Both the position numbers and the translations under genes were made by a program. 64,000 nt of DNA from an uncultured Isoptericola sp. (GTDB taxonomy: Bacteria > Actinomycetota > Actinomycetes > Actinomycetales > Cellulomonadaceae): the NCBI GenBank assembly GCA_947497265.1, contig CANMFP010000001.1, positions 310,001 through 374,000 of the forward strand. The letters run 5' to 3'. This document shows positions 1 through 64,000 of this stretch, one piece after another. The notes below the pieces were generated by a model, which made no database searches, was not told the origin of the DNA, and saw only the letters and a program-made list of their open reading frames with translations. Position 1 is the stretch's first letter. Each line of letters opens with the position of its first letter.

Positions 1-754
1 AGTCGTTCCACGTCCAGATGAAGGTGAAGATCGCCGTGGTGGCCAGCGCCGGCAACGACAGCGGCAGCATGATCTGCAGGAAGATCCGGCCGTGCCCGCA
101 GCCGTCCAGGCGGGCGGCCTCGTCCAGCTCCTTCGGCAGCCCACGGAAGAACTGGACCATCAGGAAGATGAAGAACGCGTCCGTGGCCAGCAGCTTGGGG
201 ACGATGAGCGGCAGGAACGTGTTGATCCACTGCAGCTCGGAGAACAGGATGTACTGCGGCACGATGATCACGTGGATCGGCAGCATGATCGTCATGAGCA
301 TGATGGCGAACCAGATGGGGCGGCCGCGGAACTTCAGCCGGGCGAAGGCGTAGGCCGCCATGGAGCACGAGATCAGGTTCCCCACCACGGAGCCCAGCAC
401 GATGATCGCCGAGTTGAGCAGGTAGTGGTGGAACGGGTGCAGGAGCGCGTTCCAGCCCTCGCCGTAGTTCGAGAGGTCGATCGCGCTGGGGATCAGGCCC
501 GGTTCGCGGAAGATGATCTCGTTCGGCTTGAACGAGCTCGAGAGCATCCACAGCAACGGGTAGAGCATGATCAGCCCGAAGCCGATCAGCATGACGTGCT
601 TGAGCACTCGACGGACCCGGGGGCCGGCCTTGCGGCGGTGGGGGGCGTCGGGCACCTGGGCGGCGACCTCGGACAGCGACCGGCGTTCCCGGACAGGGGT
701 CCGCGTCGCCGTCGGCTCGGTGTGTGCGTCGGGGCGCACCGGGGTGTCAGTCAT
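1..754 (-). CDS. Sugar ABC transporter permease, MalG/LacG type (C-terminus cut by window edge)
   Basis: Inner-membrane subunit of a CUT1-type sugar importer. The EAA-loop sequence DEAARLDGCGH, which docks on the ATPase, is read near the window start, and hydrophobic segments fill the visible part. The C-terminus lies outside the window. The ATG at 754 overlaps the stop of the MalF-type permease upstream by 8 bases, so the two are translationally coupled. The solute-binding protein is not seen in this window, and no ATPase is adjacent; such systems often use a shared MsiK-like ATPase encoded elsewhere. Substrate is unknown, but the neighbouring LacI-DUF6807 and Gfo/Idh genes point to a plant sugar or glycoside. 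Confidence 0.9.
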   Translation of the reverse strand, partial: MTDTPVRPDAHTEPTATRTPVRERRSLSEVAAQVPDAPHRRKAGPRVRRVLKHVMLIGFGLIMLYPLLWMLSSSFKPNEIIFREPGLIPSAIDLSNYGEGWNALLHPFHHYLLNSAIIVLGSVVGNLISCSMAAYAFARLKFRGRPIWFAIMLMTIMLPIHVIIVPQYILFSELQWINTFLPLIVPKLLATDAFFIFLMVQFFRGLPKELDEAARLDGCGHGRIFLQIMLPLSLPALATTAIFTFIWTWND

Positions 755-1670
755 CGTAGAAGACCCAGAACTTGGAGGCGAGGAAGTTGACGGCGGTCAT
801 GCCGGCGACGATGAGGAGCAGGAACCAGGCCATCGCCGAGGCGTACCCCATGTCGAACGACTTGAAGCCGTTCTGGTACAGGTACAGCGTGTAGAAGAGC
901 GTCGAGTCGACGGGCCCTCCCGTGCCCCCGGAGACGATGAACGCCTGGGTGAACGACTGGAACGCCCCGATGAGCTGGAGCACCAGGTTGAAGAAGATGA
1001 TCGGGCTCAGCAGCGGGATCGTGATGTTGAAGAACTGCCGGAGCTTCGAGGCGCCGTCGATGGACGCGGCCTCGTAGTACATGGCCGGGATCTGCCGCAG
1101 ACCGGCCAGGAAGATGATCATCGGTGCGCCGAACGTCCACACGTTGAGGACCATCAGCGTGCCCAGCGCGTAGTCGGGGTGCGACACCCAGCCGTACCCC
1201 TCGATGCCGAAGTACGCGAGGACCTGGTTCACCAGGCCGTCCGCGCCGAACACCTGGCGCCACAGCAGCGCGATGGCCACCGAGCTGCCGAGCAGCGAGG
1301 GAAGGTAGTAGACCGACCGGTAGATCGCGAGGCCGCGCAGGCCGCGGTCGAGGACCATCGCCAGGCCGAGCGCCGCCATGAGCTGCAGCGGCACCGAGAT
1401 GAGGACGTAGCGCAGCGTGACGCTCAGGGACTGCATCCACCGCGGGTCGTCGAACATCCGCTGGTAGTTCTCGATCCCGATCCAGCTCGGCGACTCGAGC
1501 AGGCTGTAGTCGGTGAACGACAGGTACAGCGAGGCGAGCAGAGGGAATGCAGTGATCAGCCCGAGCCCCACGAACCAGGGGGCAAGGAAGATCGCGGCAG
1601 CCTTGCCGTCACCCTTGCGCGTCTCGCGGCTCGCACCGCGGGTCTTGGCGACCTCTTGCATCACGGACAC
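747..1670 (-). CDS. Sugar ABC transporter permease, MalF/UgpA type
   Basis: 307-residue inner-membrane permease, partner of the MalG-type protein that follows it. It has about six hydrophobic segments (first at residues 25-50, FLAPWFVGLGLITAFPLLAS) and the EAA loop (YYEAASIDGASKLRQF). The GTG at 1670 is chosen because GGAGG sits seven bases upstream; ATG at 1661 is an alternative. It closely resembles the permease at 50739-51734, so the window holds parts of two related importers. Two AACCGGTT-centred sites lie in the 250-base gap to the divergent LacI-type gene, suggesting control by that regulator. Confidence 0.92.
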   Translation of the reverse strand: MSVMQEVAKTRGASRETRKGDGKAAAIFLAPWFVGLGLITAFPLLASLYLSFTDYSLLESPSWIGIENYQRMFDDPRWMQSLSVTLRYVLISVPLQLMAALGLAMVLDRGLRGLAIYRSVYYLPSLLGSSVAIALLWRQVFGADGLVNQVLAYFGIEGYGWVSHPDYALGTLMVLNVWTFGAPMIIFLAGLRQIPAMYYEAASIDGASKLRQFFNITIPLLSPIIFFNLVLQLIGAFQSFTQAFIVSGGTGGPVDSTLFYTLYLYQNGFKSFDMGYASAMAWFLLLIVAGMTAVNFLASKFWVFYDD

Positions 1671-1768
1671 GGTCGCACCTCCCCGTGCTCTGCCGTGGTG
1701 GACACCATCGTCGTCCTCCTGATCGTCGTCGATCGCGGTGACCGGTCAGGAGCGAGCGCTCCAGGCCG

Positions 1769-1781
1769 GGAAACCGGTTGC
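1769..1781. promoter_or_regulatory. LacI-type operator, GGAAACCGGTTGC
   Basis: Partly palindromic site with an AACCGGTT core in the gap between the divergent ABC permease operon and the LacI-DUF6807 gene. The same 13 bases occur in reverse complement at 40223-40235, before the rhamnose-region LacI gene. This spacing and symmetry are typical of LacI-family operators; which protein binds is inference. Confidence 0.6.
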
Positions 1782-1803
1782 TGCTGAGGAAGTTACCACA
1801 GGA

Positions 1804-1816
1804 GGAACCGGTTTCC
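1804..1816. promoter_or_regulatory. LacI-type operator, GGAACCGGTTTCC
   Basis: Second AACCGGTT-centred site, its centre 34 bases from the one at 1769-1781. Paired operators about three helical turns apart in a divergent promoter region suit cooperative or looping repression of both transcription units. Confidence 0.6.
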
Positions 1817-1921
1817 CATGGTGTACCGTCATCTCCTGGACCGACCCCGTGTCAGGGCGTCGGCGGTGATCAGAACGTGATCCACGCGTGATCTACGCGT
1901 GATGCGAGGACGGAGGCAAAG

Positions 1922-3889
1922 ATGCCCGGCGCGAAGACACACCGTCCTGCGGTGACCATCGCCGATGTCGCGAGAGCGGCCGGCGTCTCCCGAGCGACGG
2001 TGTCGCGCGTGATGAACGGCCGCAGCACGGTCGATCCCGCGATCTCGGCCCGCGTGCAGGAGGCCGCGATCGACCTGAGCTACCGGCCGAGCATCGTGGC
2101 GCGCAGTCTCTCGCTCGGGCGCACGACGACGGTCGCGCTCGTCGTCCCCGACCTCGGCAACCCGGTGTTCCAGCAGATCCTCGGCGGCGTCTCGTCGGCC
2201 GCCGGCGAGGACGGCTACCGCGTGCTCGTCGCGGACTCGGCCGAGGACCCGAGCGCCGAGGCGGCGATCGCCCGCGAGGCCCGGCACCGCTGCGACGCCC
2301 TCATCCTCGTCTCCCCGCGGATGCCCGACGCCGCCCTCGACGCCCTGCTCCCGGAGGTGACCCCCGCCGTCGTCATCAACCGCGAGGTCGCCGGCGGCGC
2401 GCCCAGCCTCGTCGTCGACTACGTCGACGCGGCCGTCCAGGTCGTCGAGCACCTCGTCGAGCTGGGCCACCGGCGGATCGCCTACCTCGCCGGACCCGTG
2501 GCCTCCGTCTCCGACCGTGCCCGACGGCGCGGGCTCGCCGTCTGCGGCGAGCGGCACCCGGACCTGGAGATCGTCGAGCTCACGGCCGGCTCCGACATCG
2601 CGGCAGGCCACGCCGCCGCGCCCGCCGTCCTCGCCAGCCGCGTCACCGCGGCCGTGGCGTTCAACGACCTCGTCTCGTTCGGGCTGCTCGCAGCCCTCAA
2701 CGAGGCGGGCGTCGCCGTACCCACGGACATCTCCGTGTGCGGCTTCGACGACATCGAGCTCGCCCGGTACGCCACACCGGGACTGACCACCGTCGCCGTC
2801 CCCCAGGAAGAGCTGGGACGGCATGCCTGGAGGGAACTGCACGCCGTGATCGACAACACCGCGAGCGCCGCGGAGGCGACGCGATTCGGCGTCCGGCTCG
2901 AGGTGCGGTCCAGCACCGGGCCGGTGCCGCGGACCGCCGCACACGCCGAGACGCCGGTGGAGACGCCGTCCGCCCCGGCGCCCCACAAGACCCCGGAGCG
3001 GCAGGCCGAGCAGGCGCCGGCCTGGACCCTGGAGAACGGCGTGCCGGTGCTCCGCCGCGCCGCCGACCACGTGGCGCTCTCCCGCTACGAGTCCGGCAAA
3101 GGGCTCCCCACCATCCACTCCCCGCGGCCCTACCTGCACCCGGTCCACTCGCTGGCCGGGGTGCCGCTGACCGAGTCGGGCCCGGTGGACCACCGCCACC
3201 ACTACGGGGTGAGCATCGCCGTCGCGGACGTCAACGGCACCAGCCACTGGGGCGGGCGCACGTACGTGACCGACGTCGGCCCCACGCTCCTGCCCAACCA
3301 CGGCCGGCAGACGTCGACCAGCACCGTCGTCGACCCCCTGTCGCCGAATCTGCTGCTCGACACCGTCGTGTGGACCGACGAGCACGGCGAGCCGCAGCTC
3401 GACGAGCGTCGCCGCATCGGCGCCCGGCTCCTCGAGGACGGCTGGGCGCTCGAGTGGCGCTCGACGCTGCACGCCGCGCACGGCCCGCTGGAGATCCGCT
3501 CCCCCGCCACGAACGGGCGCCCCGGTGCCGGCTACGGCGGGGTGTTCTGGCGGCTGCCGATCACGGCGTCGACGCGGGTGCTGTCGGCCGACGGCGAGGG
3601 CCAGGACCAGGCGCACGGGTCGACGTCGCCGTGGGTGGCTTTCGTCCAGCGGCACCGTGACGCCCGTGGCGGCGAACGGACCACGACGACGCTGCTCACC
3701 CAGACCTCCCCCGCGCGCCACTGGTTCCTCCGGTCGGAGGAGTACCCCGGCGCCTGCCCGGCGCTGGCCTGGGACACGCCGCTGCACGTCCCGGCCGGCG
3801 GAACCGTCGAGACCGGCGTCGTCGCCGCGATCATCGACCGTGAGCTCGACGCCGGCGAGGCGGCAACGCTCGCCACCGGCCTGCGCTGA
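1922..3889 (+). CDS. LacI-family regulator fused to a DUF6807 (PmoA-like) domain
   Basis: 655 residues, about twice the usual LacI length. Residues 10-60 are a LacI helix-turn-helix and hinge (IADVARAAGVSRATVSRVMN). Residues about 65-335 are a periplasmic-binding-protein-like sensor ending in the usual LEVRSST strand. A Pro/Ala/Glu-rich linker (about 338-370) leads to a DUF6807 domain at about 375-650 with SPRPYLHP near 399-406, DHRHHYG, and TNGRPGAGYGG near 528-538. The same motifs appear in the stand-alone DUF6807 protein at 44431-45480. The frame is open throughout and GGAGG precedes the ATG, so the fusion looks genuine. It is divergent from the ABC permeases and 25 bases before a Gfo/Idh gene. 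A trigger-enzyme or second-sensor role for the DUF6807 part is inference. Confidence 0.9.
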   Translation: MPGAKTHRPAVTIADVARAAGVSRATVSRVMNGRSTVDPAISARVQEAAIDLSYRPSIVARSLSLGRTTTVALVVPDLGNPVFQQILGGVSSAAGEDGYRVLVADSAEDPSAEAAIAREARHRCDALILVSPRMPDAALDALLPEVTPAVVINREVAGGAPSLVVDYVDAAVQVVEHLVELGHRRIAYLAGPVASVSDRARRRGLAVCGERHPDLEIVELTAGSDIAAGHAAAPAVLASRVTAAVAFNDLVSFGLLAALNEAGVAVPTDISVCGFDDIELARYATPGLTTVAVPQEELGRHAWRELHAVIDNTASAAEATRFGVRLEVRSSTGPVPRTAAHAETPVETPSAPAPHKTPERQAEQAPAWTLENGVPVLRRAADHVALSRYESGKGLPTIHSPRPYLHPVHSLAGVPLTESGPVDHRHHYGVSIAVADVNGTSHWGGRTYVTDVGPTLLPNHGRQTSTSTVVDPLSPNLLLDTVVWTDEHGEPQLDERRRIGARLLEDGWALEWRSTLHAAHGPLEIRSPATNGRPGAGYGGVFWRLPITASTRVLSADGEGQDQAHGSTSPWVAFVQRHRDARGGERTTTTLLTQTSPARHWFLRSEEYPGACPALAWDTPLHVPAGGTVETGVVAAIIDRELDAGEAATLATGLR

Positions 3890-3914
3890 CGCCCCACCAT
3901 CCTCGGAGACCTTC

Positions 3915-5063
3915 ATGACGAACGCCCGCATCGCCGTCGTCGGCATCCACGGACACGGCGAGAAGCACGTCCGGCACGCGCTCGAGCTCGGGGACACCGG
4001 ACGAGCGCGGCTGTGCGCCGTCGTCGACCCGCGCGAGCCCGTCGAGGGGCACGCGGCGCACGGCACGGGGACCTCCTGGTTCCCCACGCTCGGCGACCTG
4101 TTGTCCTCCTCCGACCCGGACGTCCGGCCCGACGTCGTGGTCCTGTGCACGCCCATCCCGACGCACCTGCCGCTGGCCAAGGCCGCGATGGAGGCGGGCA
4201 TCGACGTGCTGCTGGAGAAGCCGACGGCGGCGTCGCTCGCCGAGCTCACCGAGCTCGTCGCGATCAGCGACCGCACGGGACGGCTGTGCCAGGTGGGCTT
4301 CCAGACGTTCGGCTCGCACGCGCTCGACGCCGTCGGCGAGCTGGTCGCCCGCGGTGAGATCGGCGACGTCGTCGGCTACGGCGCGGTCGGGACCTGGGTG
4401 CGCGACGCCGCGTACTGGGCCCGCTCGTCCTGGGCCGGACGGCGCCGCCTCGACGGGCGCGACGTCGTCGACGGCGTCGTGACCAACCCGCTGGCGCACG
4501 CCGTGGCCACCACGCTGCGCATCGGCGGGGTGACGCGGGCCGAGGACGTCGCGTGGGTGGACACCGACCTGTACCGCGCGAACCCGATCGAGTCGGACGA
4601 CACGTCGTCGGTGCGCGTGACGGCGGCGGACGGGACGCGCTACGGGTTCGGGCTGACGCTGTGCGCGTCCGAGCGGGGCACCGCCCACGTGCTGGTGATC
4701 GGCACGGAGGGCGAGATCGAGCTCCAGTACGAGCACGACCGGCTCGTGCTGCGCAGCGGCCGGGTGACGATGGACAAGTCGTACGGCCGCACCCCGCTGC
4801 TGGAGGACCTGCTGGACGTCCGCGCCTCCGGCGATCCCCAGCGCACCCTGCTCTGCGACGTCCGGGACACCGGTGCGTTCATGCGGGTGCTCGAGGCCGT
4901 GCGCACCGGGCCCGACCCGCGTGTCGTGCCCGCCGGCGCCGTGACCTGGGTCGGCGAGGGCGACGCCCGGCGCCCGGTGGTCCAGGACGTCGAGTCGTGG
5001 TGCGAGCAGGTGGCCCGCACGCAACAGACGTTCACCGAGCTCGGAGCCCCCTGGACCCACTGA
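3915..5063 (+). CDS. Gfo/Idh/MocA-family NAD(P)-dependent oxidoreductase
   Basis: 382 residues. The N-terminal Rossmann fold begins IAVVGIHGHGEKH and the family's active-site EKPTA motif is near residue 96. The C-terminal alpha/beta domain would hold the sugar. Family members oxidise sugars, inositols or glycosides, or their 3-keto forms. It starts 25 bases after the LacI-DUF6807 gene on the same strand and is probably co-transcribed with it. The same DUF6807 plus Gfo/Idh pairing recurs at 44.4-46.6 kb. Substrate unknown. Confidence 0.88.
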   Translation: MTNARIAVVGIHGHGEKHVRHALELGDTGRARLCAVVDPREPVEGHAAHGTGTSWFPTLGDLLSSSDPDVRPDVVVLCTPIPTHLPLAKAAMEAGIDVLLEKPTAASLAELTELVAISDRTGRLCQVGFQTFGSHALDAVGELVARGEIGDVVGYGAVGTWVRDAAYWARSSWAGRRRLDGRDVVDGVVTNPLAHAVATTLRIGGVTRAEDVAWVDTDLYRANPIESDDTSSVRVTAADGTRYGFGLTLCASERGTAHVLVIGTEGEIELQYEHDRLVLRSGRVTMDKSYGRTPLLEDLLDVRASGDPQRTLLCDVRDTGAFMRVLEAVRTGPDPRVVPAGAVTWVGEGDARRPVVQDVESWCEQVARTQQTFTELGAPWTH

Positions 5064-5103
5064 GGCGTGCCGGCTCGGCGCCCGGTCGGCACCCGCTCGG
5101 CGG

Positions 5104-6477
5104 CTACAGGGGGATGCCGAGGCTCGCGACCGGCACCACCTGCCCGGTCGCCAACGACCGGTTGCCCGCCACGCCCACGGCCACCGACCGCAGCCCGTCC
5201 CGCACCCCGGCACGCCGGTCCAGCGGATCGCCCGCGACACCTCCGGCCGACGGCGGCAGGTGGCCGCGCAGCACATCCCGCAGCATCGCGGCGTCACCCT
5301 CGCGGTGCCCCGCCGGGCCGCCGAACGGCACCTCCACCGCGTGCCCCCAGTGCTCCTGGACGACGAGCCGCCCTCCGGTCCGCCGCACCTCGCAGCACCG
5401 TGACGTGCCGCCGTCGGCCGGAGTGCCGCCGTCGGCCGCTGCGCCGTCGGCCGCTGGCAGCCCCGCCGTCGAGTGGCACCGCTCCACGACGTCCAGCTCC
5501 GCCCGGCCCCGCGTGCCGTTGATCGCGACGCGATATCCCTCCCACGGGCTGTGAGCGGTGAGCGAGTAGGTCATCGACGCGCCGGAGCGGTAGCCGACGA
5601 GCACGCTGAGCGTGTCCTCGATCGTGACGCCGGCGCCGAACGGATCCTGGTCGCGCCGGTAGCCGTCAGCGTGCGCGGCGTCGTGATAGAGGGCGCGCAG
5701 CTCCGGGTCGGCGGTGAGGTCGAGCGCGTAGCGCGACCCGCCGTCCCCGGCCGCTTCGCCGTAGAAGCGCAGGCCGCCGCGGGCGTACACCGACTCGGGG
5801 ACGTCCTGCGTCCACCAGTTCACCAGGTCGAAGTGGTGGCTGGCCTTGTGCACGAGCAGCCCGCCGGAGGCCGCCTTGTCCCGGTGCCAGCGGCGGAAGT
5901 AGTCCGCGCCGTGCGCCGTGTCGACCAGCCACTCGAAGTGCACCGAGACGACGTCGCCCACGCGCCCCTCCGCGACGACCTGACGCATCGCGGCGTTCTG
6001 CTCGGCATACCGGTAGTTGTGCGCCACGGTGACGTCACGGCCGCTGCTGCGTGCGGCGTCGAGGATCGTGTACATCCCTTCGGCGTCGATCGTCAGCGGC
6101 TTCTCGACCACGACGTCGGCGCCGTGGTGCAGCGCCGCGGCGACGTGCGCAGCGTGCGTCCGGTCGGGCGAGGTGACGACGACGACGTCGGGCCGGGTCT
6201 CGTCGAGCATGCGGTCGACGTCGTGCGCGGCATAGCGGGCCGGCTCGGTGCCGCCGTCGGTGCGCGCCCGGTCGGCGTGGAAGGCGAGCCGGTGCGGGTT
6301 GGTGTCGCACAGCGCGACGAGCTCGGCGACGTCGGCGTGCTCGCCCGTCATCGCGTCGACATAGAGCCGGGCTCGGTGCCCCGCCCCGACGACGGCGTAG
6401 CGGCGGCGGGTAGTCGTCCCGGCGGGCGGCGAGGTAGCGGGCCCGGGGGCGGGGGCAGCGAAGGTGGTGGACGTCAT
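5104..6477 (-). CDS. Gfo/Idh/MocA-family oxidoreductase
   Basis: 457 residues. After a low-complexity Ala/Pro/Thr head (1-24) comes the Rossmann motif YAVVGAGHRARLY, then EKPLTI near residue 122, and a His-rich block HKASHHFDLVNWW near residue 210. It is clearly paralogous to the next gene (6670-8025), sharing VHFxW, HGADYFRRWHR and GGLLVHK(A/S)SHHFDLVNWW. The ATG has a GGGAG-type ribosome site. A perfect GAAAGCGCTTTC palindrome lies just upstream. A Gly/Ala/Asp-rich insertion (about 340-365) is absent from the paralogue. Likely acts on a large or methylated/acidic sugar, but the substrate is unknown. Confidence 0.88.
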   Translation of the reverse strand: MTSTTFAAPAPGPATSPPAGTTTRRRYAVVGAGHRARLYVDAMTGEHADVAELVALCDTNPHRLAFHADRARTDGGTEPARYAAHDVDRMLDETRPDVVVVTSPDRTHAAHVAAALHHGADVVVEKPLTIDAEGMYTILDAARSSGRDVTVAHNYRYAEQNAAMRQVVAEGRVGDVVSVHFEWLVDTAHGADYFRRWHRDKAASGGLLVHKASHHFDLVNWWTQDVPESVYARGGLRFYGEAAGDGGSRYALDLTADPELRALYHDAAHADGYRRDQDPFGAGVTIEDTLSVLVGYRSGASMTYSLTAHSPWEGYRVAINGTRGRAELDVVERCHSTAGLPAADGAAADGGTPADGGTSRCCEVRRTGGRLVVQEHWGHAVEVPFGGPAGHREGDAAMLRDVLRGHLPPSAGGVAGDPLDRRAGVRDGLRSVAVGVAGNRSLATGQVVPVASLGIPL

Positions 6478-6500
6478 CGTCTATCTCCCGGAGAGGCGAG

Positions 6501-6512
6501 GAAAGCGCTTTC
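6501..6512. promoter_or_regulatory. Perfect LacI-type operator GAAAGCGCTTTC
   Basis: Twelve-base perfect palindrome 24 bases upstream of the oxidoreductase start at 6477. Its form matches LacI/GalR-family operators. Related sites with an AAGCG core occur at 8053, 14662, 24429 and 53212. Confidence 0.7.
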
Positions 6513-6584
6513 TAGCAAAAGACTACCTGCTCCGAAGCGCCCGGCCAAGACCCCTTCGCCACCTCCGCTCGACCCGCAGACCCC

Positions 6585-6656
6585 GTTGTGGGCGCGATTT
6601 CTGGTCCGTAGAACCCGGCATCTCGGGCATTTCGGGCCAAGAATCGCGCCCACAAC
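6585..6656. repeat. 72-base inverted-repeat element with GTTGTGGGCGCGATT ends
   Basis: The 20-base arm at 6585-6604 (GTTGTGGGCGCGATTTCTGG) pairs with 6637-6656, with two mismatches, across a 32-base spacer. A second copy with the same arms and the same 32-base spacer length is at 57551-57622; the spacers differ in sequence. The element lies 13 bases past the stop of the gene at 6670-8025, so it may end or protect that transcript. There is no run of U. Confidence 0.75.
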
Positions 6657-6669
6657 ACTTCGCGGGAGG

Positions 6670-8025
6670 TCAGCCGAGGTCGACGCCGAGGCCCAGGTCG
6701 GCGAGTCGCACCGGCTCGCCGGACTCCAGCGACCGGTTGCCCGCGTAGCCGACCCCGGAGGCCCGCAGCCCGTCGAGGAACCCCGCGGCCCGGCCGAGCG
6801 GGTCGGCGTCGTCGCGGCCCACGAAGACGTCGCTGAGCAGCAGCGCGTCACCTCCGCCGTGACCGCCGGCGCCGAGCGCGACGATCTCGCGCTCCTCGGC
6901 GCGCTCCCAGTGCCGCTGCACCAGCAGGCGCTCGCCGGCCGGTCGCACCGCGTCGTCCGCGAACGCGTCGGTGAAGCTCGGGTCGAGGATCGCCCTGCCG
7001 TCGTCGCCGAACACGACCGAGCCGCGCTCGACGACCTCGAGCTCGGCGCGTCCGCGCGAGCCGTTCACCACCACGCGGTACCCCTCACACGGGGCCGACG
7101 CCGTCAGCGAGTACGTGAGCATCGCGCCCCGCGCGTACTCCACGACCAGGCCGAGCGTGTCCTCGGTGGTGATCCCGGCGTCGAACACCGACCTGTTGCG
7201 CACGTAACCGTCGTGCGCCTGGGCCTGCGGGCCGTACAGCTCGTGCAGGTAGGGGTCCTTGGCCAGGTCGAGGGCCCACGGGTCCACGCCGTCGACGTTG
7301 AGCGCCTTCTCGCCCTCCGTGGGCACGTATCCGTGCGCGTGCGCGGCGTCGTCGCCGTAGAACCGCCGTCCGCCGCTCGCGAAGACGCGGGTGGGCACGT
7401 CGCCGATCCACCAGTTGACGAGGTCGAAGTGGTGGCTGGACTTGTGCACGAGCAGGCCGCCGTTGTTGACCTTCTCGCGGTGCCAGCGGCGGAAGTAGTC
7501 CGCGCCGTGCACGGTGTCCAGGGCCCAGTCGAAGTGGACGGACAGGACGGTGCCGATCTCGCCCGAGGCGATGACCTCGCGCAGGGCCGAGTTCCGGGGC
7601 GAGTACCGGTAGTTGAACGTCATCGTCAGGTCGCGGCCGGTCTCGGCGACGGCGTCGGTGATCTGGCGCGCCTCCTCGGCGGTCGCGGCGATCGGCTTCT
7701 CGACGACGACGTCGGCGCCCGCCCGCAGCGCGCGGGACACCAGGTCCGCGTGGGTGTTGTCGATGCTGGTGACGATCACGCGGTCGACCCGCTGGTCGGC
7801 GATGGCCTTCTCGAGGTCTTCCGGGCCGTAGACGGGTCGCTCGCCGCCGACAGCGGCGGCGACGCGCGCCTCGTGCACGGCGGCACGGACCGGGTTGGGC
7901 TCGACCCACGCGACGATCTCGCCGGTGTCGGCGTGGGCGTCGACGAGCGCGGAGACGTACATCCCGGCGCGGTGACCGGTCCCGACGACGGCGTAGCGGA
8001 GGCGGTCGGAGGTGGTGGAGGGCAA
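6670..8025 (-). CDS. Gfo/Idh/MocA-family oxidoreductase (TTG start)
   Basis: 451 residues. Rossmann motif YAVVGTGHRAGMY, EKPIAA near residue 99, and HKSSHHFDLVNWW near residue 185. It is a paralogue of the protein at 5104-6477 and probably descends from the same duplication. The TTG at 8025 is chosen because AGGAGT stands seven bases before it and no ATG or GTG precedes the Rossmann motif. A GAAAGCGGTTTC operator-like site is 28 bases upstream. The oxidised substrate is not evident; the shared motif set suggests both paralogues act on related molecules or in sequence. Confidence 0.88.
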   Translation of the reverse strand: MPSTTSDRLRYAVVGTGHRAGMYVSALVDAHADTGEIVAWVEPNPVRAAVHEARVAAAVGGERPVYGPEDLEKAIADQRVDRVIVTSIDNTHADLVSRALRAGADVVVEKPIAATAEEARQITDAVAETGRDLTMTFNYRYSPRNSALREVIASGEIGTVLSVHFDWALDTVHGADYFRRWHREKVNNGGLLVHKSSHHFDLVNWWIGDVPTRVFASGGRRFYGDDAAHAHGYVPTEGEKALNVDGVDPWALDLAKDPYLHELYGPQAQAHDGYVRNRSVFDAGITTEDTLGLVVEYARGAMLTYSLTASAPCEGYRVVVNGSRGRAELEVVERGSVVFGDDGRAILDPSFTDAFADDAVRPAGERLLVQRHWERAEEREIVALGAGGHGGGDALLLSDVFVGRDDADPLGRAAGFLDGLRASGVGYAGNRSLESGEPVRLADLGLGVDLG

Positions 8026-8052
8026 CGTCGGACTCCTGTGTCTTCCGGGGCA

Positions 8053-8064
8053 GAAAGCGGTTTC
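8053..8064. promoter_or_regulatory. LacI-type operator GAAAGCGGTTTC
   Basis: Near-palindrome just upstream of the TTG-started oxidoreductase gene, between its start and the stop of the ketoacyl synthase gene. It differs from the perfect site at 6501-6512 by one base, so the two paralogous oxidoreductase genes may share a regulator. Confidence 0.6.
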
Positions 8065-8084
8065 CCGCCACTCTACCCGAGCCG

Positions 8085-9110
8085 CTACCGCTGCGGGGTG
8101 AGCACGACCTGGCCGGCCCACGTGAACCCGCCGCCGAACCCGAACAGCAGCGCGGGCGCTCCGGCCGGCAGCTTCCCGGCGTGCCACCACTTGGACATGC
8201 CGAGCGGGATCGACGCCGCCGAGGTGTTGCCCGACTCCGTGATGTCGGTGACGACCACGCGGTCCTCGAGCCCCAGCGACTTGGCGAGCGGCTCGATGAT
8301 CCGCAGGTTCGCCTGGTGCGCCACCAGCACCTCGATGTCGTCCAGGCCCAGCCCGGTCGCCGCGACCACCCGTCGGGCACGGTCCGCCGCCCGCGTGATC
8401 GCCCACTTGAACACCGCCCGGCCGTCCTGTGCGAACCGGTCGGCCGGCGCCTCGATGCGCACGGCGGGCGTGATCTCCGGCTCGGAGCCCCACACCACGG
8501 GGCCGACGGCGGGCTCGTCCGCCGCCTGCAGCACCACCGCACCCGCGCCGTCGGCCGTGAGGATGCAGGTGGACCGATCGGTCCAGTCGGTGACGGCCGT
8601 CAGCTTCTCCGCGCCGATGACGACGGCGGTCCGCGAGGTCCCGGCACGGATCGCCTGGTCGGCCAGCCCCACCGCGTAGGAGAATCCCGAGCAGGCGGTG
8701 TTGACGTCGATGACGCCCGGCCCGACGACGTCGCGCAGGTCCGGCTCCTCCTCGCCCTCGGGCGTGCTCGCCCCCGGCTGCACGCCGGTGCGCAGCGCGT
8801 ACGCCACCCGCCCGGCCGTGTTGGGCGACCGGTCGGCCGCGGTGGCCGTGGCGACCACGATGAGGTCGACGTCGTCGCGGGCCACCCCGGCGTCGGCGAG
8901 GGCGTGCTCGGCCGCGGCGGTCGCCATGTCCGCGACCGTGACGTCGTCGGCGGCGACGTGCCGGGTGACGATCCCGGTGCGCGACCGGATCCACTCGTCG
9001 TTCGTCTCGACGAACTGGGCGATGTCGTCGTTCGTCATGACCTTCGCGGGCTGGTGGTGCCCCAGGCCGACGATGCGGGAGCCGGCAGCACCGGCGGGCA
9101 GCGTGAGCAT
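8085..9110 (-). CDS. 3-oxoacyl-ACP synthase III family protein (KAS III)
   Basis: 341 residues from ATG 9110; ATG at 9122 in frame is nearly as good. The thiolase-fold triad is present: Cys140 in NTACSGF, His in AHQANLRI, Asn in ESGNTSAAS. The glycine-rich GFGGGFTW closes the C-terminus. Family members condense acyl-CoA with malonyl-ACP to start fatty-acid or polyketide synthesis. An acidic insertion of about 20 residues (PEGEEEPDLRD) lies shortly before the catalytic Cys, placing it later than in typical FabH (about 112). No acyl carrier protein or other fatty-acid gene is nearby, so it is an orphan copy whose acyl substrate is unknown. Confidence 0.88.
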   Translation of the reverse strand: MLTLPAGAAGSRIVGLGHHQPAKVMTNDDIAQFVETNDEWIRSRTGIVTRHVAADDVTVADMATAAAEHALADAGVARDDVDLIVVATATAADRSPNTAGRVAYALRTGVQPGASTPEGEEEPDLRDVVGPGVIDVNTACSGFSYAVGLADQAIRAGTSRTAVVIGAEKLTAVTDWTDRSTCILTADGAGAVVLQAADEPAVGPVVWGSEPEITPAVRIEAPADRFAQDGRAVFKWAITRAADRARRVVAATGLGLDDIEVLVAHQANLRIIEPLAKSLGLEDRVVVTDITESGNTSAASIPLGMSKWWHAGKLPAGAPALLFGFGGGFTWAGQVVLTPQR

Positions 9111-9204
9111 GCCACCGATCATTCCACGCACCGGCGGCCGGGCCGCACCGGGACAGACATCGTCCCGGTGCCACCCGGCCGCCGGCCGTGCGGAGGCGAT
9201 CAGG

Positions 9205-12200
9205 TCAGCACTCGCCGACCTCCTCCCAGGGGCCCCACGGGCTCGCGCCCGGCTCCTGGTTCCGGGTCCACCACTTCGCCTGCCAGAGCGTGCCGTCGTG
9301 CACGGCCTGGTCGCCCTCGGTGAAGATGCGGGTCGCCGTCCACGGCGCACCGCACTCCGGCGCGGGCTCGCCGGCCGGGCCGATCTCCTGCCAGGCACCC
9401 CACGGCGACGATCCGGGCTCCTCGCCCTTCGTCCACCACAGCGCCTCGAAGAGCGCACCGTCGTGCTCCACACGGTCGCCCGCCGTGTAGGTCGCGTCCG
9501 CGGTCCAGGCGTCCGGGACCTCGACGACGACGTCGCCGGGCTCGGCGTCCGTGGTGTACGCCAGGCGCGGGGCGTCCGGCGTCTCCATGCCCTCGCCGAT
9601 GAAGTACGAGGTGTGCGGCGGCTGGTTGTAGCCCGTGTTCTGCCAGGCCACGGCCAGCCGGTACTGCGAGTCCGACATGAGCGTGCGCAGGCGATGCTCG
9701 GTGGGGATCACCGTTGTCGCGACCCGCAGAGCGGTCGAGTCCTCGGTCCGGGTGACGATCTCCTCGCGCCAGTCACCGAAGAGGTCCGCCTGGAGCGCCG
9801 GCGTGCCCTTGGTGCCGTTGTTCGAGAGCGTGCCCTCGGCCCGGTAGATCTCGACCTCCTCGGCGTTCTCGTAGTCCCACTTCGAGATCGTCGGCACCCC
9901 GGTGGAGGTGTCGGCGTCCCAGTCGTGGTCGCCGATCTCGGTCAGCAGGTCCCCGTCCCAGAAGGTCAGGAAGTTCGCCGCGGGGATGCTCTGAGCGACG
10001 AGCTCGCCCGACGCGGACTTCAGCTGGCCCACCGGCGAGTCCCACGCGGCGTCCCCGCCGACGGCCCAGCCCTCCGCGCCGTCGTGGCGCGGGTCGATGT
10101 CGCCCATGGCGGCACGGCCCGTGTCCCGCTCGGCCGGGATCGACCAGATGATCTCCCCGGTCCCCGCGTCGCGCAGGGTCGCCCCGACGTCGCCCGAGCT
10201 CCCCAGGTCCTCGTGGGCGGAGAACACCTCCTGCCCGTCGCGCGAGGGGTCGAAGTCCGAGACGTGCTGTGCGTCCCCGTGCCCGAGCCCGGTGTTGTAG
10301 AGCACCGTGCCGTCGTCGTCGAGCGTCATCGAGCCGTAGAGGACCTCGTCCTTCTGGTCGCCGTCGACGTCGGCCACCGCCAGGGAGTGGTTCCCCTGCC
10401 CGCGGTGCTCGTCACCCGCGACGTCGGAGTCGAAGACCCACCGCTGGGTCAGCTCGGCGCCGTCCCAGTCGAAGGCCGCCACCACCGTCCGCGTGTAGTA
10501 GCCGCGGGCGAACAGCATCGACGGGCGCTCACCGTCCAGGTAGGCGGTGCCCGCGAGGAACCGGTCCACGCGGTTGCCGTAGGTGTCGCCCCACGAGCCG
10601 ACGTCGCCGCGTGGCGGCACGTAGTCGATCGTGTCGAGCGCGACGCCCGTGGCGCCGTCGAACACCGTGAGGTACTCGGGACCGGAGAGCACGTAGCCGC
10701 CCGAGGTGCGGAAGTCCGCCCGCTCGTCCCCGATGACCGTGCCGTCCGCGTCGGTGGTGCCGTCGGCGGTCTTCGTCGCCACCTCGGCCTGGCCGTCGCC
10801 GTCGTAGTCGAACACCTGGAACTGGGTGTAGTGCGCGCCCGAGCGGATGTTGTGCCCGAGGTCGATGCGCCACAGCCGGGTGCCGTCGAGCTCGTAGGCG
10901 TCCAGGTAGGTGTTGCCGGTGTAGCCGCCCTGCGAGTTGTCCTTCGCGTTGGACGGGTACCACTTGACGACGTACTCGTACTCCCCGTCGCCGTCGAGGT
11001 CGGCCACGGAGGCGTCGTTCGCGGAGTAGGTGTACGGCTGGCCGTCCTCGGTGTAGCCGTCCTCCGGCTTGTCCAGCGGGATGTCCAGCGTCTGGGCGTC
11101 CCGCACGGCGAACTCGTCGGTGGCCCACCGCTCGGTGCCGTCGACGACAGCGGAGACCCGGTACGTGGAGTCCGTGGCGCCGTCCGCGTCCACCAGGTTG
11201 GTCGACCCGGCGACCGGTTCGTCGGTGAGGCGCTCGCCGTCCCGGTAGACGTGGAACGCGACGTCGTCGGCGTCGTCGCCCAGCATGCGCCAGCCCACGT
11301 AGACACCGTCCTCGGAGACGGCCGCCACGGGCTGACGCCCGGTGCGCTCGGTCTGCCGCGCCAGCTGGGTGACGGCCTCGGACGTCACCGGCTCGGAGAG
11401 CGCGGAGACGCCGCCGGCGTTCACCGACGCCACGGCGTAGGTGTACCCGACGGTGGTGAGCACGTCCGTGTCGACGTGCTGCGCGTCCGCGGCGCGGTCG
11501 AGCAGCACCATCTCACCGGCGGGGTCGGCCCGGTACACGTGGTAGAACAGCGCGTCGTCGACCGGCTCCCAGCTCAACGCCACGGAGTGCTTCTCGATCT
11601 CGCCCACGGCCAGGCCCGACGGCGTCGCCGCGGTCGCGACGTCGTCGTCCACCGTGGTGAGCTCGACGGCGTTGGACGCGACCGACTCGTTGCCCGCCGC
11701 GTCGAGCGCGACGACCGTGTAGGTGTAGCGCAGGCCGACGTCCGCCGTCGTGTCGACGTAGGACGTGTCGCTCACGTCGTCGAGCGCCGTCGGCTCGGCG
11801 GCGCCCTCCGCGAGGCGGTAGACGCGGTAGCCGGCGACGTCCTGCGCGGGCTCCCACGCCAGCGGCACGGAGACGTCCGAGCCGTCGATCGTCACGTCGC
11901 CGGAGGTCAGGTCCGTGGGCGCGTAGAGCAGGGCCGTGATCTCCAGGCCGTTCAGCCAGCCGTCGGCGACCACGTCGATGGTGCCGTCGGTGACCACGAC
12001 GGGCTGGACGATCTTGCTGGACGTGCCGCCGCGGCCGGCGTTCGAGGAGCCGTGGTCCGTGCCCTCGATCGTCACGCCCAGGCGTGCCGTGCCGATCAGG
12101 TCGCCCCAGACGACCTCGACGGCGTAGGTGCCGTTCGGGACGTCGAACCGCATCGGGTGGTCCGGACCCGGCAGGAGGAAGTCTCGCTGCAGGTCGTCCA

Positions 12201-14709
12201 GCGCGCCGTCACCGGTGCCGCGGTCGCGGCCGCCCGGTCCGGCGTCGGAGGTGAAGCCGTGGCCCAGCTCCTCGGTGTACAGCGTGGTCTCGTCGAACGC
12301 CGTGTAGCCGTCCTTCGTCGGGTTCCCGGCGAGCTGCACGTCGAACTTCATGAGCGGCGCCTTGGTGGTGACGCTCACGGTGGCCGACGGCGCGGAGTCG
12401 CCTCTCCCGTTGACGGCCACGACGCGCAGGTCGTAGGCCGTGCCCTCCTCGAGCCCGGTCACCTCGGCGACCCCGATCGTGGAGGTGGTCACCAGGTCGA
12501 AGTCTTCGTCCGGCGCGGCGGACGCCTTGGCGTACACCTTGTAGATGTCCGCCCCGTCCACCTCGGTCCAGCTGAGGGTGACGCTGGACGCGGAGACGTT
12601 CCCGGCGACGACGCCGGCCGGCAGGCCCGGCACCTCGGCCGGCGGTTCGGCGTCGGCGACCTCGTCGGCGAGCGGGACGTCCAGCGCGGCGGTGTCCAGG
12701 GCCACGAGGCGCGCCATCTGGATGGCGCCGTACTCCTGGAAGTGCGTGTCGTCCGTCGTGCCGTCCGGCCGGTTCGGGTAGACGCCGGCGGGCACGTGCA
12801 GGAACACGCTCTTGGCCTCCTCCGGTCCGATCTCGTCCAGGTAGGCCCGCGACGAGGCGGACAGGTCCACGAGCGGCGTGCCGGTGTCCGCCGCGACCCG
12901 GGTCGCGGCGTCGACGTAGTCCGGGAAGGAGACGTCGAACGTCCCAGTGTCCGCGTCGAAGGATCGGCGCGAGACCGGCGTGACGACGATCGGCTGCGCG
13001 CCGCGCTGGACGGCGCCGTCGATGAACGTCTGCAGGTACCAGCAGTAGTCGCCCGGCGCGGCCCAGCGGTCGTCGACGCCGTAGCTGTTGTCGTTGTGGC
13101 CGAACTGCACGTACAGGTAGTCGCCCGGGCGGATCTGGGTGAGCACCTCGTCGAGACGTCCCTGGCTGATGAAGTTCTTCGAGGACCGGCCGCCGATGGC
13201 GTGGTTGTCCACCAGGACGTCGTCGGACAGGTAGCGCTCGATCATCTGCCCCCAGCCGGCCTGCGGTGCCCAGTACTGGTCGTACGTCTGGACGGTCGAG
13301 TCGCCGGTGACGAACACCGTCGGCCGGTCGGCCGCCTCGCGCTCGTCCGCGCGGGTGATGGTGAGCGCGTTGAGGTTCGCCGCACCCCCGGCGATCTGCA
13401 GGTTGAGCTGCCCGTCGACGAGCGCGACGTCGAACTCCATCTCGAGGAGCTCGCCCGCGGCCTTCTCGGTCTGCTGCACCTTGGCCATCTGCTCGGCGGT
13501 GACCGCCACGTCGGTGGCACCCTCGGTGTCTCCGGCGACCAGGCTGACCGTGTAGTCGCCGTTCGGCAGGTCGACGACGAGCTCGCCGCCGTCGGCCGTG
13601 ACGAAGTCTCCCCGCAGGTCGTCGCCACCGCGGTCGGTCGCCGTCACCACGGAGGTGTCGACGAACCCGAGCCGGTTCTCGGCGTCGTAGGCGGTGTCCG
13701 CGTCGACGCCGACGGCGTCACCGGCCACGGCGCCGGAACCCAGGTCGATCTGCAGCGTGCCGCTCTCGGGGAAGTCCGGTTCGCTCGCGAGGGTGCCGAC
13801 GGCGGGTGCCGACGCGTCGGTGGTGCCGTCAGGTGTGACGGCGTGCACCCGGTAGTAGCTCACGGCGGAGGTGTCGGCGCCGGGGTCCGCGGCGTAGACC
13901 TCGCGGGCGGCGGTCGTGGCGACCTCGGTGTACTCGCCGTCGACGGCGTCGCTGCGGGTCAGGACGTAGCCGGTGGCGCCGTCGACCTCGTTCCAGCGCA
14001 GGACGAGCTCGCCGTCGTCCGCTGCCGCGACGCGCAGGTTCTGCGGGCCGGGCGTGCCGTCGCCCTCGCTCGGGTCGGTGGTGCCGCCGTCGTCGTCGCC
14101 GTCGCCCGTGTCGTCGGCGACCTGGGTGACCACGATGCCGTTGACGTAGCCGTAGCCCTTGCCCGTGATGCCGAGGTCCAGGCGGCCGTCGGTGACCTCG
14201 ACCGTCAGCGTGCCGCTGTTCGTCTGCTCGGCGTCGGCGGTGATGTTCGTGCCCTCCTCACCCTCGGGGGCGACGGTGGTGCGCACGCTGGAGGTGCCGG
14301 CGAGCGTGTCGCCGGTCCAGACCTCGACGTCGTAGGTGCCGTCCGGCACGTCCACGGCGAACGCCCAGTCAGCCCCGAGCACGAAGTCGCCGGCGAGGGG
14401 GTCGACGTCGGTCGACCGGTCCCGGGCGTCGACGTCGCCGGAGGTGATGCCGAACCCGGTCTCCTCGGCGTAGGCCGTGGTGGGGTCGACGCGGTCGTAG
14501 CCCTCGGCGACCGGGCTGTCGGGTGTCCCGAAGTCGAAGGCCCACGCAGGGGCCTCATCGGCCTGGGCCGCGCTGGGCAGCAGCGGCAGCACGAGCGCTG
14601 CGGCGGCCGCGCCGGCCACCCAGCGGGCCCGTGGCGGTGGTGGAGTGGTCGATCGGTGCCGGTAAGCGCTTTCACGTTCGGTACGCGAGAGCCTGGCGGG
14701 CTGCTGCAC
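9205..14709 (-). CDS. Secreted multidomain rhamnogalacturonan acetylesterase-like (CE12) plus rhamnogalacturonan lyase (PL11)
   Basis: 1,834 residues. Signal peptide about 1-50, ending PSAAQA. Malectin/CBM35-like domains start FDFGTP (about 55-200), about 316-450 and MKFDVQLAGN (about 786-930). FnIII modules lie at about 223-315, 700-785, 940-1020 and 1035-1115. An SGNH esterase spans about 463-685 with GDSTV, the GGRSS block, GHNDN and the DDTHF Asp/His. A PL11 lyase spans about 1120-1706 (YTYSANDASVADLDGDGEYE, repeated DxDGDG calcium-type loops). Two CBM5/12 modules end the protein (AGDRVEHDGALFEALWW; EGDQAVHDGTLWQAKWW). It would bind the cell wall, remove acetyl groups and cleave the rhamnogalacturonan I backbone. 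The GTG start has GAGG eight bases upstream. Confidence 0.93.
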   Translation of the reverse strand: MQQPARLSRTERESAYRHRSTTPPPPRARWVAGAAAAALVLPLLPSAAQADEAPAWAFDFGTPDSPVAEGYDRVDPTTAYAEETGFGITSGDVDARDRSTDVDPLAGDFVLGADWAFAVDVPDGTYDVEVWTGDTLAGTSSVRTTVAPEGEEGTNITADAEQTNSGTLTVEVTDGRLDLGITGKGYGYVNGIVVTQVADDTGDGDDDGGTTDPSEGDGTPGPQNLRVAAADDGELVLRWNEVDGATGYVLTRSDAVDGEYTEVATTAAREVYAADPGADTSAVSYYRVHAVTPDGTTDASAPAVGTLASEPDFPESGTLQIDLGSGAVAGDAVGVDADTAYDAENRLGFVDTSVVTATDRGGDDLRGDFVTADGGELVVDLPNGDYTVSLVAGDTEGATDVAVTAEQMAKVQQTEKAAGELLEMEFDVALVDGQLNLQIAGGAANLNALTITRADEREAADRPTVFVTGDSTVQTYDQYWAPQAGWGQMIERYLSDDVLVDNHAIGGRSSKNFISQGRLDEVLTQIRPGDYLYVQFGHNDNSYGVDDRWAAPGDYCWYLQTFIDGAVQRGAQPIVVTPVSRRSFDADTGTFDVSFPDYVDAATRVAADTGTPLVDLSASSRAYLDEIGPEEAKSVFLHVPAGVYPNRPDGTTDDTHFQEYGAIQMARLVALDTAALDVPLADEVADAEPPAEVPGLPAGVVAGNVSASSVTLSWTEVDGADIYKVYAKASAAPDEDFDLVTTSTIGVAEVTGLEEGTAYDLRVVAVNGRGDSAPSATVSVTTKAPLMKFDVQLAGNPTKDGYTAFDETTLYTEELGHGFTSDAGPGGRDRGTGDGALDDLQRDFLLPGPDHPMRFDVPNGTYAVEVVWGDLIGTARLGVTIEGTDHGSSNAGRGGTSSKIVQPVVVTDGTIDVVADGWLNGLEITALLYAPTDLTSGDVTIDGSDVSVPLAWEPAQDVAGYRVYRLAEGAAEPTALDDVSDTSYVDTTADVGLRYTYTVVALDAAGNESVASNAVELTTVDDDVATAATPSGLAVGEIEKHSVALSWEPVDDALFYHVYRADPAGEMVLLDRAADAQHVDTDVLTTVGYTYAVASVNAGGVSALSEPVTSEAVTQLARQTERTGRQPVAAVSEDGVYVGWRMLGDDADDVAFHVYRDGERLTDEPVAGSTNLVDADGATDSTYRVSAVVDGTERWATDEFAVRDAQTLDIPLDKPEDGYTEDGQPYTYSANDASVADLDGDGEYEYVVKWYPSNAKDNSQGGYTGNTYLDAYELDGTRLWRIDLGHNIRSGAHYTQFQVFDYDGDGQAEVATKTADGTTDADGTVIGDERADFRTSGGYVLSGPEYLTVFDGATGVALDTIDYVPPRGDVGSWGDTYGNRVDRFLAGTAYLDGERPSMLFARGYYTRTVVAAFDWDGAELTQRWVFDSDVAGDEHRGQGNHSLAVADVDGDQKDEVLYGSMTLDDDGTVLYNTGLGHGDAQHVSDFDPSRDGQEVFSAHEDLGSSGDVGATLRDAGTGEIIWSIPAERDTGRAAMGDIDPRHDGAEGWAVGGDAAWDSPVGQLKSASGELVAQSIPAANFLTFWDGDLLTEIGDHDWDADTSTGVPTISKWDYENAEEVEIYRAEGTLSNNGTKGTPALQADLFGDWREEIVTRTEDSTALRVATTVIPTEHRLRTLMSDSQYRLAVAWQNTGYNQPPHTSYFIGEGMETPDAPRLAYTTDAEPGDVVVEVPDAWTADATYTAGDRVEHDGALFEALWWTKGEEPGSSPWGAWQEIGPAGEPAPECGAPWTATRIFTEGDQAVHDGTLWQAKWWTRNQEPGASPWGPWEEVGEC
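14662..14673. promoter_or_regulatory. Operator-like GTAAGCGCTTTC inside the start of the CE12-PL11 gene
   Basis: Eleven of twelve bases match the perfect site at 6501-6512. It lies about 36 bases inside the coding region from GTG 14709. An operator here could block elongation, or the true start may lie further downstream. Confidence 0.45.
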
Positions 14710-14792
14710 GGTTCACCTCGTCGTCTCGTCGTTGAGTCCGGCTCGGGGCCGGGGGCGCGCGCCTCGTCGGTGAGGCCTGTTGGATGGGTTTA

Positions 14793-14806
14793 ATGAATGG
14801 ATTCAA
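14793..14806. promoter_or_regulatory. Candidate rhamnose-regulon operator ATGAATGGATTCAA
   Basis: Differs by two bases from the inferred consensus TTGAATCGATTCAA. It lies between the divergent CE12-PL11 and LacI genes, 84 bases before the lyase start. Related sites lie at 39939, 41426, 49094 and 53164. Confidence 0.55.
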
Positions 14807-14937
14807 TCGCGCGTCGTCGCTATGATGCCTGCTCCGCGCCGCGGTGTCCAGGGGGAACGAGTCCGCCGACCCGGGGGGGCGATAGCGTGTGCCCACGCGA
14901 GCGGCGACCGCGAGCGGCGACGGCACAGGAGGATCGG

Positions 14938-15954
14938 ATGGCGAGCGACCACCGCCCCACGCTGGCCACCGTCGCCCGCGCTGCCGGGGTCAGCCTCAAG
15001 ACCGCGTCGCGGGTGATGAACGACGAACCGCACGTGGCGCCGGGCACGCGCGAGCGGGTCCGCGCCGCCGCGCTCGAGCTCGGGTTCCGCCGCAACGCCG
15101 CCGCCGCGGACCTGGCTCGCGGCGGCCGAGCACCCCTCGTGGGGTTCGTGACGGCGGACATCGCGAACCGGTTCTTCGCCTCGGTCGGCGCCGGGATGGA
15201 GCAGGGCCTCCAGGGCAGCGGCTACCAGCTCGTGACTGCCAGCTCCGGCGAGGACGCGGTGCGCGAACGGCAGCTCACCGAGGCGTTCCTCGAACGGCGG
15301 GTCGCCGCGCTCGTCATCGCGCCGACGGACGTCGACCACCGCTACCTCGCGCGCGAGGTGGACGACGGCCCGCCCGTCGTCCTGGTGGACCGCCCCGCAC
15401 CCGGGATCGAGGCGGACACCGTCGTCATCGACAACGAGGGCGGCGCCCGCCAGGCGGTGGACCACCTCGTGGCGCACGGGCACCGGCGCATCGCCCTGGT
15501 GGGCGACCATGCCCGCCTCTGGACCGCGCAGGAGCGCCGCCTCGCCTTCCTGCGCGCGATGGCCGAGCACGGTCTGGCCGTGCCGGGGAGCCGGCTCCGG
15601 GAGGGTGCGTACGACGCGGCAGCCGCGCAACGGCTGGTGGCCGAGCTGCTCGACGACGCGGACCCGCCCACGGCGTTGGTGACCGCGAACAACCGGATCA
15701 CCGTGGGCGCCCTCCACGTGCTGCACGCGCGCCGCACGGCCGGGGCGAGCATCCCGGCGCTGGTCGGGTTCGACGACTTCGAGCTCGCCGACCTGCTCGG
15801 CGTCACGGTGGTCGCCTACGACATGGCCGAGATCGGGCGTCAGGCGGCGTTCCTCGCCCTGGAGCGGACGGCGGACCCCACGCTGCCCGCGCGGCGGCGG
15901 ACCGTCCCGACCCGGCTCGTCCCGCGGGGCTCCGGCGAGGTGCCGCCCGCCTGA
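14938..15954 (+). CDS. LacI-family transcriptional regulator
   Basis: 338 residues. N-terminal helix-turn-helix LATVARAAGVSLKTASRVMN (about 7-26), then a ligand-binding domain with the usual EVDD, DNEGGARQAVDHL and FDDFELADLL features. ATG 14938 is chosen for its AGGAGG ribosome site; the open frame extends upstream but that part is proline/arginine-rich and lacks family similarity. It is divergent from the CE12-PL11 gene and 145 bases before the AGE-epimerase gene, either of which it may control. Ligand unknown. Confidence 0.9.
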   Translation: MASDHRPTLATVARAAGVSLKTASRVMNDEPHVAPGTRERVRAAALELGFRRNAAAADLARGGRAPLVGFVTADIANRFFASVGAGMEQGLQGSGYQLVTASSGEDAVRERQLTEAFLERRVAALVIAPTDVDHRYLAREVDDGPPVVLVDRPAPGIEADTVVIDNEGGARQAVDHLVAHGHRRIALVGDHARLWTAQERRLAFLRAMAEHGLAVPGSRLREGAYDAAAAQRLVAELLDDADPPTALVTANNRITVGALHVLHARRTAGASIPALVGFDDFELADLLGVTVVAYDMAEIGRQAAFLALERTADPTLPARRRTVPTRLVPRGSGEVPPA

Positions 15955-16099
15955 GCGCGGAGCCCCACCCGCCGTCCGGCCCGCAGCGCTTGAACCCCGG
16001 CCTGCCGGCGTGAGATTCTCGCCGCCCAACATGACATCGCTGTCAGAGTGGACGATCGAGGGGCCCACGCACGACGTCGGTCCCGGGAGAGGATGCACG

Positions 16100-17323
16100 A
16101 TGCCCCACGACCAGGCACGCACCGCGAGCACGTCCGACGCCGTCGGCTGGCGCGCGGAGGAGGTCCGGCGGCTCCTGGACTTCGGCACACCCTCCGTGCT
16201 CCCGGACGGCGGCGCCGCCTGGCTGGACGACGACGGACGCCCGGACCTGGCACGGCCGGTGCACACGTGGGTCACCGCGCGCATGGCGCACACCTACGCC
16301 CTCGGCGACCTGCTCGGCGTCGAGGGCTGCGGAAGGCTCTCCGACCAGGCGCTCGCCGGGTTCGCGGGGCTCCTCCACGACGACGAGCACGGCGGCTGGT
16401 TCGCCTCGCGCGGCCCCGGCGACGACGTCGACGACACCAAGGCCGCCTACGCCCACGCGTTCGTGGTGCTCGCGGCCGCCTCCGCGACCCAGGCCGGACG
16501 CCCCGGCGCGTCGGCCCTGCTCGCCCAGGCGCTGGACGTGCTCGACCGGCGGTTCTGGGAGGCCGGCGCGGGGATGCTCGCCGACGAGCAGGACGGCGCC
16601 TGGACCACCGTGTCGCCGTACCGCGGCATCAACGCCAACATGCACGGGGTCGAGGCGCTGCTCGCCGCGTCGGACGCGACCGGCGACCCGCGGTGGCGAG
16701 AGCGGGCCGCCGCGATCGTCGACCGCACGGCGGGCTGGGCAGCGGGGAACGCGTGGCGGATCCCGGAGCACTTCACCACCGACTGGTCCCCCGAGCTCGA
16801 GTACAACGCCGACCGGCCGCGCGACCCCTTCAAGCCCTACGGCTCCACGCCGGGCCACGGCTTCGAGTGGGCTCGGCTCATGCTGCAGCTCGACGTCGCC
16901 GCCGACCAGGCCGGACGGCGCACGGAGGCGGCCGAGCGGCTCTTCGAGCGCGCGCTGGCCGACGGGTTCGACGGCACCGGGTTCGTCTACACGGTCGACT
17001 GGTCCGGCCGACCGGTGGAGAGCCGCCGGTTCCACTGGGTCGCGGCCGAGGCCGTCGCCGCAGCCGAGGTCCTGGCCGCGGTCACCGGATCACCCCGGTA
17101 CGCCGAGCAGGCCGAGGCCTGGTGGGAGCTGGTCCGGCAGCGGTTCGTCGACCAGGAGCGCGGGTCGTGGCGGCACGAGCTCGATGCCCGGAACCGCCCC
17201 GCCGCCGAGGTCTGGGCGGGCAAGCCCGACATCTACCACGCCGTCCAGGCGCTGCTGGTCCCAGACCTGCCCCTGACCGGCTCCTTCGCCGAGTCGGCGC
17301 GCCGCGCAGGACCGCTCGGCTAG
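16100..17323 (+). CDS. AGE-family epimerase/isomerase (YihS/mannose isomerase-like)
   Basis: 407 residues forming the family's alpha6/alpha6 barrel. Conserved blocks with the expected His residues are visible: HTWVTARMAHTYALG (about 54-68), INANMHGVEALLAA, GHGFEWARL and RFHWVAAEAVAAA. Members interconvert aldoses and ketoses (mannose/fructose, sulfoquinovose/sulfofructose) or epimerise N-acetylglucosamine in the cytoplasm. The length is close to YihS. No sulfoquinovosidase or sulfo-sugar genes are nearby, so a mannose or other hexose isomerase is more likely; not resolved. Start chosen by GGAGAGGA about eight bases upstream. Confidence 0.85.
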   Translation: MPHDQARTASTSDAVGWRAEEVRRLLDFGTPSVLPDGGAAWLDDDGRPDLARPVHTWVTARMAHTYALGDLLGVEGCGRLSDQALAGFAGLLHDDEHGGWFASRGPGDDVDDTKAAYAHAFVVLAAASATQAGRPGASALLAQALDVLDRRFWEAGAGMLADEQDGAWTTVSPYRGINANMHGVEALLAASDATGDPRWRERAAAIVDRTAGWAAGNAWRIPEHFTTDWSPELEYNADRPRDPFKPYGSTPGHGFEWARLMLQLDVAADQAGRRTEAAERLFERALADGFDGTGFVYTVDWSGRPVESRRFHWVAAEAVAAAEVLAAVTGSPRYAEQAEAWWELVRQRFVDQERGSWRHELDARNRPAAEVWAGKPDIYHAVQALLVPDLPLTGSFAESARRAGPLG

Positions 17324-17341
17324 GACTCCGGGCGGGCCCGA

Positions 17342-18061
17342 TCAGCCCGCGCCGAGCCCTGTCTCGCGGTAGAACCCGAGGATGTGGTCGCGCGTCGCCC
17401 GCTCCGCGCCGTCCGCGTCGCCCGCGGTCACGGCCTCGAGGATCTGCCGGTGCTCGGCGCACAACCGGTGGGCGGTGTCCGGCCAGGAGGGCAGCCCGTC
17501 GATCCCGCGCGCCACGTAGTCGTGCACCGCGCTGCGCAGGCCGGTGAGGATCGCCTCGACGAGCTGGTTGCCCGCCCGCCGGGCGATCGCGAGGTGGAAG
17601 TCCTGGTCGAGCCGGACGAACGTGTCGACCGCGAGCCCGGGCACCGACATCTCGCGCACGAGCCGGTCGGCCTCGGCCGCGGCACCGCCGTCGGCGTCCC
17701 CGGCCCCGGCCCCGTCAGCGGCGTCCGCCGCCTCCCGCACGGCCCAGCTCTCGAGCGCCACCCGCGTCGCCACGACGTCGTGCACGGGCAGCGTGCCCGA
17801 GGCGACGTGCAGACGGACGGCCGCGCCGAGCCCGGCGGCGGGGCGGTCGACGACGGTGGCTCCGGCGTCGGGCCCGGACCCGACGGCGGTGCGGATGATG
17901 CCCATCGCTTCCAGGATGCGGATGGCCTCGCGCACGGACGGGCGGGAGACGCCGAGCTCCTCGGCGAGCGCACGTTCGGCGGGCAGCCGCTCGCCGAGCG
18001 CCCAGCGACCGGCGGCGAGGTCGGACTCGATGCTGGCGAGGACCTTCTCGTGGGTGCGCAC
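17342..18061 (-). CDS. GntR/FadR-family regulator of the lut operon
   Basis: 239 residues. Winged helix at about 8-75 (LPAERALAEELGVSRPSVRE), then an all-helical FCD ligand domain with metal-ligand candidates in DQDFH and CAEHRQI. It is divergent from lutA. Two TGGTC-N-GACCA sites in the gap have the form expected for LldR/LutR-type regulators, which respond to L-lactate. An Ala/Gly/Asp-rich stretch (about 112-128) is an unusual insertion. The ATG at 18061 lies 17 bases from the first site, so autorepression is likely. Confidence 0.88.
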   Translation of the reverse strand: MRTHEKVLASIESDLAAGRWALGERLPAERALAEELGVSRPSVREAIRILEAMGIIRTAVGSGPDAGATVVDRPAAGLGAAVRLHVASGTLPVHDVVATRVALESWAVREAADAADGAGAGDADGGAAAEADRLVREMSVPGLAVDTFVRLDQDFHLAIARRAGNQLVEAILTGLRSAVHDYVARGIDGLPSWPDTAHRLCAEHRQILEAVTAGDADGAERATRDHILGFYRETGLGAG

Positions 18062-18077
18062 GGACCGATCCTAGCCG

Positions 18078-18088
18078 TGGTCTGACCA
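18078..18088. promoter_or_regulatory. LutR/LldR-type operator 1, TGGTCTGACCA
   Basis: Perfect inverted repeat TGGTC-N-GACCA, flanked by a further G/C pair, between the divergent regulator and lutA. Its centre is 32 bases from the second site. Confidence 0.75.
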
Positions 18089-18109
18089 CACCCTTCCCGT
18101 GGGCTACAG

Positions 18110-18120
18110 TGGTCCGACCA
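18110..18120. promoter_or_regulatory. LutR/LldR-type operator 2, TGGTCCGACCA
   Basis: Second perfect TGGTC-N-GACCA repeat, 40 bases before the lutA start. Together with site 1 it could hold a looped or side-by-side repressor pair controlling both directions. Confidence 0.75.
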
Positions 18121-18159
18121 CACGGACCAGCCACCGCAGCCCCGCCGAAGGAGTCGGAC

Positions 18160-18948
18160 GTGCGCATCGCCCTCGCTGCGACCTGCATCGCGGACACCAT
18201 GTTCCCCGGCGCGCCGCGCGCCACCGTTCGCCTGCTCGAACGCCTCGGGCACGAGGTCGTCTTCCCTCGCGGCCAGGCGTGCTGCGGCCAGATGCACGTC
18301 AACACCGGCTACCTCGACGAGGCCGTACCCGTGGTGCGCAACCACGTGGAGACGTTCGCGCCCGTCGCCGACGGTGAGTGGGACGCCGTCGTCGTCCCCT
18401 CCGGATCGTGCACCGGGTCGATCCGCCACCAGCAGGCGATGGTCTGCCGCCGCGCCGGCCTCGACGACCTCGCCACCACCGCCGAGGCCGTCAGCGCCAG
18501 GACGTTCGAGCTCTCCGAGCTGCTGGTCGACGTGCTCGGGATCACCGACGTCGGGGCGTGGTTCGGTCACCGCGTCACCTACCACCCCACCTGCCACTCG
18601 CTGCGCATGCTGCGGGTCGGCGACAAGCCGCTGCGGCTCCTGCGCGCCGTGGAGGGCATCGACCTCGTCGAGCTCCCCGGCGCCGAGTCGTGCTGCGGGT
18701 TCGGCGGCACCTTCGCGCTGAAGAACGCCGACACGTCGGCCGCGATGCTCGCCGACAAGACCGCGAACGTCCGCGCCACCGACGCCGAGGTCCTCACCGC
18801 CGGCGACTACTCCTGCCTCATGCACATCGGCGGAGGCCTCTCCCGCCAGCGCACCGGCGTCGGCACCCTGCACCTGGCGGAGATCCTCGCCTCGACCCGC
18901 GAGGACCCCACCCCGTTGCCCCACGCCCGCACGGAGGTCGCCCGATGA
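18160..18948 (+). CDS. lutA: L-lactate oxidation protein LutA (CCG-domain)
   Basis: 262 residues. Two cysteine-rich CCG domains: CCGQMH near residue 40 and CCGFGGTF near residue 180, each with the upstream cysteines (ATCIAD, HPTCHS) that complete metal/cluster ligation in heterodisulfide-reductase-like proteins. With LutB and LutC it forms the iron-sulfur complex that oxidises L-lactate to pyruvate. GTG start with AAGGAG upstream. The stop overlaps lutB by ATGA. Confidence 0.95.
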   Translation: MRIALAATCIADTMFPGAPRATVRLLERLGHEVVFPRGQACCGQMHVNTGYLDEAVPVVRNHVETFAPVADGEWDAVVVPSGSCTGSIRHQQAMVCRRAGLDDLATTAEAVSARTFELSELLVDVLGITDVGAWFGHRVTYHPTCHSLRMLRVGDKPLRLLRAVEGIDLVELPGAESCCGFGGTFALKNADTSAAMLADKTANVRATDAEVLTAGDYSCLMHIGGGLSRQRTGVGTLHLAEILASTREDPTPLPHARTEVAR

Positions 18949-20552
18949 GCACGTTCCTCGGCCTGCCCGGCCTGCGCCGCCGCGGCACGGGGCCGGACGG
19001 CGTCCCGGCCGCGAGCGCCGACGAGCCGTTCGGCGCCGTCCCCCACCCCCAGGAGCCGCTGCGCTGGGGCACCTCCTTCCCGGAGGCGGCCCGCGAGACC
19101 CTGAAGAACGAGCAGCTGCGCCGCAACCTCGGCCACGCGACGGCGACGATCCGGACCAAGCGGGCCGCCGTCGTCGACGAGGTGCCGGACTGGGAGGCGC
19201 TGCGCAATACCGGCTCCGCGGTCAAGGAGCAGGTCATGGCGGAGCTGCCCCACCTGCTGGCACAGCTCGAGGAGAACGTCACCGCCCGCGGCGGCGTCGT
19301 GCACTGGGCCCGTGACGCGGCCGAGGCCAACCGCATCGTCACCGAGATCGCGCAGGCCAAGGGCGTCGACGAGGTCGTCAAGGTCAAGTCGATGGCCACC
19401 CAGGAGATCGGGCTCAACGAGCACCTGGCCGAGGAGGGCATCGCGGCGATCGAGACGGACCTGGCCGAGCTCATCGTGCAGCTCGCCGACGACATGCCGT
19501 CGCACATCCTGGTGCCGGCGATCCACCGCAACCGCGCCGAGATCCGCGACATCTTCCTGGCCCGCATGGGTGACGTCCCGGCCGACCTGTCCGACGTGCC
19601 GCGCGAGCTCGCGATGGCCGCCCGCGCGCACCTGCGCCGCAAGTTCCTCTCGGCCCGGGTCGCGGTGTCGGGCGCGAACTTCGGCGTCGCCGACACCGGC
19701 ACGCTGGCCGTCGTGGAGTCCGAGGGCAACGGCCGGATGTGCCTCACGCTGCCCGAGACCCTCGTGACCGTGATGGGCATCGAGAAGCTGATCCCCACCT
19801 ACACCGACCTCGAGGTGTTCGCCCAGCTCCTGCCGCGGTCCTCCACCGGCGAGCGGATGAACCCGTACACCTCGCTGTGGACCGGCGTCACCCCCGGCGA
19901 CGGCCCGCAGGAGTTCCACCTGGTGCTCCTCGACAACGGCCGCACCGACGTCCTCGCCGACGAGGTGGGCCGCAGCGCCCTGCACTGCATCCGCTGCTCG
20001 GCGTGCCTCAACGTGTGCCCGGTGTACGAGCGGGTCGGCGGGCACGCCTACGGCTCGGTCTACCCCGGCCCCATCGGCGCGATCCTCACCCCGCAGCTCA
20101 CCGCTGCCTCCGGAGGGGTCTCGGGCGCCGACGACGTCAACGCCTCGCTCCCCTACGCCTCGACGCTGTGCGGCGCCTGCTACGACGTCTGCCCGGTGAA
20201 GATCGACATCCCGTCGATCCTCGTGGACCTGCGCGCCCGCGAGGTCGACGCCGACCGCGGCCGGCACAGGGTCGACCCGTGGAAGGCCGCCATGAAGGCA
20301 GCCTCGTGGGTGATGTCCGACGGCGGCCGGTTCGGCCTGGCAGGCCGTGCGGCCACGCTCGGGCACGGCCTGGGCGGCCGCGACGGGGTGATCTCGAAGG
20401 CTCCGCCGCCGGTGTCCGCGTGGACCCGCGAACGAGACCTGCCCGCACCGCCCGACGAGACGTTCCGGCAGTGGTGGGCCTCCCGCGAGCGAGCGGCCGA
20501 GCGCGACGCACGCCCCGCCGTCGGGCACCAGGACGGGGAGGGAGAGCGATGA
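18945..20552 (+). CDS. lutB: L-lactate oxidation iron-sulfur protein LutB
   Basis: 535 residues. An LUD domain (about 75-320) is followed by two 4Fe-4S motifs, CIRCSACLNVCPVY from residue 348 and CGACYDVCPVK from residue 409, then a C-terminal extension. It is longer than the roughly 475-residue Bacillus protein, owing to a low-complexity N-terminus and a charged tail. Middle gene of a three-gene operon with four-base overlaps at both ends, consistent with a LutABC complex. Confidence 0.95.
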   Translation: MSTFLGLPGLRRRGTGPDGVPAASADEPFGAVPHPQEPLRWGTSFPEAARETLKNEQLRRNLGHATATIRTKRAAVVDEVPDWEALRNTGSAVKEQVMAELPHLLAQLEENVTARGGVVHWARDAAEANRIVTEIAQAKGVDEVVKVKSMATQEIGLNEHLAEEGIAAIETDLAELIVQLADDMPSHILVPAIHRNRAEIRDIFLARMGDVPADLSDVPRELAMAARAHLRRKFLSARVAVSGANFGVADTGTLAVVESEGNGRMCLTLPETLVTVMGIEKLIPTYTDLEVFAQLLPRSSTGERMNPYTSLWTGVTPGDGPQEFHLVLLDNGRTDVLADEVGRSALHCIRCSACLNVCPVYERVGGHAYGSVYPGPIGAILTPQLTAASGGVSGADDVNASLPYASTLCGACYDVCPVKIDIPSILVDLRAREVDADRGRHRVDPWKAAMKAASWVMSDGGRFGLAGRAATLGHGLGGRDGVISKAPPPVSAWTRERDLPAPPDETFRQWWASRERAAERDARPAVGHQDGEGER

Positions 20553-21223
20553 GCGCGCGCGAGGACGTGCTGCGCCGCGTGCGGGCCGCGTTGGGCGACC
20601 GGGGCGCCGGGACGACGGCGGCCGGGAAGGTCGGCACGGCGCCCGCGGCCGTGGAGGTGCCGCGGCGGTACCGCGAGAGTGGTGACCACGACCCTGGCTC
20701 GCCCGCGGTGCTGGAGCAGCTCGTCGACCGGCTGGTCGACTACCGGGCGCACGTGCGGCAGGTGACGGCGGGCGAGCTGCCCGCCGCGGTGGCGGACGTC
20801 CTCGCCCAGGCGGGCTCCGTCGTCGTGCCCCCCGGGCTGGACGAGGCGTGGCTCGCCGCGGCGGGCGACGTCGTCGTGCACCGCGACACGCGGGACGAAC
20901 CGCTGAGCGCCCTCGACCTGGACGCGATCGGTGCGGTGCTCACCGCCGCGCGCGTCGCCTGCTCGGAGACGGGCACGATCGTGCTGGACGGCGAGCCGGA
21001 CCAGGGGCGCCGCGCGATCTCGCTGGTGCCGGACGTCCACGTGTGCGTGGTGCGGGCCGAGCAGGTGGTCCAGACCGTCCCCGAGATGGTGCGCCGGCTC
21101 GCCTCCCACCCCGAGCGGCCGCAGACGTGGATCTCGGGCCCGAGCGCCACCAGCGACATCGAGCTCGACCGCGTCGAGGGAGTGCACGGCCCCCGCACCC
21201 TGCACGTGCTCCTCGCCCCCTGA
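20549..21223 (+). CDS. lutC: L-lactate oxidation protein LutC (LUD domain)
   Basis: 224 residues of LUD fold, with the typical ACSETGTIVLDGE and RAISLVPDVHVCVV blocks. Third partner of the lactate-oxidising complex. The ATG overlaps the lutB stop. A perfect 31-base-pair hairpin begins 11 bases after the stop and probably ends the operon. Confidence 0.94.
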   Translation: MSAREDVLRRVRAALGDRGAGTTAAGKVGTAPAAVEVPRRYRESGDHDPGSPAVLEQLVDRLVDYRAHVRQVTAGELPAAVADVLAQAGSVVVPPGLDEAWLAAAGDVVVHRDTRDEPLSALDLDAIGAVLTAARVACSETGTIVLDGEPDQGRRAISLVPDVHVCVVRAEQVVQTVPEMVRRLASHPERPQTWISGPSATSDIELDRVEGVHGPRTLHVLLAP

Positions 21224-21234
21224 CCCGCCCCAAG

Positions 21235-21298
21235 CGTTGTGGGTGCACGACACGCCGTTAAGCCGGTCGGCTTAACGGCGTGTCGTGCACCCACAACG
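21235..21298. terminator. 31-bp perfect hairpin downstream of lutC
   Basis: Arms 21235-21265 and 21268-21298 are exact reverse complements with a two-base gap. The outer end is GTTGTGGG/CCCACAAC, shared with the hairpins at 6585-6656 and 57551-57622. It lacks a U-tract, as is common for high-GC actinobacterial 3'-end structures. A second adjoining gene on the same strand starts 54 bases later. Confidence 0.75.
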
Positions 21299-21351
21299 GC
21301 CAAGGGGTGGGCGGTCGCCGGCGCGCGGCGGAAGCCTCACAATGGACTCCC

Positions 21352-22023
21352 GTGACCGACAGCGACCCGCCCGTCCCCGCAGCGACGCCCGACGCACTGT
21401 TCGACGTCCCGCCCGAGGCGCGCCACCCCGCGGCCAGGGTCGTGCTGCTCACCGGAGCGTCGGGGAGCGGCAAGTCCGCGCTCACCCGTCGTCTGGGCCT
21501 CCCCGTGGTGATGCTCGACGACTTCTACCACGACGCCGACCACCCGGGGATGCCGCGCGCCTACGGGATCGTCGACTGGGACGATCCCGCCAGCTGGGAC
21601 CGCGACGGCGCGCTGGACGCTCTGCGGACGCTCGCCACGACAGGACGCGCGGAGGTGCCGGTCTACGACATCCCGACCTCGCGGCGCACCGGGAGCTCCG
21701 TGGTCGAGACGGGCGGGGAACCGCTGGTCGTCGCCGAGGGCGTCTTCGCGGCCGAGCTCGTCGCCGCGTGCCGGGCCGAAGGGCTGCTCGCCGACGCCAT
21801 CTGTCTGGCCCGTCCACGGATCGTCAGCTTCTGGTTCCGCCTGCTGCGCGACGTCGCCGAGGCACGCAAGCCCTTGCCGACCCTGCTGCGCCGCGGCTGG
21901 GGGCTCCTGCGGGCGGAGCCTGCGCTGGTGCGCCGCTGGACGGACCTCGGCTGCCGCCCCCTCACGCCGGCGCAGGCCGAGCGGGACATCCGTGCCGCGA
22001 CGCACCTCCCGGAAGTGTCATGA
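21352..22023 (+). CDS. Uridine kinase-like P-loop NTPase
   Basis: 223 residues from GTG 21352. The Walker A motif GASGSGKS is at 35-42, followed by MLDDFYHDADHPG and the acidic DWDDPASWD block, as in uridine kinases and phosphoribulokinase-like enzymes. It may phosphorylate a nucleoside, but the family also contains kinases of other small molecules. No good ribosome site is seen and the open frame extends upstream into the hairpin, so the start is uncertain. No pathway neighbour helps. Confidence 0.8.
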   Translation: MTDSDPPVPAATPDALFDVPPEARHPAARVVLLTGASGSGKSALTRRLGLPVVMLDDFYHDADHPGMPRAYGIVDWDDPASWDRDGALDALRTLATTGRAEVPVYDIPTSRRTGSSVVETGGEPLVVAEGVFAAELVAACRAEGLLADAICLARPRIVSFWFRLLRDVAEARKPLPTLLRRGWGLLRAEPALVRRWTDLGCRPLTPAQAERDIRAATHLPEVS

Positions 22024-22090
22024 AGACGTAACACGCAGGTCACTCGCACCACATCATCCGGGCCCAGTCTGGTCGCAGGAGGTGGTCACC

Positions 22091-23293
22091 GTGCTCGAAC
22101 ACAGCTCGCTGCGTGTCCTGTCCCTCTACGAGGGCTTCTTCTCCGGCGGCGCCCGGGTGCTGCACTCGACGGTGGTCGCGGGGCTGCACGCCCACGGCCA
22201 CCAGCAGCACTCGGCGCTGAGCCTCTACAGCACGGTCCGCCGCGAGACCGTACGCCAGCGCATGGAGGACGACCCCCGGTTCCACGCCCTGCGGGCCGCC
22301 GGGATCCGGGTCACCACGCTGGGCCGCTCCACGGACGAGGACCACGACCCCCGCCGCTTCACCGAGGCGCAGATGGAGCTCGCGGCCCGGGAGGCGACCG
22401 CCGTCGACGTCGTCATGTCGCTCAAGGAGCAGCCGTTGCGGCTGGCCCTCGAGGCGGGCTTCCCGCAGCGCCCCGTGGTGGCGTGCCTGCACCGTTCCGA
22501 CCCCGAACACTCCGGCGCGGCGCTGGACGACCTGCGCGCCACCGCCGACAGCGGCCTCCTCGCGGCCGCGGTCTGCTGCGCGGAGTCGACGCGCGACGCG
22601 TACGCGGCCGCCAGCGTCCCGGAGCACCTGCTGCGCGTGGTGCCCAACGGCATCGACCTGACCCGGTTCCACCCGCTGCGCCGCGTGCGCCGCGCGGCAC
22701 TGCGGGGCGCAGCGGGCATCCCCGCCGACGCCACGCTGGTCGCCTACGCCGCGCGGTACGACGCCATGAAGAACCCGCGCCTGTTCGTCGCGGCGGCCCG
22801 CGAGCTCCTCGAGCGCGACGACGACGGCCACGTCATGATGTGCGGCGCCGGGATGACGGGGGACAACCCGGCGCTCGTGGCCGACCTGCACGAGTCGTTC
22901 GGGGAGCGTCCGGACCTGCTGGCGCGGGTGCACCTGCTCGGGGTGCGGCGCGACATGGAGCACGTCTACGCCATGGCCGACGTCGTCGCGCTCACCTCCG
23001 CGTTCGGGGAGGCCGCCCCGCTGTGCCTCATCGAGGGCGCGATGTGCGGCGCGGTCCCGGTCACGACGCCGGTCGGCGACAGCGCACGCCTGGTGGCCGG
23101 CATCGGGTTCGTCACCGGGTTCGACGCCGCCGAGATCGCCGAGACCTGGATCGAGGCGTCGGCCCGCCGCGGCGAGCTGCACGGTGCGCTGACGGCGGCC
23201 CGGCAGCGGTTCAGCCACGTGCGCATGCTGTCCGGCTACGCCCGGGTGCTCGAGCAGGCCGTCCGCGGCACGGGGCTGCGCGTCGCGGCCTGA
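22091..23293 (+). CDS. Glycosyltransferase, GT4-like (GT-B fold)
   Basis: 400 residues. N-terminal acceptor domain followed by a sugar-nucleotide domain with VPNGIDLTRFHP near residue 190, AARYDAMKNP, and the retaining-transferase E-x7-E motif EAAPLCLIE near residue 310. GTG 22091 has AGGAGG eight bases upstream. Likely transfers a sugar from a nucleotide donor to a lipid, polymer or small acceptor in the cytoplasm. It sits alone, without a wall or capsule cluster, so acceptor and donor are unknown. Confidence 0.87.
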   Translation: MLEHSSLRVLSLYEGFFSGGARVLHSTVVAGLHAHGHQQHSALSLYSTVRRETVRQRMEDDPRFHALRAAGIRVTTLGRSTDEDHDPRRFTEAQMELAAREATAVDVVMSLKEQPLRLALEAGFPQRPVVACLHRSDPEHSGAALDDLRATADSGLLAAAVCCAESTRDAYAAASVPEHLLRVVPNGIDLTRFHPLRRVRRAALRGAAGIPADATLVAYAARYDAMKNPRLFVAAARELLERDDDGHVMMCGAGMTGDNPALVADLHESFGERPDLLARVHLLGVRRDMEHVYAMADVVALTSAFGEAAPLCLIEGAMCGAVPVTTPVGDSARLVAGIGFVTGFDAAEIAETWIEASARRGELHGALTAARQRFSHVRMLSGYARVLEQAVRGTGLRVAA

Positions 23294-23305
23294 GGCGACG
23301 CGAGC

Positions 23306-24328
23306 TCAGCGCGCCGTCGACTCCCGCAGCACGACCTCGTGCCCGACGGCGGCACCCACCTCGGCGCCTTCCTCGGCCACCGCTGCGGCGACGGCCAGGC
23401 GCCCCATCTCCTCCAGCGGGATGGACACGGTGGTGACCGAGGGCACGTGGTCGCGCAGCGTGGGGATGTCGTCGAACCCGGCGACCCGGACGTCGTCCGG
23501 CACCGCGACGTCGAGGTCGCGGAGCCGGGCGATGAGGCCGATGGCCATGACGTCGGTCACGGCGAACACGCACGGCGCGTCCAGCCCGGCACCGGCGGAC
23601 TCGCGGGCGATCTCGGCGACACGGTCGCCGGCCGCGAACCCACCGTCGCGCGAGAACTGCTGCTCGATGACCTCGAGCACCTCTCCCCCGCCCGCGGCGA
23701 CGGCGTCGGCGAACGCCCCGGCCCGCTCCTGGGCGGTGACGACGCGGTCGGGTGCGCTGAGCAGGACGAACCGGCGGTGCCCCTGCTCGTGCAGCGCGGC
23801 GGCCAGGTCGGCGGCGCCGGCGGCGTTCGGCGGGCGCACGACGCGCGCCGGCCCGAGCGGCTGCCCGACGACGACGGCGCGCCCCCCGCCGGCCTCGAAC
23901 GTCTCGAGCTCGGCGGCCACGGGGGCGTCCTCCTCGGGCGACCACCGGGTCCCGGCGACGACGATGGCGTCGACGCGGTGCGCGGCGAAGGCTGCGACGG
24001 CGTCTCGTTCCGCGTCAGGGTCCCGTTCGGTGGAGGCGAGGAGCACCATGCGGCCGTGCTCGCGGGCGGCGGCCTGGGCGCCGGCGGCGATGGAGGAGAA
24101 GTACGGGTCGGAGATGTCCTGCACGACCAGCCCGAGCAGCCCGGTGCGGGAGCGGGCCAACGCCTGGGCCTGGGCGTTCACCACGTAGCCGAGGTCCGCC
24201 GCGGCGGCGCGGACCCGTTCGACGAGCTCGGGGCCGGGCTGCCGCGAGGACCCGTTGAGGACCCGCGAGGCGGTCGCCAGGGAGACCCCGGCATGGTTCG
24301 CGACGTCCTGCAGCCGTGGTCTGGCCAC
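23306..24328 (-). CDS. LacI-family regulator of the adjacent DUF993 cassette
   Basis: 340 residues. Helix-turn-helix LQDVANHAGVSLATASRVLN, then the sensor domain with VVQDISDPYFSSI and FDDIPTLRDHVPSVTTV. GTG 24328 is preferred because GAGGAGG lies five to six bases before it; GTG 24334 would overlap that ribosome site. It is divergent from the Gfo/Idh-DUF993-isomerase operon, with a GGAAAGCGCATTCC site between them, and is its likely repressor. Ligand unknown. Confidence 0.9.
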   Translation of the reverse strand: MARPRLQDVANHAGVSLATASRVLNGSSRQPGPELVERVRAAAADLGYVVNAQAQALARSRTGLLGLVVQDISDPYFSSIAAGAQAAAREHGRMVLLASTERDPDAERDAVAAFAAHRVDAIVVAGTRWSPEEDAPVAAELETFEAGGGRAVVVGQPLGPARVVRPPNAAGAADLAAALHEQGHRRFVLLSAPDRVVTAQERAGAFADAVAAGGGEVLEVIEQQFSRDGGFAAGDRVAEIARESAGAGLDAPCVFAVTDVMAIGLIARLRDLDVAVPDDVRVAGFDDIPTLRDHVPSVTTVSIPLEEMGRLAVAAAVAEEGAEVGAAVGHEVVLRESTAR

Positions 24329-24428
24329 GGGCACCTCCTCGTCCGCTGCGGTCCCGGCGGGGGCGCGCAGCCTCCATGCCGGGCGGCGGCTGCTTGACGC
24401 ACCGCCGCAGACACCTTACCGTGAGACT

Positions 24429-24442
24429 GGAAAGCGCATTCC
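24429..24442. promoter_or_regulatory. LacI-type operator GGAAAGCGCATTCC
   Basis: Fourteen-base palindrome with one mismatched pair, lying between the divergent LacI gene and the Gfo/Idh-DUF993 operon, 61 bases before the operon's first start. Confidence 0.65.
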
Positions 24443-24502
24443 GTCCGGAGCGCGAGCACGCCTGCCGAGCACCCCGCCGGTACCGACGAAGGAGTCCCGC
24501 CA

Positions 24503-25669
24503 GTGAGCACCACCCGCACCCTGCGCATCGCCATGAACGGCGTGACCGGCCGCATGGGCTACCGCCAGCACCTGCTGCGCTCGATCCTGCCCATCCGCGA
24601 GCAGGGCGGCGTCGAGCTCCCCGACGGGACGCGCGTCCAGGTCGAGCCGATCCTGGTGGGCCGCAACGAGGAGAAGCTGCGCGACCTCGCGAAGCAGCAC
24701 GACGTCGCCGAGTACACGACCGACCTGGACGGCATGATCCACGCCGACGACACGGACATCGTGTTCGACGCCGCCATGACCAACCTGCGCGCCGGGACGC
24801 TCGCCAAGGCGATGAAGGCCGGCAAGCACGTCTACACCGAGAAGCCGACCGCCGAGACCCTCGCCGAGGCGATCGACCTCGCCAGGCTGCGCGAGGAGAC
24901 CGGCGTGACCGCCGGCGTCGTGCACGACAAGCTCTACCTGCCCGGCCTGGTCAAGCTCCGCCGCCTCGTCGACGAGGGCTTCTTCGGCCGCATCCTGTCC
25001 CTGCGCGGCGAGTTCGGCTACTGGGTGTTCGAAGGTGACATCCAGCCCGCCCAGCGCCCCTCCTGGAACTACCGCAAGGAGGACGGCGGCGGCATGACCA
25101 CGGACATGTTCTGCCACTGGAACTACGTCCTCGAGGGCATCCTCGGCTCGGTGAAGACCGTCAACGCCCAGACGGTCACGCACATCCCCACCCGCTGGGA
25201 CGAGCAGGGCAAGCAGTACGACGCCACCGCCGACGACGCCGCATACGGCATCTTCGAGATCGAGACCCCCGGCGGCGACCCGGTCGTGGCGCAGATCAAC
25301 TCCTCGTGGGCCGTACGCGTCCACCGCGACGAGCTCGTCGAGTTCCAGATCGACGGCACGCACGGCTCCGCCGTCGCCGGCCTGCGCCAGTGCGTCGCCC
25401 AGCAGCGCGCGCACACCCCCAAGCCCGTGTGGAACCCGGACCTGCCGGCCACCGAGCCGTTCCGCGAGCAGTGGCAGGACGTCCCCGCGAACGCCGAGCT
25501 CGACAACGGCTTCAAGCTGCAGTGGGAGGAGTTCCTGCGCGACGTCGTCGCCGGCCGCCCGCACCGCTTCGACCTGCTCTCCGCCGCTCGCGGCGTCCAG
25601 CTCGCCGAGCTGGGCCTGCAGTCCTCGGCCGAGGGCCGCCGCCTCGACGTCCCGGAGATCTCGCTGTGA
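24503..25669 (+). CDS. Gfo/Idh/MocA-family oxidoreductase of the DUF993 cassette
   Basis: 388 residues. Rossmann start LRIAMNGVTGRMGYRQH, an EKPTAET motif near residue 113, and an active-site block with KLYLPGLVKL and GGGMTTDMFCHW. It is distant from the other four Gfo/Idh proteins in the window. GTG start with GAAGGAGT. Its stop overlaps the DUF993 gene start by GTGA. Probably oxidises, or re-reduces, the sugar or cyclitol that the cassette degrades; the substrate cannot be read from sequence. Confidence 0.9.
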   Translation: MSTTRTLRIAMNGVTGRMGYRQHLLRSILPIREQGGVELPDGTRVQVEPILVGRNEEKLRDLAKQHDVAEYTTDLDGMIHADDTDIVFDAAMTNLRAGTLAKAMKAGKHVYTEKPTAETLAEAIDLARLREETGVTAGVVHDKLYLPGLVKLRRLVDEGFFGRILSLRGEFGYWVFEGDIQPAQRPSWNYRKEDGGGMTTDMFCHWNYVLEGILGSVKTVNAQTVTHIPTRWDEQGKQYDATADDAAYGIFEIETPGGDPVVAQINSSWAVRVHRDELVEFQIDGTHGSAVAGLRQCVAQQRAHTPKPVWNPDLPATEPFREQWQDVPANAELDNGFKLQWEEFLRDVVAGRPHRFDLLSAARGVQLAELGLQSSAEGRRLDVPEISL

Positions 25670-26958
25670 GCGCCGCGACCACCCTCCCCGGCGCTCCCGT
25701 GCTCACCGGCTCCGGCGTCACGCTGCGGCTGCCGCGGTTCGACGACGGCGGTCGCCTCGTCGGCACCGAGGTCCGCGAGCTCAACGCGCCCGGCCCGTGG
25801 CAGGTCCCCGACGGGCCGATCCGCTCCCGGGTCGCCTTCGCCGCGGCGCACGTCGTCCCCCAGGTCGGGGCCGAGAACGTGCCCGGCGCTCCCGCCGTCG
25901 TCGACTGGGAGTCGACCCTCGCCTACCGGCACCAGATCTGGCGCCACGGTCTCGGCGTCGCCGACGCCATGGACACCGCCCAGCGCGGCATGGGGCTCGA
26001 CTGGGCCGCCACGCAGGAGCTCGTGCGCCGCTCCGCGGCCGAGGCCGCCTCGGTGGGCGGCGCGATCGCCTGCGGCGCGGGCACCGACCAGCTCGACCCC
26101 GCGCTGGTCGCGGGCTGGGAGCCGGGCGACCCCGCGGCGCTGGCCGCCGTCACCGACGCCTACCGCGAGCAGGTCCGCGTGGTGCAGGAGTCCGGCGCCC
26201 AGGTCATCGTCATGGCCTCCCGCGCCCTGGCGAAGGTCGCCCGCTCCGCCGACGACTACGCCCGCGTCTACGACGCCGTGCTCGCCGAGGCCGACCGCCC
26301 CGTGATCCTGCACTGGCTCGGCACGATGTTCGACCCGGCACTGGCCGGATACTGGGGCTCCGACGCGGTGGACACCGCGACCGCCACGTTCCTCGACGTC
26401 ATCAAAGCCCACCAGGACAAGGTCGACGGCGTCAAGGTGTCGCTGCTGGACGCCCAGCACGAGATCGGGCTGCGCCGCGCGCTGGCGGCCCTCGACGGCT
26501 CCCCGGTGCGGCTCTACACCGGCGACGACTTCAACTACCCCGAGCTCATCGCAGGGGACGACCAGGGACACTCCGACGCCCTGCTCGGCATCTTCGCCGC
26601 GGTCTATCCCGCGGCATCGACGGCGCTGCAGGCGTTCGACGCCGGGCTCCAGGACGACGGGGTCGTGTCCGAGACCGCGGCCGTGCGGGGCCACGCGATC
26701 CTCGCGTCCACCGAGAAGCTGGGCCGGCACATCTTCACCGCCCCCACGTACTACTACAAGACCGGGGTGGCGTTCCTGTCCTGGCTGAACGGGTTCCAGC
26801 CCGGGTTCCAGCTCGTGGGCGGGCTGCACTCCGGGCGGTCCCTGGCGCACCTCGTCGAGCTCGCCCGCCTCGCGGACGACTGCGGGATGCTGCTCGCACC
26901 CGACACCGCCGCCGCGCGCCTCCAGGCGCTGCTCACCGTGAACGGCGCCCACGCATGA
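25666..26958 (+). CDS. DUF993 family protein (DHDPS-like TIM barrel, putative aldolase)
   Basis: 430 residues. The family is related to class I aldolases of the dihydrodipicolinate synthase group. The strand DGVKVSLLDAQHE (about residues 253-265) places a lysine where those enzymes form a Schiff base, followed by GDDFNYPELI. Tyrosine-rich APTYYYKTG and GLHSGRS are near the C-terminus. An aldol cleavage or dehydration of a keto-sugar made by the upstream oxidoreductase is plausible but is inference. It overlaps that gene by four bases and the isomerase gene follows by 11 bases. Confidence 0.85.
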   Translation: MSAATTLPGAPVLTGSGVTLRLPRFDDGGRLVGTEVRELNAPGPWQVPDGPIRSRVAFAAAHVVPQVGAENVPGAPAVVDWESTLAYRHQIWRHGLGVADAMDTAQRGMGLDWAATQELVRRSAAEAASVGGAIACGAGTDQLDPALVAGWEPGDPAALAAVTDAYREQVRVVQESGAQVIVMASRALAKVARSADDYARVYDAVLAEADRPVILHWLGTMFDPALAGYWGSDAVDTATATFLDVIKAHQDKVDGVKVSLLDAQHEIGLRRALAALDGSPVRLYTGDDFNYPELIAGDDQGHSDALLGIFAAVYPAASTALQAFDAGLQDDGVVSETAAVRGHAILASTEKLGRHIFTAPTYYYKTGVAFLSWLNGFQPGFQLVGGLHSGRSLAHLVELARLADDCGMLLAPDTAAARLQALLTVNGAHA

Positions 26959-26969
26959 AGGAGGCACGC

Positions 26970-27839
26970 ATGACCGACCTGTCCCGCTGCTCGCTCAACA
27001 CCGCGACGGTCAAGCACGCATCCCTGACCGAGGCCGTCGAGGCCGCCGCCGGGGCCGGTCTCGGCGCCGTCGGCCTCTGGCGCCACCAGGTGCAGGAGGC
27101 CGGTGCCGAGACCGCACGCAAGGTGGTGGAGGACGCCGGTCTGCGCGTCTCGTCGCTGTGCCGCGGCGGCTTCCTCACCGCGACGTCGCCCGAGGGTGTC
27201 CGCGAGGCGATGGCCGACAACGAGCGGGCGCTGGTCGAGGCGGCCGAGGTCGGCACGTCCGAGCTCGTGCTCGTCGTCGGCGGCCTGCCTGGCTCCGCAC
27301 CCGAGGCGGCTCCGGCGCCCGGCACCGATCGGAACCTCGTGGCCACGCGTCGGCGGGTCGCGGACCGGCTGGCCGACCTCGCGCCGCTCGCCGAGAAGCA
27401 CGGCGTGCGGCTCGTCCTCGAAGCGCTGCACCCCATGTTCGCCGCGGACCGGGCGGTGATCTCGACCCTCGGGCAAGCGCTCGACCTCGCCGCCCCGTTC
27501 GACGCCCGCACCGTGGGCGTCGTCGTGGACACCTACCACGTGTGGTGGGACCCGGCGCTGGAGGAGTCCGTCGCGCGGGCCGGCCGCGAGGGCCGGATCG
27601 CGGGGTACCAGGTATGCGACTGGAACCTGCCGTTCGCGCCCACCGCGCTGAACTCCCGGGGCCACGTCGGTGACGGGTACATCGACTTCGCCACCATCTC
27701 CCGGTGGGTGGCCGACGCCGGGTACACCGGCGACGTGGAGACGGAGATCTTCAACGAGGAGATCTGGGCGGCCCCGCCGGGAGAGACGGCAGCCACCGTC
27801 GGAGCACGGTACGCGGAGCACGTCCTGCCGCACCTCTGA
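26970..27839 (+). CDS. Sugar phosphate isomerase/epimerase family protein (TIM barrel)
   Basis: 289 residues of the xylose-isomerase-like AP-endonuclease-2 fold. Candidate metal ligands occur in VLEALHPM, VVVDTYHVWW, CDWNLP, RGHVGDGYID and VETEIFNEEI. Members isomerise or epimerise keto-sugars and also catalyse elimination/hydration of 3-keto-glycosides. ATG 26970 is chosen because AAGGAGG lies five bases upstream. Last gene of the cassette. Confidence 0.88.
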   Translation: MTDLSRCSLNTATVKHASLTEAVEAAAGAGLGAVGLWRHQVQEAGAETARKVVEDAGLRVSSLCRGGFLTATSPEGVREAMADNERALVEAAEVGTSELVLVVGGLPGSAPEAAPAPGTDRNLVATRRRVADRLADLAPLAEKHGVRLVLEALHPMFAADRAVISTLGQALDLAAPFDARTVGVVVDTYHVWWDPALEESVARAGREGRIAGYQVCDWNLPFAPTALNSRGHVGDGYIDFATISRWVADAGYTGDVETEIFNEEIWAAPPGETAATVGARYAEHVLPHL

Positions 27840-27959
27840 GAGCACCCGCTCCGGGCCGAGAACTTCGGCTCGGGAGGGGGTAAAGTCGACTGCTGAACCA
27901 CTGCCCGCTCGCCGCCGGCACCGAGCGTCAGCACCGCACCGAGCAACAAGGAGCGAACC

Positions 27960-28298
27960 GTGACCCACGGCGATGTCCGCGTGGACGACGACGGCTACCT
28001 CTGGGTGATGCGCGGCGAGGTCGACGCCGCCGTCCAGTCACGTCACGAGGACTACCTCAGGCAGGTGGCCCGCGCGGCGGACCGGCAGATCGTGATCGAC
28101 CTGTCCGACGTGACGTTCATGGACTCGGGCGGCCTGCGCCTGCTCTACCACGCGGTCGAGGGCAGCCCCGAGCCGCCCGTCCTGCGCGGCGTGCCGGAGA
28201 GCACCCGCGACCTCCTCGAGCTCTCCGGCGTCGTCTCGCTGTTCCGGTTCGAGGAAGAGGGGGCCGGGTCCGCCTCGACCGCGCGGGCCGTTCGATGA
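27960..28298 (+). CDS. STAS-domain anti-sigma factor antagonist
   Basis: 112 residues. A single STAS domain with the phosphorylatable serine motif TFMDSGGLRLL near residues 44-54. In such systems the unphosphorylated STAS protein binds an HATPase-type anti-sigma factor and frees the sigma factor. The stop overlaps the start of the HATPase gene by ATGA. GTG start with AAGGAG upstream. Confidence 0.9.
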   Translation: MTHGDVRVDDDGYLWVMRGEVDAAVQSRHEDYLRQVARAADRQIVIDLSDVTFMDSGGLRLLYHAVEGSPEPPVLRGVPESTRDLLELSGVVSLFRFEEEGAGSASTARAVR

Positions 28299-28708
28299 CG
28301 CTGGTCGAGGCCACACTGCGCGCCTCGCTGACCGAGATCGCGGCGTGGACCGTCCGCGACGTCGACCACCTCTGCGACGTCCGCGCCCAGCTGCAGCAGC
28401 GGTTGACCGCCGCGGTCGACGCCGACGAGGGTCGCCAGGAGGGCCGCGGGCTGGACCGCATCGTCCTCGTGGCCTCCGAGCTGGCCACCAACGCCGTCCG
28501 GTACGGCAGCCGGCCGGTCACCCTGCGCCTGCTCCAGCAGGGGTCGACGTTCGCCGTCGACGTCGTGGACCACCGCCCCGACGCACCTCCCGTGGAGGGC
28601 ACCAGCGGCGCCGGCGGCCTCGGGCTCGTGGTCGCCGCCCGCGCGGCCGCCGCCGTCGGGTGGTTCCGCACCCGGAGCACCAAGCACGTCTGGGCCCGGT
28701 TCGCCTGA
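28295..28708 (+). CDS. HATPase_c anti-sigma factor/serine kinase (RsbW-like)
   Basis: 137 residues. GHKL ATPase motifs: N-box LVASELATNAVRYG near 52-65, DVVDHRPD, and G2 box GGLGLVVAARAA. These proteins phosphorylate a STAS serine and sequester sigma factors. Translationally coupled to the STAS gene, so the two are probable partners. Same architecture as the protein at 32064-32525, with which it shares KHVWARF at the C-terminus. Confidence 0.9.
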   Translation: MTLVEATLRASLTEIAAWTVRDVDHLCDVRAQLQQRLTAAVDADEGRQEGRGLDRIVLVASELATNAVRYGSRPVTLRLLQQGSTFAVDVVDHRPDAPPVEGTSGAGGLGLVVAARAAAAVGWFRTRSTKHVWARFA

Positions 28709-28729
28709 GCTCACCGCCCCCGGCACGGC

Positions 28730-30973
28730 TCAGGCTCGCCGCTGCACCACCATCAGCGTCGCGTCGTCCGCCGACCGCTCGTCGCGCGTGGCCCGGACGA
28801 CGTCGTCGATGTCGGTCCGCGGCCCGGCACGAAACGCGTCGGCGAGCCGTGCCAGGCCGTCGGTGACGGACTCGTCGCGACGCTCGACGAGCCCGTCGCT
28901 GTAGAGCACCAGCGATCCGCCGGGCGGCACCTCCAGACGGCTCGCCGGCGGCACCTCCCCGGCCAGCCCGAGGGGCGGGGCGCCCGCCAGCGGCGCCCAG
29001 CACGTGCTGCCGTCGGGATGCACCACGAGCAGCGGCGGATGACCCAGCGAGACGTTCTCCACGGTGCCGTTCGCCGGGTCGACCAGCGCCACCGTCAGCG
29101 TGGCGACCTCGCCCGGCAGCGTCCAGCGCACCACCTCGAACAGCAGCCGCGCGGCCTCGTGGGCCGAGTCGCTGCCGACCAGCGACGTCCGCATCGCGGT
29201 GCGCAGCTGGCCCATCGTCGCGGCCGCCTGCAGCCCGTGACCCGTCACGTCGCCCACGACCAGCGCCAGGTGCCCGGTCGGCAGGACGAGGGCGTCGTAC
29301 CAGTCGCCGCCCACGAGCCCGGAACCCGCCGCCTCGTAGCGCGCGTCGATGCTCCATCCGTCGACGTCGGCGAGCTCGTGCGGCAGCAGGCTGCGCTGCA
29401 GCTCCTCCGTCGCACGCACCTCTTTGCGACCTCGCAGGTAGAGAGCCTCCAGCAGGTGCCCGCGCAGCGCGGCGGCACTCTCCACCTGGTCCGGGAGCCA
29501 CGGCAGGCTGTGGCGGTCGACGACCTCTCGCCACCGCTCCTCCGAGGCGCGCAGCATCGTGCGGATCGGGTCGTCGGTACGCACCGGTCGGCTCACGGTG
29601 GGGTCGCTGCCCCACTCCACCCGGCGCTGGACCTCGTCGCGCAGCCAGATGAGCACCTGCCCCTCGGGCAGGGCGATACCCATGACGCCCGCGACGTCGG
29701 GCGCGACGGCCGCGACGTCCGGAGCGGCCTCACCCAGGCAGTCGGTCGTCACGACCTCCTCGCCCGCCTCGGCGACCCACGCGATGAGCGCGCGCCGGCC
29801 CGCGTCGTCGGGGACCTGCCCGACGCTCGTCACACGCCCCTCGGCGCTGACGATCGCGCCGTCCGCCCGCACCAGCCGACGCGTCCAGCCGGACCGCGTG
29901 ATCGCGGTACCCAGGGGGACCGACTCGTCGCGGGAGTCGGCGGCGAGGTGCGCCAGGACCCGGTCCTGGCGGTGCGCCTCCGAGTCCTTGTCCGTGCCGA
30001 GCTGTGCGGCACGGAGGGCCGACAGGCTGCGCGCCAGCAGCTCGACCTCCACCAGAACCTCGTACGGCACCCGCTGCGGGCCTCCGTAGTGGTGGCAGTA
30101 GACGACACCCCACAGCTCGCCGCCGTGGAACAGGCCGACCCCCAGTGCGGCACGGGCGCCGCGTGAGCGGTGCAGCTCCACGTACGCGCGCGGCTCGGCA
30201 CGCAGCGTGGCGGCGCCGAGGTCCGGCACAGGCCCACCGTCGTCGTGGGTGAGCACGGGAACGGGGTCCGCATCGACGTCGTCGATGAGGTGCACCCGCA
30301 CGCGAGCGTGCAGCTCGCGCACCTCCGGCGGGATGTCCGACGCCGGGAAGTGGACGCCCGTCCACGGCACCAGCCCGCGAACGCGCGACTCCGCGACGAT
30401 CTCGGAGTTCCCCTGCGGGTCGAGCAGGTACAGCGACGCCCGTTCGAAGCCCGTGCGGGCCCGCAACGCCTCCAGCGCGACGTCGTAGAGCTCCTCGATC
30501 GAGCCGGCCAGCTCCAGGTCGGCGAGCGCCGTGCGCAGCGGTCCGTAGCCGCTCGAGCCGCGCCCGGTGGCGGACTGCGCCGGCTCGATCTCCACCACCA
30601 CGGAGGGCTGGGCGGGCGCCGGGTCGCCGTGCGGCCGGTGGAGGATCGCGTCGTACCCGCCGCCGCCCCGCTCCTCGGGCAGCTCGAGCACCACCGGGTT
30701 GACGGACGCGAGGTCGGTGCCCGCCACGACGGGCGAGAGGACCTGGCCGGCGGCCTGCGGGCCCAGCACCTCCGAGAGCGGGCGCCCCAGGACCTCCGCC
30801 GGGCGCAGACCGACCGACTCCGTGCGGGCCGACGTCTGCAGCACGACGCCGTCGGACGCACGGACCGTCAGCAGCAGGCCGCGCGGCTGCACCGTCACGG
30901 TGCCCGGCGCGTGCGCCTCCGTCGCGTCCTCGACTGGTCCCGGGACGGCTGAAGCCGCGACGGACCTCGTCAC
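28730..30973 (-). CDS. Phytochrome-like sensor (PAS-GAF-PHY) with SpoIIE/PP2C phosphatase output
   Basis: 747 residues from GTG 30973; GTG 30979 or TTG 31009 are possible. An N-terminal PAS (about 18-120, VQPRGLL where phytochromes have IQPHG) is followed by a GAF with FPASDIP at 209-215 and GELWGVVYCHHYG near 285-298. A PHY-like region with IWLRDEV and VEWGSDP follows. The SpoIIE phosphatase spans about 525-745 (GGDWYDA at about 555-561, VVGDVTGHG, YSDGLVE, SADDATLMV). No cysteine is found before the GAF CHH, so the bacteriophytochrome attachment Cys is missing, and the conserved SPIHxEY histidine position reads as Tyr. It probably dephosphorylates the STAS protein encoded next door. Confidence 0.88.
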   Translation of the reverse strand: MTRSVAASAVPGPVEDATEAHAPGTVTVQPRGLLLTVRASDGVVLQTSARTESVGLRPAEVLGRPLSEVLGPQAAGQVLSPVVAGTDLASVNPVVLELPEERGGGGYDAILHRPHGDPAPAQPSVVVEIEPAQSATGRGSSGYGPLRTALADLELAGSIEELYDVALEALRARTGFERASLYLLDPQGNSEIVAESRVRGLVPWTGVHFPASDIPPEVRELHARVRVHLIDDVDADPVPVLTHDDGGPVPDLGAATLRAEPRAYVELHRSRGARAALGVGLFHGGELWGVVYCHHYGGPQRVPYEVLVEVELLARSLSALRAAQLGTDKDSEAHRQDRVLAHLAADSRDESVPLGTAITRSGWTRRLVRADGAIVSAEGRVTSVGQVPDDAGRRALIAWVAEAGEEVVTTDCLGEAAPDVAAVAPDVAGVMGIALPEGQVLIWLRDEVQRRVEWGSDPTVSRPVRTDDPIRTMLRASEERWREVVDRHSLPWLPDQVESAAALRGHLLEALYLRGRKEVRATEELQRSLLPHELADVDGWSIDARYEAAGSGLVGGDWYDALVLPTGHLALVVGDVTGHGLQAAATMGQLRTAMRTSLVGSDSAHEAARLLFEVVRWTLPGEVATLTVALVDPANGTVENVSLGHPPLLVVHPDGSTCWAPLAGAPPLGLAGEVPPASRLEVPPGGSLVLYSDGLVERRDESVTDGLARLADAFRAGPRTDIDDVVRATRDERSADDATLMVVQRRA

Positions 30974-31139
30974 CTGCACCCCCCGGGACTTGATTGCTTG
31001 GACCCCCAAGGGTAACGTCCCGCCGGCACTCCGCCGTCAGACCCCGGAACCAAGTCGGCCTCTCGCTCGTCAGACAGGACGGCCCGCCGGCCGTTTCCCG
31101 TCCGGCGGGCCACCACGCGTCCCCCTCAGGAGAGCACCG

Positions 31140-31925
31140 ATGAGCACGAGCTCCAGCCAGCCCCCCGTCCTGCGCGCCGACGGCCTCGCCGCCGGGTACG
31201 GGGGCGGCGACGTCGTGCACGGCATCGACCTCGAGCTCTCCCCCGGCGACGCCCCGGTCGGCATCATCGGGCCGTCCGGGGCGGGCAAGTCGACGATCGT
31301 CCGCGCGCTGGTCGGCCAGGTGCGACCCACGCGCGGCCGCGTCACCTGGTCCGGACGCACCGTCAGCCGGATCGGCCTGCGGGACAAGAAGACGTTCCGC
31401 GCACAGGTCCGCCGGGTGGCCCAGGAGGGCATCGCCGACGTCGACCCCCGCTCCACCGTCGACCGCGTGGTCGCCAAGGCCCTGTCCGACGCCCGCCGGA
31501 CCGGTCGCGCGAGCGGCCGCACGGTCGAGGAGGTCCTCACCGACGTCGCGCTCGAACCACGCTTCGCGTCCCGGCAGGTCGGCACCCTCTCAGGCGGGGA
31601 GAAGCAGCGGGTGGCGCTCGCCGCGGCGCTGGCCACCCGCCCGGGCGCGCTGCTGCTCGACGAGCCGCTCACCGCCGTCGACCCCGCCATGCGTGGCGAG
31701 GTGGTCCGCCGTCTCGGGGACGCCGCCGCCGAGGCCGGCACCGCGGTGCTCCTGGTCTCGCACGACCTCGAGCTGGTCGAGCGCCTCTGCCCGACGGTCC
31801 ACGTCCTCGCCGAGGGCACGTTCGTCGCCTCGGGGGCGCTCTCGGCCGTGCTCGCCGAGTCGTCGCACCCGTCCGTCCGGGAGCTCGCCGAGGCTGCACC
31901 GCAGGCCGTCCAGCGCTTCCGGTGA
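31140..31925 (+). CDS. ABC transporter ATP-binding protein (orphan, oligopeptide/nickel-like)
   Basis: 261 residues with Walker A GPSGAGKST (about 44-52), signature LSGGEKQR, Walker B ALLLDEPLTAVD and switch SHD. The sequence type resembles Dpp/Opp/Gsi ATPases. No permease or binding protein is adjacent, so its partners are elsewhere or it has another role. ATG with CAGGAGA upstream. Divergent from the SpoIIE gene, with a 166-base gap holding no operator I recognise. Confidence 0.88.
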   Translation: MSTSSSQPPVLRADGLAAGYGGGDVVHGIDLELSPGDAPVGIIGPSGAGKSTIVRALVGQVRPTRGRVTWSGRTVSRIGLRDKKTFRAQVRRVAQEGIADVDPRSTVDRVVAKALSDARRTGRASGRTVEEVLTDVALEPRFASRQVGTLSGGEKQRVALAAALATRPGALLLDEPLTAVDPAMRGEVVRRLGDAAAEAGTAVLLVSHDLELVERLCPTVHVLAEGTFVASGALSAVLAESSHPSVRELAEAAPQAVQRFR

Positions 31926-32025
31926 GGTACGCCGCTCCGGCGGCCACGACGGGCAGAGCCGCGACGTCAGAGGTAATGTCGTCGCGGACCTGAGGCCCGT
32001 GTGCGGCCCGTGATGAGGAGTAGCG

Positions 32026-32067
32026 ATGCTCACCCCCACCTGCGGCGCGACCCCCGTGATGCCATGA
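32026..32067 (+). other. Possible 13-residue leader ORF coupled to the HATPase gene
   Basis: ATG at 32026 with GAGGAGT five bases upstream encodes 13 residues. Its TGA overlaps the ATG of the HATPase gene at 32064 (ATGA). The downstream gene has no good ribosome site of its own, so translation may enter by coupling. Confidence 0.35.
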
Positions 32068-32525
32068 CCAAGGACGCTGCCACGTCCCTGCGGTCCAGGC
32101 TCGTCGGCACCTGGACCGTCGTCAGCGTCGACGGGCTGTCCAGCGCGCGCTCGCGGCTGCAAGAGACCCTGTGCGCAGAGACGCCGACGCCGTGCGCCGA
32201 GACCGAACCGACCCGCTCGCTGCTGCAGAACATCGTCCTCGTCGCGAGCGAGCTGACCGCCAACGCCCTCGAGCACACCGACGGCCCGGCCCGGCTCGAC
32301 GTGGTGTCCGACGGCGTGGCCGTCACCGTCTCGGTCAAGGACCGCTGCCCCGACAGCCCACCGGTGCTCTCCCCGGACCGCAAGCTGGGCGAGGGCGGAT
32401 TCGGCCTCCAGCTGGCCCTGCGCATCGCCGACGACGTCGGCTGGTACCGCACGCCGGACGGCGCGAAGCACGTCTGGGCCCGGTTCGTCGTGCCTGGCTC
32501 GTCCGAGGGCGACCCGGCTGCGTAG
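32064..32525 (+). CDS. HATPase_c anti-sigma factor-like protein
   Basis: 153 residues. N-box IVLVASELTANALEH near residues 54-68, VKDRCPD, and G2 box GGFGLQLALRIADD, with the KHVWARF ending seen in the protein at 28295-28708. Probable serine kinase/anti-sigma factor of the same signalling group. The start is uncertain: ATG 32064 is preferred, but the frame is open upstream to GTG 32013, and the best ribosome site serves the mini-ORF before it. Confidence 0.82.
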   Translation: MTKDAATSLRSRLVGTWTVVSVDGLSSARSRLQETLCAETPTPCAETEPTRSLLQNIVLVASELTANALEHTDGPARLDVVSDGVAVTVSVKDRCPDSPPVLSPDRKLGEGGFGLQLALRIADDVGWYRTPDGAKHVWARFVVPGSSEGDPAA

Positions 32526-32549
32526 TCGCCCGCTCTCCCGGGCCACCGC

Positions 32550-32565
32550 ATGTGAGCGCTAACGT
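32550..32565. promoter_or_regulatory. Operator-like ATGTGAGCGCTAACGT overlapping the GH43 start
   Basis: Fifteen of sixteen bases match the reverse complement of 53285-53300. Its AGCGCT-centred symmetry is typical of LacI-family operators before glycoside hydrolase genes in actinobacteria. Here it runs directly into the GH43 frame, with no room for promoter, ribosome site and signal peptide. Confidence 0.6.
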
Positions 32566-33847
32566 AGCTCTGCTCCAGCAGTGGGACCGCTGGGACGGCG
32601 AAAGCCAGCAGTTCCGGTTCCTCGACTCGGGCGACGGCTACTACCGGATCCAGGTCCGGCACTCGGGCATGGTGCTCGACGTCTACGGCTGGGACGCCGA
32701 GAACGGCGCCGACATCGTCCAGTGGGACGACCTGGACGCCGAGAACCAGCAGTGGCAGGTCCGGGAGAACTCCGACGGGACGGTCACGTTCCTCAACCGG
32801 TTCTCCGGCAAGGCGCTCGACCTGTACGACTTCGCCACCGAGCCCGGAGCGCGCATCTCCCAGCACACCGACAACGGCGCGGCCGTGCAGAGGTGGCAGC
32901 TCCTGCCCGTCGACGGTGCCGCCGCCGCGCTGGCCAACCCGATCCGCACGAACGGCGCCGACCCGTGGCTGCAGCACTGGGACGGCCACTACTACCTGTC
33001 CACCACCACGTGGGACTCCACCGTGATCATGCGGCGCGCCACCACCCTTGCCGGCCTGTCCTCCGCACCGGACCAGGTCGTCTGGGACGACGTCGGCGTC
33101 CCGTCGCGCTGCTGCAGCCACTGGGCACCCGAGTTCCACCGCATCGACGGCACCTGGTACCTCACGTACACGTCGGGGAACTCCCAGACGAACCTCGACG
33201 GCCAGAAGATCCACGTGCTGCGCTCGCAGAGCGACACACCCATGGGGCCGTACGAGTTCATGGGGACTCCGATGCCGGACCGGTGGAACATCGACAGCTC
33301 CTACCTGGAGCACGGCGGCCGTCTCTACATGCTGTTCTCCGAGTGGATCGGCCCCGACCAGACGAACCGCATCGTCGAGATGAGCAACCCGTGGACGACC
33401 GTCGGCCAGCCGGCGACCTTCTCCACCCCGACGCACTCGTGGGAGACCCAGGGCGCACGCGTCAACGAGGGCGCCGCGGTGCTGAAGCACGGTGGCCGCA
33501 CGTTCGTCTCGTACTCCGCGTCGTCGTGCAACACCCCGGACTACACGATCAGGCTGCTCGAGCTCACCGGGTCGGACCCGATGGACCCCGGCCACTGGAC
33601 CAAGTCGCCCGTCCCTGCCATGCAGCAGGGCAACGGCGTCTACGGGACCGGGCACAACGGGTTCTTCAAGAGTCCGGACGGCACCGAGGACTGGATCGTC
33701 TACCACGGCAACACGTCTGCGTCGCACGGCTGCGGTGACACCCGCCAGACGCGCGTGCAGAAGGTCAGCTACGACGCGAACGGGTGGCCCGTCTACGGCG
33801 CACCGGTCCCGTCGGGGCAGGCGATGACCCCGCCGTCGGGCGAGTAA
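32552..33847 (+). CDS. N-terminally truncated CBM13-GH43 glycosidase (arabinofuranosidase-like), possibly a pseudogene
   Basis: 431 codons from GTG 32552. The frame opens in the middle of a ricin-B/CBM13 domain (two QxW-type repeats, ANQQW at about residue 67 and VQRW), then a GH43 five-blade propeller from about 128. Candidate catalytic residues are present: Asp in GADPWL, Asp in NIDSSYL and Glu in VNEGAAVL, as in exo-alpha-1,5-arabinofuranosidases. There is no signal peptide, no ribosome site and no first lectin repeat, and an operator-like sequence covers the start. A deletion joining the operator to the gene interior explains this best. The enzyme would be unexpressed or cytoplasmic. Confidence 0.75.
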   Translation: MSANVALLQQWDRWDGESQQFRFLDSGDGYYRIQVRHSGMVLDVYGWDAENGADIVQWDDLDAENQQWQVRENSDGTVTFLNRFSGKALDLYDFATEPGARISQHTDNGAAVQRWQLLPVDGAAAALANPIRTNGADPWLQHWDGHYYLSTTTWDSTVIMRRATTLAGLSSAPDQVVWDDVGVPSRCCSHWAPEFHRIDGTWYLTYTSGNSQTNLDGQKIHVLRSQSDTPMGPYEFMGTPMPDRWNIDSSYLEHGGRLYMLFSEWIGPDQTNRIVEMSNPWTTVGQPATFSTPTHSWETQGARVNEGAAVLKHGGRTFVSYSASSCNTPDYTIRLLELTGSDPMDPGHWTKSPVPAMQQGNGVYGTGHNGFFKSPDGTEDWIVYHGNTSASHGCGDTRQTRVQKVSYDANGWPVYGAPVPSGQAMTPPSGE

Positions 33848-33878
33848 GGGCCTGCCACCTCTGGTTGCTGCTGCTGCG

Positions 33879-35345
33879 TCAGGGGTCGTAGCGCACCAGG
33901 TGCGCCGAGCGGCGCACGACGGCGCGCAGCACCGCGAGGTCGCCGGCGAGCACGCCGGCGGCCCTCGCCTGGACGACGACGTTCCCCAGCGCCGCACCCT
34001 CGACCGGCCCTGCCACCACGGGCAGCCCGGTCGCCTCCGCCGTGAGGCGGCACAGCAGCTCGTTCTGGGACCCGCCACCGACGACGTGCAGCACCTCGAC
34101 CTCGCGGCCCGAGAGCCGCGTGACCTCCTCCAGCACCTGCCGGTAGGCGTCCGCGAGGGAGTCGAGGATGCACCGCACGACCTGCCCCACGCCGTCGGGC
34201 ACCGGCTGACCGGACGCCCGCGCGGCTGCCTCGATCCGTTCCGGCATGTCGCCGGGCGGCAGGAACTCGGGGGCGTCGACGTCGACGACGGTGCGCCCGG
34301 GCTGCGCGTCGGCCGCGGCCGCGAGCGCCTCGGCGAGCGACACCTCGGTCCCGGCCTCACGCCAGGTGCGCAGGGTCTCGGTCAGCACCCACAGGCCCAT
34401 GACGTTCTTCAGGTATCGCACGGTGCCGTCGACACCCAGCTCGTTGGTGACGTTCGCCCGACGGCTCTCCTCGGTCAGGACCGGGACGTCGAGCTCGACG
34501 CCGACCAACGACCACGTCCCCGAGGAGACGTAGGCGAACCGCTCGTCGGCGGCGGGCACCCCGACCACGGCCGAGGCCGTGTCGTGCGACCCGACCGCGA
34601 TCACCGGCACCGCGCCGAGCCCGGTGGCTGCCTGCACGGCGGCGGTGAGGTGCCCGACGACGGTCCCCGGTTCGACGACGTCGCCCAGCCGGGCGCGCAG
34701 GTCGCCCAGCTCGGGGTACTCGCGGGCCAGGGCGTCGAGCACGGGCTGCGACCACCGGCGGGTGGTCGCGTCCAGCAGGCCGGTCGTCGAGGCGTTGGTG
34801 ACCTCGGCGATGGTGGCGCCGGTGAGCCAGGAGCCGAGCAGGTCCGGGATCAGCCGGATCGAGTCGACCAGCGGCCACACGGCGTCGTGCCGCGCGGCGA
34901 CGAGCTGGAACTCCGTGTTGAACGGCAGGGTCTGCAGCCCGTTGACGGCGTAGTGCTCGGCGGCACCCAGCCGGCCCAGGACCTCCTCGGCGACCCCGGA
35001 GAGGCGGGGGTCGCGGTGGTGGCGCGGGTTGCCGAGCAGCGTGCCGTCCGCGGCGAACAGCCCGTGGTCGACGGCCCAGGAGTCGATGCCGATCCCGGCG
35101 ACCTCGACGCCCTGCTCGCGGGCGAGTGCCCCGGCGGCGCGCAGGCCGTCCAGGACCCCGCGCCACAGGTGGAGCACGTCCCAGTGCAGCGCGGTGCCCG
35201 CGGCCTCGGGGACCTCGACCGGCCCGTTGCCGAACCGGGCCACCTCGGTGAGGTCGACGTGCTCGTCGCCTGCCGCCCCGGAGACCACCCCGAGCATCAC
35301 CCGTCCGCTGGTCGCCCCGAGGTCGACGGCGACGAACGCCGTCAC
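33879..35345 (-). CDS. rhaB: Rhamnulokinase
   Basis: 488 residues of the FGGY kinase fold: VDLGATSGRVMLG at the N-terminus, GIDSWAVDHGL near residue 80, VGSHDTASAV, YVSSGTWSLVG and HVVGGGSQNELLC. It phosphorylates L-rhamnulose to L-rhamnulose-1-phosphate. Last gene of the rha operon; its GTG overlaps the rhaD stop by GTGA. Confidence 0.95.
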   Translation of the reverse strand: MTAFVAVDLGATSGRVMLGVVSGAAGDEHVDLTEVARFGNGPVEVPEAAGTALHWDVLHLWRGVLDGLRAAGALAREQGVEVAGIGIDSWAVDHGLFAADGTLLGNPRHHRDPRLSGVAEEVLGRLGAAEHYAVNGLQTLPFNTEFQLVAARHDAVWPLVDSIRLIPDLLGSWLTGATIAEVTNASTTGLLDATTRRWSQPVLDALAREYPELGDLRARLGDVVEPGTVVGHLTAAVQAATGLGAVPVIAVGSHDTASAVVGVPAADERFAYVSSGTWSLVGVELDVPVLTEESRRANVTNELGVDGTVRYLKNVMGLWVLTETLRTWREAGTEVSLAEALAAAADAQPGRTVVDVDAPEFLPPGDMPERIEAAARASGQPVPDGVGQVVRCILDSLADAYRQVLEEVTRLSGREVEVLHVVGGGSQNELLCRLTAEATGLPVVAGPVEGAALGNVVVQARAAGVLAGDLAVLRAVVRRSAHLVRYDP

Positions 35346-37408
35346 CGGAGGAACGCCTGCGCCACGCCCGCGTCGACGGGCACGTGCAGGCCGGTGGTGT
35401 GCGAGAAGTCGGCCGTGCAGAGCGCGAACGCCGCGTTGGCGATGTTCTCCGGCAGCACCTCGCGCTTGAGCAGGGTGCGCTGGGCGTAGAACGCGCCCAG
35501 GTCCTCCTCCTCGATCCCGTACGTCTTGGCGCGGTTGGCGCCCCACCCGGAGGCGAAGATGCCCGAGCCGCGCACCACGCCGTCGGGGTTGATGCCGTTG
35601 ACCTTGATGCCGTGCTCGCCCAGCTCCGCCGCGAGCAGGCGCACCTGGTGGGCCTGGTCGGCCTTCGTGGCGGAGTAGGCGATGTTGTTCGGCCCGGCGA
35701 ACACCGAGTTCTTGCTCGAGATGTAGATGACGTCGCCGCCGAGCTTCTGGTCCACCAGGATGCGTGCGGCGTTCTTCGCGACGAGGAACGAGCCCTTGGC
35801 CATGACGTCGTGCTGCAGGTCCCAGTCGGCCTCGGTGGTCTCGAACAACGACTTGCTCAGCGAGAGGCCGGCGTTGTTCACGACGATGTCGACGCCGCCG
35901 AACGCGAGCACGGCCTCGTTCAGCGCGGCCTGCACGGCGGCCTCGTCGGCCACGTTCGCGGCGACCCCGATCGCGACGTCGGTGCTCCCGATCTCGCTCG
36001 CCACCGCGCGCGCCTTGTCCAGGTCGAGGTCCGCGACGACCACGCACGCGCCCTCGGCCGCGAGCCGCTCGGCGATGGCCTTGCCGATGCCGGACGCCGC
36101 GCCGGTGACGAACGCGATCCGGGTCGCGAGCGGCTTCGGCTTCGGCTTGCGCTGCAGCTTGGCCTCCTCCAGCGCCCAGTACTCGATGCGGAACTTCTCG
36201 GACTCGTCGATGGGCGCGTACGTGGACAGGGCCTCGGCGCCGCGCATCACGTTGATGGCGTTGACGTAGAACTCGCCGGCCACGCGGGCGGTCTGCTTGT
36301 CGCCGCCGTAGGAGAACATCCCCACGCCCGGCACGAGCACGATGAGCGGGTCCGCGCCACGGATCGCCGGCGGCTCCTCACCCTTCGCACGGGCCTCGGC
36401 GGCGCCGCGCTCGTAGTAGGCGGTGTAGTCGGCACGGTAGGCCTCGTGCAGCTCCGGCAGGCGCTCGACGATCTCTTCGACGCTCGCCGTCGCCGGCAGG
36501 TCGATCACGAGCGGCTTGACCTTGGTCCGCAGGAAGTGGTCCGGGCAGGACGTGCCCAGGGCGGCGAGCTCCGGGTGCCGCTCCGCGGCCAGGAAGTCCA
36601 GCACCACGTCGGCGTCGGTGAAGTGGCCGACCTGCGGCTTGTCGTGCGAGGCGATGGCGCGCAGGTGCGGAGCCAGGGCGGCGGCCTTGGCACGACGCTC
36701 GGCCGCGGGCAGCGCCCCGTAGCCGTCGAGCGCCGGACCGAACGGCTCGGGCGCACCGTGCTCGGCGATGTACGCCGCGGCGGTGTCGATGATCCACAGC
36801 GAGCTCGCCTCGGCCTCCTCGGCCGTGTCGCCCCACGCCGTGATGCCGTGCCCGCCCAGGACGGTGCCGATCGCGTCGGGGTGCTCCGCCTTGATCTTCG
36901 CGATGTCCAGACCCAGCTGGAACCCGGGGCGGCGCCACGGCACCCACACGACCTTGCCGCCGAAGATCTTCTGCGTGAGCTCCGGGCCGTCCGCCGCCGT
37001 GGCGATCGCGATGCCCGAGTCCGGGTGCAGGTGGTCCACGTGCGCGGCGTCGACGAGCCCGTGCATCGCGGTGTCGATGCTGGGGGCGGCGCCACCCTTG
37101 CCGTGCAGGCAGTAGTCGAACGCGGCGACCATCTCGTCCTCGCGCTCGACACCCGGGTAGACGTCCACCAGGGCGCGCATGCGGTCCAGGCGCAGCACCG
37201 CCAGGCCCTTCTCCGTCAGCGTGCCCAGGTCGCCGCCGGAACCCTTGACCCACAGCAGCTCGACGTCCCGCCCGGTGACCGGGTCGGTCGCGGTGCCCTT
37301 CGCGGAGGTGTTGCCGCCGGCGTAGTTGGTGTTCTTCGGGTCCGCGCCCAGGCGGTTCGACCGGGCGACGAGGGCCTCGACGGTCGGGTGAGCGGTCTCG
37401 TTCGTCAT
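35342..37408 (-). CDS. rhaD: Bifunctional rhamnulose-1-phosphate aldolase/lactaldehyde dehydrogenase
   Basis: 688 residues. Class II aldolase domain at about 1-400 with Zn-ligand histidines in HVDHLHPDS and GGHGI. A short-chain dehydrogenase domain from about 430 has the NAD motif TGAASGIGKAIA and Tyr/Lys in YSATKADQ. It splits rhamnulose-1-phosphate into dihydroxyacetone phosphate and L-lactaldehyde and oxidises the latter to L-lactate, which LutABC could then use. The start shares one base with the preceding gene's stop. Confidence 0.95.
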   Translation of the reverse strand: MTNETAHPTVEALVARSNRLGADPKNTNYAGGNTSAKGTATDPVTGRDVELLWVKGSGGDLGTLTEKGLAVLRLDRMRALVDVYPGVEREDEMVAAFDYCLHGKGGAAPSIDTAMHGLVDAAHVDHLHPDSGIAIATAADGPELTQKIFGGKVVWVPWRRPGFQLGLDIAKIKAEHPDAIGTVLGGHGITAWGDTAEEAEASSLWIIDTAAAYIAEHGAPEPFGPALDGYGALPAAERRAKAAALAPHLRAIASHDKPQVGHFTDADVVLDFLAAERHPELAALGTSCPDHFLRTKVKPLVIDLPATASVEEIVERLPELHEAYRADYTAYYERGAAEARAKGEEPPAIRGADPLIVLVPGVGMFSYGGDKQTARVAGEFYVNAINVMRGAEALSTYAPIDESEKFRIEYWALEEAKLQRKPKPKPLATRIAFVTGAASGIGKAIAERLAAEGACVVVADLDLDKARAVASEIGSTDVAIGVAANVADEAAVQAALNEAVLAFGGVDIVVNNAGLSLSKSLFETTEADWDLQHDVMAKGSFLVAKNAARILVDQKLGGDVIYISSKNSVFAGPNNIAYSATKADQAHQVRLLAAELGEHGIKVNGINPDGVVRGSGIFASGWGANRAKTYGIEEEDLGAFYAQRTLLKREVLPENIANAAFALCTADFSHTTGLHVPVDAGVAQAFLR

Positions 37409-38361
37409 CAGGAGCTCCGGGGAGGTTCGGGTCGGATCGGTGGTTCGTGGGTCGTGCCGACGAGCCCGTCGACGGTGAGCCAGGCGGCCATGCGGGCGAG
37501 GCTGCGCGCGCAGCCGGGATGCTCCGGGTCGTTGAGGTGACCGTGGAACGTGCCGTCCTCGCGGACGAGGTGGACGTCCGTGCCGGCCGCCGCGAGCTCG
37601 GCGGCGTACGCCTCGCCGGAGGACCGCAGGGCGTCGTGGTCGGAGTTGACGATCATCGTCGGCGGCAGCCCGCGCAGGTCCGCCCCGCCGGGGAACGCGT
37701 ACGGCGACCCCGACCCGCGCCGGTGGCCCAGGTAGTTGGCGTTCATCGTGCGCACCACGTCCGGGGGGAAGTCGCGCCCCTCGGGCAGCGCCGCGATCTT
37801 CTCCGCCAGCTCCGGGCTCGGCGTCGGCAGCGCCTCGTGCAGCACCGGGTAGGCCAGTACCACGCTGCGCGGCGTCGGGCGCTCCGCGGTGCCCGACGGC
37901 GGCACGGAGGTCGTGCCGGCGGGCTCGGTCGCGTCGTCGCGCAGGCGCAAGGACACCCCGGCGGCGAGGTTGCCGCCGGCGCTGGCACCGCCGAGGGACC
38001 ACGTGCCGGACGGTACGCCGAGGCCCGTCTCGACCGCCCAGCGGAACACGAAGGCGAGCTCGTCGTGCGCCACCGGGAACCGGACGCCGCCGGCCTCGAC
38101 GGGGGCGTCGACGTCGTCCCGGTCGACCTCCGGGCACAGCCGGTAGTCCACGCTCACCACGGCGACACCGCGCCCGGCGAGCGTGCGCGCGACGTGGTCG
38201 GCCTCCGCCATGTCGAGGTCACCGTGCATGAACCCGCCGCCGTGCGCCCAGACGAGCCCTGCGACGCAGGTGACGCCGTCCGGCACCGGGTAGAGGCGGA
38301 CAGGGAGGTTTCCGTGGGGGCCGTCGAGGACCCGGTCCGTGATGGTCATGGCGCCGATCAT
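37408..38361 (-). CDS. Alpha/beta hydrolase (HSL-type esterase) within the rhamnose operon
   Basis: 317 residues. Oxyanion motif HGGGFMHG near residues 40-47, nucleophile elbow GGASAGG near 123-129, Asp in NSDHDALR and His in TFHGHL. This is the hormone-sensitive-lipase esterase family. Its place between rhaI and rhaD, with overlapping starts at both ends, suggests a role on rhamnose-linked substrates, for example removal of acetyl groups from imported rhamnogalacturonan fragments. That substrate is inference. Confidence 0.88.
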   Translation of the reverse strand: MIGAMTITDRVLDGPHGNLPVRLYPVPDGVTCVAGLVWAHGGGFMHGDLDMAEADHVARTLAGRGVAVVSVDYRLCPEVDRDDVDAPVEAGGVRFPVAHDELAFVFRWAVETGLGVPSGTWSLGGASAGGNLAAGVSLRLRDDATEPAGTTSVPPSGTAERPTPRSVVLAYPVLHEALPTPSPELAEKIAALPEGRDFPPDVVRTMNANYLGHRRGSGSPYAFPGGADLRGLPPTMIVNSDHDALRSSGEAYAAELAAAGTDVHLVREDGTFHGHLNDPEHPGCARSLARMAAWLTVDGLVGTTHEPPIRPEPPRSS

Positions 38362-39524
38362 GCACCCCAGCCGGCCTGCTGACCGCCGACGCGCTCCGCG
38401 GCGATCCTCGGCAGGTAGCCGGACTCCGCGAACGCGGCCATCGGGTCGGCGGGCAGGCCGCGAGCGGCGCGGTACTCGGCGAGCGCGGGCCGCACGTCGG
38501 TGTAGAAGGCGTCCATGTAGATCGCGTTCGCGGCCAGCACGTCGCCCGCCTCCTGGGCCTTGACCAGGGCGTCGCGGTCGAGCAGCAGGGCCCGCGCCGT
38601 CATCTCCTGGACGTTGAGCACGGAGCGGATCTGGCCCGGCACCTTGTCCTCGATGTTGTGGCACTGGTCGAGCATGAGCGCCACCTGCGAACCCTCGTCG
38701 AGGCCGCCGCCGCGGATGACCTCGGCCATGATGCGGAAGAGCTGGAACGGGTCGGCGGCGCCGACGATGAGGTCGTCGTCGGCGTAGAACCGCGAGTTGA
38801 AGTCGAACGAGCCCAGCTTCCCGAGGCGCAGGAGCTGCGCCACGATGAACTCGATGTTGGTGCCGGGGGCGTGGTGGCCGGTGTCGAGGCAGACGAACGC
38901 CTTGTCGCCGAGGGCCGCCACCTGGGCGTACGAGGTGCCCCAGTCCGGCACGTCCGTGTGGTAGAACGCCGGCTCGAAGAACTTGTACTCGAGCACCATG
39001 CGCTGGGAGTCACCGAGCCGGGCGTAGATCTCGGTCAGCGCCTCGTGCAGCAGGTCCTGCCGGGTACGGATGTCCGCCTGGCCCGGGTAGTTCGAACCGT
39101 CGGCCAGCCAGATCTTCAGGTCCTGCGACCCGGTGGCGTCCATGATCTCGATGCACTCGAGGTGGTGGTCGATCGCCTGGCGGCGCACGGCCGGGTCGGT
39201 GTGCGTCAGGGAGCCGAGCTTGTAGGCGTCGTCCTGAAACGTGTTGGAGTTGATCGTGCCCAGGGTGACGCCCTGGTCGTTCGCGTAGCGCTGGAGGGCC
39301 GCGTAGTCGTCGACCTTGTCCCACGGGATGTGCAGCGCCACCGTCGGGGCCAGGCCGGTGAGCCGGTGGACCTGCGCGGCGTCGGCGATCTTCTCCTCGG
39401 GGTTGCGCGGCGTGCCGGGGGTGGAGAAGACCTTGAAACGTGTCCCGGAGTTGCCGTACGCCCAGGAGGGCACCTCGATGGCGAGGCGGTCCAGGACCGG
39501 GGTGATGTCGTCGAAGCTGGGCAT
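38358..39524 (-). CDS. rhaI: L-rhamnose isomerase
   Basis: 388 residues of the actinobacterial/Pseudomonas RhaI type, a TIM barrel. Metal-binding blocks are visible in VLEYKFFEPAFYHTD, CLDTGHHAPGTNIEF and SFDFNSRFYADDDL. It converts L-rhamnose to L-rhamnulose. The stop overlaps the esterase gene (ATGA). The mutarotase gene precedes it by 12 bases. Confidence 0.95.
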   Translation of the reverse strand: MPSFDDITPVLDRLAIEVPSWAYGNSGTRFKVFSTPGTPRNPEEKIADAAQVHRLTGLAPTVALHIPWDKVDDYAALQRYANDQGVTLGTINSNTFQDDAYKLGSLTHTDPAVRRQAIDHHLECIEIMDATGSQDLKIWLADGSNYPGQADIRTRQDLLHEALTEIYARLGDSQRMVLEYKFFEPAFYHTDVPDWGTSYAQVAALGDKAFVCLDTGHHAPGTNIEFIVAQLLRLGKLGSFDFNSRFYADDDLIVGAADPFQLFRIMAEVIRGGGLDEGSQVALMLDQCHNIEDKVPGQIRSVLNVQEMTARALLLDRDALVKAQEAGDVLAANAIYMDAFYTDVRPALAEYRAARGLPADPMAAFAESGYLPRIAAERVGGQQAGWGA

Positions 39525-39536
39525 GGTCGTCCTCTT

Positions 39537-39902
39537 TCAGTCCTGGGTGGTGCTGCTCGCCGCGAGCTGCGTCTCGAGGTGGAAGATCGGCGTGAGCTCG
39601 GTCATCGACTCGTCGGGGCCGGCGCCGTCGAAGAACTCGGCCATCTCGGCCTGCCAGCGCGCGTTGACGTCGTGCAGACCCATGTCCGCACGCGCGGCGT
39701 CCGGGTCGTCGCTCTCGAAGTAGCCGACGACCGTGCCGTCCGGGGCGGTGAAGATCGAGTAGTTGCGCCAGCCGGTCTCGTGCAGGGCGCGCAGCATCTG
39801 CGGCCACACCTCGGCGTGGCGGCGCGAGTACTCCTCGAGCCGGTCCGGGCGCACCCGGAACCGGAACATCACGCGGCGCGTGCCGCTGTCGGTGCGAACC
39901 AC
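39537..39902 (-). CDS. rhaM: L-rhamnose mutarotase
   Basis: 121 residues. A dimeric ferredoxin-like protein with the family motif RRHAEVWPQML near residues 28-38 and the conserved Trp-Arg-Asn-Tyr block GWRNYSIF. It interconverts alpha and beta L-rhamnose so that the isomerase gets its preferred anomer. GTG 39902 has GGAGG seven bases upstream. First gene of the rha operon, with a TTGAATCGATTCAA-type site 37 bases before it. Confidence 0.92.
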   Translation of the reverse strand: MVRTDSGTRRVMFRFRVRPDRLEEYSRRHAEVWPQMLRALHETGWRNYSIFTAPDGTVVGYFESDDPDAARADMGLHDVNARWQAEMAEFFDGAGPDESMTELTPIFHLETQLAASSTTQD

Positions 39903-39938
39903 CGTCGGTCCTCCTTCGCATCGTCCTCGACGCAGGTG

Positions 39939-39952
39939 GTGAATCGATTCAA
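39939..39952. promoter_or_regulatory. Rhamnose-regulon operator GTGAATCGATTCAA
   Basis: Best match to the inferred consensus; its inner 12 bases TGAATCGATTCA are a perfect palindrome. It lies directly upstream of rhaM. The 446-base gap to the divergent LacI gene also holds a 52-base tandem repeat and a GCAACCGGTTTCC site; I see no further gene in it. Confidence 0.75.
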
Positions 39953-40074
39953 GACCGTCAACGTACCTGGTGATCCCCGACCAGCGCAAGGCCGCCCAGC
40001 CCGGCCCGCGCCGAGGCGGCACTCCAGTCGGCAACGTCAATCGCGGTCGGCAACTCGAGCGACCGACCGGAGCG

Positions 40075-40197
40075 GGACGTACCGACCGCAGCGAGCAACG
40101 CCGAGCGAGACATGCCGACCGCAGCAGGACGTACCGACCGCAGCGAGCAACGCCGAGCGAGACATGCCGACCGCAGCAGGACGTACCGACCGCAGCG
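40075..40197. repeat. 52-base tandem repeat (2.4 copies)
   Basis: Units at 40075-40126 and 40127-40178 are identical; a third covers its first 19 bases. Each begins GGACGTACCGACCGCAGC. They lie between rhaM and the LacI gene and encode nothing recognisable. Confidence 0.85.
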
Positions 40198-40222
40198 GCA
40201 CCCGCCGCCGCAACCATATCGG

Positions 40223-40235
40223 GCAACCGGTTTCC
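40223..40235. promoter_or_regulatory. LacI-type operator GCAACCGGTTTCC
   Basis: Exact reverse complement of 1769-1781. It lies 114 bases before the LacI gene at 40349, so the LacI-DUF6807 regulator may act on this promoter as well. Confidence 0.55.
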
Positions 40236-40348
40236 GTCCGCCCCGCGAGCCGGTCGGTCGCCCCCCGTCCGAACGGCTACGATCCCTGGGTGCGGTCGGC
40301 CGACCGCCCGCCCGGAACCGGGAACCTGTCGACGAGGAGAGGGAACCC

Positions 40349-41368
40349 ATGCCGCCCCGCACGCACCACCGGCGCACGTCGATCTCCGACGTCGCGCGGC
40401 ACGCCGGCGTCTCCGTCGGCACGGTGTCGAACGTGCTCAACCGGCCCGACCGGGTCTCCCCCGGCACCCGCGAGCGCGTCGAGGCGGCCATCGCCGAGCT
40501 GTCGTTCGTCCGCAACGGCTCCGCGCGCCAGCTCCGCGCCGGGCGCATCACGACCGTGGGCGCGATCGTGCTGGACATCTCCAACCCGTTCTTCACCGAC
40601 GTGACGCGCGGGATCGAGGAGCGGCTCACCGCCGACGACTACACGCTCATGGTGGCCAGCTCGGACCGCGACCCCGAGCGCGAGGCCCGCTACCTGCGCC
40701 TGTTCGAGGAGCACGGCGTGCGCGGCGTGATGGTGGTCCCGACCGCGGACAGCATCGAGCACCTGCTCGCCGTGCGGGAGCGCGGGATCGGCGTCGTGCT
40801 CCTGGACCATCCCTCGCCGGTGGAGTCCGTGTCCTCGGTGGCCGTGGACGACGTCGACGGCGGCGCGATGGCGACGCGGCACCTGCTCGAGCAGGGGCAC
40901 TCCCGCATCGCCTTCCTCAACGGGGCGCACTCGATCCGCCAGTGCGCCGACCGCCTCGAGGGCGTGCGCCAGGCGCTCGCCGATGCGGGGCACGACCCTG
41001 ACGAGGCGCTGGTGGAGATACCGGTCAGCCTCGACGCCGACGGTGGCGAGGCCGGCGTCCGCACCCTGCTGGACGCACCCGGTCCGACCGCCGTGTTCTG
41101 CGTCAACGACCTCGTCGCGCTCGGCGCGCTGCGGACGCTGCGCCGGTCCGGGGTGTCGGTGCCCGACGACGTCGCGCTCGTCGGGTACGACGACGTCACC
41201 TTCGCGGCGGAGCTCGCGACACCTCTGACCTCGGTGCGCCAGCCGCGGCACGAGCTGGGCAGGCGAGCGGCCGACCTGATGCTGCGCGGCGGCGACGCCC
41301 CGGCCGAGCACGTGGTCTTCCAGCCGGAGCTGGTCGTGCGCGAGTCCTCCACCAGCACGACCCGCTAG
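40349..41368 (+). CDS. LacI-family regulator, probable rhamnose/rhamnogalacturonan repressor
   Basis: 339 residues. Helix-turn-helix ISDVARHAGVSVGTVSNVLN at about 11-30; sensor domain with AIVLDISNPFFTDV, VDDVDGGAMATRHL and GYDDVTFAAELATPLTSV. It lies between the divergent rha operon and the GH42 gene, each preceded by a TGAATCGATT(C/T)A site, making it the likely regulator of both. L-rhamnose or a rhamnose derivative as inducer is inference. ATG with GAGGAGAGGG upstream. Confidence 0.9.
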   Translation: MPPRTHHRRTSISDVARHAGVSVGTVSNVLNRPDRVSPGTRERVEAAIAELSFVRNGSARQLRAGRITTVGAIVLDISNPFFTDVTRGIEERLTADDYTLMVASSDRDPEREARYLRLFEEHGVRGVMVVPTADSIEHLLAVRERGIGVVLLDHPSPVESVSSVAVDDVDGGAMATRHLLEQGHSRIAFLNGAHSIRQCADRLEGVRQALADAGHDPDEALVEIPVSLDADGGEAGVRTLLDAPGPTAVFCVNDLVALGALRTLRRSGVSVPDDVALVGYDDVTFAAELATPLTSVRQPRHELGRRAADLMLRGGDAPAEHVVFQPELVVRESSTSTTR

Positions 41369-41425
41369 CCGAGCGCTCCCGCCACACCTTCCAGGCGCCG
41401 TCGTGCCGGAGCCCCGATTCCGGTT

Positions 41426-41439
41426 TTGAATCGATTTAT
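41426..41439. promoter_or_regulatory. Rhamnose-regulon operator TTGAATCGATTTAT
   Basis: Two mismatches to TTGAATCGATTCAA. It ends 14 bases before the GH42 start, so bound repressor would block the promoter or the very start of the transcript. Confidence 0.65.
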
Positions 41440-41453
41440 GGCAGACTTCGGCC

Positions 41454-43526
41454 ATGCGACGACGCACCACCCCCGACTCATTCGACACGACCGCCGTGCG
41501 GCCGTGGAACGCGCAGCTCGACGGCCTCGGCTTCGGCGGTGACTACAACCCCGAGCAGTGGCCGGCCGACGTCCGCGCCGAGGACGTCCGCCTCATGCGC
41601 GAGGCCGGGGTGAACCTCCTCAGCGTCGCGATCTTCTCCTGGGCCACCCTCGAACCTCGCGAGGGCGAGCTCGACTGGACGTGGCTCGACGAGACCTTGG
41701 ACTCCCTCCACGCCGCCGGCATCCAGGTCGCCCTGGCCACGGCCACCGCCTCGCCGCCCCCGTGGCTCACCCGCAAGCACCCGGAGATCCTGCCGCGCCT
41801 GGCCGACGGCACGGTGCTGCACCAGGGCGGCCGGCAGTCCTACGCCGTGACGCACCCGGTGCACCGCGAGTACGCGCTGCGCATGACCACCCGGATGGCG
41901 GAGCGCTACGGCGACCACCCGGCGCTCGCCCTGTGGCACGTGGACAACGAGATCGGCTGCCACGTGCCGCGGGACTACTCCGACGCCGCCGCCGCGGCCT
42001 TCCGCGACTGGCTGCGGCGCCGCTACACCACCGTCGATCGGCTCAACGAGGCCTGGGGCACCAGCTTCTGGTCGCAGCGCTATGCCGACTTCGAGGACGT
42101 GCTGCCGCCGCTGACGGTGCCGGCGTTCATCAACCCCAGCCAGGAGCTCGACTTCGACCGCTTCAGCTCCGACGCGATGCTCGACTACTACCGCGACCTG
42201 CGCGACACGCTGCGCGAGCTCACGCCGCACGTGCCCACCACGACCAACCTCATGACGACCTCGGCGACCAAGGGGATGGACTACTTCTCCTGGTCCGACG
42301 ACCTCGACGTGGTGGCCAACGACCACTACACGATCGCCGCGGACGCCGAGCGGCACGTCGAGCTCGCACTCTCGGCCGACCTCGCCCGCGGCGTCGCCCA
42401 CGGCGACCCGTGGATCCTCATGGAGCACTCGACGTCGGCGGTCAACTGGCAACCGCGCAACCGCACCAAGGCGCCCGGCGAGATGCTGCGCAACTCGCTG
42501 CAGCACGTCGCCCGCGGCGCGGACTCGGTGATGTTCTTCCAGTGGCGCCAGTCCCGGGCGGGCGCCGAGAAGTACCACTCGGCGATGGTGCCGCACGCCG
42601 GCACCGACACCGACGTCTGGCGTGGCACGGTCGAGCTGGGCCGCACCCTGCGCGCGCTCGGTGAGGTGCGCGGCTCACGCGTCGCGGCGCGTGCCGCGCT
42701 CGTCGTGGACTACCCCGCCTGGTGGGCGGCCGAGCTGGGCTCCCACCCCACCCAGGACCTGCGCTACATGGACGAGGTGCGCTCCTGGTACACGGCCATG
42801 TGGGAGCAGGGCGTCACCGTGGACACGGTCACCCCGCACGCCGACCTGGACGGCTACGACCTCGTCGTCGTCCCCACCCTGTACCTCGTGGACGACGACG
42901 GCGCGGCGAACGTCGCGCGCGCCGCCCGGCGCGGGGCCACGGTGGCGGTCACGTTCTTCTCGGGCATCGTCGACGCCTGCGACCACGTGCGCCTCGGCGG
43001 CTACCCCGGCGCCTTCCGCGACCTGCTCGGTCTGCGCACGGAGGAGTTCTACCCGCTGCAGGCCACCGAGACCGTCCGCGTGACGGGCAAGGTGGTCGGC
43101 GGCGACGCCACCGCCGACCTCTGGACCGAGAAGACGCACGTGGACGACGGCACGGAGGTCGTGGCGGCCTACGACGACGGCGCGCTCGCGGGCCGTCCCG
43201 CCGTCACCCGGCGCGACGTCGGCACGGGCGCCGCGTGGTACGTGGGCACCCGCCTGGACCGAGCCGGCCTGGCGTCGCTGGTCAGCCGCCTCGTGGACGA
43301 GTCCGGCGTCGCACCCGACGTCGTCGGCCCGGCCGGGGTCGAGGTCGTGCGGCGGCGCTCCGCCGACGGCACCACCTCGTGGCTCTTCGTGCTCAACCAC
43401 ACCGGCGCGGACGCCCCGCTCACCGGCGTCGCGGGCACCGAGCTGATCGGTGGGACCGCCGTCGCGGGTGAGCTCTTCGTCCCGGCTGGTGCGGTCCGCG
43501 TCATCCGCGAGGCACCCGCGCCCTGA
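41454..43526 (+). CDS. GH42 beta-galactosidase
   Basis: 690 residues. TIM barrel with acid/base Glu166 in HVDNEIGCH and nucleophile Glu324 in ILMEHSTSAVNW, then the trimerisation domain and a small C-terminal beta domain. No signal peptide, so it acts in the cytoplasm, probably on beta-galactosides from galactan or rhamnogalacturonan I side chains. The start has no clear ribosome site and lies close to the operator, so a leaderless transcript is possible. An 84-base palindrome follows the stop by 10 bases. Confidence 0.93.
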   Translation: MRRRTTPDSFDTTAVRPWNAQLDGLGFGGDYNPEQWPADVRAEDVRLMREAGVNLLSVAIFSWATLEPREGELDWTWLDETLDSLHAAGIQVALATATASPPPWLTRKHPEILPRLADGTVLHQGGRQSYAVTHPVHREYALRMTTRMAERYGDHPALALWHVDNEIGCHVPRDYSDAAAAAFRDWLRRRYTTVDRLNEAWGTSFWSQRYADFEDVLPPLTVPAFINPSQELDFDRFSSDAMLDYYRDLRDTLRELTPHVPTTTNLMTTSATKGMDYFSWSDDLDVVANDHYTIAADAERHVELALSADLARGVAHGDPWILMEHSTSAVNWQPRNRTKAPGEMLRNSLQHVARGADSVMFFQWRQSRAGAEKYHSAMVPHAGTDTDVWRGTVELGRTLRALGEVRGSRVAARAALVVDYPAWWAAELGSHPTQDLRYMDEVRSWYTAMWEQGVTVDTVTPHADLDGYDLVVVPTLYLVDDDGAANVARAARRGATVAVTFFSGIVDACDHVRLGGYPGAFRDLLGLRTEEFYPLQATETVRVTGKVVGGDATADLWTEKTHVDDGTEVVAAYDDGALAGRPAVTRRDVGTGAAWYVGTRLDRAGLASLVSRLVDESGVAPDVVGPAGVEVVRRRSADGTTSWLFVLNHTGADAPLTGVAGTELIGGTAVAGELFVPAGAVRVIREAPAP

Positions 43527-43536
43527 CCCCCGGGCG

Positions 43537-43620
43537 CGTTTTACCGATGTCGGTAGTTCGTGTCGAGATCGGCAGTGCGCACTGCCGATCTCGACACGAA
43601 CTACCGACATCGGTAAAACG
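43537..43620. terminator. 84-base perfect palindrome between convergent genes
   Basis: Two 42-base arms meet at 43578/43579 (GTGC|GCAC) with no loop and no mismatch. It starts CGTTTTACCG and ends CGGTAAAACG. It lies between the GH42 stop and the convergent cupin gene, and is probably a two-way terminator; the A/T-rich outer ends give a short U-run in both directions. Confidence 0.8.
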
Positions 43621-43664
43621 GGCGTGACGGGCGTGACGGGCGTGACGGGAGTGACGGGCGTGAC
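43620..43664. repeat. Nine-base tandem repeat GGGCGTGAC, five units
   Basis: Five consecutive units, the fourth reading GGGAGTGAC. It directly follows the 84-base palindrome, 36 bases before the cupin stop. Confidence 0.85.
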
Positions 43665-43699
43665 CGGCGACAGGGTACGGGCAGCGGGTGCGCCGTGGG

Positions 43700-44434
43700 T
43701 CAGGCGAGCGGCCAGGTGCGCAGGCGGCCGCACATGCCGTAGCGCCGGGGACCGTCGGCCGCGTCGGCGACCGCCACGCGGCCCTCGTCCAGCGTGACCG
43801 CCGAGGCGTCGGCCAGCGCCTCGAGGGCGGCGTCCGTCTGACCGGCCGCCTGGCCGACCGACGCCTCCCAGGTCTCCCGCCATCCGGCCGTGCGAGGAGC
43901 GACGAGCCGCGCCGCGGCGTCGCGCAGCGGGTCCAGCGCGGCCGGACCGTGCTGCCCGACGGCGTCCCGCAGCGCCGCGTAGCCCGCGAGCGCCAGGTCA
44001 CGCCGTGCGAGGGCGGCTGCCGCCACGTCGCCGTCGGCCGCTCCGTCCTCCAGGCGGGGCAGCGCCGCGGCCCGCTGGTACCGGTCGGCGTCGGCGACGA
44101 CGTCGGCGGGGAACGTGATGACCGCGTCCCCGGCCTCCGGCAGCCCGGCGTTCGACATCACCACGAGCACCTCGAGCCCGCCCCCGTTCACCGCGCGGTG
44201 CACGACCCCGGGGCCGAACCAGACGATCCGCCCCGGCGCCAGGTCGTGCACGGCGAAGCCGTCCGGGCCCAGCGTCTCCACCCGGCCGCTGCCGGCAAGA
44301 GTCACGTAGGCCTCGGTGGACGTGGTGTGCAGGTGCGGCGACCCGCTGCCCTGCGGGGCGTCGGGCGCCGGCCAGTCGTAGACCTGCAGATGGCTGACCG
44401 AGGTCCCGCCGGGGAAGACGGGCAGTGCCGTCAC
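43700..44434 (-). CDS. Cupin-domain protein of the DUF6807 operon
   Basis: 244 residues. A cupin barrel occupies about 1-110, with metal-ligand candidates in SPHLHTTSTEAY and GVVHRAV. The rest is alanine-rich helix of unknown role. It may be a sugar isomerase, lyase or sensor. GTG start overlaps the DUF6807 gene stop (GTGA). Last gene of a three-gene operon with a Gfo/Idh oxidoreductase. I do not recognise a specific function. Confidence 0.8.
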   Translation of the reverse strand: MTALPVFPGGTSVSHLQVYDWPAPDAPQGSGSPHLHTTSTEAYVTLAGSGRVETLGPDGFAVHDLAPGRIVWFGPGVVHRAVNGGGLEVLVVMSNAGLPEAGDAVITFPADVVADADRYQRAAALPRLEDGAADGDVAAAALARRDLALAGYAALRDAVGQHGPAALDPLRDAAARLVAPRTAGWRETWEASVGQAAGQTDAALEALADASAVTLDEGRVAVADAADGPRRYGMCGRLRTWPLA

Positions 44435-45480
44435 GCCCGGCTCGCCGGCTGCTCGGCGGGATCGACGTGCCCGGGCTCGAGCACGTCACCCTCACCGGCG
44501 AGCACCTGCCGGCCGAGCGCGGCGAGCTCGACGGCCCGGGCGCCGTCGGACTCGCCGTCGGCGATCACGACGGCGTACGTGAAGCGCAGCGTGGCACCGG
44601 CGGGGAAGGGGACCTCCTCGCTGAAGAAGGGCGCGGGGCACACGCACGCGAACGGTTCGGAGCGCACGAACCACTGCGGCGTGCCACCGGGGTTGGTGCC
44701 GGGGTCGACCATGAGCACGGTGGAGGCCCGTGAACCGCCCTGCTGCTCGTCGGCCCGGACGGCCCCGGGGGCCGCGCCGTCGTGCCGGCCCACGAACCCC
44801 AGCCACTCCGCCCGCAGGCCGCGAGCGTCCTCGGCGTCCGCGACCGTGCCGGCACCGTCCTCGCCGGGCAGCAGCACGCGCCCCCCGGTGAACGATCGCG
44901 GCCCGCGCCAGAACAGGCCGCCGTAGCCCGCGTTCTCACGGCCGTTGGTCGTCGGGCTGCCGATGTCGAGCGCGCCGTCGGAGACGTTGGTCATCACGGA
45001 CGTGAACGTGAGCACCCACGCGTCGGGCGTCGACTCCGGCAGGAGGACCTGCACGGTGCGCTCCTCACGGACCACGACGTCGCCCCGGACGGCGCTGCCG
45101 TCCGGTCCCGTCGTCGCCGGGGTGCGCCAGGACAGCTCCTCGACGAACCCGCAGGGTCCGACGGCGGTGAACTGCTCGTGCTCCATCGAGCCGTCGTTGT
45201 GCAGGTCGACGTAGCCCTGCTCGCCGTGCACGTAGTTCGGGCCGCCCCAGAAGTTCCACGGCCCTACGTGCGGGAGCGACCATGCGATGCCCTTGTGCCA
45301 CACGTGGTCCCACGGCCGGTACGCGGAGACCACCGCGCCGTCGCGGGTACGCAACGGGTGCAGGTAGGGTCGCGGGCTCTCGTACGCGACGTCGTCGGGC
45401 CGGTACACGTACGTGAAGAGGTCGACGTCGCCGCGCGAGCCCGTCATCGCGCTGCGGTCGCTGTTCAGAGTGACGCTCAT
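44431..45480 (-). CDS. DUF6807 (PmoA-like) family protein
   Basis: 349 residues. Carries SPRPYLHP at 35-42, WDHVWHKGIAW near 57-67 and SPTTNGRENAGYGGLFWR near 180, all matching the C-terminal half of the LacI fusion at 1922-3889. Despite the Pfam nickname it is unrelated in role to methane monooxygenase. The histidines in the first two motifs could form an active site. No signal peptide is seen. It overlaps both neighbours by four bases, so it works with the Gfo/Idh enzyme and the cupin. Reaction unknown. Confidence 0.88.
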   Translation of the reverse strand: MSVTLNSDRSAMTGSRGDVDLFTYVYRPDDVAYESPRPYLHPLRTRDGAVVSAYRPWDHVWHKGIAWSLPHVGPWNFWGGPNYVHGEQGYVDLHNDGSMEHEQFTAVGPCGFVEELSWRTPATTGPDGSAVRGDVVVREERTVQVLLPESTPDAWVLTFTSVMTNVSDGALDIGSPTTNGRENAGYGGLFWRGPRSFTGGRVLLPGEDGAGTVADAEDARGLRAEWLGFVGRHDGAAPGAVRADEQQGGSRASTVLMVDPGTNPGGTPQWFVRSEPFACVCPAPFFSEEVPFPAGATLRFTYAVVIADGESDGARAVELAALGRQVLAGEGDVLEPGHVDPAEQPASRA

Positions 45481-46625
45481 GCGGTGGCCTCCTGAGCCGG
45501 GACGTCCTTGACCGGGGGCCACGGTGCCCCCCTGCCGCCCATGCTGTCGTAGAACGGGTCGCCCGCGGTAATCTGCCCACGGACGACGGGCTCCCCCGTG
45601 AACGCGGAACGGTAGATCGCGGCCGCCAGCTCGAGCGTGCCGCGGGCGTCCGCCACCGTGATCGGCGGCGCCTGGCCGCCCACCAGCGCGCGATAGGTGG
45701 GCACGAGCTGGGCGAGGTGGCCCGAGCGTCCGCCGTCGACGGGCTCGCCCGCCGCGGCCACGTCGTCGGCCCACGCCTGAACGGATTCCTCCGAGCCGGG
45801 AGCCGCCGTGACGCGCCACGCCGCGTCGTCGTACCCGTAGAGGTGGTCGAGCTCGACGGTGGCGCGCTCCGTGTCGAACCGCAGTGACGAGGTCTCCCGC
45901 GGGGACAGCAACGAGTTGGTGATGGTGGCCATCGCACCCGAGGCGAACCGGACCATCGCCATCGACACGTCCTCGGTGTCGACGTCGCGAGCGAGACGGC
46001 CGGCCATCGCCCGGACCTCGGTCCACTCGCCCAGGATCGACAGCAGCAGGTCGAACTGGTGGATGCCGTGGCCCATGGTGGGGCCACCGCCCTCGGTGTC
46101 GAAACGGCCGCGCCACGGCACCTCGAAGTACGACGGCGGGCGGAACCAGAGGGTGTCGCACCGCGCGACGAGGGGCCGGCCCAGCGCGCCCTCGTCGAGG
46201 AGACGGCGCAGGCGCACGGCACCCGCCCCGAAGCGGTGCTGGACGATCTGCGTGAACCGGGCACCGCCCGTCGCGGCGCGCTCGGCCTCGGCCAGGGTGT
46301 CGATCTCGGCCAGGGAAAGCACCGCCGGCTTCTCCACGACCACGTGCACGCCGGCGGCCAGCGCGGCGCGAGCCTGCTCGAGGTGCAGCGACGGCGGGGT
46401 GCACACGTGCAGCACGTCCACCTCGCCCGTGGCGAGGAGCGCCGCCAGGTCCGTGCCGTGGCGGGCGACGCCGTGCCGGGCCGCGAACTCCTCGGCCCGG
46501 ACCGGGTCGACGTCCACCACCCCCGTGAGCTCGACGCCCTCCAGGCCGTCGTGCTGCGCCAGCGATCGCACTGCGTCGGCATGGGCGTGCGCGATCGCGC
46601 CCGCCCCCAGGATGCTCACCCTCAT
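45477..46625 (-). CDS. Gfo/Idh/MocA-family oxidoreductase of the DUF6807 operon
   Basis: 382 residues. Rossmann motif VSILGAGAIAHAHAD, EKPAVLSLAEI near residue 95, and active-site block GGGPTMGHGIHQFDLLL near residue 178. First gene of the Gfo/Idh-DUF6807-cupin operon. ATG 46625 is preferred; GTG 46634 is possible. It probably interconverts a sugar and its keto form. Lying between GH42 and PL11 genes suggests a pectin-derived substrate, which is inference. Confidence 0.9.
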   Translation of the reverse strand: MRVSILGAGAIAHAHADAVRSLAQHDGLEGVELTGVVDVDPVRAEEFAARHGVARHGTDLAALLATGEVDVLHVCTPPSLHLEQARAALAAGVHVVVEKPAVLSLAEIDTLAEAERAATGGARFTQIVQHRFGAGAVRLRRLLDEGALGRPLVARCDTLWFRPPSYFEVPWRGRFDTEGGGPTMGHGIHQFDLLLSILGEWTEVRAMAGRLARDVDTEDVSMAMVRFASGAMATITNSLLSPRETSSLRFDTERATVELDHLYGYDDAAWRVTAAPGSEESVQAWADDVAAAGEPVDGGRSGHLAQLVPTYRALVGGQAPPITVADARGTLELAAAIYRSAFTGEPVVRGQITAGDPFYDSMGGRGAPWPPVKDVPAQEATA

Positions 46626-46727
46626 GGGTCCCACTCTTTCAGTCGTGTCGTTCAGGTGACCAGCCAGGACGGGCGCGGGGCGGCCCCACGCCCGTCCTGG
46701 CGGATCGGTCGGCTCGGACGGGTCAGG

Positions 46728-49079
46728 TCACCCGACCGCGCCCGGCACGGGCACCTGCGACCAGTCCGTGTCCGAGGCCAGGTAGAACCCCGGGTAGGAC
46801 GGCTGGTTGTAGGAGGTCTGCTGCCGCGCGACCTCCACCCGGTACTGCGGGTCGTGCATCAGCGTGTACATCTTGAGGTCGGTGACCTCGGTGGAGAGGT
46901 GCACCCGCAGCGCCGAGGAGTCCTCGGTGCGCACCAGCACCTCCTCGCGCCAGTCGCCGAGGACGTCCGCCACCAGCGACGGGTTGCCCTTGGTGCCGTT
47001 GTTGGTCAGCGTCCCGTCGAGGGTCTCCACCACGGTGCCGTCGCCGGCCACGATCCGCGGGGTCGCGTCACCCGACCCGTCGACGAGCTGCGTGCTGCCG
47101 TCGGCCGCCCAGCGCACGGAGGCGTTCGTCCCCGGCGTGGAGTCGGCGAGCTGCTCGCCCGTCGCGCTGAGCGTGCCGGAACCGTCCGAGCCGCCCGGCA
47201 TCGAGCCCCACACCTCCATGCCCGGCACGTCGGTGTCGACGTCACCGATCATGCACCGGCCGGTGTCCCGGCCGGAGTAGGCGCCGAAGAGCACCTCGCC
47301 GGTGGCGGCGTCGCGCATCGCCGTGCCGTACGGCGCCCAGGCGCCGCCCTCGTGGCAGGTCCAGATCTCCAGACCGGGACGCGACGGGTCGATGTCCGTG
47401 ACGTGCATGGCGTCGCCGTGGCCCAGGCCGGCCTGCGCACCCGGGTCCGCCGAGCCCTCGGGGAGCTCGTCGAACGACGAGTACAGCAGCGAGCCGTCGT
47501 GGTCGATCGTCGCCGAGCCGTAGACGATCTCCTGCTTGCCGTCGCCGTCGACGTCGGCCGCGGACATCGAGTGGAAGCCCTGCGTCGTGATCGAGCCGAA
47601 CTCCGGGTCGGTCCCGGGCGTCCCGTGCGGCCCGGCGTTGAACGGGTTCGACATCGGCGTCCAGCCGGAGTCCGCCATCCACCGCTGCGACAGGCGCTTG
47701 CCGTCCCAGTCGTACGTGGCGATCGTCGAGCGGGTGTAGTAGCCGCGGGCGAACACGGCCGACGGCGTCTCGCCGTCCAGGTAGGCGACCCCGGCGAGGA
47801 ACCGGTCGACGCGGTTGCCCGGCTCGATGCGGCTCATCGCGTAGTCGCCCCAGCGCAGCCCGTCGTCGAACCGGGCTGGCTCGTAGTCGACCGTGTCCAT
47901 CGGGCGCCCGCTGCGGCCGTCGAACACCGTCAGGTACTCGGGGCCGGAGATGACGAACCCCTCGAAGGTGCGCAGGTCGTTGCGGCCCGAGCGCTCCGGG
48001 GCGTAGACGTCCATGAAGTGGTCGGCCAGCTCGCGCGCGTCCGCGTCCGACAGCGGGTACTCGTACTGCGGCTCGATGCCGAACGCCTCCTCGAGGGTGG
48101 CGGGCCACTCGCCGTCCACCACCTCGGGGGTGTCGGCCCAGCCGCGGAACATCTCCACGACGTGCTCGTAGTAGTCGTCCGCGCTGTACCGGTAGTCGTC
48201 GGCGTGGGTGACACCGGCGGCCCGGTCGTCCCTCGGGATCTGGACGAACTTCTCGCGGGCCGGCTCGCCGTGCCGGTACGTGGTGGCCTTGGTGCCCGGC
48301 GCCGTCTTGACCATGACCTCGGCCCGGCCGTCCTGGTCGAAGTCGTAGACGGGGAACTGCGTGTAGTGCGCCCCGGCGCGGATGTTCACGCCCAGGTCGA
48401 TGCGCCACAGCTGCTCACCGTCCAGCGTGTACGCGTCGAGGTACTGGTTGCCGGTGTACCCCTTCTGCGACACGTCCTTGGAGTTCGACGGGTCCCACTT
48501 GACGATCACCTCGTACGCGCCGTCACCGGTGAGGTCGGCGACCGACGCGTCGTTGGCGGAGTAGGTGTACTTCTCGCCCACCGGGGTGACGCCGTCGTCC
48601 GGCTTGTTCAGCGGGATGTCGAGGTGGTCGCCGGCCAGCGGCACGACGGTCTCGCTCCGCTCGCCCCAGCGCACGTGGCTCTTGCCGTGGCCCTTGCCCT
48701 TGCCCTTGCGGCCGTCGCGCAGGGGCGCGACGACGTAGCGCGAGGTGGCCTCGCCGTCGGGGTCGACGTAGTTGGTCGAGTCGGTGACGGTCCCGACCTG
48801 GCGCCCGTCGCGGTAGACGGCGAAGCCGGTCCCGGCCATGCCGCTGTCGGTGGCTCCGGTGACCTCGTCGCCGAGGAGCCGCCAGCTCAGGAACACTCCC
48901 TCGCTGGTGCTGGCCGCGACCAGGCCGCGGCCCAGGTCCTCCAGGACGATCCCGTCGTCGTGACCGTGCCCCGGTGGGCCGTGATGGCCGCCCGGTGCGG
49001 CCGTGGCCGACGACCCCAGGGCCAGGGCCCCGACGGTCGCGGCGGCGACGGCGCAGGCCGTCGTGCGGTTGATCCTCAT
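46728..49079 (-). CDS. Secreted rhamnogalacturonan lyase, PL11
   Basis: 783 residues. Signal peptide about 1-27, ending SSATA. A His/Gly-rich linker, an FnIII-like lead and an eight-blade propeller follow, with KYTYSANDASVADLTGDG, IVKWDPSNSKD, HYTQFPVYDFDQDG and DVDGDGKQE calcium-type loops. It matches the PL11 half of the protein at 9205-14709 but has no carbohydrate-binding tail. It cleaves the rhamnose-galacturonate backbone by beta-elimination. ATG 49079 gives GGAGG nine bases upstream; ATG 49088 would abut it. Confidence 0.93.
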   Translation of the reverse strand: MRINRTTACAVAAATVGALALGSSATAAPGGHHGPPGHGHDDGIVLEDLGRGLVAASTSEGVFLSWRLLGDEVTGATDSGMAGTGFAVYRDGRQVGTVTDSTNYVDPDGEATSRYVVAPLRDGRKGKGKGHGKSHVRWGERSETVVPLAGDHLDIPLNKPDDGVTPVGEKYTYSANDASVADLTGDGAYEVIVKWDPSNSKDVSQKGYTGNQYLDAYTLDGEQLWRIDLGVNIRAGAHYTQFPVYDFDQDGRAEVMVKTAPGTKATTYRHGEPAREKFVQIPRDDRAAGVTHADDYRYSADDYYEHVVEMFRGWADTPEVVDGEWPATLEEAFGIEPQYEYPLSDADARELADHFMDVYAPERSGRNDLRTFEGFVISGPEYLTVFDGRSGRPMDTVDYEPARFDDGLRWGDYAMSRIEPGNRVDRFLAGVAYLDGETPSAVFARGYYTRSTIATYDWDGKRLSQRWMADSGWTPMSNPFNAGPHGTPGTDPEFGSITTQGFHSMSAADVDGDGKQEIVYGSATIDHDGSLLYSSFDELPEGSADPGAQAGLGHGDAMHVTDIDPSRPGLEIWTCHEGGAWAPYGTAMRDAATGEVLFGAYSGRDTGRCMIGDVDTDVPGMEVWGSMPGGSDGSGTLSATGEQLADSTPGTNASVRWAADGSTQLVDGSGDATPRIVAGDGTVVETLDGTLTNNGTKGNPSLVADVLGDWREEVLVRTEDSSALRVHLSTEVTDLKMYTLMHDPQYRVEVARQQTSYNQPSYPGFYLASDTDWSQVPVPGAVG

Positions 49080-49093
49080 CGCTCGCATCCTCC

Positions 49094-49107
49094 TTGCATC
49101 GTTGCAA
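49094..49107. promoter_or_regulatory. Candidate rhamnose-regulon operator TTGCATCGTTGCAA
   Basis: Reverse complement TTGCAACGATGCAA matches 53164-53177 at 12 of 14 bases. It lies 14 bases before the PL11 start, overlapping its ribosome-site region. Confidence 0.6.
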
Positions 49108-49174
49108 TCAGTGCAGCCGCGAGACCCGCCGGGTTCTGGCGGGCCCTCTCCCCACCCCTCGGGGCAGGAAAGTC

Positions 49175-49828
49175 TCAGTCGTTCGGCAGCGCCCGACGGC
49201 GGACCTCGACGCCCACCACGGCCAGCGCCAGCAGCCCGCCCACCACGAGCACGAGCGGCACGAGCATCCAGACCAGGACGCCGGCCATGAGCACGGCGGC
49301 CGCCAGCAGGGCAGATCCGGTGAGGTCGTCGGCCGCCCGCTGCGTGGCGACCGACAGCGTGCCGCGCGTCGTCGCGCCCGGGACGGGTTCGCCGTCGTCG
49401 TCGGACCAGGCGCCGACGGCGCGGAGCACGACCGCGACCGCCCCGGCCGCGAAGAGCGCGACCACGACGGCGACGACGGTCGCACCCGGGACGACACCCG
49501 AGGCCGCGAGCTGCCAGTCACCGATCAGCAGCACGGCGAGGGCCAGGGTGGCCAGCCCGAGCGGCCAGAGCGCACGTGCCGCGGCCCACCACTCGACGGC
49601 GAACCGGCGGACGGACGTCTCCCGGCCCGAGACCTCGCGCCGCAGGTGCGCCACGCCGGCGGCCAGCGACGGCACGAGGGTGACCAGGGCGATCGAGCCG
49701 ACGGCGACCAGGACGCCGGTGATCGCCACCTCGGCGAACAGGTGCAGGCTGCGCAGCATGCCCCCGCCCGGGCCTCGTCCGCGAGGGGGACGAGGCCGGG
49801 CACCCGAGGTGTCGTCGCGGCGCGCCAT
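49175..49828 (-). CDS. YesL-like (DUF624) membrane protein
   Basis: 217 residues with four to five hydrophobic segments (for example VAITGVLVAVGSIALVTLV and two near the C-terminus, LLAAAVLMAGVLVWMLV and VLVVGGLLALAVVGV). YesL-like proteins are often encoded with rhamnogalacturonan ABC importers; in Bacillus, yesL lies in the rhamnogalacturonan cluster. The start is two bases after the MalG-type permease stop, so it belongs to the importer operon. Function unknown. Confidence 0.82.
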   Translation of the reverse strand: MARRDDTSGARPRPPRGRGPGGGMLRSLHLFAEVAITGVLVAVGSIALVTLVPSLAAGVAHLRREVSGRETSVRRFAVEWWAAARALWPLGLATLALAVLLIGDWQLAASGVVPGATVVAVVVALFAAGAVAVVLRAVGAWSDDDGEPVPGATTRGTLSVATQRAADDLTGSALLAAAVLMAGVLVWMLVPLVLVVGGLLALAVVGVEVRRRALPND

Positions 49829-49830
49829 CG

Positions 49831-50742
49831 TCAGCCCTTGAGCCCCTGCGTGGCGACGCCGTTGATCAGGAACCGCTGGAAGACCACGAAGAACAGCATG
49901 ACCGGCAGCAGGGCCAGGACGGCCATGGCCATCTGGGCGCCGTAGTCGGACACCGAGGTCTGGTCGACGTACTGACGCAGCGCGATCGGCATCGTGTAGA
50001 GGCTCGGGTCCTTGAGGTAGAGCAGCGGGCCGAGGAAGTCGTTCCAGGACCAGATGAACGTGAAGATGCTGGAGGTCACGATCGCGGGGCGCATCAGAGG
50101 CAGGATGATCTGCCAGAAGGTGCGCGCGTGCCCGCAGCCGTCGATCCGTGCCGCCTCGTCCAGCGAGCGGGGGATCCCGCGGATGAACTGGACCATCAGG
50201 AAGATGAAGAAGGCCTCGGCGGCCAGGAACTTCGGCGCCAGCAGCGGGATGTACGTGTTCACCATCCCGAGATTGTTGAACAGGATGTACTGCGGGATGA
50301 TCGTCACGTGGAACGGCAGCAGCAGCGTGCCGATCATGATCGCGAACATCACGTTGCGCCCCGGGAAGCTGATGCGTGCGAACGCGTAGGCCGCCACGGT
50401 CGAGGACAGCACGGTCCCGACGACGGACAGCGCGGCCAGCAGCAGCGAGTTGCCGAAGAACGTCCAGAAGCTCACGCCACCGATGCCGGACAGTGCCGAG
50501 ACGTAGTGCTCGATGGTCCAGACGTCGGGCAGCAGCTGGGTGTTGCCGATGATGTCGGAGTTGGGCTTCATGGACGCGAAGACCATCCACGCCGCCGGGT
50601 AGAGCACCACGACGGTCGCGATGATGGCCACGGTGTGGAAGATGACCGACTTGACGCGGCGGCGGTTCTTCGCGGCGGCCCGTCGTGCGACGGCCGCCTC
50701 GTCGACCGGGGCGGACGGCGCAGGTGCGGTGAGAGTGGTCAT
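49831..50742 (-). CDS. Sugar ABC transporter permease, MalG type
   Basis: 303 residues, six hydrophobic segments, with the EAA loop LDEAARIDGCGHARTFWQ. Partner of the MalF-type permease, whose stop overlaps its ATG (ATGA). Part of the binding protein, permease, permease, YesL operon. Probable substrate: rhamnogalacturonan-derived oligosaccharides, judged from the flanking PL11 gene and shared operator. Confidence 0.93.
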   Translation of the reverse strand: MTTLTAPAPSAPVDEAAVARRAAAKNRRRVKSVIFHTVAIIATVVVLYPAAWMVFASMKPNSDIIGNTQLLPDVWTIEHYVSALSGIGGVSFWTFFGNSLLLAALSVVGTVLSSTVAAYAFARISFPGRNVMFAIMIGTLLLPFHVTIIPQYILFNNLGMVNTYIPLLAPKFLAAEAFFIFLMVQFIRGIPRSLDEAARIDGCGHARTFWQIILPLMRPAIVTSSIFTFIWSWNDFLGPLLYLKDPSLYTMPIALRQYVDQTSVSDYGAQMAMAVLALLPVMLFFVVFQRFLINGVATQGLKG

Positions 50743-51734
50743 CGTTCGTCTCCCGTGTAGTGGACCCAGCCCTTGGAGGTGCGGAACAGGATCGCCGTGA
50801 TCAGGGCGACCACGATGACCAGCACCCAGGCCATCGCCGAGGCGTAGCCCATCTTGAAGTCCTGGAATCCGCGCAGGTACAGGTACAGGGTGTAGAACAT
50901 GGTCGAGCCGGCCGGTCCGCCGGTACCGCCGGAGATGATGTAGGCGGAGCTGAACACCTGGAACGCCGCGATGGTCTCGAGCAGCAGGTTGAAGAACAGC
51001 ACCGGGCTCAGCATCGGCAGGGTGATGTTGAAGAACTTGCGCACCGGGCCCGCGCCGTCGCACTCGGCGGCCTCGTAGAGCTCGCCCGGGATCTGCTTCA
51101 GCCCCGCCAGGAAGATCACCATCGGAGCGCCGAAGCCCCACACCCCCAGCAGGATCAGCATGGGCAGGCTCATCGTGGGGTTGCCCACCCAGCCACCCAG
51201 CTCGATGCCGAACACCTGCTGGATACGGTCCACGATCCCGTCGTCGGTGAACATCACCTTCCACACGATCGCGATCGAGACGCTCGCACCGATCAACGAC
51301 GGGGCGTAGAAGATCGACCGGTAGGCGCCCTGACCGCGGTGCTTCATGTTCAGCAGCATCGCGACCGCCAGGGCCGCAGCCAGCTTGATCGGCGTGCCCA
51401 GCAGCACGTACCCCGCCGTGACCTGCGCCGACTGGATGAACCGCGGATCGTTGAACAGGTCCACGAAGTTGTCCAGCCCCACCCACTGCGGGGAGGTGAA
51501 CAGGTTGTAGTCCGTGAACGCCAGGTACAACGACGCCAGCATCGGGAACGCCGTCAGCCCCACGAAGCCGATGATCCACGGCGACAGGAAGGCGAACCCC
51601 GCCCGCGTGTCGGAGCGGCTGTACTTGCGCTGGGGGCCGTTCAGCAGGGGCGTCTCGGCGTCGGTGCGCTGCAGGTGCTGCGCCGGGACGGGCTGTCCCG
51701 GGGCGGCGACCACACCCGGATCGGTAGAAGCCAT
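50739..51734 (-). CDS. Sugar ABC transporter permease, MalF type
   Basis: 331 residues. A proline/glutamine-rich head (1-40) precedes six hydrophobic segments; the EAA loop reads LYEAAECDGAGPVRKF. ATG 51734 is chosen for the GGAGG upstream. It closely resembles the permease at 747-1670, so one importer probably arose by duplication of the other. Confidence 0.93.
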   Translation of the reverse strand: MASTDPGVVAAPGQPVPAQHLQRTDAETPLLNGPQRKYSRSDTRAGFAFLSPWIIGFVGLTAFPMLASLYLAFTDYNLFTSPQWVGLDNFVDLFNDPRFIQSAQVTAGYVLLGTPIKLAAALAVAMLLNMKHRGQGAYRSIFYAPSLIGASVSIAIVWKVMFTDDGIVDRIQQVFGIELGGWVGNPTMSLPMLILLGVWGFGAPMVIFLAGLKQIPGELYEAAECDGAGPVRKFFNITLPMLSPVLFFNLLLETIAAFQVFSSAYIISGGTGGPAGSTMFYTLYLYLRGFQDFKMGYASAMAWVLVIVVALITAILFRTSKGWVHYTGDER

Positions 51735-51802
51735 GATGGTGGAACCTCCGGGCGTGCGGCCCCGCGCCCGGAGGCGCGGGGCCGCACGCTGCATAGAGAG
51801 CG

Positions 51803-53098
51803 TCAGGACTGGCCGACGGCGTCGGCGGCGAACATGAACCACTGCTCGACGAACTCGTCGACCGTGATGTTGCCGTAGCCGAGCTCCTCCGCGAGGCGCT
51901 TGTACTCGGCCTCGATCGAGCCGAAGCCCTCGACGGGCAGCGGTGCGGCCTCGGTGACGTCGGCGGCCACGGCCTCCTCGTAGGCGAGGACGGTCTCGTC
52001 GACCGAGCCCTCCTCGACGTTCATGGCGTCGCGCTGGGCGGCCACGGCCGGCACACCCTTCGAGGTGCCGAAGATCGTACCGACCTCCGGGTCGTTGACC
52101 AGGAAGTCGATCAGCTCGGCGGCCTCCTCGGGGTGCTCGGAGTTGGAGCCGGAGGACAGCAGCATCGACGGCTTCCAGAACTGCTGGGGGCCGTTGTCGC
52201 CGGAGGGCATCGGCAGCATCTGGATGTTCTCGGTGCCCGAGTCGGAGATGTAGCCGGCCAGGAAGTTGTCCCAGCTCATCTCGGAGGCCGCCTCGTTGAC
52301 GGTGAAGCCACCGAGCGGGAGGAGCTGCGTGGTGCGCTCCGCCGGGAAGAGGGCGTCGGCGTCACGCAGGTCGGAGGCCAGGTTGAGGAACTCGGTCATC
52401 TGCGCCTCGTCGAAGGCGAGCTGGCCGTCGGCGGTGAACGGCTCGGTGCCCTGCTGGATCAGCCACTGCAGGAAGAACCAGAAGGTCCCGGTGTAGTCGC
52501 CGGTGCCGTAGATCTGCGGGTCCATGCCTGCGCCCGCCTCGGAGACCTCGGCCGCGAAGGCGTTGTAGTCCTCCCAGGTGTAGCCCTCGGCGGGCGGCTC
52601 GATGCCGAGCTCGTCCAGCAGGTCGGCGTTGTAGAACAGGGCCAGCGTGTTCTGCGACGTCGGGATGCCGTACTGGGCTCCCTCGATCTGACCCGAGCTG
52701 AGGAGCGCTTCCTCGAAGCCGGCGGTGTCGATGCTGCTGCCGGACAGGTCGGCGAGCTGGCCCGTGCTGCCGTACTGACGCAGATAGGACAGGTCCATCT
52801 GGAACACGTCGGGCAGCGACTGGCCCGCGGCCTCGGTGTTGCGGGCGGTCCAGTAGTCGTCCCAGGCCTGGAACTGCGTCTGGACCGTGACGTTCGGGTT
52901 CGCCTCCTCGAAGAGGTCGATCGACTCCTCGTACTTCGCGGCACGGTCGTCGTTGCCCCACCAGGCGACGGTCAGCGTGACGTCCCCGCCCTCGCCGTCG
53001 GCCGAGTCGGTCGAATCGCCGCCGCTGCACGCGGTCAGGACGAGAGCGACCGTTGCGGTCGCGGCGGCCGCACCTGCGGCCTTGCGCGTGATCCTCAT
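51803..53098 (-). CDS. Sugar ABC transporter solute-binding lipoprotein
   Basis: 431 residues. The lipoprotein signal ends LVLTAC-SGG, with the lipidated Cys at residue 24. The mature part is a CUT1-type binding protein (LTVAWWGNDDRAAKYEESID, IPTSQNTLALFYNADLL). Many Trp and Tyr residues could stack on an oligosaccharide. First gene of the importer operon; three operator-like sites (53164, 53212, 53285) lie upstream. Confidence 0.94.
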   Translation of the reverse strand: MRITRKAAGAAAATATVALVLTACSGGDSTDSADGEGGDVTLTVAWWGNDDRAAKYEESIDLFEEANPNVTVQTQFQAWDDYWTARNTEAAGQSLPDVFQMDLSYLRQYGSTGQLADLSGSSIDTAGFEEALLSSGQIEGAQYGIPTSQNTLALFYNADLLDELGIEPPAEGYTWEDYNAFAAEVSEAGAGMDPQIYGTGDYTGTFWFFLQWLIQQGTEPFTADGQLAFDEAQMTEFLNLASDLRDADALFPAERTTQLLPLGGFTVNEAASEMSWDNFLAGYISDSGTENIQMLPMPSGDNGPQQFWKPSMLLSSGSNSEHPEEAAELIDFLVNDPEVGTIFGTSKGVPAVAAQRDAMNVEEGSVDETVLAYEEAVAADVTEAAPLPVEGFGSIEAEYKRLAEELGYGNITVDEFVEQWFMFAADAVGQS

Positions 53099-53163
53099 CG
53101 GAGCCTCCTTGCTCAGGTGCGCCGACGCCGAGATGCCTCCTGTGGCGCCCCTGTCCCGCCGGC

Positions 53164-53177
53164 TTGAAACGATACAA
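53164..53177. promoter_or_regulatory. Candidate rhamnose-regulon operator TTGAAACGATACAA
   Basis: Two mismatches to TTGAATCGATTCAA. It lies 66 bases before the binding-protein start. This is the fifth member of the operator set. Confidence 0.6.
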
Positions 53178-53211
53178 TACAGGTCTCAGCGCTCGTGTCC
53201 AGCCCTTCCTG

Positions 53212-53223
53212 GAAAGCGCTTTA
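53212..53223. promoter_or_regulatory. LacI-type operator GAAAGCGCTTTA
   Basis: One mismatch to the perfect palindrome at 6501-6512. It lies 114 bases before the importer's binding-protein gene, so a second LacI-type regulator may also act here. Confidence 0.55.
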
Positions 53224-53284
53224 TCACGATCCGGCAACGAGCAGGTCGCGTTGCGGCGCAGGGTCCGGGTCGCGAGCAGGTCAG

Positions 53285-53300
53285 ATGTTAGCGCTCACAT
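53285..53300. promoter_or_regulatory. Operator-like ATGTTAGCGCTCACAT
   Basis: AGCGCT-centred palindrome matching, in reverse complement, 15 of 16 bases of 32550-32565. No gene starts beside it; the nearest is the importer's binding protein 187 bases away. The rest of the 53099-53490 gap is the 40-base tandem repeat. Confidence 0.55.
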
Positions 53301-53350
53301 ATGAGATAAGCGTAGGCGATCGGGCCGGTCGGCGACCACCTCGTGCGGCA

Positions 53351-53520
53351 CTACCTCGGCGGAGCCAGCCCTACCTCGACGGGAGGTGCGCTACCTCGGC
53401 GGAGCCAGCCCTACCTCGACGGGAGGTGCGCTACCTCGGCGGAGCCAGCCCTACCTCAACGGGAGGTGCGCTACCTCGGCGGAGCCAGCCCTACCTCAAC
53501 GGGAGGTGCGCTACCTCGGC
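53351..53520. repeat. 40-base tandem repeat (four units plus 10 bases) overlapping the uxuB 3' end
   Basis: Units start at 53361, 53401, 53441 and 53481 (GGAGCCAGCCCTACCTCGAC and on). The first two have CTCGAC, the last two CTCAAC. The last unit contains the uxuB stop (53491-53493) and its final nine or so codons, so the array is probably an outward expansion of the gene's 3' end. Confidence 0.88.
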
Positions 53521-54990
53521 GGCGACGGCGTCCAGCAGCCGCACGTCCAGGCCGGCACCGGCGGGCAGCAGTCCGGGCAGCGCCGTCAGCGCCCGTGCGA
53601 CGTCCGCAGGGCGCGCGGACTCCACCGAGCCCCGGCCCACCGCCGCGACGACGTCGCGCAGCTCCGCCGCGCGCGGGTCGTCGACGAGCCGGCCGGCCAC
53701 GGCCTCGCGCCGCACCACCTCGGACCACGCGGCCAGCGCGTAGGCGGCGCCGTGCGGGACCGCGTCCGCGGCCAGACGCTCGGCGATGGTGCCGCCCCAG
53801 CGGTAGGGGATCTTCTGCGTGCCGTCCATGGAGACCTGCAGCGTGGTGTGCCCGGTCGCCGGGTTCGCGAACCGCTCCAGCAGGGACTCGCCGTAGGCCT
53901 CCAGGTCGGCCCCGGCCGGGGCGACGAGGGTCGGCAACGCGTCGTCGAACAGCAGCCGGCGCGCCCGGGCGCCGATCTCGGGGTCCGTGACGGCTTCAGC
54001 CATCGTCGTGTGCCCCGCGAGCCGGCCGGCGTAGGCGAGCAGCGAGTGCGTCCCGTTGAGCAACCGCAGCTTGGCTCGCTCCCAGACGGCGACGTCGTCG
54101 GTGAGCGTGGCGCCCGCGTCCTCCCAGGCGGGCCGGGGGCCGGCGAACCTGTCCTCGATGACCCACTGACGGAACGGCTCGCCGACCACCAGGCCCTCGT
54201 CGCGCACGCCGAGCCGCCGCTCGACGTCGTCGCGCTGCGCGGTGGTCGTGGCCGGCACGATCCGGTCCACCATCGAGCACGGGAAGGTCACGTGCGCGTC
54301 GAGCCACGCCGGCAGACCGGTGTCACCCGGCACGGCGGCGTCCAGGGCGGCGCGGACCAGCCCTTCGAGCACGTGGCCGTTGTCCATCATGTTGTCGCAG
54401 GTGAGCACGGTGAGGGGCAGCGCCTCCCCCGCGTCGCAGGCTGCCCGGTAGCGCGCGGCCAGGCCACGTACCAGCAGCCCGACGGCGCTGGTCGCCGCCG
54501 GCGTGTCCTCGTCCTGAGCGGGGGTCATCTCCTGCTCGGCGCGCAGGGCGTCGAGATCCGGGCGCACGAGTGCCAGGTCCAGGTTGCCCGCCGCGTCCCG
54601 GCAGTAGCCCTTCTCGGTCACGGTCAGCGTGATCAGGTGGGTGGTGGGCGCGGCGATCGTCGCGAGGACGCGGGGCGTCTCCTCGGCGGGCCACGCGACG
54701 TCGAGCACCGACCCGACGAGGTCCAGGGTGGACTCCTCGCGCCCCGCGGTGAGCACCGAGTAGACGCCGCCCTGCGGCCGGAGCTGGTCCCGCACGGTGG
54801 CGGACCGCTGCGTCACGCCGAGGATGCCCCACCGCAGGTCGCCGCGGGAGCGGGCGGCGAGCTCGGTGAAGACGGCCTGGTGGGCGCGGTGGAACGCACC
54901 GATCCCCAGGTGGACGATGCCCACCGACTCGGGGCTCGTCGGCGCCTCGAGGTGGGTGGGGGCGGTGGTGCGGTGCAGGCGGTCGTTCAC
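53491..54990 (-). CDS. uxuB: Mannitol dehydrogenase-family protein, probable fructuronate reductase
   Basis: 499 residues. NAD-binding HLGIGAFHRAHQA near 26-38, TVTEKGYCRD, TCDNMMDNG and catalytic Lys/Asn/His in KLRLLNGTHSLLAY. The family covers fructuronate reductase and mannitol or tagaturonate enzymes. Coupling to a LacI gene and divergence from uxaC favour D-fructuronate to D-mannonate reduction. GTG overlaps the LacI stop (GTGA). Confidence 0.87.
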   Translation of the reverse strand: MNDRLHRTTAPTHLEAPTSPESVGIVHLGIGAFHRAHQAVFTELAARSRGDLRWGILGVTQRSATVRDQLRPQGGVYSVLTAGREESTLDLVGSVLDVAWPAEETPRVLATIAAPTTHLITLTVTEKGYCRDAAGNLDLALVRPDLDALRAEQEMTPAQDEDTPAATSAVGLLVRGLAARYRAACDAGEALPLTVLTCDNMMDNGHVLEGLVRAALDAAVPGDTGLPAWLDAHVTFPCSMVDRIVPATTTAQRDDVERRLGVRDEGLVVGEPFRQWVIEDRFAGPRPAWEDAGATLTDDVAVWERAKLRLLNGTHSLLAYAGRLAGHTTMAEAVTDPEIGARARRLLFDDALPTLVAPAGADLEAYGESLLERFANPATGHTTLQVSMDGTQKIPYRWGGTIAERLAADAVPHGAAYALAAWSEVVRREAVAGRLVDDPRAAELRDVVAAVGRGSVESARPADVARALTALPGLLPAGAGLDVRLLDAVAAEVAHLPLR

Positions 54991-55994
54991 GGGGCTCCTT
55001 CGAGATGGTCTGCGCCGGGCGGTCTGGTGGACGAACGCACCACGAGCTCGACGTCGAGCACCGGCACGTCCGGCGTGACGTCGGACGCGGTCGCGGACGC
55101 CGTGGCCACGAGGCGGTCGACGGCGGTCCGGCCCAGCCGGCGCAGGTCGACGCGCAGGGTGGTCAGGGGCGGGGTGACGAGGGAGGCGACGTAGGAGTCG
55201 TCGCAGCCGACGACGGACAGGTCGCGCGGGACGTCGAGCCCGCGGGTGCGCAGCCGGTCGACGAGCCCGACGGCGACCAGGTCGTTGAACGTGATGACGG
55301 CGGTGGCGCCGGAGGCCACGACGAGGTCGGCCGACGCCTGCCCGCCCTCCATCTGCGGGCGGAAGGCACCGAGCTCCACGACCTCGACGTCGTCGTAGCG
55401 GTTCGCGGCTTCTGCGAGCCCGGCCCGACGACGGCGGTCGCTCCAGGAGCGTTCGGGTCCGCCGACGTACGCGATGCGGCGGTGGCCGAGGGCGCGCAGG
55501 TGCTCGAGGGCACGCCGCATGCCGCCGCGATGGTCGGCCTCGACCGCGGGGACGCCGTCGACGTCGTGGTTGACGAGCACGACCGGGCGTCCGTCGAGGG
55601 CCTCGATGGCGCGTGCGGCGGCACGCGGCGAGCACAGCACGACGCCGTCGGTCTGCGGGGCGAGGGCGCGGATCGCCTCCGCCTCGAGGTCCGGGTCCTC
55701 GTCGGTGTCCACGATGAAGAGCCCGGTGCCATGTTCGCGGGCACGTTCCTGGGCGCCCTTGGCGACGGCGGCGAAGTAGGGGTTGGCCAGGTCGGGGACC
55801 ACGAGCCCGTAGGCGCCCGACCGGCCGGCGCGCAGGACGGCGGCCGCCCGGTTGGGCCGGTACCCGAGCTCGCGCACGGCCGACTGCACCCGGTCCCTGG
55901 TCGCGTCGGCCACCTTCTCCGGCGTGGCGATCGCCCGCGAGACGGTGGAGATGGACACGCCGGCCAGCCGGGCGACGTCGTGCACCGTGACCAT
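54987..55994 (-). CDS. LacI-family regulator of hexuronate genes
   Basis: 335 residues. Helix-turn-helix VHDVARLAGVSISTVSRAI; the hinge reads ATPEKV in place of the usual NxxxxV. Sensor domain with VVPDLANPYFAAV and GCDDSYVASLVTPPLTTL. It is encoded before uxuB and divergent from uxaC. Two TGCAAACGTTTGCA-like sites lie in the gap. Likely a glucuronate- or fructuronate-responsive repressor (inference). Confidence 0.9.
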   Translation of the reverse strand: MVTVHDVARLAGVSISTVSRAIATPEKVADATRDRVQSAVRELGYRPNRAAAVLRAGRSGAYGLVVPDLANPYFAAVAKGAQERAREHGTGLFIVDTDEDPDLEAEAIRALAPQTDGVVLCSPRAAARAIEALDGRPVVLVNHDVDGVPAVEADHRGGMRRALEHLRALGHRRIAYVGGPERSWSDRRRRAGLAEAANRYDDVEVVELGAFRPQMEGGQASADLVVASGATAVITFNDLVAVGLVDRLRTRGLDVPRDLSVVGCDDSYVASLVTPPLTTLRVDLRRLGRTAVDRLVATASATASDVTPDVPVLDVELVVRSSTRPPGADHLEGAP

Positions 55995-56011
55995 GAGCCT
56001 CCTTCGATGCG

Positions 56012-56027
56012 CTGCGAACGTTTGCAG
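56012..56027. promoter_or_regulatory. LacI-type operator CTGCGAACGTTTGCAG
   Basis: Sixteen-base palindrome with one mismatched pair, 18 bases before the LacI start; likely autoregulation site. Confidence 0.7.
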
Positions 56028-56090
56028 CGGCCGTTCCGGGCCACCCTAGCGCGTCGCGATCGTGGCGTCGCGATCCTCGACCGCGTAACA

Positions 56091-56104
56091 TGCAAACGTT
56101 GTCA
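56091..56104. promoter_or_regulatory. LacI-type operator TGCAAACGTTGTCA
   Basis: Shares the TGCAAACGTT half with 56012-56027. It lies 23 bases before the uxaC start. Confidence 0.65.
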
Positions 56105-56126
56105 CATTCTCGACGAGGAGGCGCAC

Positions 56127-57548
56127 GTGAGCGACCCGTGGACCCTGCACCCCGACCGGGCCCTGCCCGCAGACCCGACCACGCGGGGCATCGCCCGCGA
56201 GATCTACGCGGCCACCAGGGACCTGCCGATCGTGTCGATGCACGGTCACGTCCCGGTCGAGTGGTTCGCGCAGGACTCGTCGTTCGGTGACCCCGCGCAG
56301 CTCTTCGTCGTCCCGGACCACTACCTCACGCGCATGCTGGTCTCCCAGGGCGAGACGCTGCCGCGGCTCGGGGTCGGCTCCACGGGCACGGAGGCGGCGG
56401 AGACCGACCCTCGTGAGATCTGGCGGCGGTTCTGCGCCGGCTGGCAGCACTTCCGCGGCACCCCCACGCGGTACTGGCTCGAGCACGCGTTCGTGGAGAT
56501 CTTCGGCGTCACCCAGCGCCCCTCGGCCGCGACGGCCGACGCGATCTACGACCAGGTCGCCGCCCGGATCGCCGAGCCGAGCTTCCGTCCGCGCGCGCTC
56601 CTCGACGAGTTCAACATCGAGGTCATCGCGACGACCGACGCCGCGTGGGCCCCCCTGGAGGACCACCGGCGCCTGGCGAAGGACGGCTTCGGCGAGCGCG
56701 TGCTCCCGACGTTCCGCCCCGACCCGCTGCTGCACGTCGACCGCCCCACGTGGCGCGACGAGATCGTCCTGCTCGCTCGTTCCGCCGACCACGAGATCGA
56801 CGGCTACGACGACTTCCTGACGGTCCTGCGCGCGCGGCGCCAGCAGTTCATCGAGGCGGGCGCACGGGCCACCGACCACGGTCACCTGTACGCCGACACC
56901 ACCCCCCTGGACGACGCCGAGGCGCGCCGGGTGTTCGACGCCGCGCTGGCCGGGACGGTCACGGCCGCGGAGGCCCGCGCGTTCAGCGGGCACATGCTGT
57001 TCCAGATGGCGGCGATGTCCGCCGAGGACGGTCTGGTCATGCAGCTGCACCCCGGCGTCCTGCGCAACCACGCGTCGGCGCCCTTCGCGGCGTTCGGCCC
57101 GGACAAGGGGTACGACATCCCGGTCGTCACGGAGTTCACGCGGTCGCTGCGGCCGGTGCTCGACGCGTTCGGGCACCACCCCGGCTTCCGGATGATCGCG
57201 TTCACGGTGGACGAGGACGTGTACTCGCGCGAGCTCGCCCCGTTGGCGGGGGTCTATCCCGCGCTGCGGCTCGGCGCCCCGTGGTGGTTCCTCGACTCCC
57301 CGGACGCGATGCGCCGGTTCCGCGAGGCGGCGACCGAGACGGCGGGCTTCGACAACCTGAGCGGGTTCGTGGACGACACCCGAGCGTTCTGCTCCATCCC
57401 GGCCCGCCACGACCTCGCCCGCCGGGTGGACGCGGGGTACCTCGGCCGGCTCGTCGCCGAGCACCGGCTGGAGCTGGACGAGGCGGCCCAGACCGCCGTC
57501 GACCTCGCCTACCGCCTCCCCCTGGCCGCCTACCCCGCCCCCCGCTGA
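56127..57548 (+). CDS. uxaC: Glucuronate (uronate) isomerase
   Basis: 473 residues, typical UxaC length. Amidohydrolase-like barrel with metal-ligand SMHGHVPVEWF near residue 38, the FRPD and HGHLYADTTP blocks, MQLHPGVLRNH, and the C-terminal FVDDTRAFCSIPARHD. It converts D-glucuronate to D-fructuronate (and galacturonate to tagaturonate). GTG with GAGGAGG. A 72-base hairpin element follows the stop by two bases. Confidence 0.95.
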   Translation: MSDPWTLHPDRALPADPTTRGIAREIYAATRDLPIVSMHGHVPVEWFAQDSSFGDPAQLFVVPDHYLTRMLVSQGETLPRLGVGSTGTEAAETDPREIWRRFCAGWQHFRGTPTRYWLEHAFVEIFGVTQRPSAATADAIYDQVAARIAEPSFRPRALLDEFNIEVIATTDAAWAPLEDHRRLAKDGFGERVLPTFRPDPLLHVDRPTWRDEIVLLARSADHEIDGYDDFLTVLRARRQQFIEAGARATDHGHLYADTTPLDDAEARRVFDAALAGTVTAAEARAFSGHMLFQMAAMSAEDGLVMQLHPGVLRNHASAPFAAFGPDKGYDIPVVTEFTRSLRPVLDAFGHHPGFRMIAFTVDEDVYSRELAPLAGVYPALRLGAPWWFLDSPDAMRRFREAATETAGFDNLSGFVDDTRAFCSIPARHDLARRVDAGYLGRLVAEHRLELDEAAQTAVDLAYRLPLAAYPAPR

Positions 57549-57550
57549 GG

Positions 57551-57622
57551 GTTGTGGGCGCGATCTCTGGCCCGTCTCGTCCGTTTCGTCCTGGTCTCGA
57601 GCCCAGAAATCGCGCCCACAAC
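57551..57622. repeat. 72-base inverted-repeat element, second copy
   Basis: Arm GTTGTGGGCGCGATCTCTGG (57551-57570) pairs with 57603-57622 with one mismatch over a 32-base spacer. The same arms and the same spacer length occur at 6585-6656. It lies between uxaC and the same-strand GH67 gene, two bases after the uxaC stop. Confidence 0.75.
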
Positions 57623-57657
57623 GGTACGCCTGACGCCCTCGCTCGAAGGAGAGCCCC

Positions 57658-59676
57658 ATGCCCGCCACCGCTGGCCGGCCCGTCGTCCACCCGGCCTGGT
57701 TGCCCGACGCCGCGTTCCGGCCCGTCGGCAGCCGTCGCCTCGCCCTCCGGTCACCCGGTCCACAGGGGGACGACGGCGGCACCCCGGCCGGGTCCGAGGT
57801 GCTCGCCGCGCTGCGGGCCGAGCTCGACCGGGCTACCACCACCCACGCAGGTGCCGTCGTCGGGCCCGACGACACGCCCGACCTCCTGCTGCTGCTGTCC
57901 GCGACGGCCGCGCCCGGGTTCCGGCTCGAGCGCACCGCGGGCCGGGTCACCGTCACCGCGGCCGACCCGACCGCGCTGCTGCACGGCTGGTTCCACGTGG
58001 TGCGCCTCGGCGAGCCGGCGTTCACGGGCGGGCCGGGCGACCCGGACGTCGAGCACCACGCACCCGCGAGCGCCCTGCAGGTCCTCGACCACTGGGACAA
58101 CGTCGACGTCCATCCCGTCATGGGCCAGGTCGAGCGCGGGTACGCGGGCGGCTCGATCTTCTACGAGGCCGGCCACGTCCGCACCGACCTGACGCGCGTC
58201 ACCGCGTACGCCCGGCTGCTTGCGGCCGTCGGCATCGACCGCGTGTGCCTCAACAACGTCAACGTCCACGCCCGCGAGGCCCGGCTGCTCACCGAGGACC
58301 GGGACGAGGTGGCCCGCCTCGCCGCCGCGCTGCGCCCGTACGGCGTGCGCGTCCACCTGGCCGTGAGCTTCGCGGCACCGATGACCCTGGGCGGCCTGAC
58401 GACGTCGGACCCGCTGGACGAGGACGTCCGGACCTGGTGGCGTGACGCCGCGGACGGCATCTGGGCGGCGGTGCCGGACTTCGGCGGGTTCGTCGTCAAG
58501 GCCGACTCCGAGGGCCAGCCGGGACCGTTCGCCTACGGTCGCGACCACGCCGACGGTGCGAACATGCTCGCCGAGGCGGTCGCCCCGCACGGCGGTCTGG
58601 TGCACTGGCGGGCGTTCGTCTACAACCACACCCAGGACTGGCGGGACCGGTCCACGGACCGCGCCCGCGCCGCCCACGACCACTTCGTCCCGCTCGACGG
58701 CCGGTTCGCCGAGAACGTGGTGGTCCAGGTCAAGCACGGCCCCCTCGACTTCCAGGTGCGCGAGCCCGTCTCCCCCGTGCTCGCCGCGATGCCGCGCACC
58801 CGGGTCGCGCTCGAGCTGCAGGTCACCCAGGAGTACACGGGCCAGCAGCGCCATGCGGTCTACCTCGGCCCGGCGTGGAGCGAGATCCTGCGCTGGCGCC
58901 CGTGGGGCGACGGCGGCGTGACCGTGGCCGACGTCGTCGCGCCCTCGGGCGGGTTCGCCGCCGTGTCGAACGTCGGCGACGACCGGTTCTGGACCGGTCA
59001 CCCCCTGGCCCAGGCCAACCTGTACGCCTACGGGCGGTTGACCTGGGACCCGACGCTCGATGCCACCGCCGTCCTCGACGAGTGGATCACGCTGACCTTC
59101 CCGGACGCGCCCACCCAGCTGCGCGAGGCGATCCACGCGATCCTCGACACGTCGTGGCGCACCTACGAGCTGTACACCGCTCCGCTCGGCGTCGGGTTCA
59201 TGGTGCGCCCTGGCCACCACTACGGCCCGGACGTGGACGGGTACGAGTACACGCCGTGGGGCACGTACCACTTCGCCGACCGCGACGGCATCGGGGTGGA
59301 CCGCACCCGCGCGACCGGCACGGGGTACACCGGCCAGTACCCCGCGCCGTGGCGGGACGTCTACGAGTCGCGCGAGACCTGTCCCGACGAGATGCTGCTG
59401 TTCTTCCACCACGTGCCGTACACCCACGTGCTGCACAGCGGCACCACGGTGGTCCAGCACGTCTACGACACCCACTTCGAGGGCGTCGAGCGCGTGCGCG
59501 CCATGGTCGAGCGCTGGGAGGAGGTCGCCCCCCTGGTGTCCGACGACGTCGCGCAGCGGGTGCGCGACCGGCTGGCGGAGCAGCTCGCCTCGGCCGTCGA
59601 GTGGCGCGACCAGGTCAACACGTACTTCCTGCGCAAGTCGGGGATCGGCGACCTCCGCGGCCGGACGATCTACTGA
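57658..59676 (+). CDS. GH67 alpha-glucuronidase
   Basis: 672 residues. Acid Glu285 in KADSEGQPGP, and base pair Asp364 in HGPLDFQVREP and Glu392 in ELQVTQEYTG, matching the GH67 arrangement known from Cellvibrio (Asp365/Glu393). There is no signal peptide, so it acts in the cytoplasm, removing methylglucuronic acid from xylo-oligosaccharides. It follows uxaC, which would take the product. ATG with GAAGGAGAG. Confidence 0.95.
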   Translation: MPATAGRPVVHPAWLPDAAFRPVGSRRLALRSPGPQGDDGGTPAGSEVLAALRAELDRATTTHAGAVVGPDDTPDLLLLLSATAAPGFRLERTAGRVTVTAADPTALLHGWFHVVRLGEPAFTGGPGDPDVEHHAPASALQVLDHWDNVDVHPVMGQVERGYAGGSIFYEAGHVRTDLTRVTAYARLLAAVGIDRVCLNNVNVHAREARLLTEDRDEVARLAAALRPYGVRVHLAVSFAAPMTLGGLTTSDPLDEDVRTWWRDAADGIWAAVPDFGGFVVKADSEGQPGPFAYGRDHADGANMLAEAVAPHGGLVHWRAFVYNHTQDWRDRSTDRARAAHDHFVPLDGRFAENVVVQVKHGPLDFQVREPVSPVLAAMPRTRVALELQVTQEYTGQQRHAVYLGPAWSEILRWRPWGDGGVTVADVVAPSGGFAAVSNVGDDRFWTGHPLAQANLYAYGRLTWDPTLDATAVLDEWITLTFPDAPTQLREAIHAILDTSWRTYELYTAPLGVGFMVRPGHHYGPDVDGYEYTPWGTYHFADRDGIGVDRTRATGTGYTGQYPAPWRDVYESRETCPDEMLLFFHHVPYTHVLHSGTTVVQHVYDTHFEGVERVRAMVERWEEVAPLVSDDVAQRVRDRLAEQLASAVEWRDQVNTYFLRKSGIGDLRGRTIY

Positions 59677-59686
59677 CCGCCGGGCG

Positions 59687-60448
59687 TCAGCCCGAGGCCC
59701 CGAGCCGACGCGAGACCTGCGCCGCCGCCCGCCCGACGGCGGTCGCGAGCGCCTCGCGCCGGGCTCCCGTGACGTCGTGGGACCGGAACGTGAGCGCGAT
59801 CCCGGCGACCGGGTACCCCGTGTGGTCCACCACCGGGTGCGCCACCGAGGACAGTCCGTCGGTGACCTCGCCGTCCTCGACGGCGTGACCTCGGCGGCGC
59901 GCGTCGCGCAGCACCGCGCGCAGGGCCTGCAGCGTGCGCGGCCCGACGCCGGTCCGGTCGGTCAGGACCGAGGCGCTCGGGAAGAGGGCACGGACCTGCG
60001 CGGCGGGCAGCCGGGCGAGCACGGCCCGACCGCTGGCCGTCAGGTGCGCGGGCAGCCGGACGTCGACGTCGGAGACGAGGCTGGGGCGGTGCGGCGCGCG
60101 CTGCTCGACGAGGTAGAGCACCTCGCGACCGTGGAGCACCGCGAGGTGGGCACTCTCGCGGGTGGACTCGACGAGGTGCGCGACCACGGGGCGGGCGAGC
60201 CGCGCGAGCGGCGCCTGCCGGGCGTAGGCCGACCCCAGCGACAACGTGGCCGTGCCGAGCCCGTACCGGTGGTCCTCGGGCAGGTGGACGACGTAGCCCT
60301 CGTCCGCCAGCACGGACAGCAGGTGGTAGACGGTCGAGCGGGGCAGGCCGAGGTGGTGCGCCACGGCGGCCGCCGGCGAGGGTCCGGCCTGCGCCGCAAG
60401 GTAGCCGAGCACACGCAGCACGCTGCGCGCGGCGGGGACGTCACCCAT
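59687..60448 (-). CDS. IclR-family regulator of the hut operon
   Basis: 253 residues. Winged helix at about 5-65 (LPRSTVYHLLSVLADEGYV), then the IclR effector domain (LLxxH-type block ESAHLAVLHGREVLYLV, LPAHLTASGRAVLA). Divergent from hutH, with a perfect 16-base palindrome between. Urocanate or histidine as effector is expected from context. ATG with GGGAGG upstream. Confidence 0.9.
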   Translation of the reverse strand: MGDVPAARSVLRVLGYLAAQAGPSPAAAVAHHLGLPRSTVYHLLSVLADEGYVVHLPEDHRYGLGTATLSLGSAYARQAPLARLARPVVAHLVESTRESAHLAVLHGREVLYLVEQRAPHRPSLVSDVDVRLPAHLTASGRAVLARLPAAQVRALFPSASVLTDRTGVGPRTLQALRAVLRDARRRGHAVEDGEVTDGLSSVAHPVVDHTGYPVAGIALTFRSHDVTGARREALATAVGRAAAQVSRRLGASG

Positions 60449-60462
60449 CCTTGCCTCCCGTT

Positions 60463-60478
60463 GTCTGGGATCCCAGAC
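60463..60478. promoter_or_regulatory. Perfect palindrome GTCTGGGATCCCAGAC, probable hut operator
   Basis: Sixteen-base perfect inverted repeat 15 bases before the IclR start and 55 before hutH. It is the only strong symmetrical site in the divergent gap. Confidence 0.7.
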
Positions 60479-60532
60479 TCAACCGCCGCGCAGCGTCTGT
60501 CCAGCCCGCTGCCCATGAGGTGTCCTGGGCGT

Positions 60533-62137
60533 ATGACCGACACCCTGGCCCCACCGGCCGGCCACGCCGACGGCACGGCCGCCGTCTCGATCACCGGCGA
60601 CCCCCTGACCGTCGACGACGTCGTCGCCGTCGCCCGGCACGACACGCCCGTCCGCGTCGCCGACCGGGCCCGGGCGGCGATGGCCGCAGGCCGCGCCGTC
60701 ATCGAGGACCTCGCCGCCGACGACCGCCCGCACTACGGCGTCACCACCGGGTTCGGAGCGCTGGCCCGTCGACACGTCCCCGCCTCGCAGCGTGCACGTC
60801 TCCAGCTCAGCCTGGTCCGCTCCCACGCGGCAGGGACCGGCCCCGAGGTGGAGCGCGAGGTGGTGCGCGCGCTGCAGCTCCTGCGGCTGAACACCCTGGC
60901 GACCGGCCGCACCGGCGCGCGCCCCGTGGTCGCCGAGACGTACGCCGCCATGCTCGAGGCGCAGATCACGCCGATCGTCCACGAGTTCGGCTCCCTGGGC
61001 TGTTCCGGCGACCTCGCGCCGCTGGCCCACGTGGCGCTCGCGGCACTCGGGGAAGGCACCGTCCACGACGCCGACGGCGGCACCCGCCCGGCGCTCGACG
61101 CGCTCGCCGAGGCAGGCGTGGAGCCCCTGGTGCTGCGCGAGAAGGAGGGCCTGGCCCTCATCAACGGCACCGACGGCATGCTCGGCATGCTGTGCCTGGC
61201 CGTCGCGGACCTGCGCCTCCTGCTCACCACCGCGGACGTCGCCGCGGCCGCCAGCGTCGAGTCGCTGCTCGGCTCCGACGCCGCCTTCGCCGCAGACCTG
61301 GTGGCGATGCGCCCGCACCCCGGCCAGGCGGCGTCGGCGACGAACCTGCGGGCGCTGCTCGACGGGTCCGCCGTCGTCGCCAGCCACCGCACCCTCGACG
61401 CGGCGGGCCGGCCGGAGTGCACGCGCGTGCAGGACGCCTACTCGCTACGCTGCGCGCCGCAGGTGCACGGGGCCGCACGGGACACGCTCCACCACGCCGC
61501 CGCCGTCGCCGACCGCGAGCTGGCCTCCGCCATCGACAACCCGGTCGTCACCGTCGACGGCCGCGTCGAGTCCAACGGCAACTTCCACGGGGCGCCTGTC
61601 GCTTACGTGCTCGACTTCCTCGCCGTCGCGGTCGCCGACGTCGCGTCGATGAGCGAGCGACGCACCGACAGGTTCCTCGACGTGGCGCGCAGCGAGGGCC
61701 TGCCGCCGTTCCTCGCCGACGACCCCGGCGTGGACTCCGGCCTGATGATCGCCCAGTACACGGCCGCGGGGATCGTCAGCGAGCTCAAGCGGCTGGCGGC
61801 ACCCGCCAGCGTGGACTCGATCCCGTCCTCGGCGATGCAGGAGGACCACGTGTCCATGGGCTGGGCCGCCGCGCGCAAGCTGCGCCGCGCCGTCGACGGG
61901 CTCGGGCGCGTGCTCGCGATCGAGCTGCTCACCGCCACCCGTGCTCTCGACCTGCGCTGCACCGGCGGCCTCGAGCCTGCCGCCGGCACCGGCGCGGTGC
62001 GCGACCTGCTGCGCACCGCCGTCGCCGGACCTGGACCGGACCGCTTCCTCGCCCCCGAGATCGACGCCGTGACCCGGCTCGTCGTGGGCGGCGACGTGGC
62101 CGCCGCCGCGAGCGCCGCCGTCGGCCCGCTCCGCTGA
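60533..62137 (+). CDS. hutH: Histidine ammonia-lyase
   Basis: 534 residues. The MIO-forming triad is Cys157-Ser158-Gly159 in [14 protein letters not shown], where many HutH proteins have Ala-Ser-Gly. [10 protein letters not shown] near residue 66 carries the catalytic Tyr, and the Gln/Glu-containing [10 protein letters not shown] block is present. It deaminates histidine to urocanate. First gene of hutH-hutU-hutI. Confidence 0.96.
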
Positions 62138-62159
62138 CCCCACACCGAAGGAGACGACG

Positions 62160-63827
62160 ATGTCTTTCGACCGCGGCACTCCCGTCCCGGTCCGTGCCCC
62201 GCGCGGGACCACGCTCACCGCGCGCAGCTGGCAGACCGAGGCGCCGCTGCGCATGCTCATGAACAACCTGGACCCGGAGGTGGCGGAGCGGCCGGACGAC
62301 CTCGTCGTCTACGGCGGCACCGGCCGTGCCGCACGCGACTGGCCGAGCTACCACGCGATCGTGCGCACGCTCACCGACCTGCGCGACGACGAGACGCTGC
62401 TCGTGCAGTCCGGCAAGCCCGTCGGGGTGCTCCGCACGCACGAGTGGGCGCCACGCGTGCTCCTCGCGAACTCGAACCTCGTGGGCGACTGGGCGACGTG
62501 GCCCGAGTTCCGACGTCTCGAGGCCATGGGCCTGACGATGTACGGGCAGATGACGGCCGGATCATGGATCTACATCGGCGCGCAGGGCATCCTGCAGGGA
62601 ACCTACGAGACGCTCGCGGCCGTCGCGGCCAAGAGGTTCGGCGGCACGCTGGCCGGGACCCTCACCCTGACGGGCGGGTGCGGCGGCATGGGCGGCGCGC
62701 AGCCGCTCGCGGTGACGCTCAACGGCGGCGTGTGCCTCGTGGTCGACGTCGACCACGCGCGCCTCGAGCGGCGCGTGCGCGAACGGTATCTCGACGAGGT
62801 CGCGGACGACCTGGACGACGCCGTCCGGCGGGTCGAGTCCGCTCGACGCGAGCGCCGTGCCCTGTCCGTCGGCGTGGTCGGCAACAGCGCGCACGTGGTG
62901 CCCGAGCTGCTACGACGCGGCATCGAGGTGGACGTCGTGACCGACCAGACCTCGGCGCACGACCCGCTGTCCTACCTCCCGCTCGGGGTCTGCGTGGACG
63001 AGTGGGCTGCCTATGCCGCCGCGAAGCCGGAGGAGCTCACCGACCGGGCGCGCGAGTCGATGGCCCGGCACGTCGAGGGCATGGTCGGGTTCCTCGACGC
63101 GGGCGCCGAGGTGTTCGACTACGGCAACTCGATCCGCGACGAGGCACGCCGCGGCGGGTTCGACCGGGCCTTCGACGTCCCCGGCTTCGTCCCCGCGTAC
63201 ATCCGGCCGCTCTTCGCCCAGGGCAAAGGACCGTTCCGGTGGGCCGCGCTGTCCGGTGACCCGCGGGACATCGCGGCCACGGACGACGCCGTGCTGCGGC
63301 TCTTCCCCGACGACGACCACCTGCACCGCTGGATCCGCGCCGCACAGGACCGGGTCGCGTTCCAGGGCTTGCCGGCGCGCATCTGCTGGCTCGGGCACGG
63401 GGAGCGCGACCGCGCCGGGCTCGCGTTCAACGAGCTGGTCGCCTCCGGCGAGGTCCGTGCGCCCGTCGTGATCGGGCGGGACCACCTGGACGCCGGGTCC
63501 GTCGCGTCGCCGTACCGCGAGACCGAGGGCATGGCCGACGGCTCCGACGCGATCGCCGACTGGCCGCTCCTCAACGCGCTCACCGCGGCGTCCTCGGGGG
63601 CCACCTGGGTGTCGCTGCACCAGGGCGGCGGCGTCGGCATGGGTCGGTCGATCCACGCCGGGCAGGTCTCGGTCGCGGACGGCACGCCGCTCGCCGGGCA
63701 GAAACTCGAGCGCGTGCTGTCCAACGACCCGGCGCTCGGCGTCCTGCGGCACGTCGACGCCGGGTACGACGACGCCGTGGCCGCCGCCGGGCGCGGCGGG
63801 CTGCGCGTGCCCGGCCGGGAGGCATGA
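62160..63827 (+). CDS. hutU: Urocanate hydratase
   Basis: 555 residues, normal length. NAD-binding [16 protein letters not shown] near 178-193, [19 protein letters not shown] block [12 protein letters not shown] and the C-terminal [15 protein letters not shown]. It hydrates urocanate to imidazolonepropionate using NAD as an electrophile. The start is 22 bases after the hutH stop, with GAAGGAG upstream; the stop overlaps hutI (ATGA). Confidence 0.96.
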
Positions 63828-64000
63828 TGCACGAGGTCGAGCACCACGAGCACGGGGCGACGCTGCTGTTCGGCATCGGCGAGCTGACGACCAACGTGCC
63901 GGGCGTGGCCGGCGCCGACGACCCGGACGACCCCACCGCCGTCGTGCGCGACGCCGCGATCCTCCTTGACGGAGACCGTGTCGCGTGGGTGGGACGGGAG
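63824..64000 (+). CDS. hutI: Imidazolonepropionase, N-terminal fragment (cut by window end)
   Basis: The first 59 codons are visible. They show the small N-terminal beta domain of amidohydrolases ([16 protein letters not shown]). The order hutH-hutU-hutI and the ATGA overlap identify it; the metal-binding part lies beyond the window. Confidence 0.85.

Follow-up and report, generated by a model that had tools for sequence, protein, structure and literature searches.

Architecture of the fusion protein

The window, i.e. the whole 64,000-nucleotide stretch of DNA analysed here, encodes a 655-aa protein (1922..3889, + strand) in which a LacI-type repressor and a DUF6807 domain are joined in a single open reading frame, and comparison of related sequences indicates that the domain fused to LacI most probably functions as an enzyme of the pathway. 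To the reading of this protein as a bifunctional repressor-enzyme we give about even weight. An earlier note on this DNA had described such a fusion of two complete parts, which proved to be real and conserved. Indeed, the start ATG is preceded by GGAGG and the reading frame, linker included, is free of stops and frameshifts in the window sequence. The protein is composed of (i) a LacI-type helix-turn-helix domain (aa 12-57; 1955..2092, +; PF00356, E 6e-15), (ii) a periplasmic-binding-like effector core (aa 69-332; 2126..2917, +) matched by Peripla_BP_1 and by Peripla_BP_3 (PF13377, E 6e-34, aa 175-332), (iii) a linker predicted to be disordered (aa 335-361; 2924..3004, +; pLDDT <50 in the full-length model), and (iv) a DUF6807 domain (aa 381-651; 3062..3874, +; PF14100, E 6e-59), which scores 200 bits against a Pfam cut-off of 27 and covers profile positions 6-269 of 270. 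None of 25 family-invariant positions, defined from our own alignment rows and not from Pfam's, is changed in the window copy, and a D-H-R-H-H motif (aa 423-427; 3188..3202, +) is presumed from residue conservation to be part of the active site. Both halves of 42 aligned full-length fusions have many invariant residues. In the LacI core these include R201, N248 and D276, which we take to be equivalent to sugar contacts of E. coli LacI.

The full-length AlphaFold model shows two confident parts around the linker (mean pLDDT 84, pTM 0.54), in agreement with a probably flexible linker joining an intact LacI half to a DUF6807 domain that retains all 25 invariant residues. Modelled with its relatives' sequences, the DUF6807 part (mean pLDDT 93) is mostly beta, with a few short helices and one C-terminal helix. 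The label PmoA-like (methane monooxygenase subunit), which the earlier note had attached to this domain, was rejected, the model being mostly beta and no such family being found by Pfam, whose matches are DUF6807, LacI-type and general helix-turn-helix families in the fusion and only DUF6807 in the free protein described below. A PDB sequence search with both DUF6807 domains of the window returned no relative, the one match being at chance level (E 0.7). No NCBIfam model matched the free DUF6807 protein, and NCBIfam cut-offs were reached neither by the LacI half nor by the two Gfo/Idh proteins of the window. No match was found in plasmid records at E 1e-100.

The free DUF6807 protein (44431..45480, -; PF14100, E 7e-69, 233 bits) belongs to a separate subtype, termed RG-type, and overlaps by 4 nt the gene of its own Gfo/Idh partner, assigned by sequence and Pfam (45477..46634, -). 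The fused and free domains are 32% identical by BLAST and have SPRPYLHP and TNGRxxAGYGG in common, as had been pointed out before. These two proteins are the only PF14100 matches in the whole genome, in which no other copy of the fusion's DUF6807 subtype was found at E 1e-45.

Conservation of the fusion

Named bacterial genomes were scanned with the DUF6807 half and the best 80 of 88 relatives were kept, the best matches being from Isoptericola, which makes this genus the probable source of the window. LacI and DUF6807 lie in one open frame in 79 of these 80 loci, which span 14 genera, 6 families and 3 orders according to NCBI names, and the one-frame fusion is therefore no assembly accident. 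The exception is L073, whose frame is broken inside LacI; among the 79 in-frame loci, L100 and L109 have a frame shift inside DUF6807 and L083 begins at its contig end. Fusion length, from estimated starts, is 614-717 aa in 77 of the 80 copies counted with the window's own, and the linker varies from 12 to 85 aa between the matched parts (80 copies, likewise from the best 80 of 88). The architecture is also present in many further genomes beyond the named loci. One relative (G205/L172) has its frame shifted between the LacI and DUF6807 halves.

Gene neighbourhood and operator-like sites

The fusion is part of a module consisting of a divergent sugar importer, often with a GD_AH-family dehydratase, followed by the fusion and a Gfo/Idh gene. 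The earlier note had already seen both the divergent importer and the Gfo/Idh genes next to the fused and free DUF6807 proteins, and these observations hold. In the window, a Gfo/Idh/MocA dehydrogenase gene (3915..5063, +; PF01408, E 1e-18), the probable operon partner, follows 25 nt after the fusion stop, and two ABC importer permeases (both PF00528) are divergent from the fusion (747..1670, -, and 2..754, -), the second running off the window edge. Beyond the left window edge, the genome encodes a solute-binding protein (C1:308382-309758) and a GD_AH-family dehydratase (C1:306630-308357); the identification of the latter as galactarate dehydratase was discarded, its score being below the cut-off (380 vs 731). 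Among the best 80 of 88 relatives, 58 of the 78 with sufficient downstream sequence have a Gfo/Idh gene at most 400 nt after the fusion, and 55 of the 75 with upstream DNA have a divergent permease there. A GD_AH-family dehydratase is found upstream at 29 loci at least, a lower bound since about 7 kb upstream were covered at most. The Kribbella loci have neither a following Gfo/Idh gene nor a divergent permease.

Two operator-like sites AACCGGTT, detected by motif count and already noticed earlier, lie upstream of the fusion (1772..1779 and 1806..1813, without strand assignment), 34 bp apart. The motif occurs 5 times in the window for 0.18 expected, and a pair separated by 20 to 45 nucleotides (AACCGGTT-N20-45-AACCGGTT) occurs once in the window's genome, between importer and fusion, so that the locus looks like a local, self-regulated system. 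These predicted sites are CG-centred palindromes near the regulator's own gene, like the operators of LacI/GalR regulators. In 72 of 80 copies (the window's own and 79 loci from the best 80 of 88 relatives), the 350 bp preceding the LacI start contain at least one AACCGGTT, compared with a mean of 0.22 in single-base shuffles; 46 of the 80 have two sites 34-35 or 45-46 bp apart and 26 have a single exact site. The distant solo fusions (i.e. LacI fusions without an adjacent Gfo/Idh gene) of groups f86, f84 and f107 are mostly devoid of AACCGGTT in their short flanks and so may bind another sequence. Single sites are also found in the window at 15166, inside a LacI gene (14797-15954), 32795 and 40225, and may belong to other LacI regulators.

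Other arrangements of DUF6807 and phylogeny

DUF6807 domains were searched in overlapping genome samples from the phylum (396 genomes), the order (396) and the class (394); loci were taken for nearly all matches to about E 1e-40 and for some weaker ones, and their neighbours were sorted by BLAST. From the 273 rows found, near duplicates, places met more than once and most of the named loci were removed before the tree was built, which left 167 domains, two of them the window's own; in this quick tree 43 of 163 inner branches are open. These 167 rows comprise 35 LacI-fused domains followed by Gfo (the window copy being counted twice, also as L113), 36 LacI-fused without Gfo, 37 in the order Gfo-then-DUF, 20 in the order DUF-then-Gfo, 14 fused to Gfo, 6 with a separate LacI upstream (including L172, counted there because of its frame break), 15 of RG-type and 4 others. 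The fusion's DUF6807 subtype is thus a free gene beside Gfo/Idh in 57 of the 167 rows. Fusion of Gfo/Idh and DUF6807 in one protein was confirmed with Pfam for L132/L145, L197 and L256, and at L123 a LacI gene, identified by Pfam, precedes a separate DUF6807 gene with an ATGA overlap. Since DUF6807 is found free beside Gfo/Idh, fused to it, or next to a separate LacI, it appears to accompany the dehydrogenase whatever else is joined to it. The RG-type rows, with the free protein of the window among them, group in a single clade (support 100); the LacI-fused, LacI-separate and DUF-then-Gfo rows are all contained in a 99-row clade (support 94), with L258 as the sole exception. The Gfo/Idh-fused state, seen at L132/L145, L197, L204, L207, L246, L248-L250, L253-L257 and L263, requires three changes on the tree.

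At E 1e-45, an ortholog of the Gfo protein is present in 12 of 15 genomes of the family that have DUF6807 and in none of 15 that do not. In the three DUF6807 genomes lacking it (G129, G160 and G210), the LacI-fused domain has lost H424 and R533. Relatives of Gfo (E 1e-40) occur away from the fusion in 14 of 16 genomes picked mainly for solo fusions, G129 being one of them.

Second LacI-DUF6807 paralogs with an intact active site and no adjoining Gfo were observed at L106, L107, L112, L212 and L289-L293; the other copy in the genomes of the first four is a Gfo-linked fusion (L043, L040, L044 and L163), a second copy is also present in the genomes of L289-L293, and no AACCGGTT lies within 350 bp at L106, L107 and L112. 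Another solo fusion, carrying H427Q (L275, genome G832), is found near an FGGY kinase, a 3-hydroxyisobutyrate-dehydrogenase-like protein, another Gfo/Idh and a Mem_trans transporter, and this neighbourhood is possibly a new regulon.

Conservation and loss of the presumed active site

The 25 positions mentioned above were chosen without the LacI-fused rows, as those invariant in at least 98.5% of 71 non-LacI-fused subtype rows and in at least 90% of the 15 RG-type rows. At least one is changed in 3 of 34 LacI-fused domains with adjacent Gfo (P403S, P403A and W543C), in 24 of 36 without, and in 4 of the 71 defining rows, divergence at variable columns being alike in the two LacI-fused classes (0.61 and 0.66, respectively). 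A rank test on this contrast, which treats related rows as independent, gives p 6e-7. Among the 24 changed solo rows, six from group f84 deviate at W571 alone, and S527N is the single change of L084; R497 or R533 has also been lost in two of the 14 Gfo-fused rows. No non-LacI-fused (71), RG-type (15) or Gfo-linked LacI-fused (35) row has a change at D423, H424 or H427, and losses of these residues are confined to LacI fusions without adjacent Gfo/Idh. The strongest case is H427, which is Gln in 15 of the 36 solo fusions and His in every row of the other classes (35, 20, 37, 14, 6 and 15 rows). At 12 polar and aromatic positions, a subset picked after seeing the data, none of the 35 Gfo-adjacent LacI-fused copies (window copy counted twice) is changed.

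A second, intact copy is encoded in the genomes of 13 of the 15 H427Q solo fusions. The proposal that the site is lost only where a second enzyme copy exists is nevertheless contradicted by the other two, G1124 and G1132, in which no second subtype copy was found at E 1e-20 (G1132 having a distant 118-bit match), and by G129, G131, G160, G161, G210 and G211, with one PF14100 match each. The absence of an adjacent Gfo/Idh gene explains the loss better than a second copy does, but not perfectly. Indeed, all 25 positions are kept in 12 of the 36 solo fusions, and 18 loci sampled later are in partial agreement: five of the nine solo fusions among them are intact and four have lost family-invariant residues (H424 and R533 in G160, G161 and G210; a gap at R533 in G211), and a single change (F602V) was seen in one of their nine Gfo-linked domains. 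Keeping these positions hence does not need an adjacent Gfo; at least 13 of the 17 intact solo copies come from genomes with another copy. Parsimony among LacI-fused rows requires three changes at H427 and four of the decayed state, and a paired test on the tree, with two to four pairs, is not significant. As the contrast stems from few events and intact solo copies exist, it is a pattern worth testing and not proof.

Pathway context

The neighbourhood in the window includes rhamnogalacturonan genes, as indicated by annotated PL11 lyases (9208-14712 and 46728-49088, both -), a GH42 protein (41454-43526) and an L-rhamnose isomerase (38358-39524, -) scoring over its NCBIfam cut-off. The first PL11 frame (1835 aa) also contains GDSL esterase-like, fn3, galactose-binding-like and CBM5/12 parts. 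Amid this pectin-gene stretch, a phytochrome-type sensor (PAS_2, GAF, PHY) joined to a SpoIIE domain is encoded at 28733-31036 (-).

Two annotated clusters with the fusion's DUF6807 subtype are pectin clusters. At L147, a Streptomyces-type cluster in a 9-Mb genome, the genes around a separate Gfo-DUF6807 pair encode pectate lyases, a pectinesterase and a solute-binding protein, together with an IlvD/EDD dehydratase and a DHDPS-family protein; a pectate lyase is also present at L158. The IlvD/EDD protein of L147 (12152-14074, -), in this cluster with free DUF6807, exceeds the NCBIfam cut-off for L-arabinonate dehydratase (913 vs 882 bits), and a KdgD-like protein there is below its cut-off. An oxidative galacturonate route via KdgD is not claimed for the window's genome, where one DHDPS-family protein only is encoded. 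In group f86, GD_AH, DUF6807 and Gfo are together on one strand in the three loci looked at (L272-L274); RecG flanks them at L272 and L274, Fpg lies on the opposite side at L272, and YceD and alanyl-tRNA-synthetase-like genes surround them at L273. No pectin gene is found among the annotated Kribbella genes (L084). The partners that recur are thus a dehydrogenase and an importer, joined in several groups by a sugar-acid dehydratase; a uronic acid or some other sugar from pectin is the probable substrate.

Proposed function and alternative explanations

The case for a working enzyme is that elsewhere the same subtype lies beside Gfo/Idh, is fused to it or overlaps a LacI gene by ATGA, and occurs in pectin clusters. 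We propose that the LacI half would keep both the importer operon and its own repressed for as long as no pectin-derived sugar or sugar acid is bound to the core, and that the DUF6807 half, the downstream Gfo/Idh and the GD_AH-family dehydratase would act on this same sugar, the DUF6807 half, with a perhaps mutarotase-like fold, possibly being a mutarotase, an epimerase or a lactonase. The fusion would tie the amount of enzyme to that of repressor, and the fused enzyme may make or consume the inducer locally. The simplest account of its origin is a joining of the LacI and DUF6807 genes of one operon. In some lineages without a Gfo/Idh neighbour, the presumed active site would then have decayed, and the extra domain could at most bind a ligand.

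That the DUF6807 half senses pathway flux, as the earlier note had suggested, is a possibility only; an active pathway enzyme attached to a LacI core with its own effector pocket appears to fit better. A domain acting purely as a sensor would bind the pathway sugar without turnover and signal to the LacI half, the repressor then reading two ligands. H427Q, D423L/V and H424R with R533G/P persist in LacI-fused proteins, and the damaged L213, L238 and L281 still match both LacI and DUF6807 above cut-offs, so that the domain may serve a purpose there even with an incomplete family site; moreover, group f86, of the same order as the window, has a separate intact copy beside Gfo/Idh. For the window protein we nevertheless consider pure sensing unlikely, because the Gfo-adjacent copies are unchanged at the 12 polar and aromatic positions, its genome has no other subtype copy at the threshold given above and the LacI core keeps its own pocket residues. 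A non-catalytic role is suggested, from residue changes, only for relatives with a damaged DUF6807 site. It is clearly improbable, too, that two independent operon proteins were joined by loss of an overlapping stop for convenience, with co-expression as the only coupling. Such an origin would agree with the ATGA-overlapping pair of L123, with the disordered linker of 12-85 aa and with the broken frame of G205, but the fusion is present in three orders, and since a cell usually requires few molecules of a regulator but many of an enzyme, its retention seems to call for a reason.

The C-terminal helix of E. coli LacI joins two dimers. DUF6807, also at the C-terminal end, might likewise join two LacI dimers holding both operators, its enzyme ancestry being irrelevant, and the paired AACCGGTT sites of 46 of the 80 copies (best 80 of 88) would suit such a module; however, one exact site only is found in 26 of the 80, and both the His, Arg, Trp and Glu positions common to free DUF6807 and the link with Gfo/Idh are left unexplained, which makes this a very unlikely account. 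An artefact of assembly or frame reading has next to no probability: frameshifts do occur inside the gene in three relatives (L073, L100 and L109), but none in the window, and the architecture is common to the 79 loci and the many further genomes. Returning to the bifunctional repressor-enzyme, a bolder version is tentative and rather doubtful, namely that a single protein acts as the repressor and also catalyses an essential step of an undescribed pectin-sugar route made up of importer, GD_AH-family dehydratase, DUF6807 and Gfo/Idh, and that its relatives preserve a series from separate genes through ATGA-coupled genes and active fusion to a decayed, sensor-only fusion. If true, the series would document in nature how an enzyme is converted into a signal-input domain of a LacI regulator. 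As a lead on DUF6807, the domain accompanies a single Gfo/Idh subfamily, to which several groups add a sugar-acid dehydratase or pectin genes. The free, dehydrogenase-fused and repressor-fused forms, intact and damaged, can be compared with one another, so that a transition from enzyme to sensor is directly testable.

Comparison with known systems

To our knowledge, no reaction has been assigned to DUF6807. Incidental mentions only were found in the open-access literature searched: in the accessible parts of these papers, it appears only as a number in PMC10971088, as a PF14100 protein encoded together with two beta-galactosidases in a metagenomic operon in PMC5342196, and again in PMC10291797. 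The first ten Foldseek matches of the DUF6807 model have query TM scores of 0.25-0.43 and identities of 7-14%, and the first matches include GH94, GH36 and GalM (E 4e-4 to 3e-3). The predicted fold is thus, weakly, most like those of galactose mutarotase and of the GH94/GH36 sandwich domains, from which it differs by these low scores and identities, and a reaction of the mutarotase, epimerase or lactonase type can only be guessed at.

In the open-access literature searched, as far as its accessible text goes, no description of a LacI-DUF6807 fusion was found; the architecture may well be already in Pfam's own architecture list. In the accessible text of a survey (PMC4052901), the LacI/GalR family is defined by two domains with a rigid domain structure, and neither "fused" nor "fusion" occurs; the LacI features of the fusion seem to fit this survey. 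Another study (PMC5882156) reports 25 companion domains for LacI/GalR, DUF6807 not being named in the part available. The fusion shares with LacI/GalR regulators the helix-turn-helix domain, the periplasmic-binding-like core, CG-centred palindromic sites near its own promoter and an adjoining importer, and differs from them by the extra DUF6807 domain of about 270 aa. With the DUF6807 (PF14100) proteins found beside Gfo/Idh, it shares the same full profile match, the 25 invariant residues and the dehydrogenase partner; DUF6807 is elsewhere free or Gfo/Idh-fused, whereas that of the window is repressor-fused. The nearest LacI case known to us is that of the LacI-ribokinase fusions, none of which is described in the titles or abstract beginnings returned by the literature search. 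Finally, trigger enzymes and regulator-enzyme fusions such as PutA, NadR and BirA are likewise DNA-binding regulators that are, or resemble, metabolic enzymes, and pair other domains than LacI and DUF6807.
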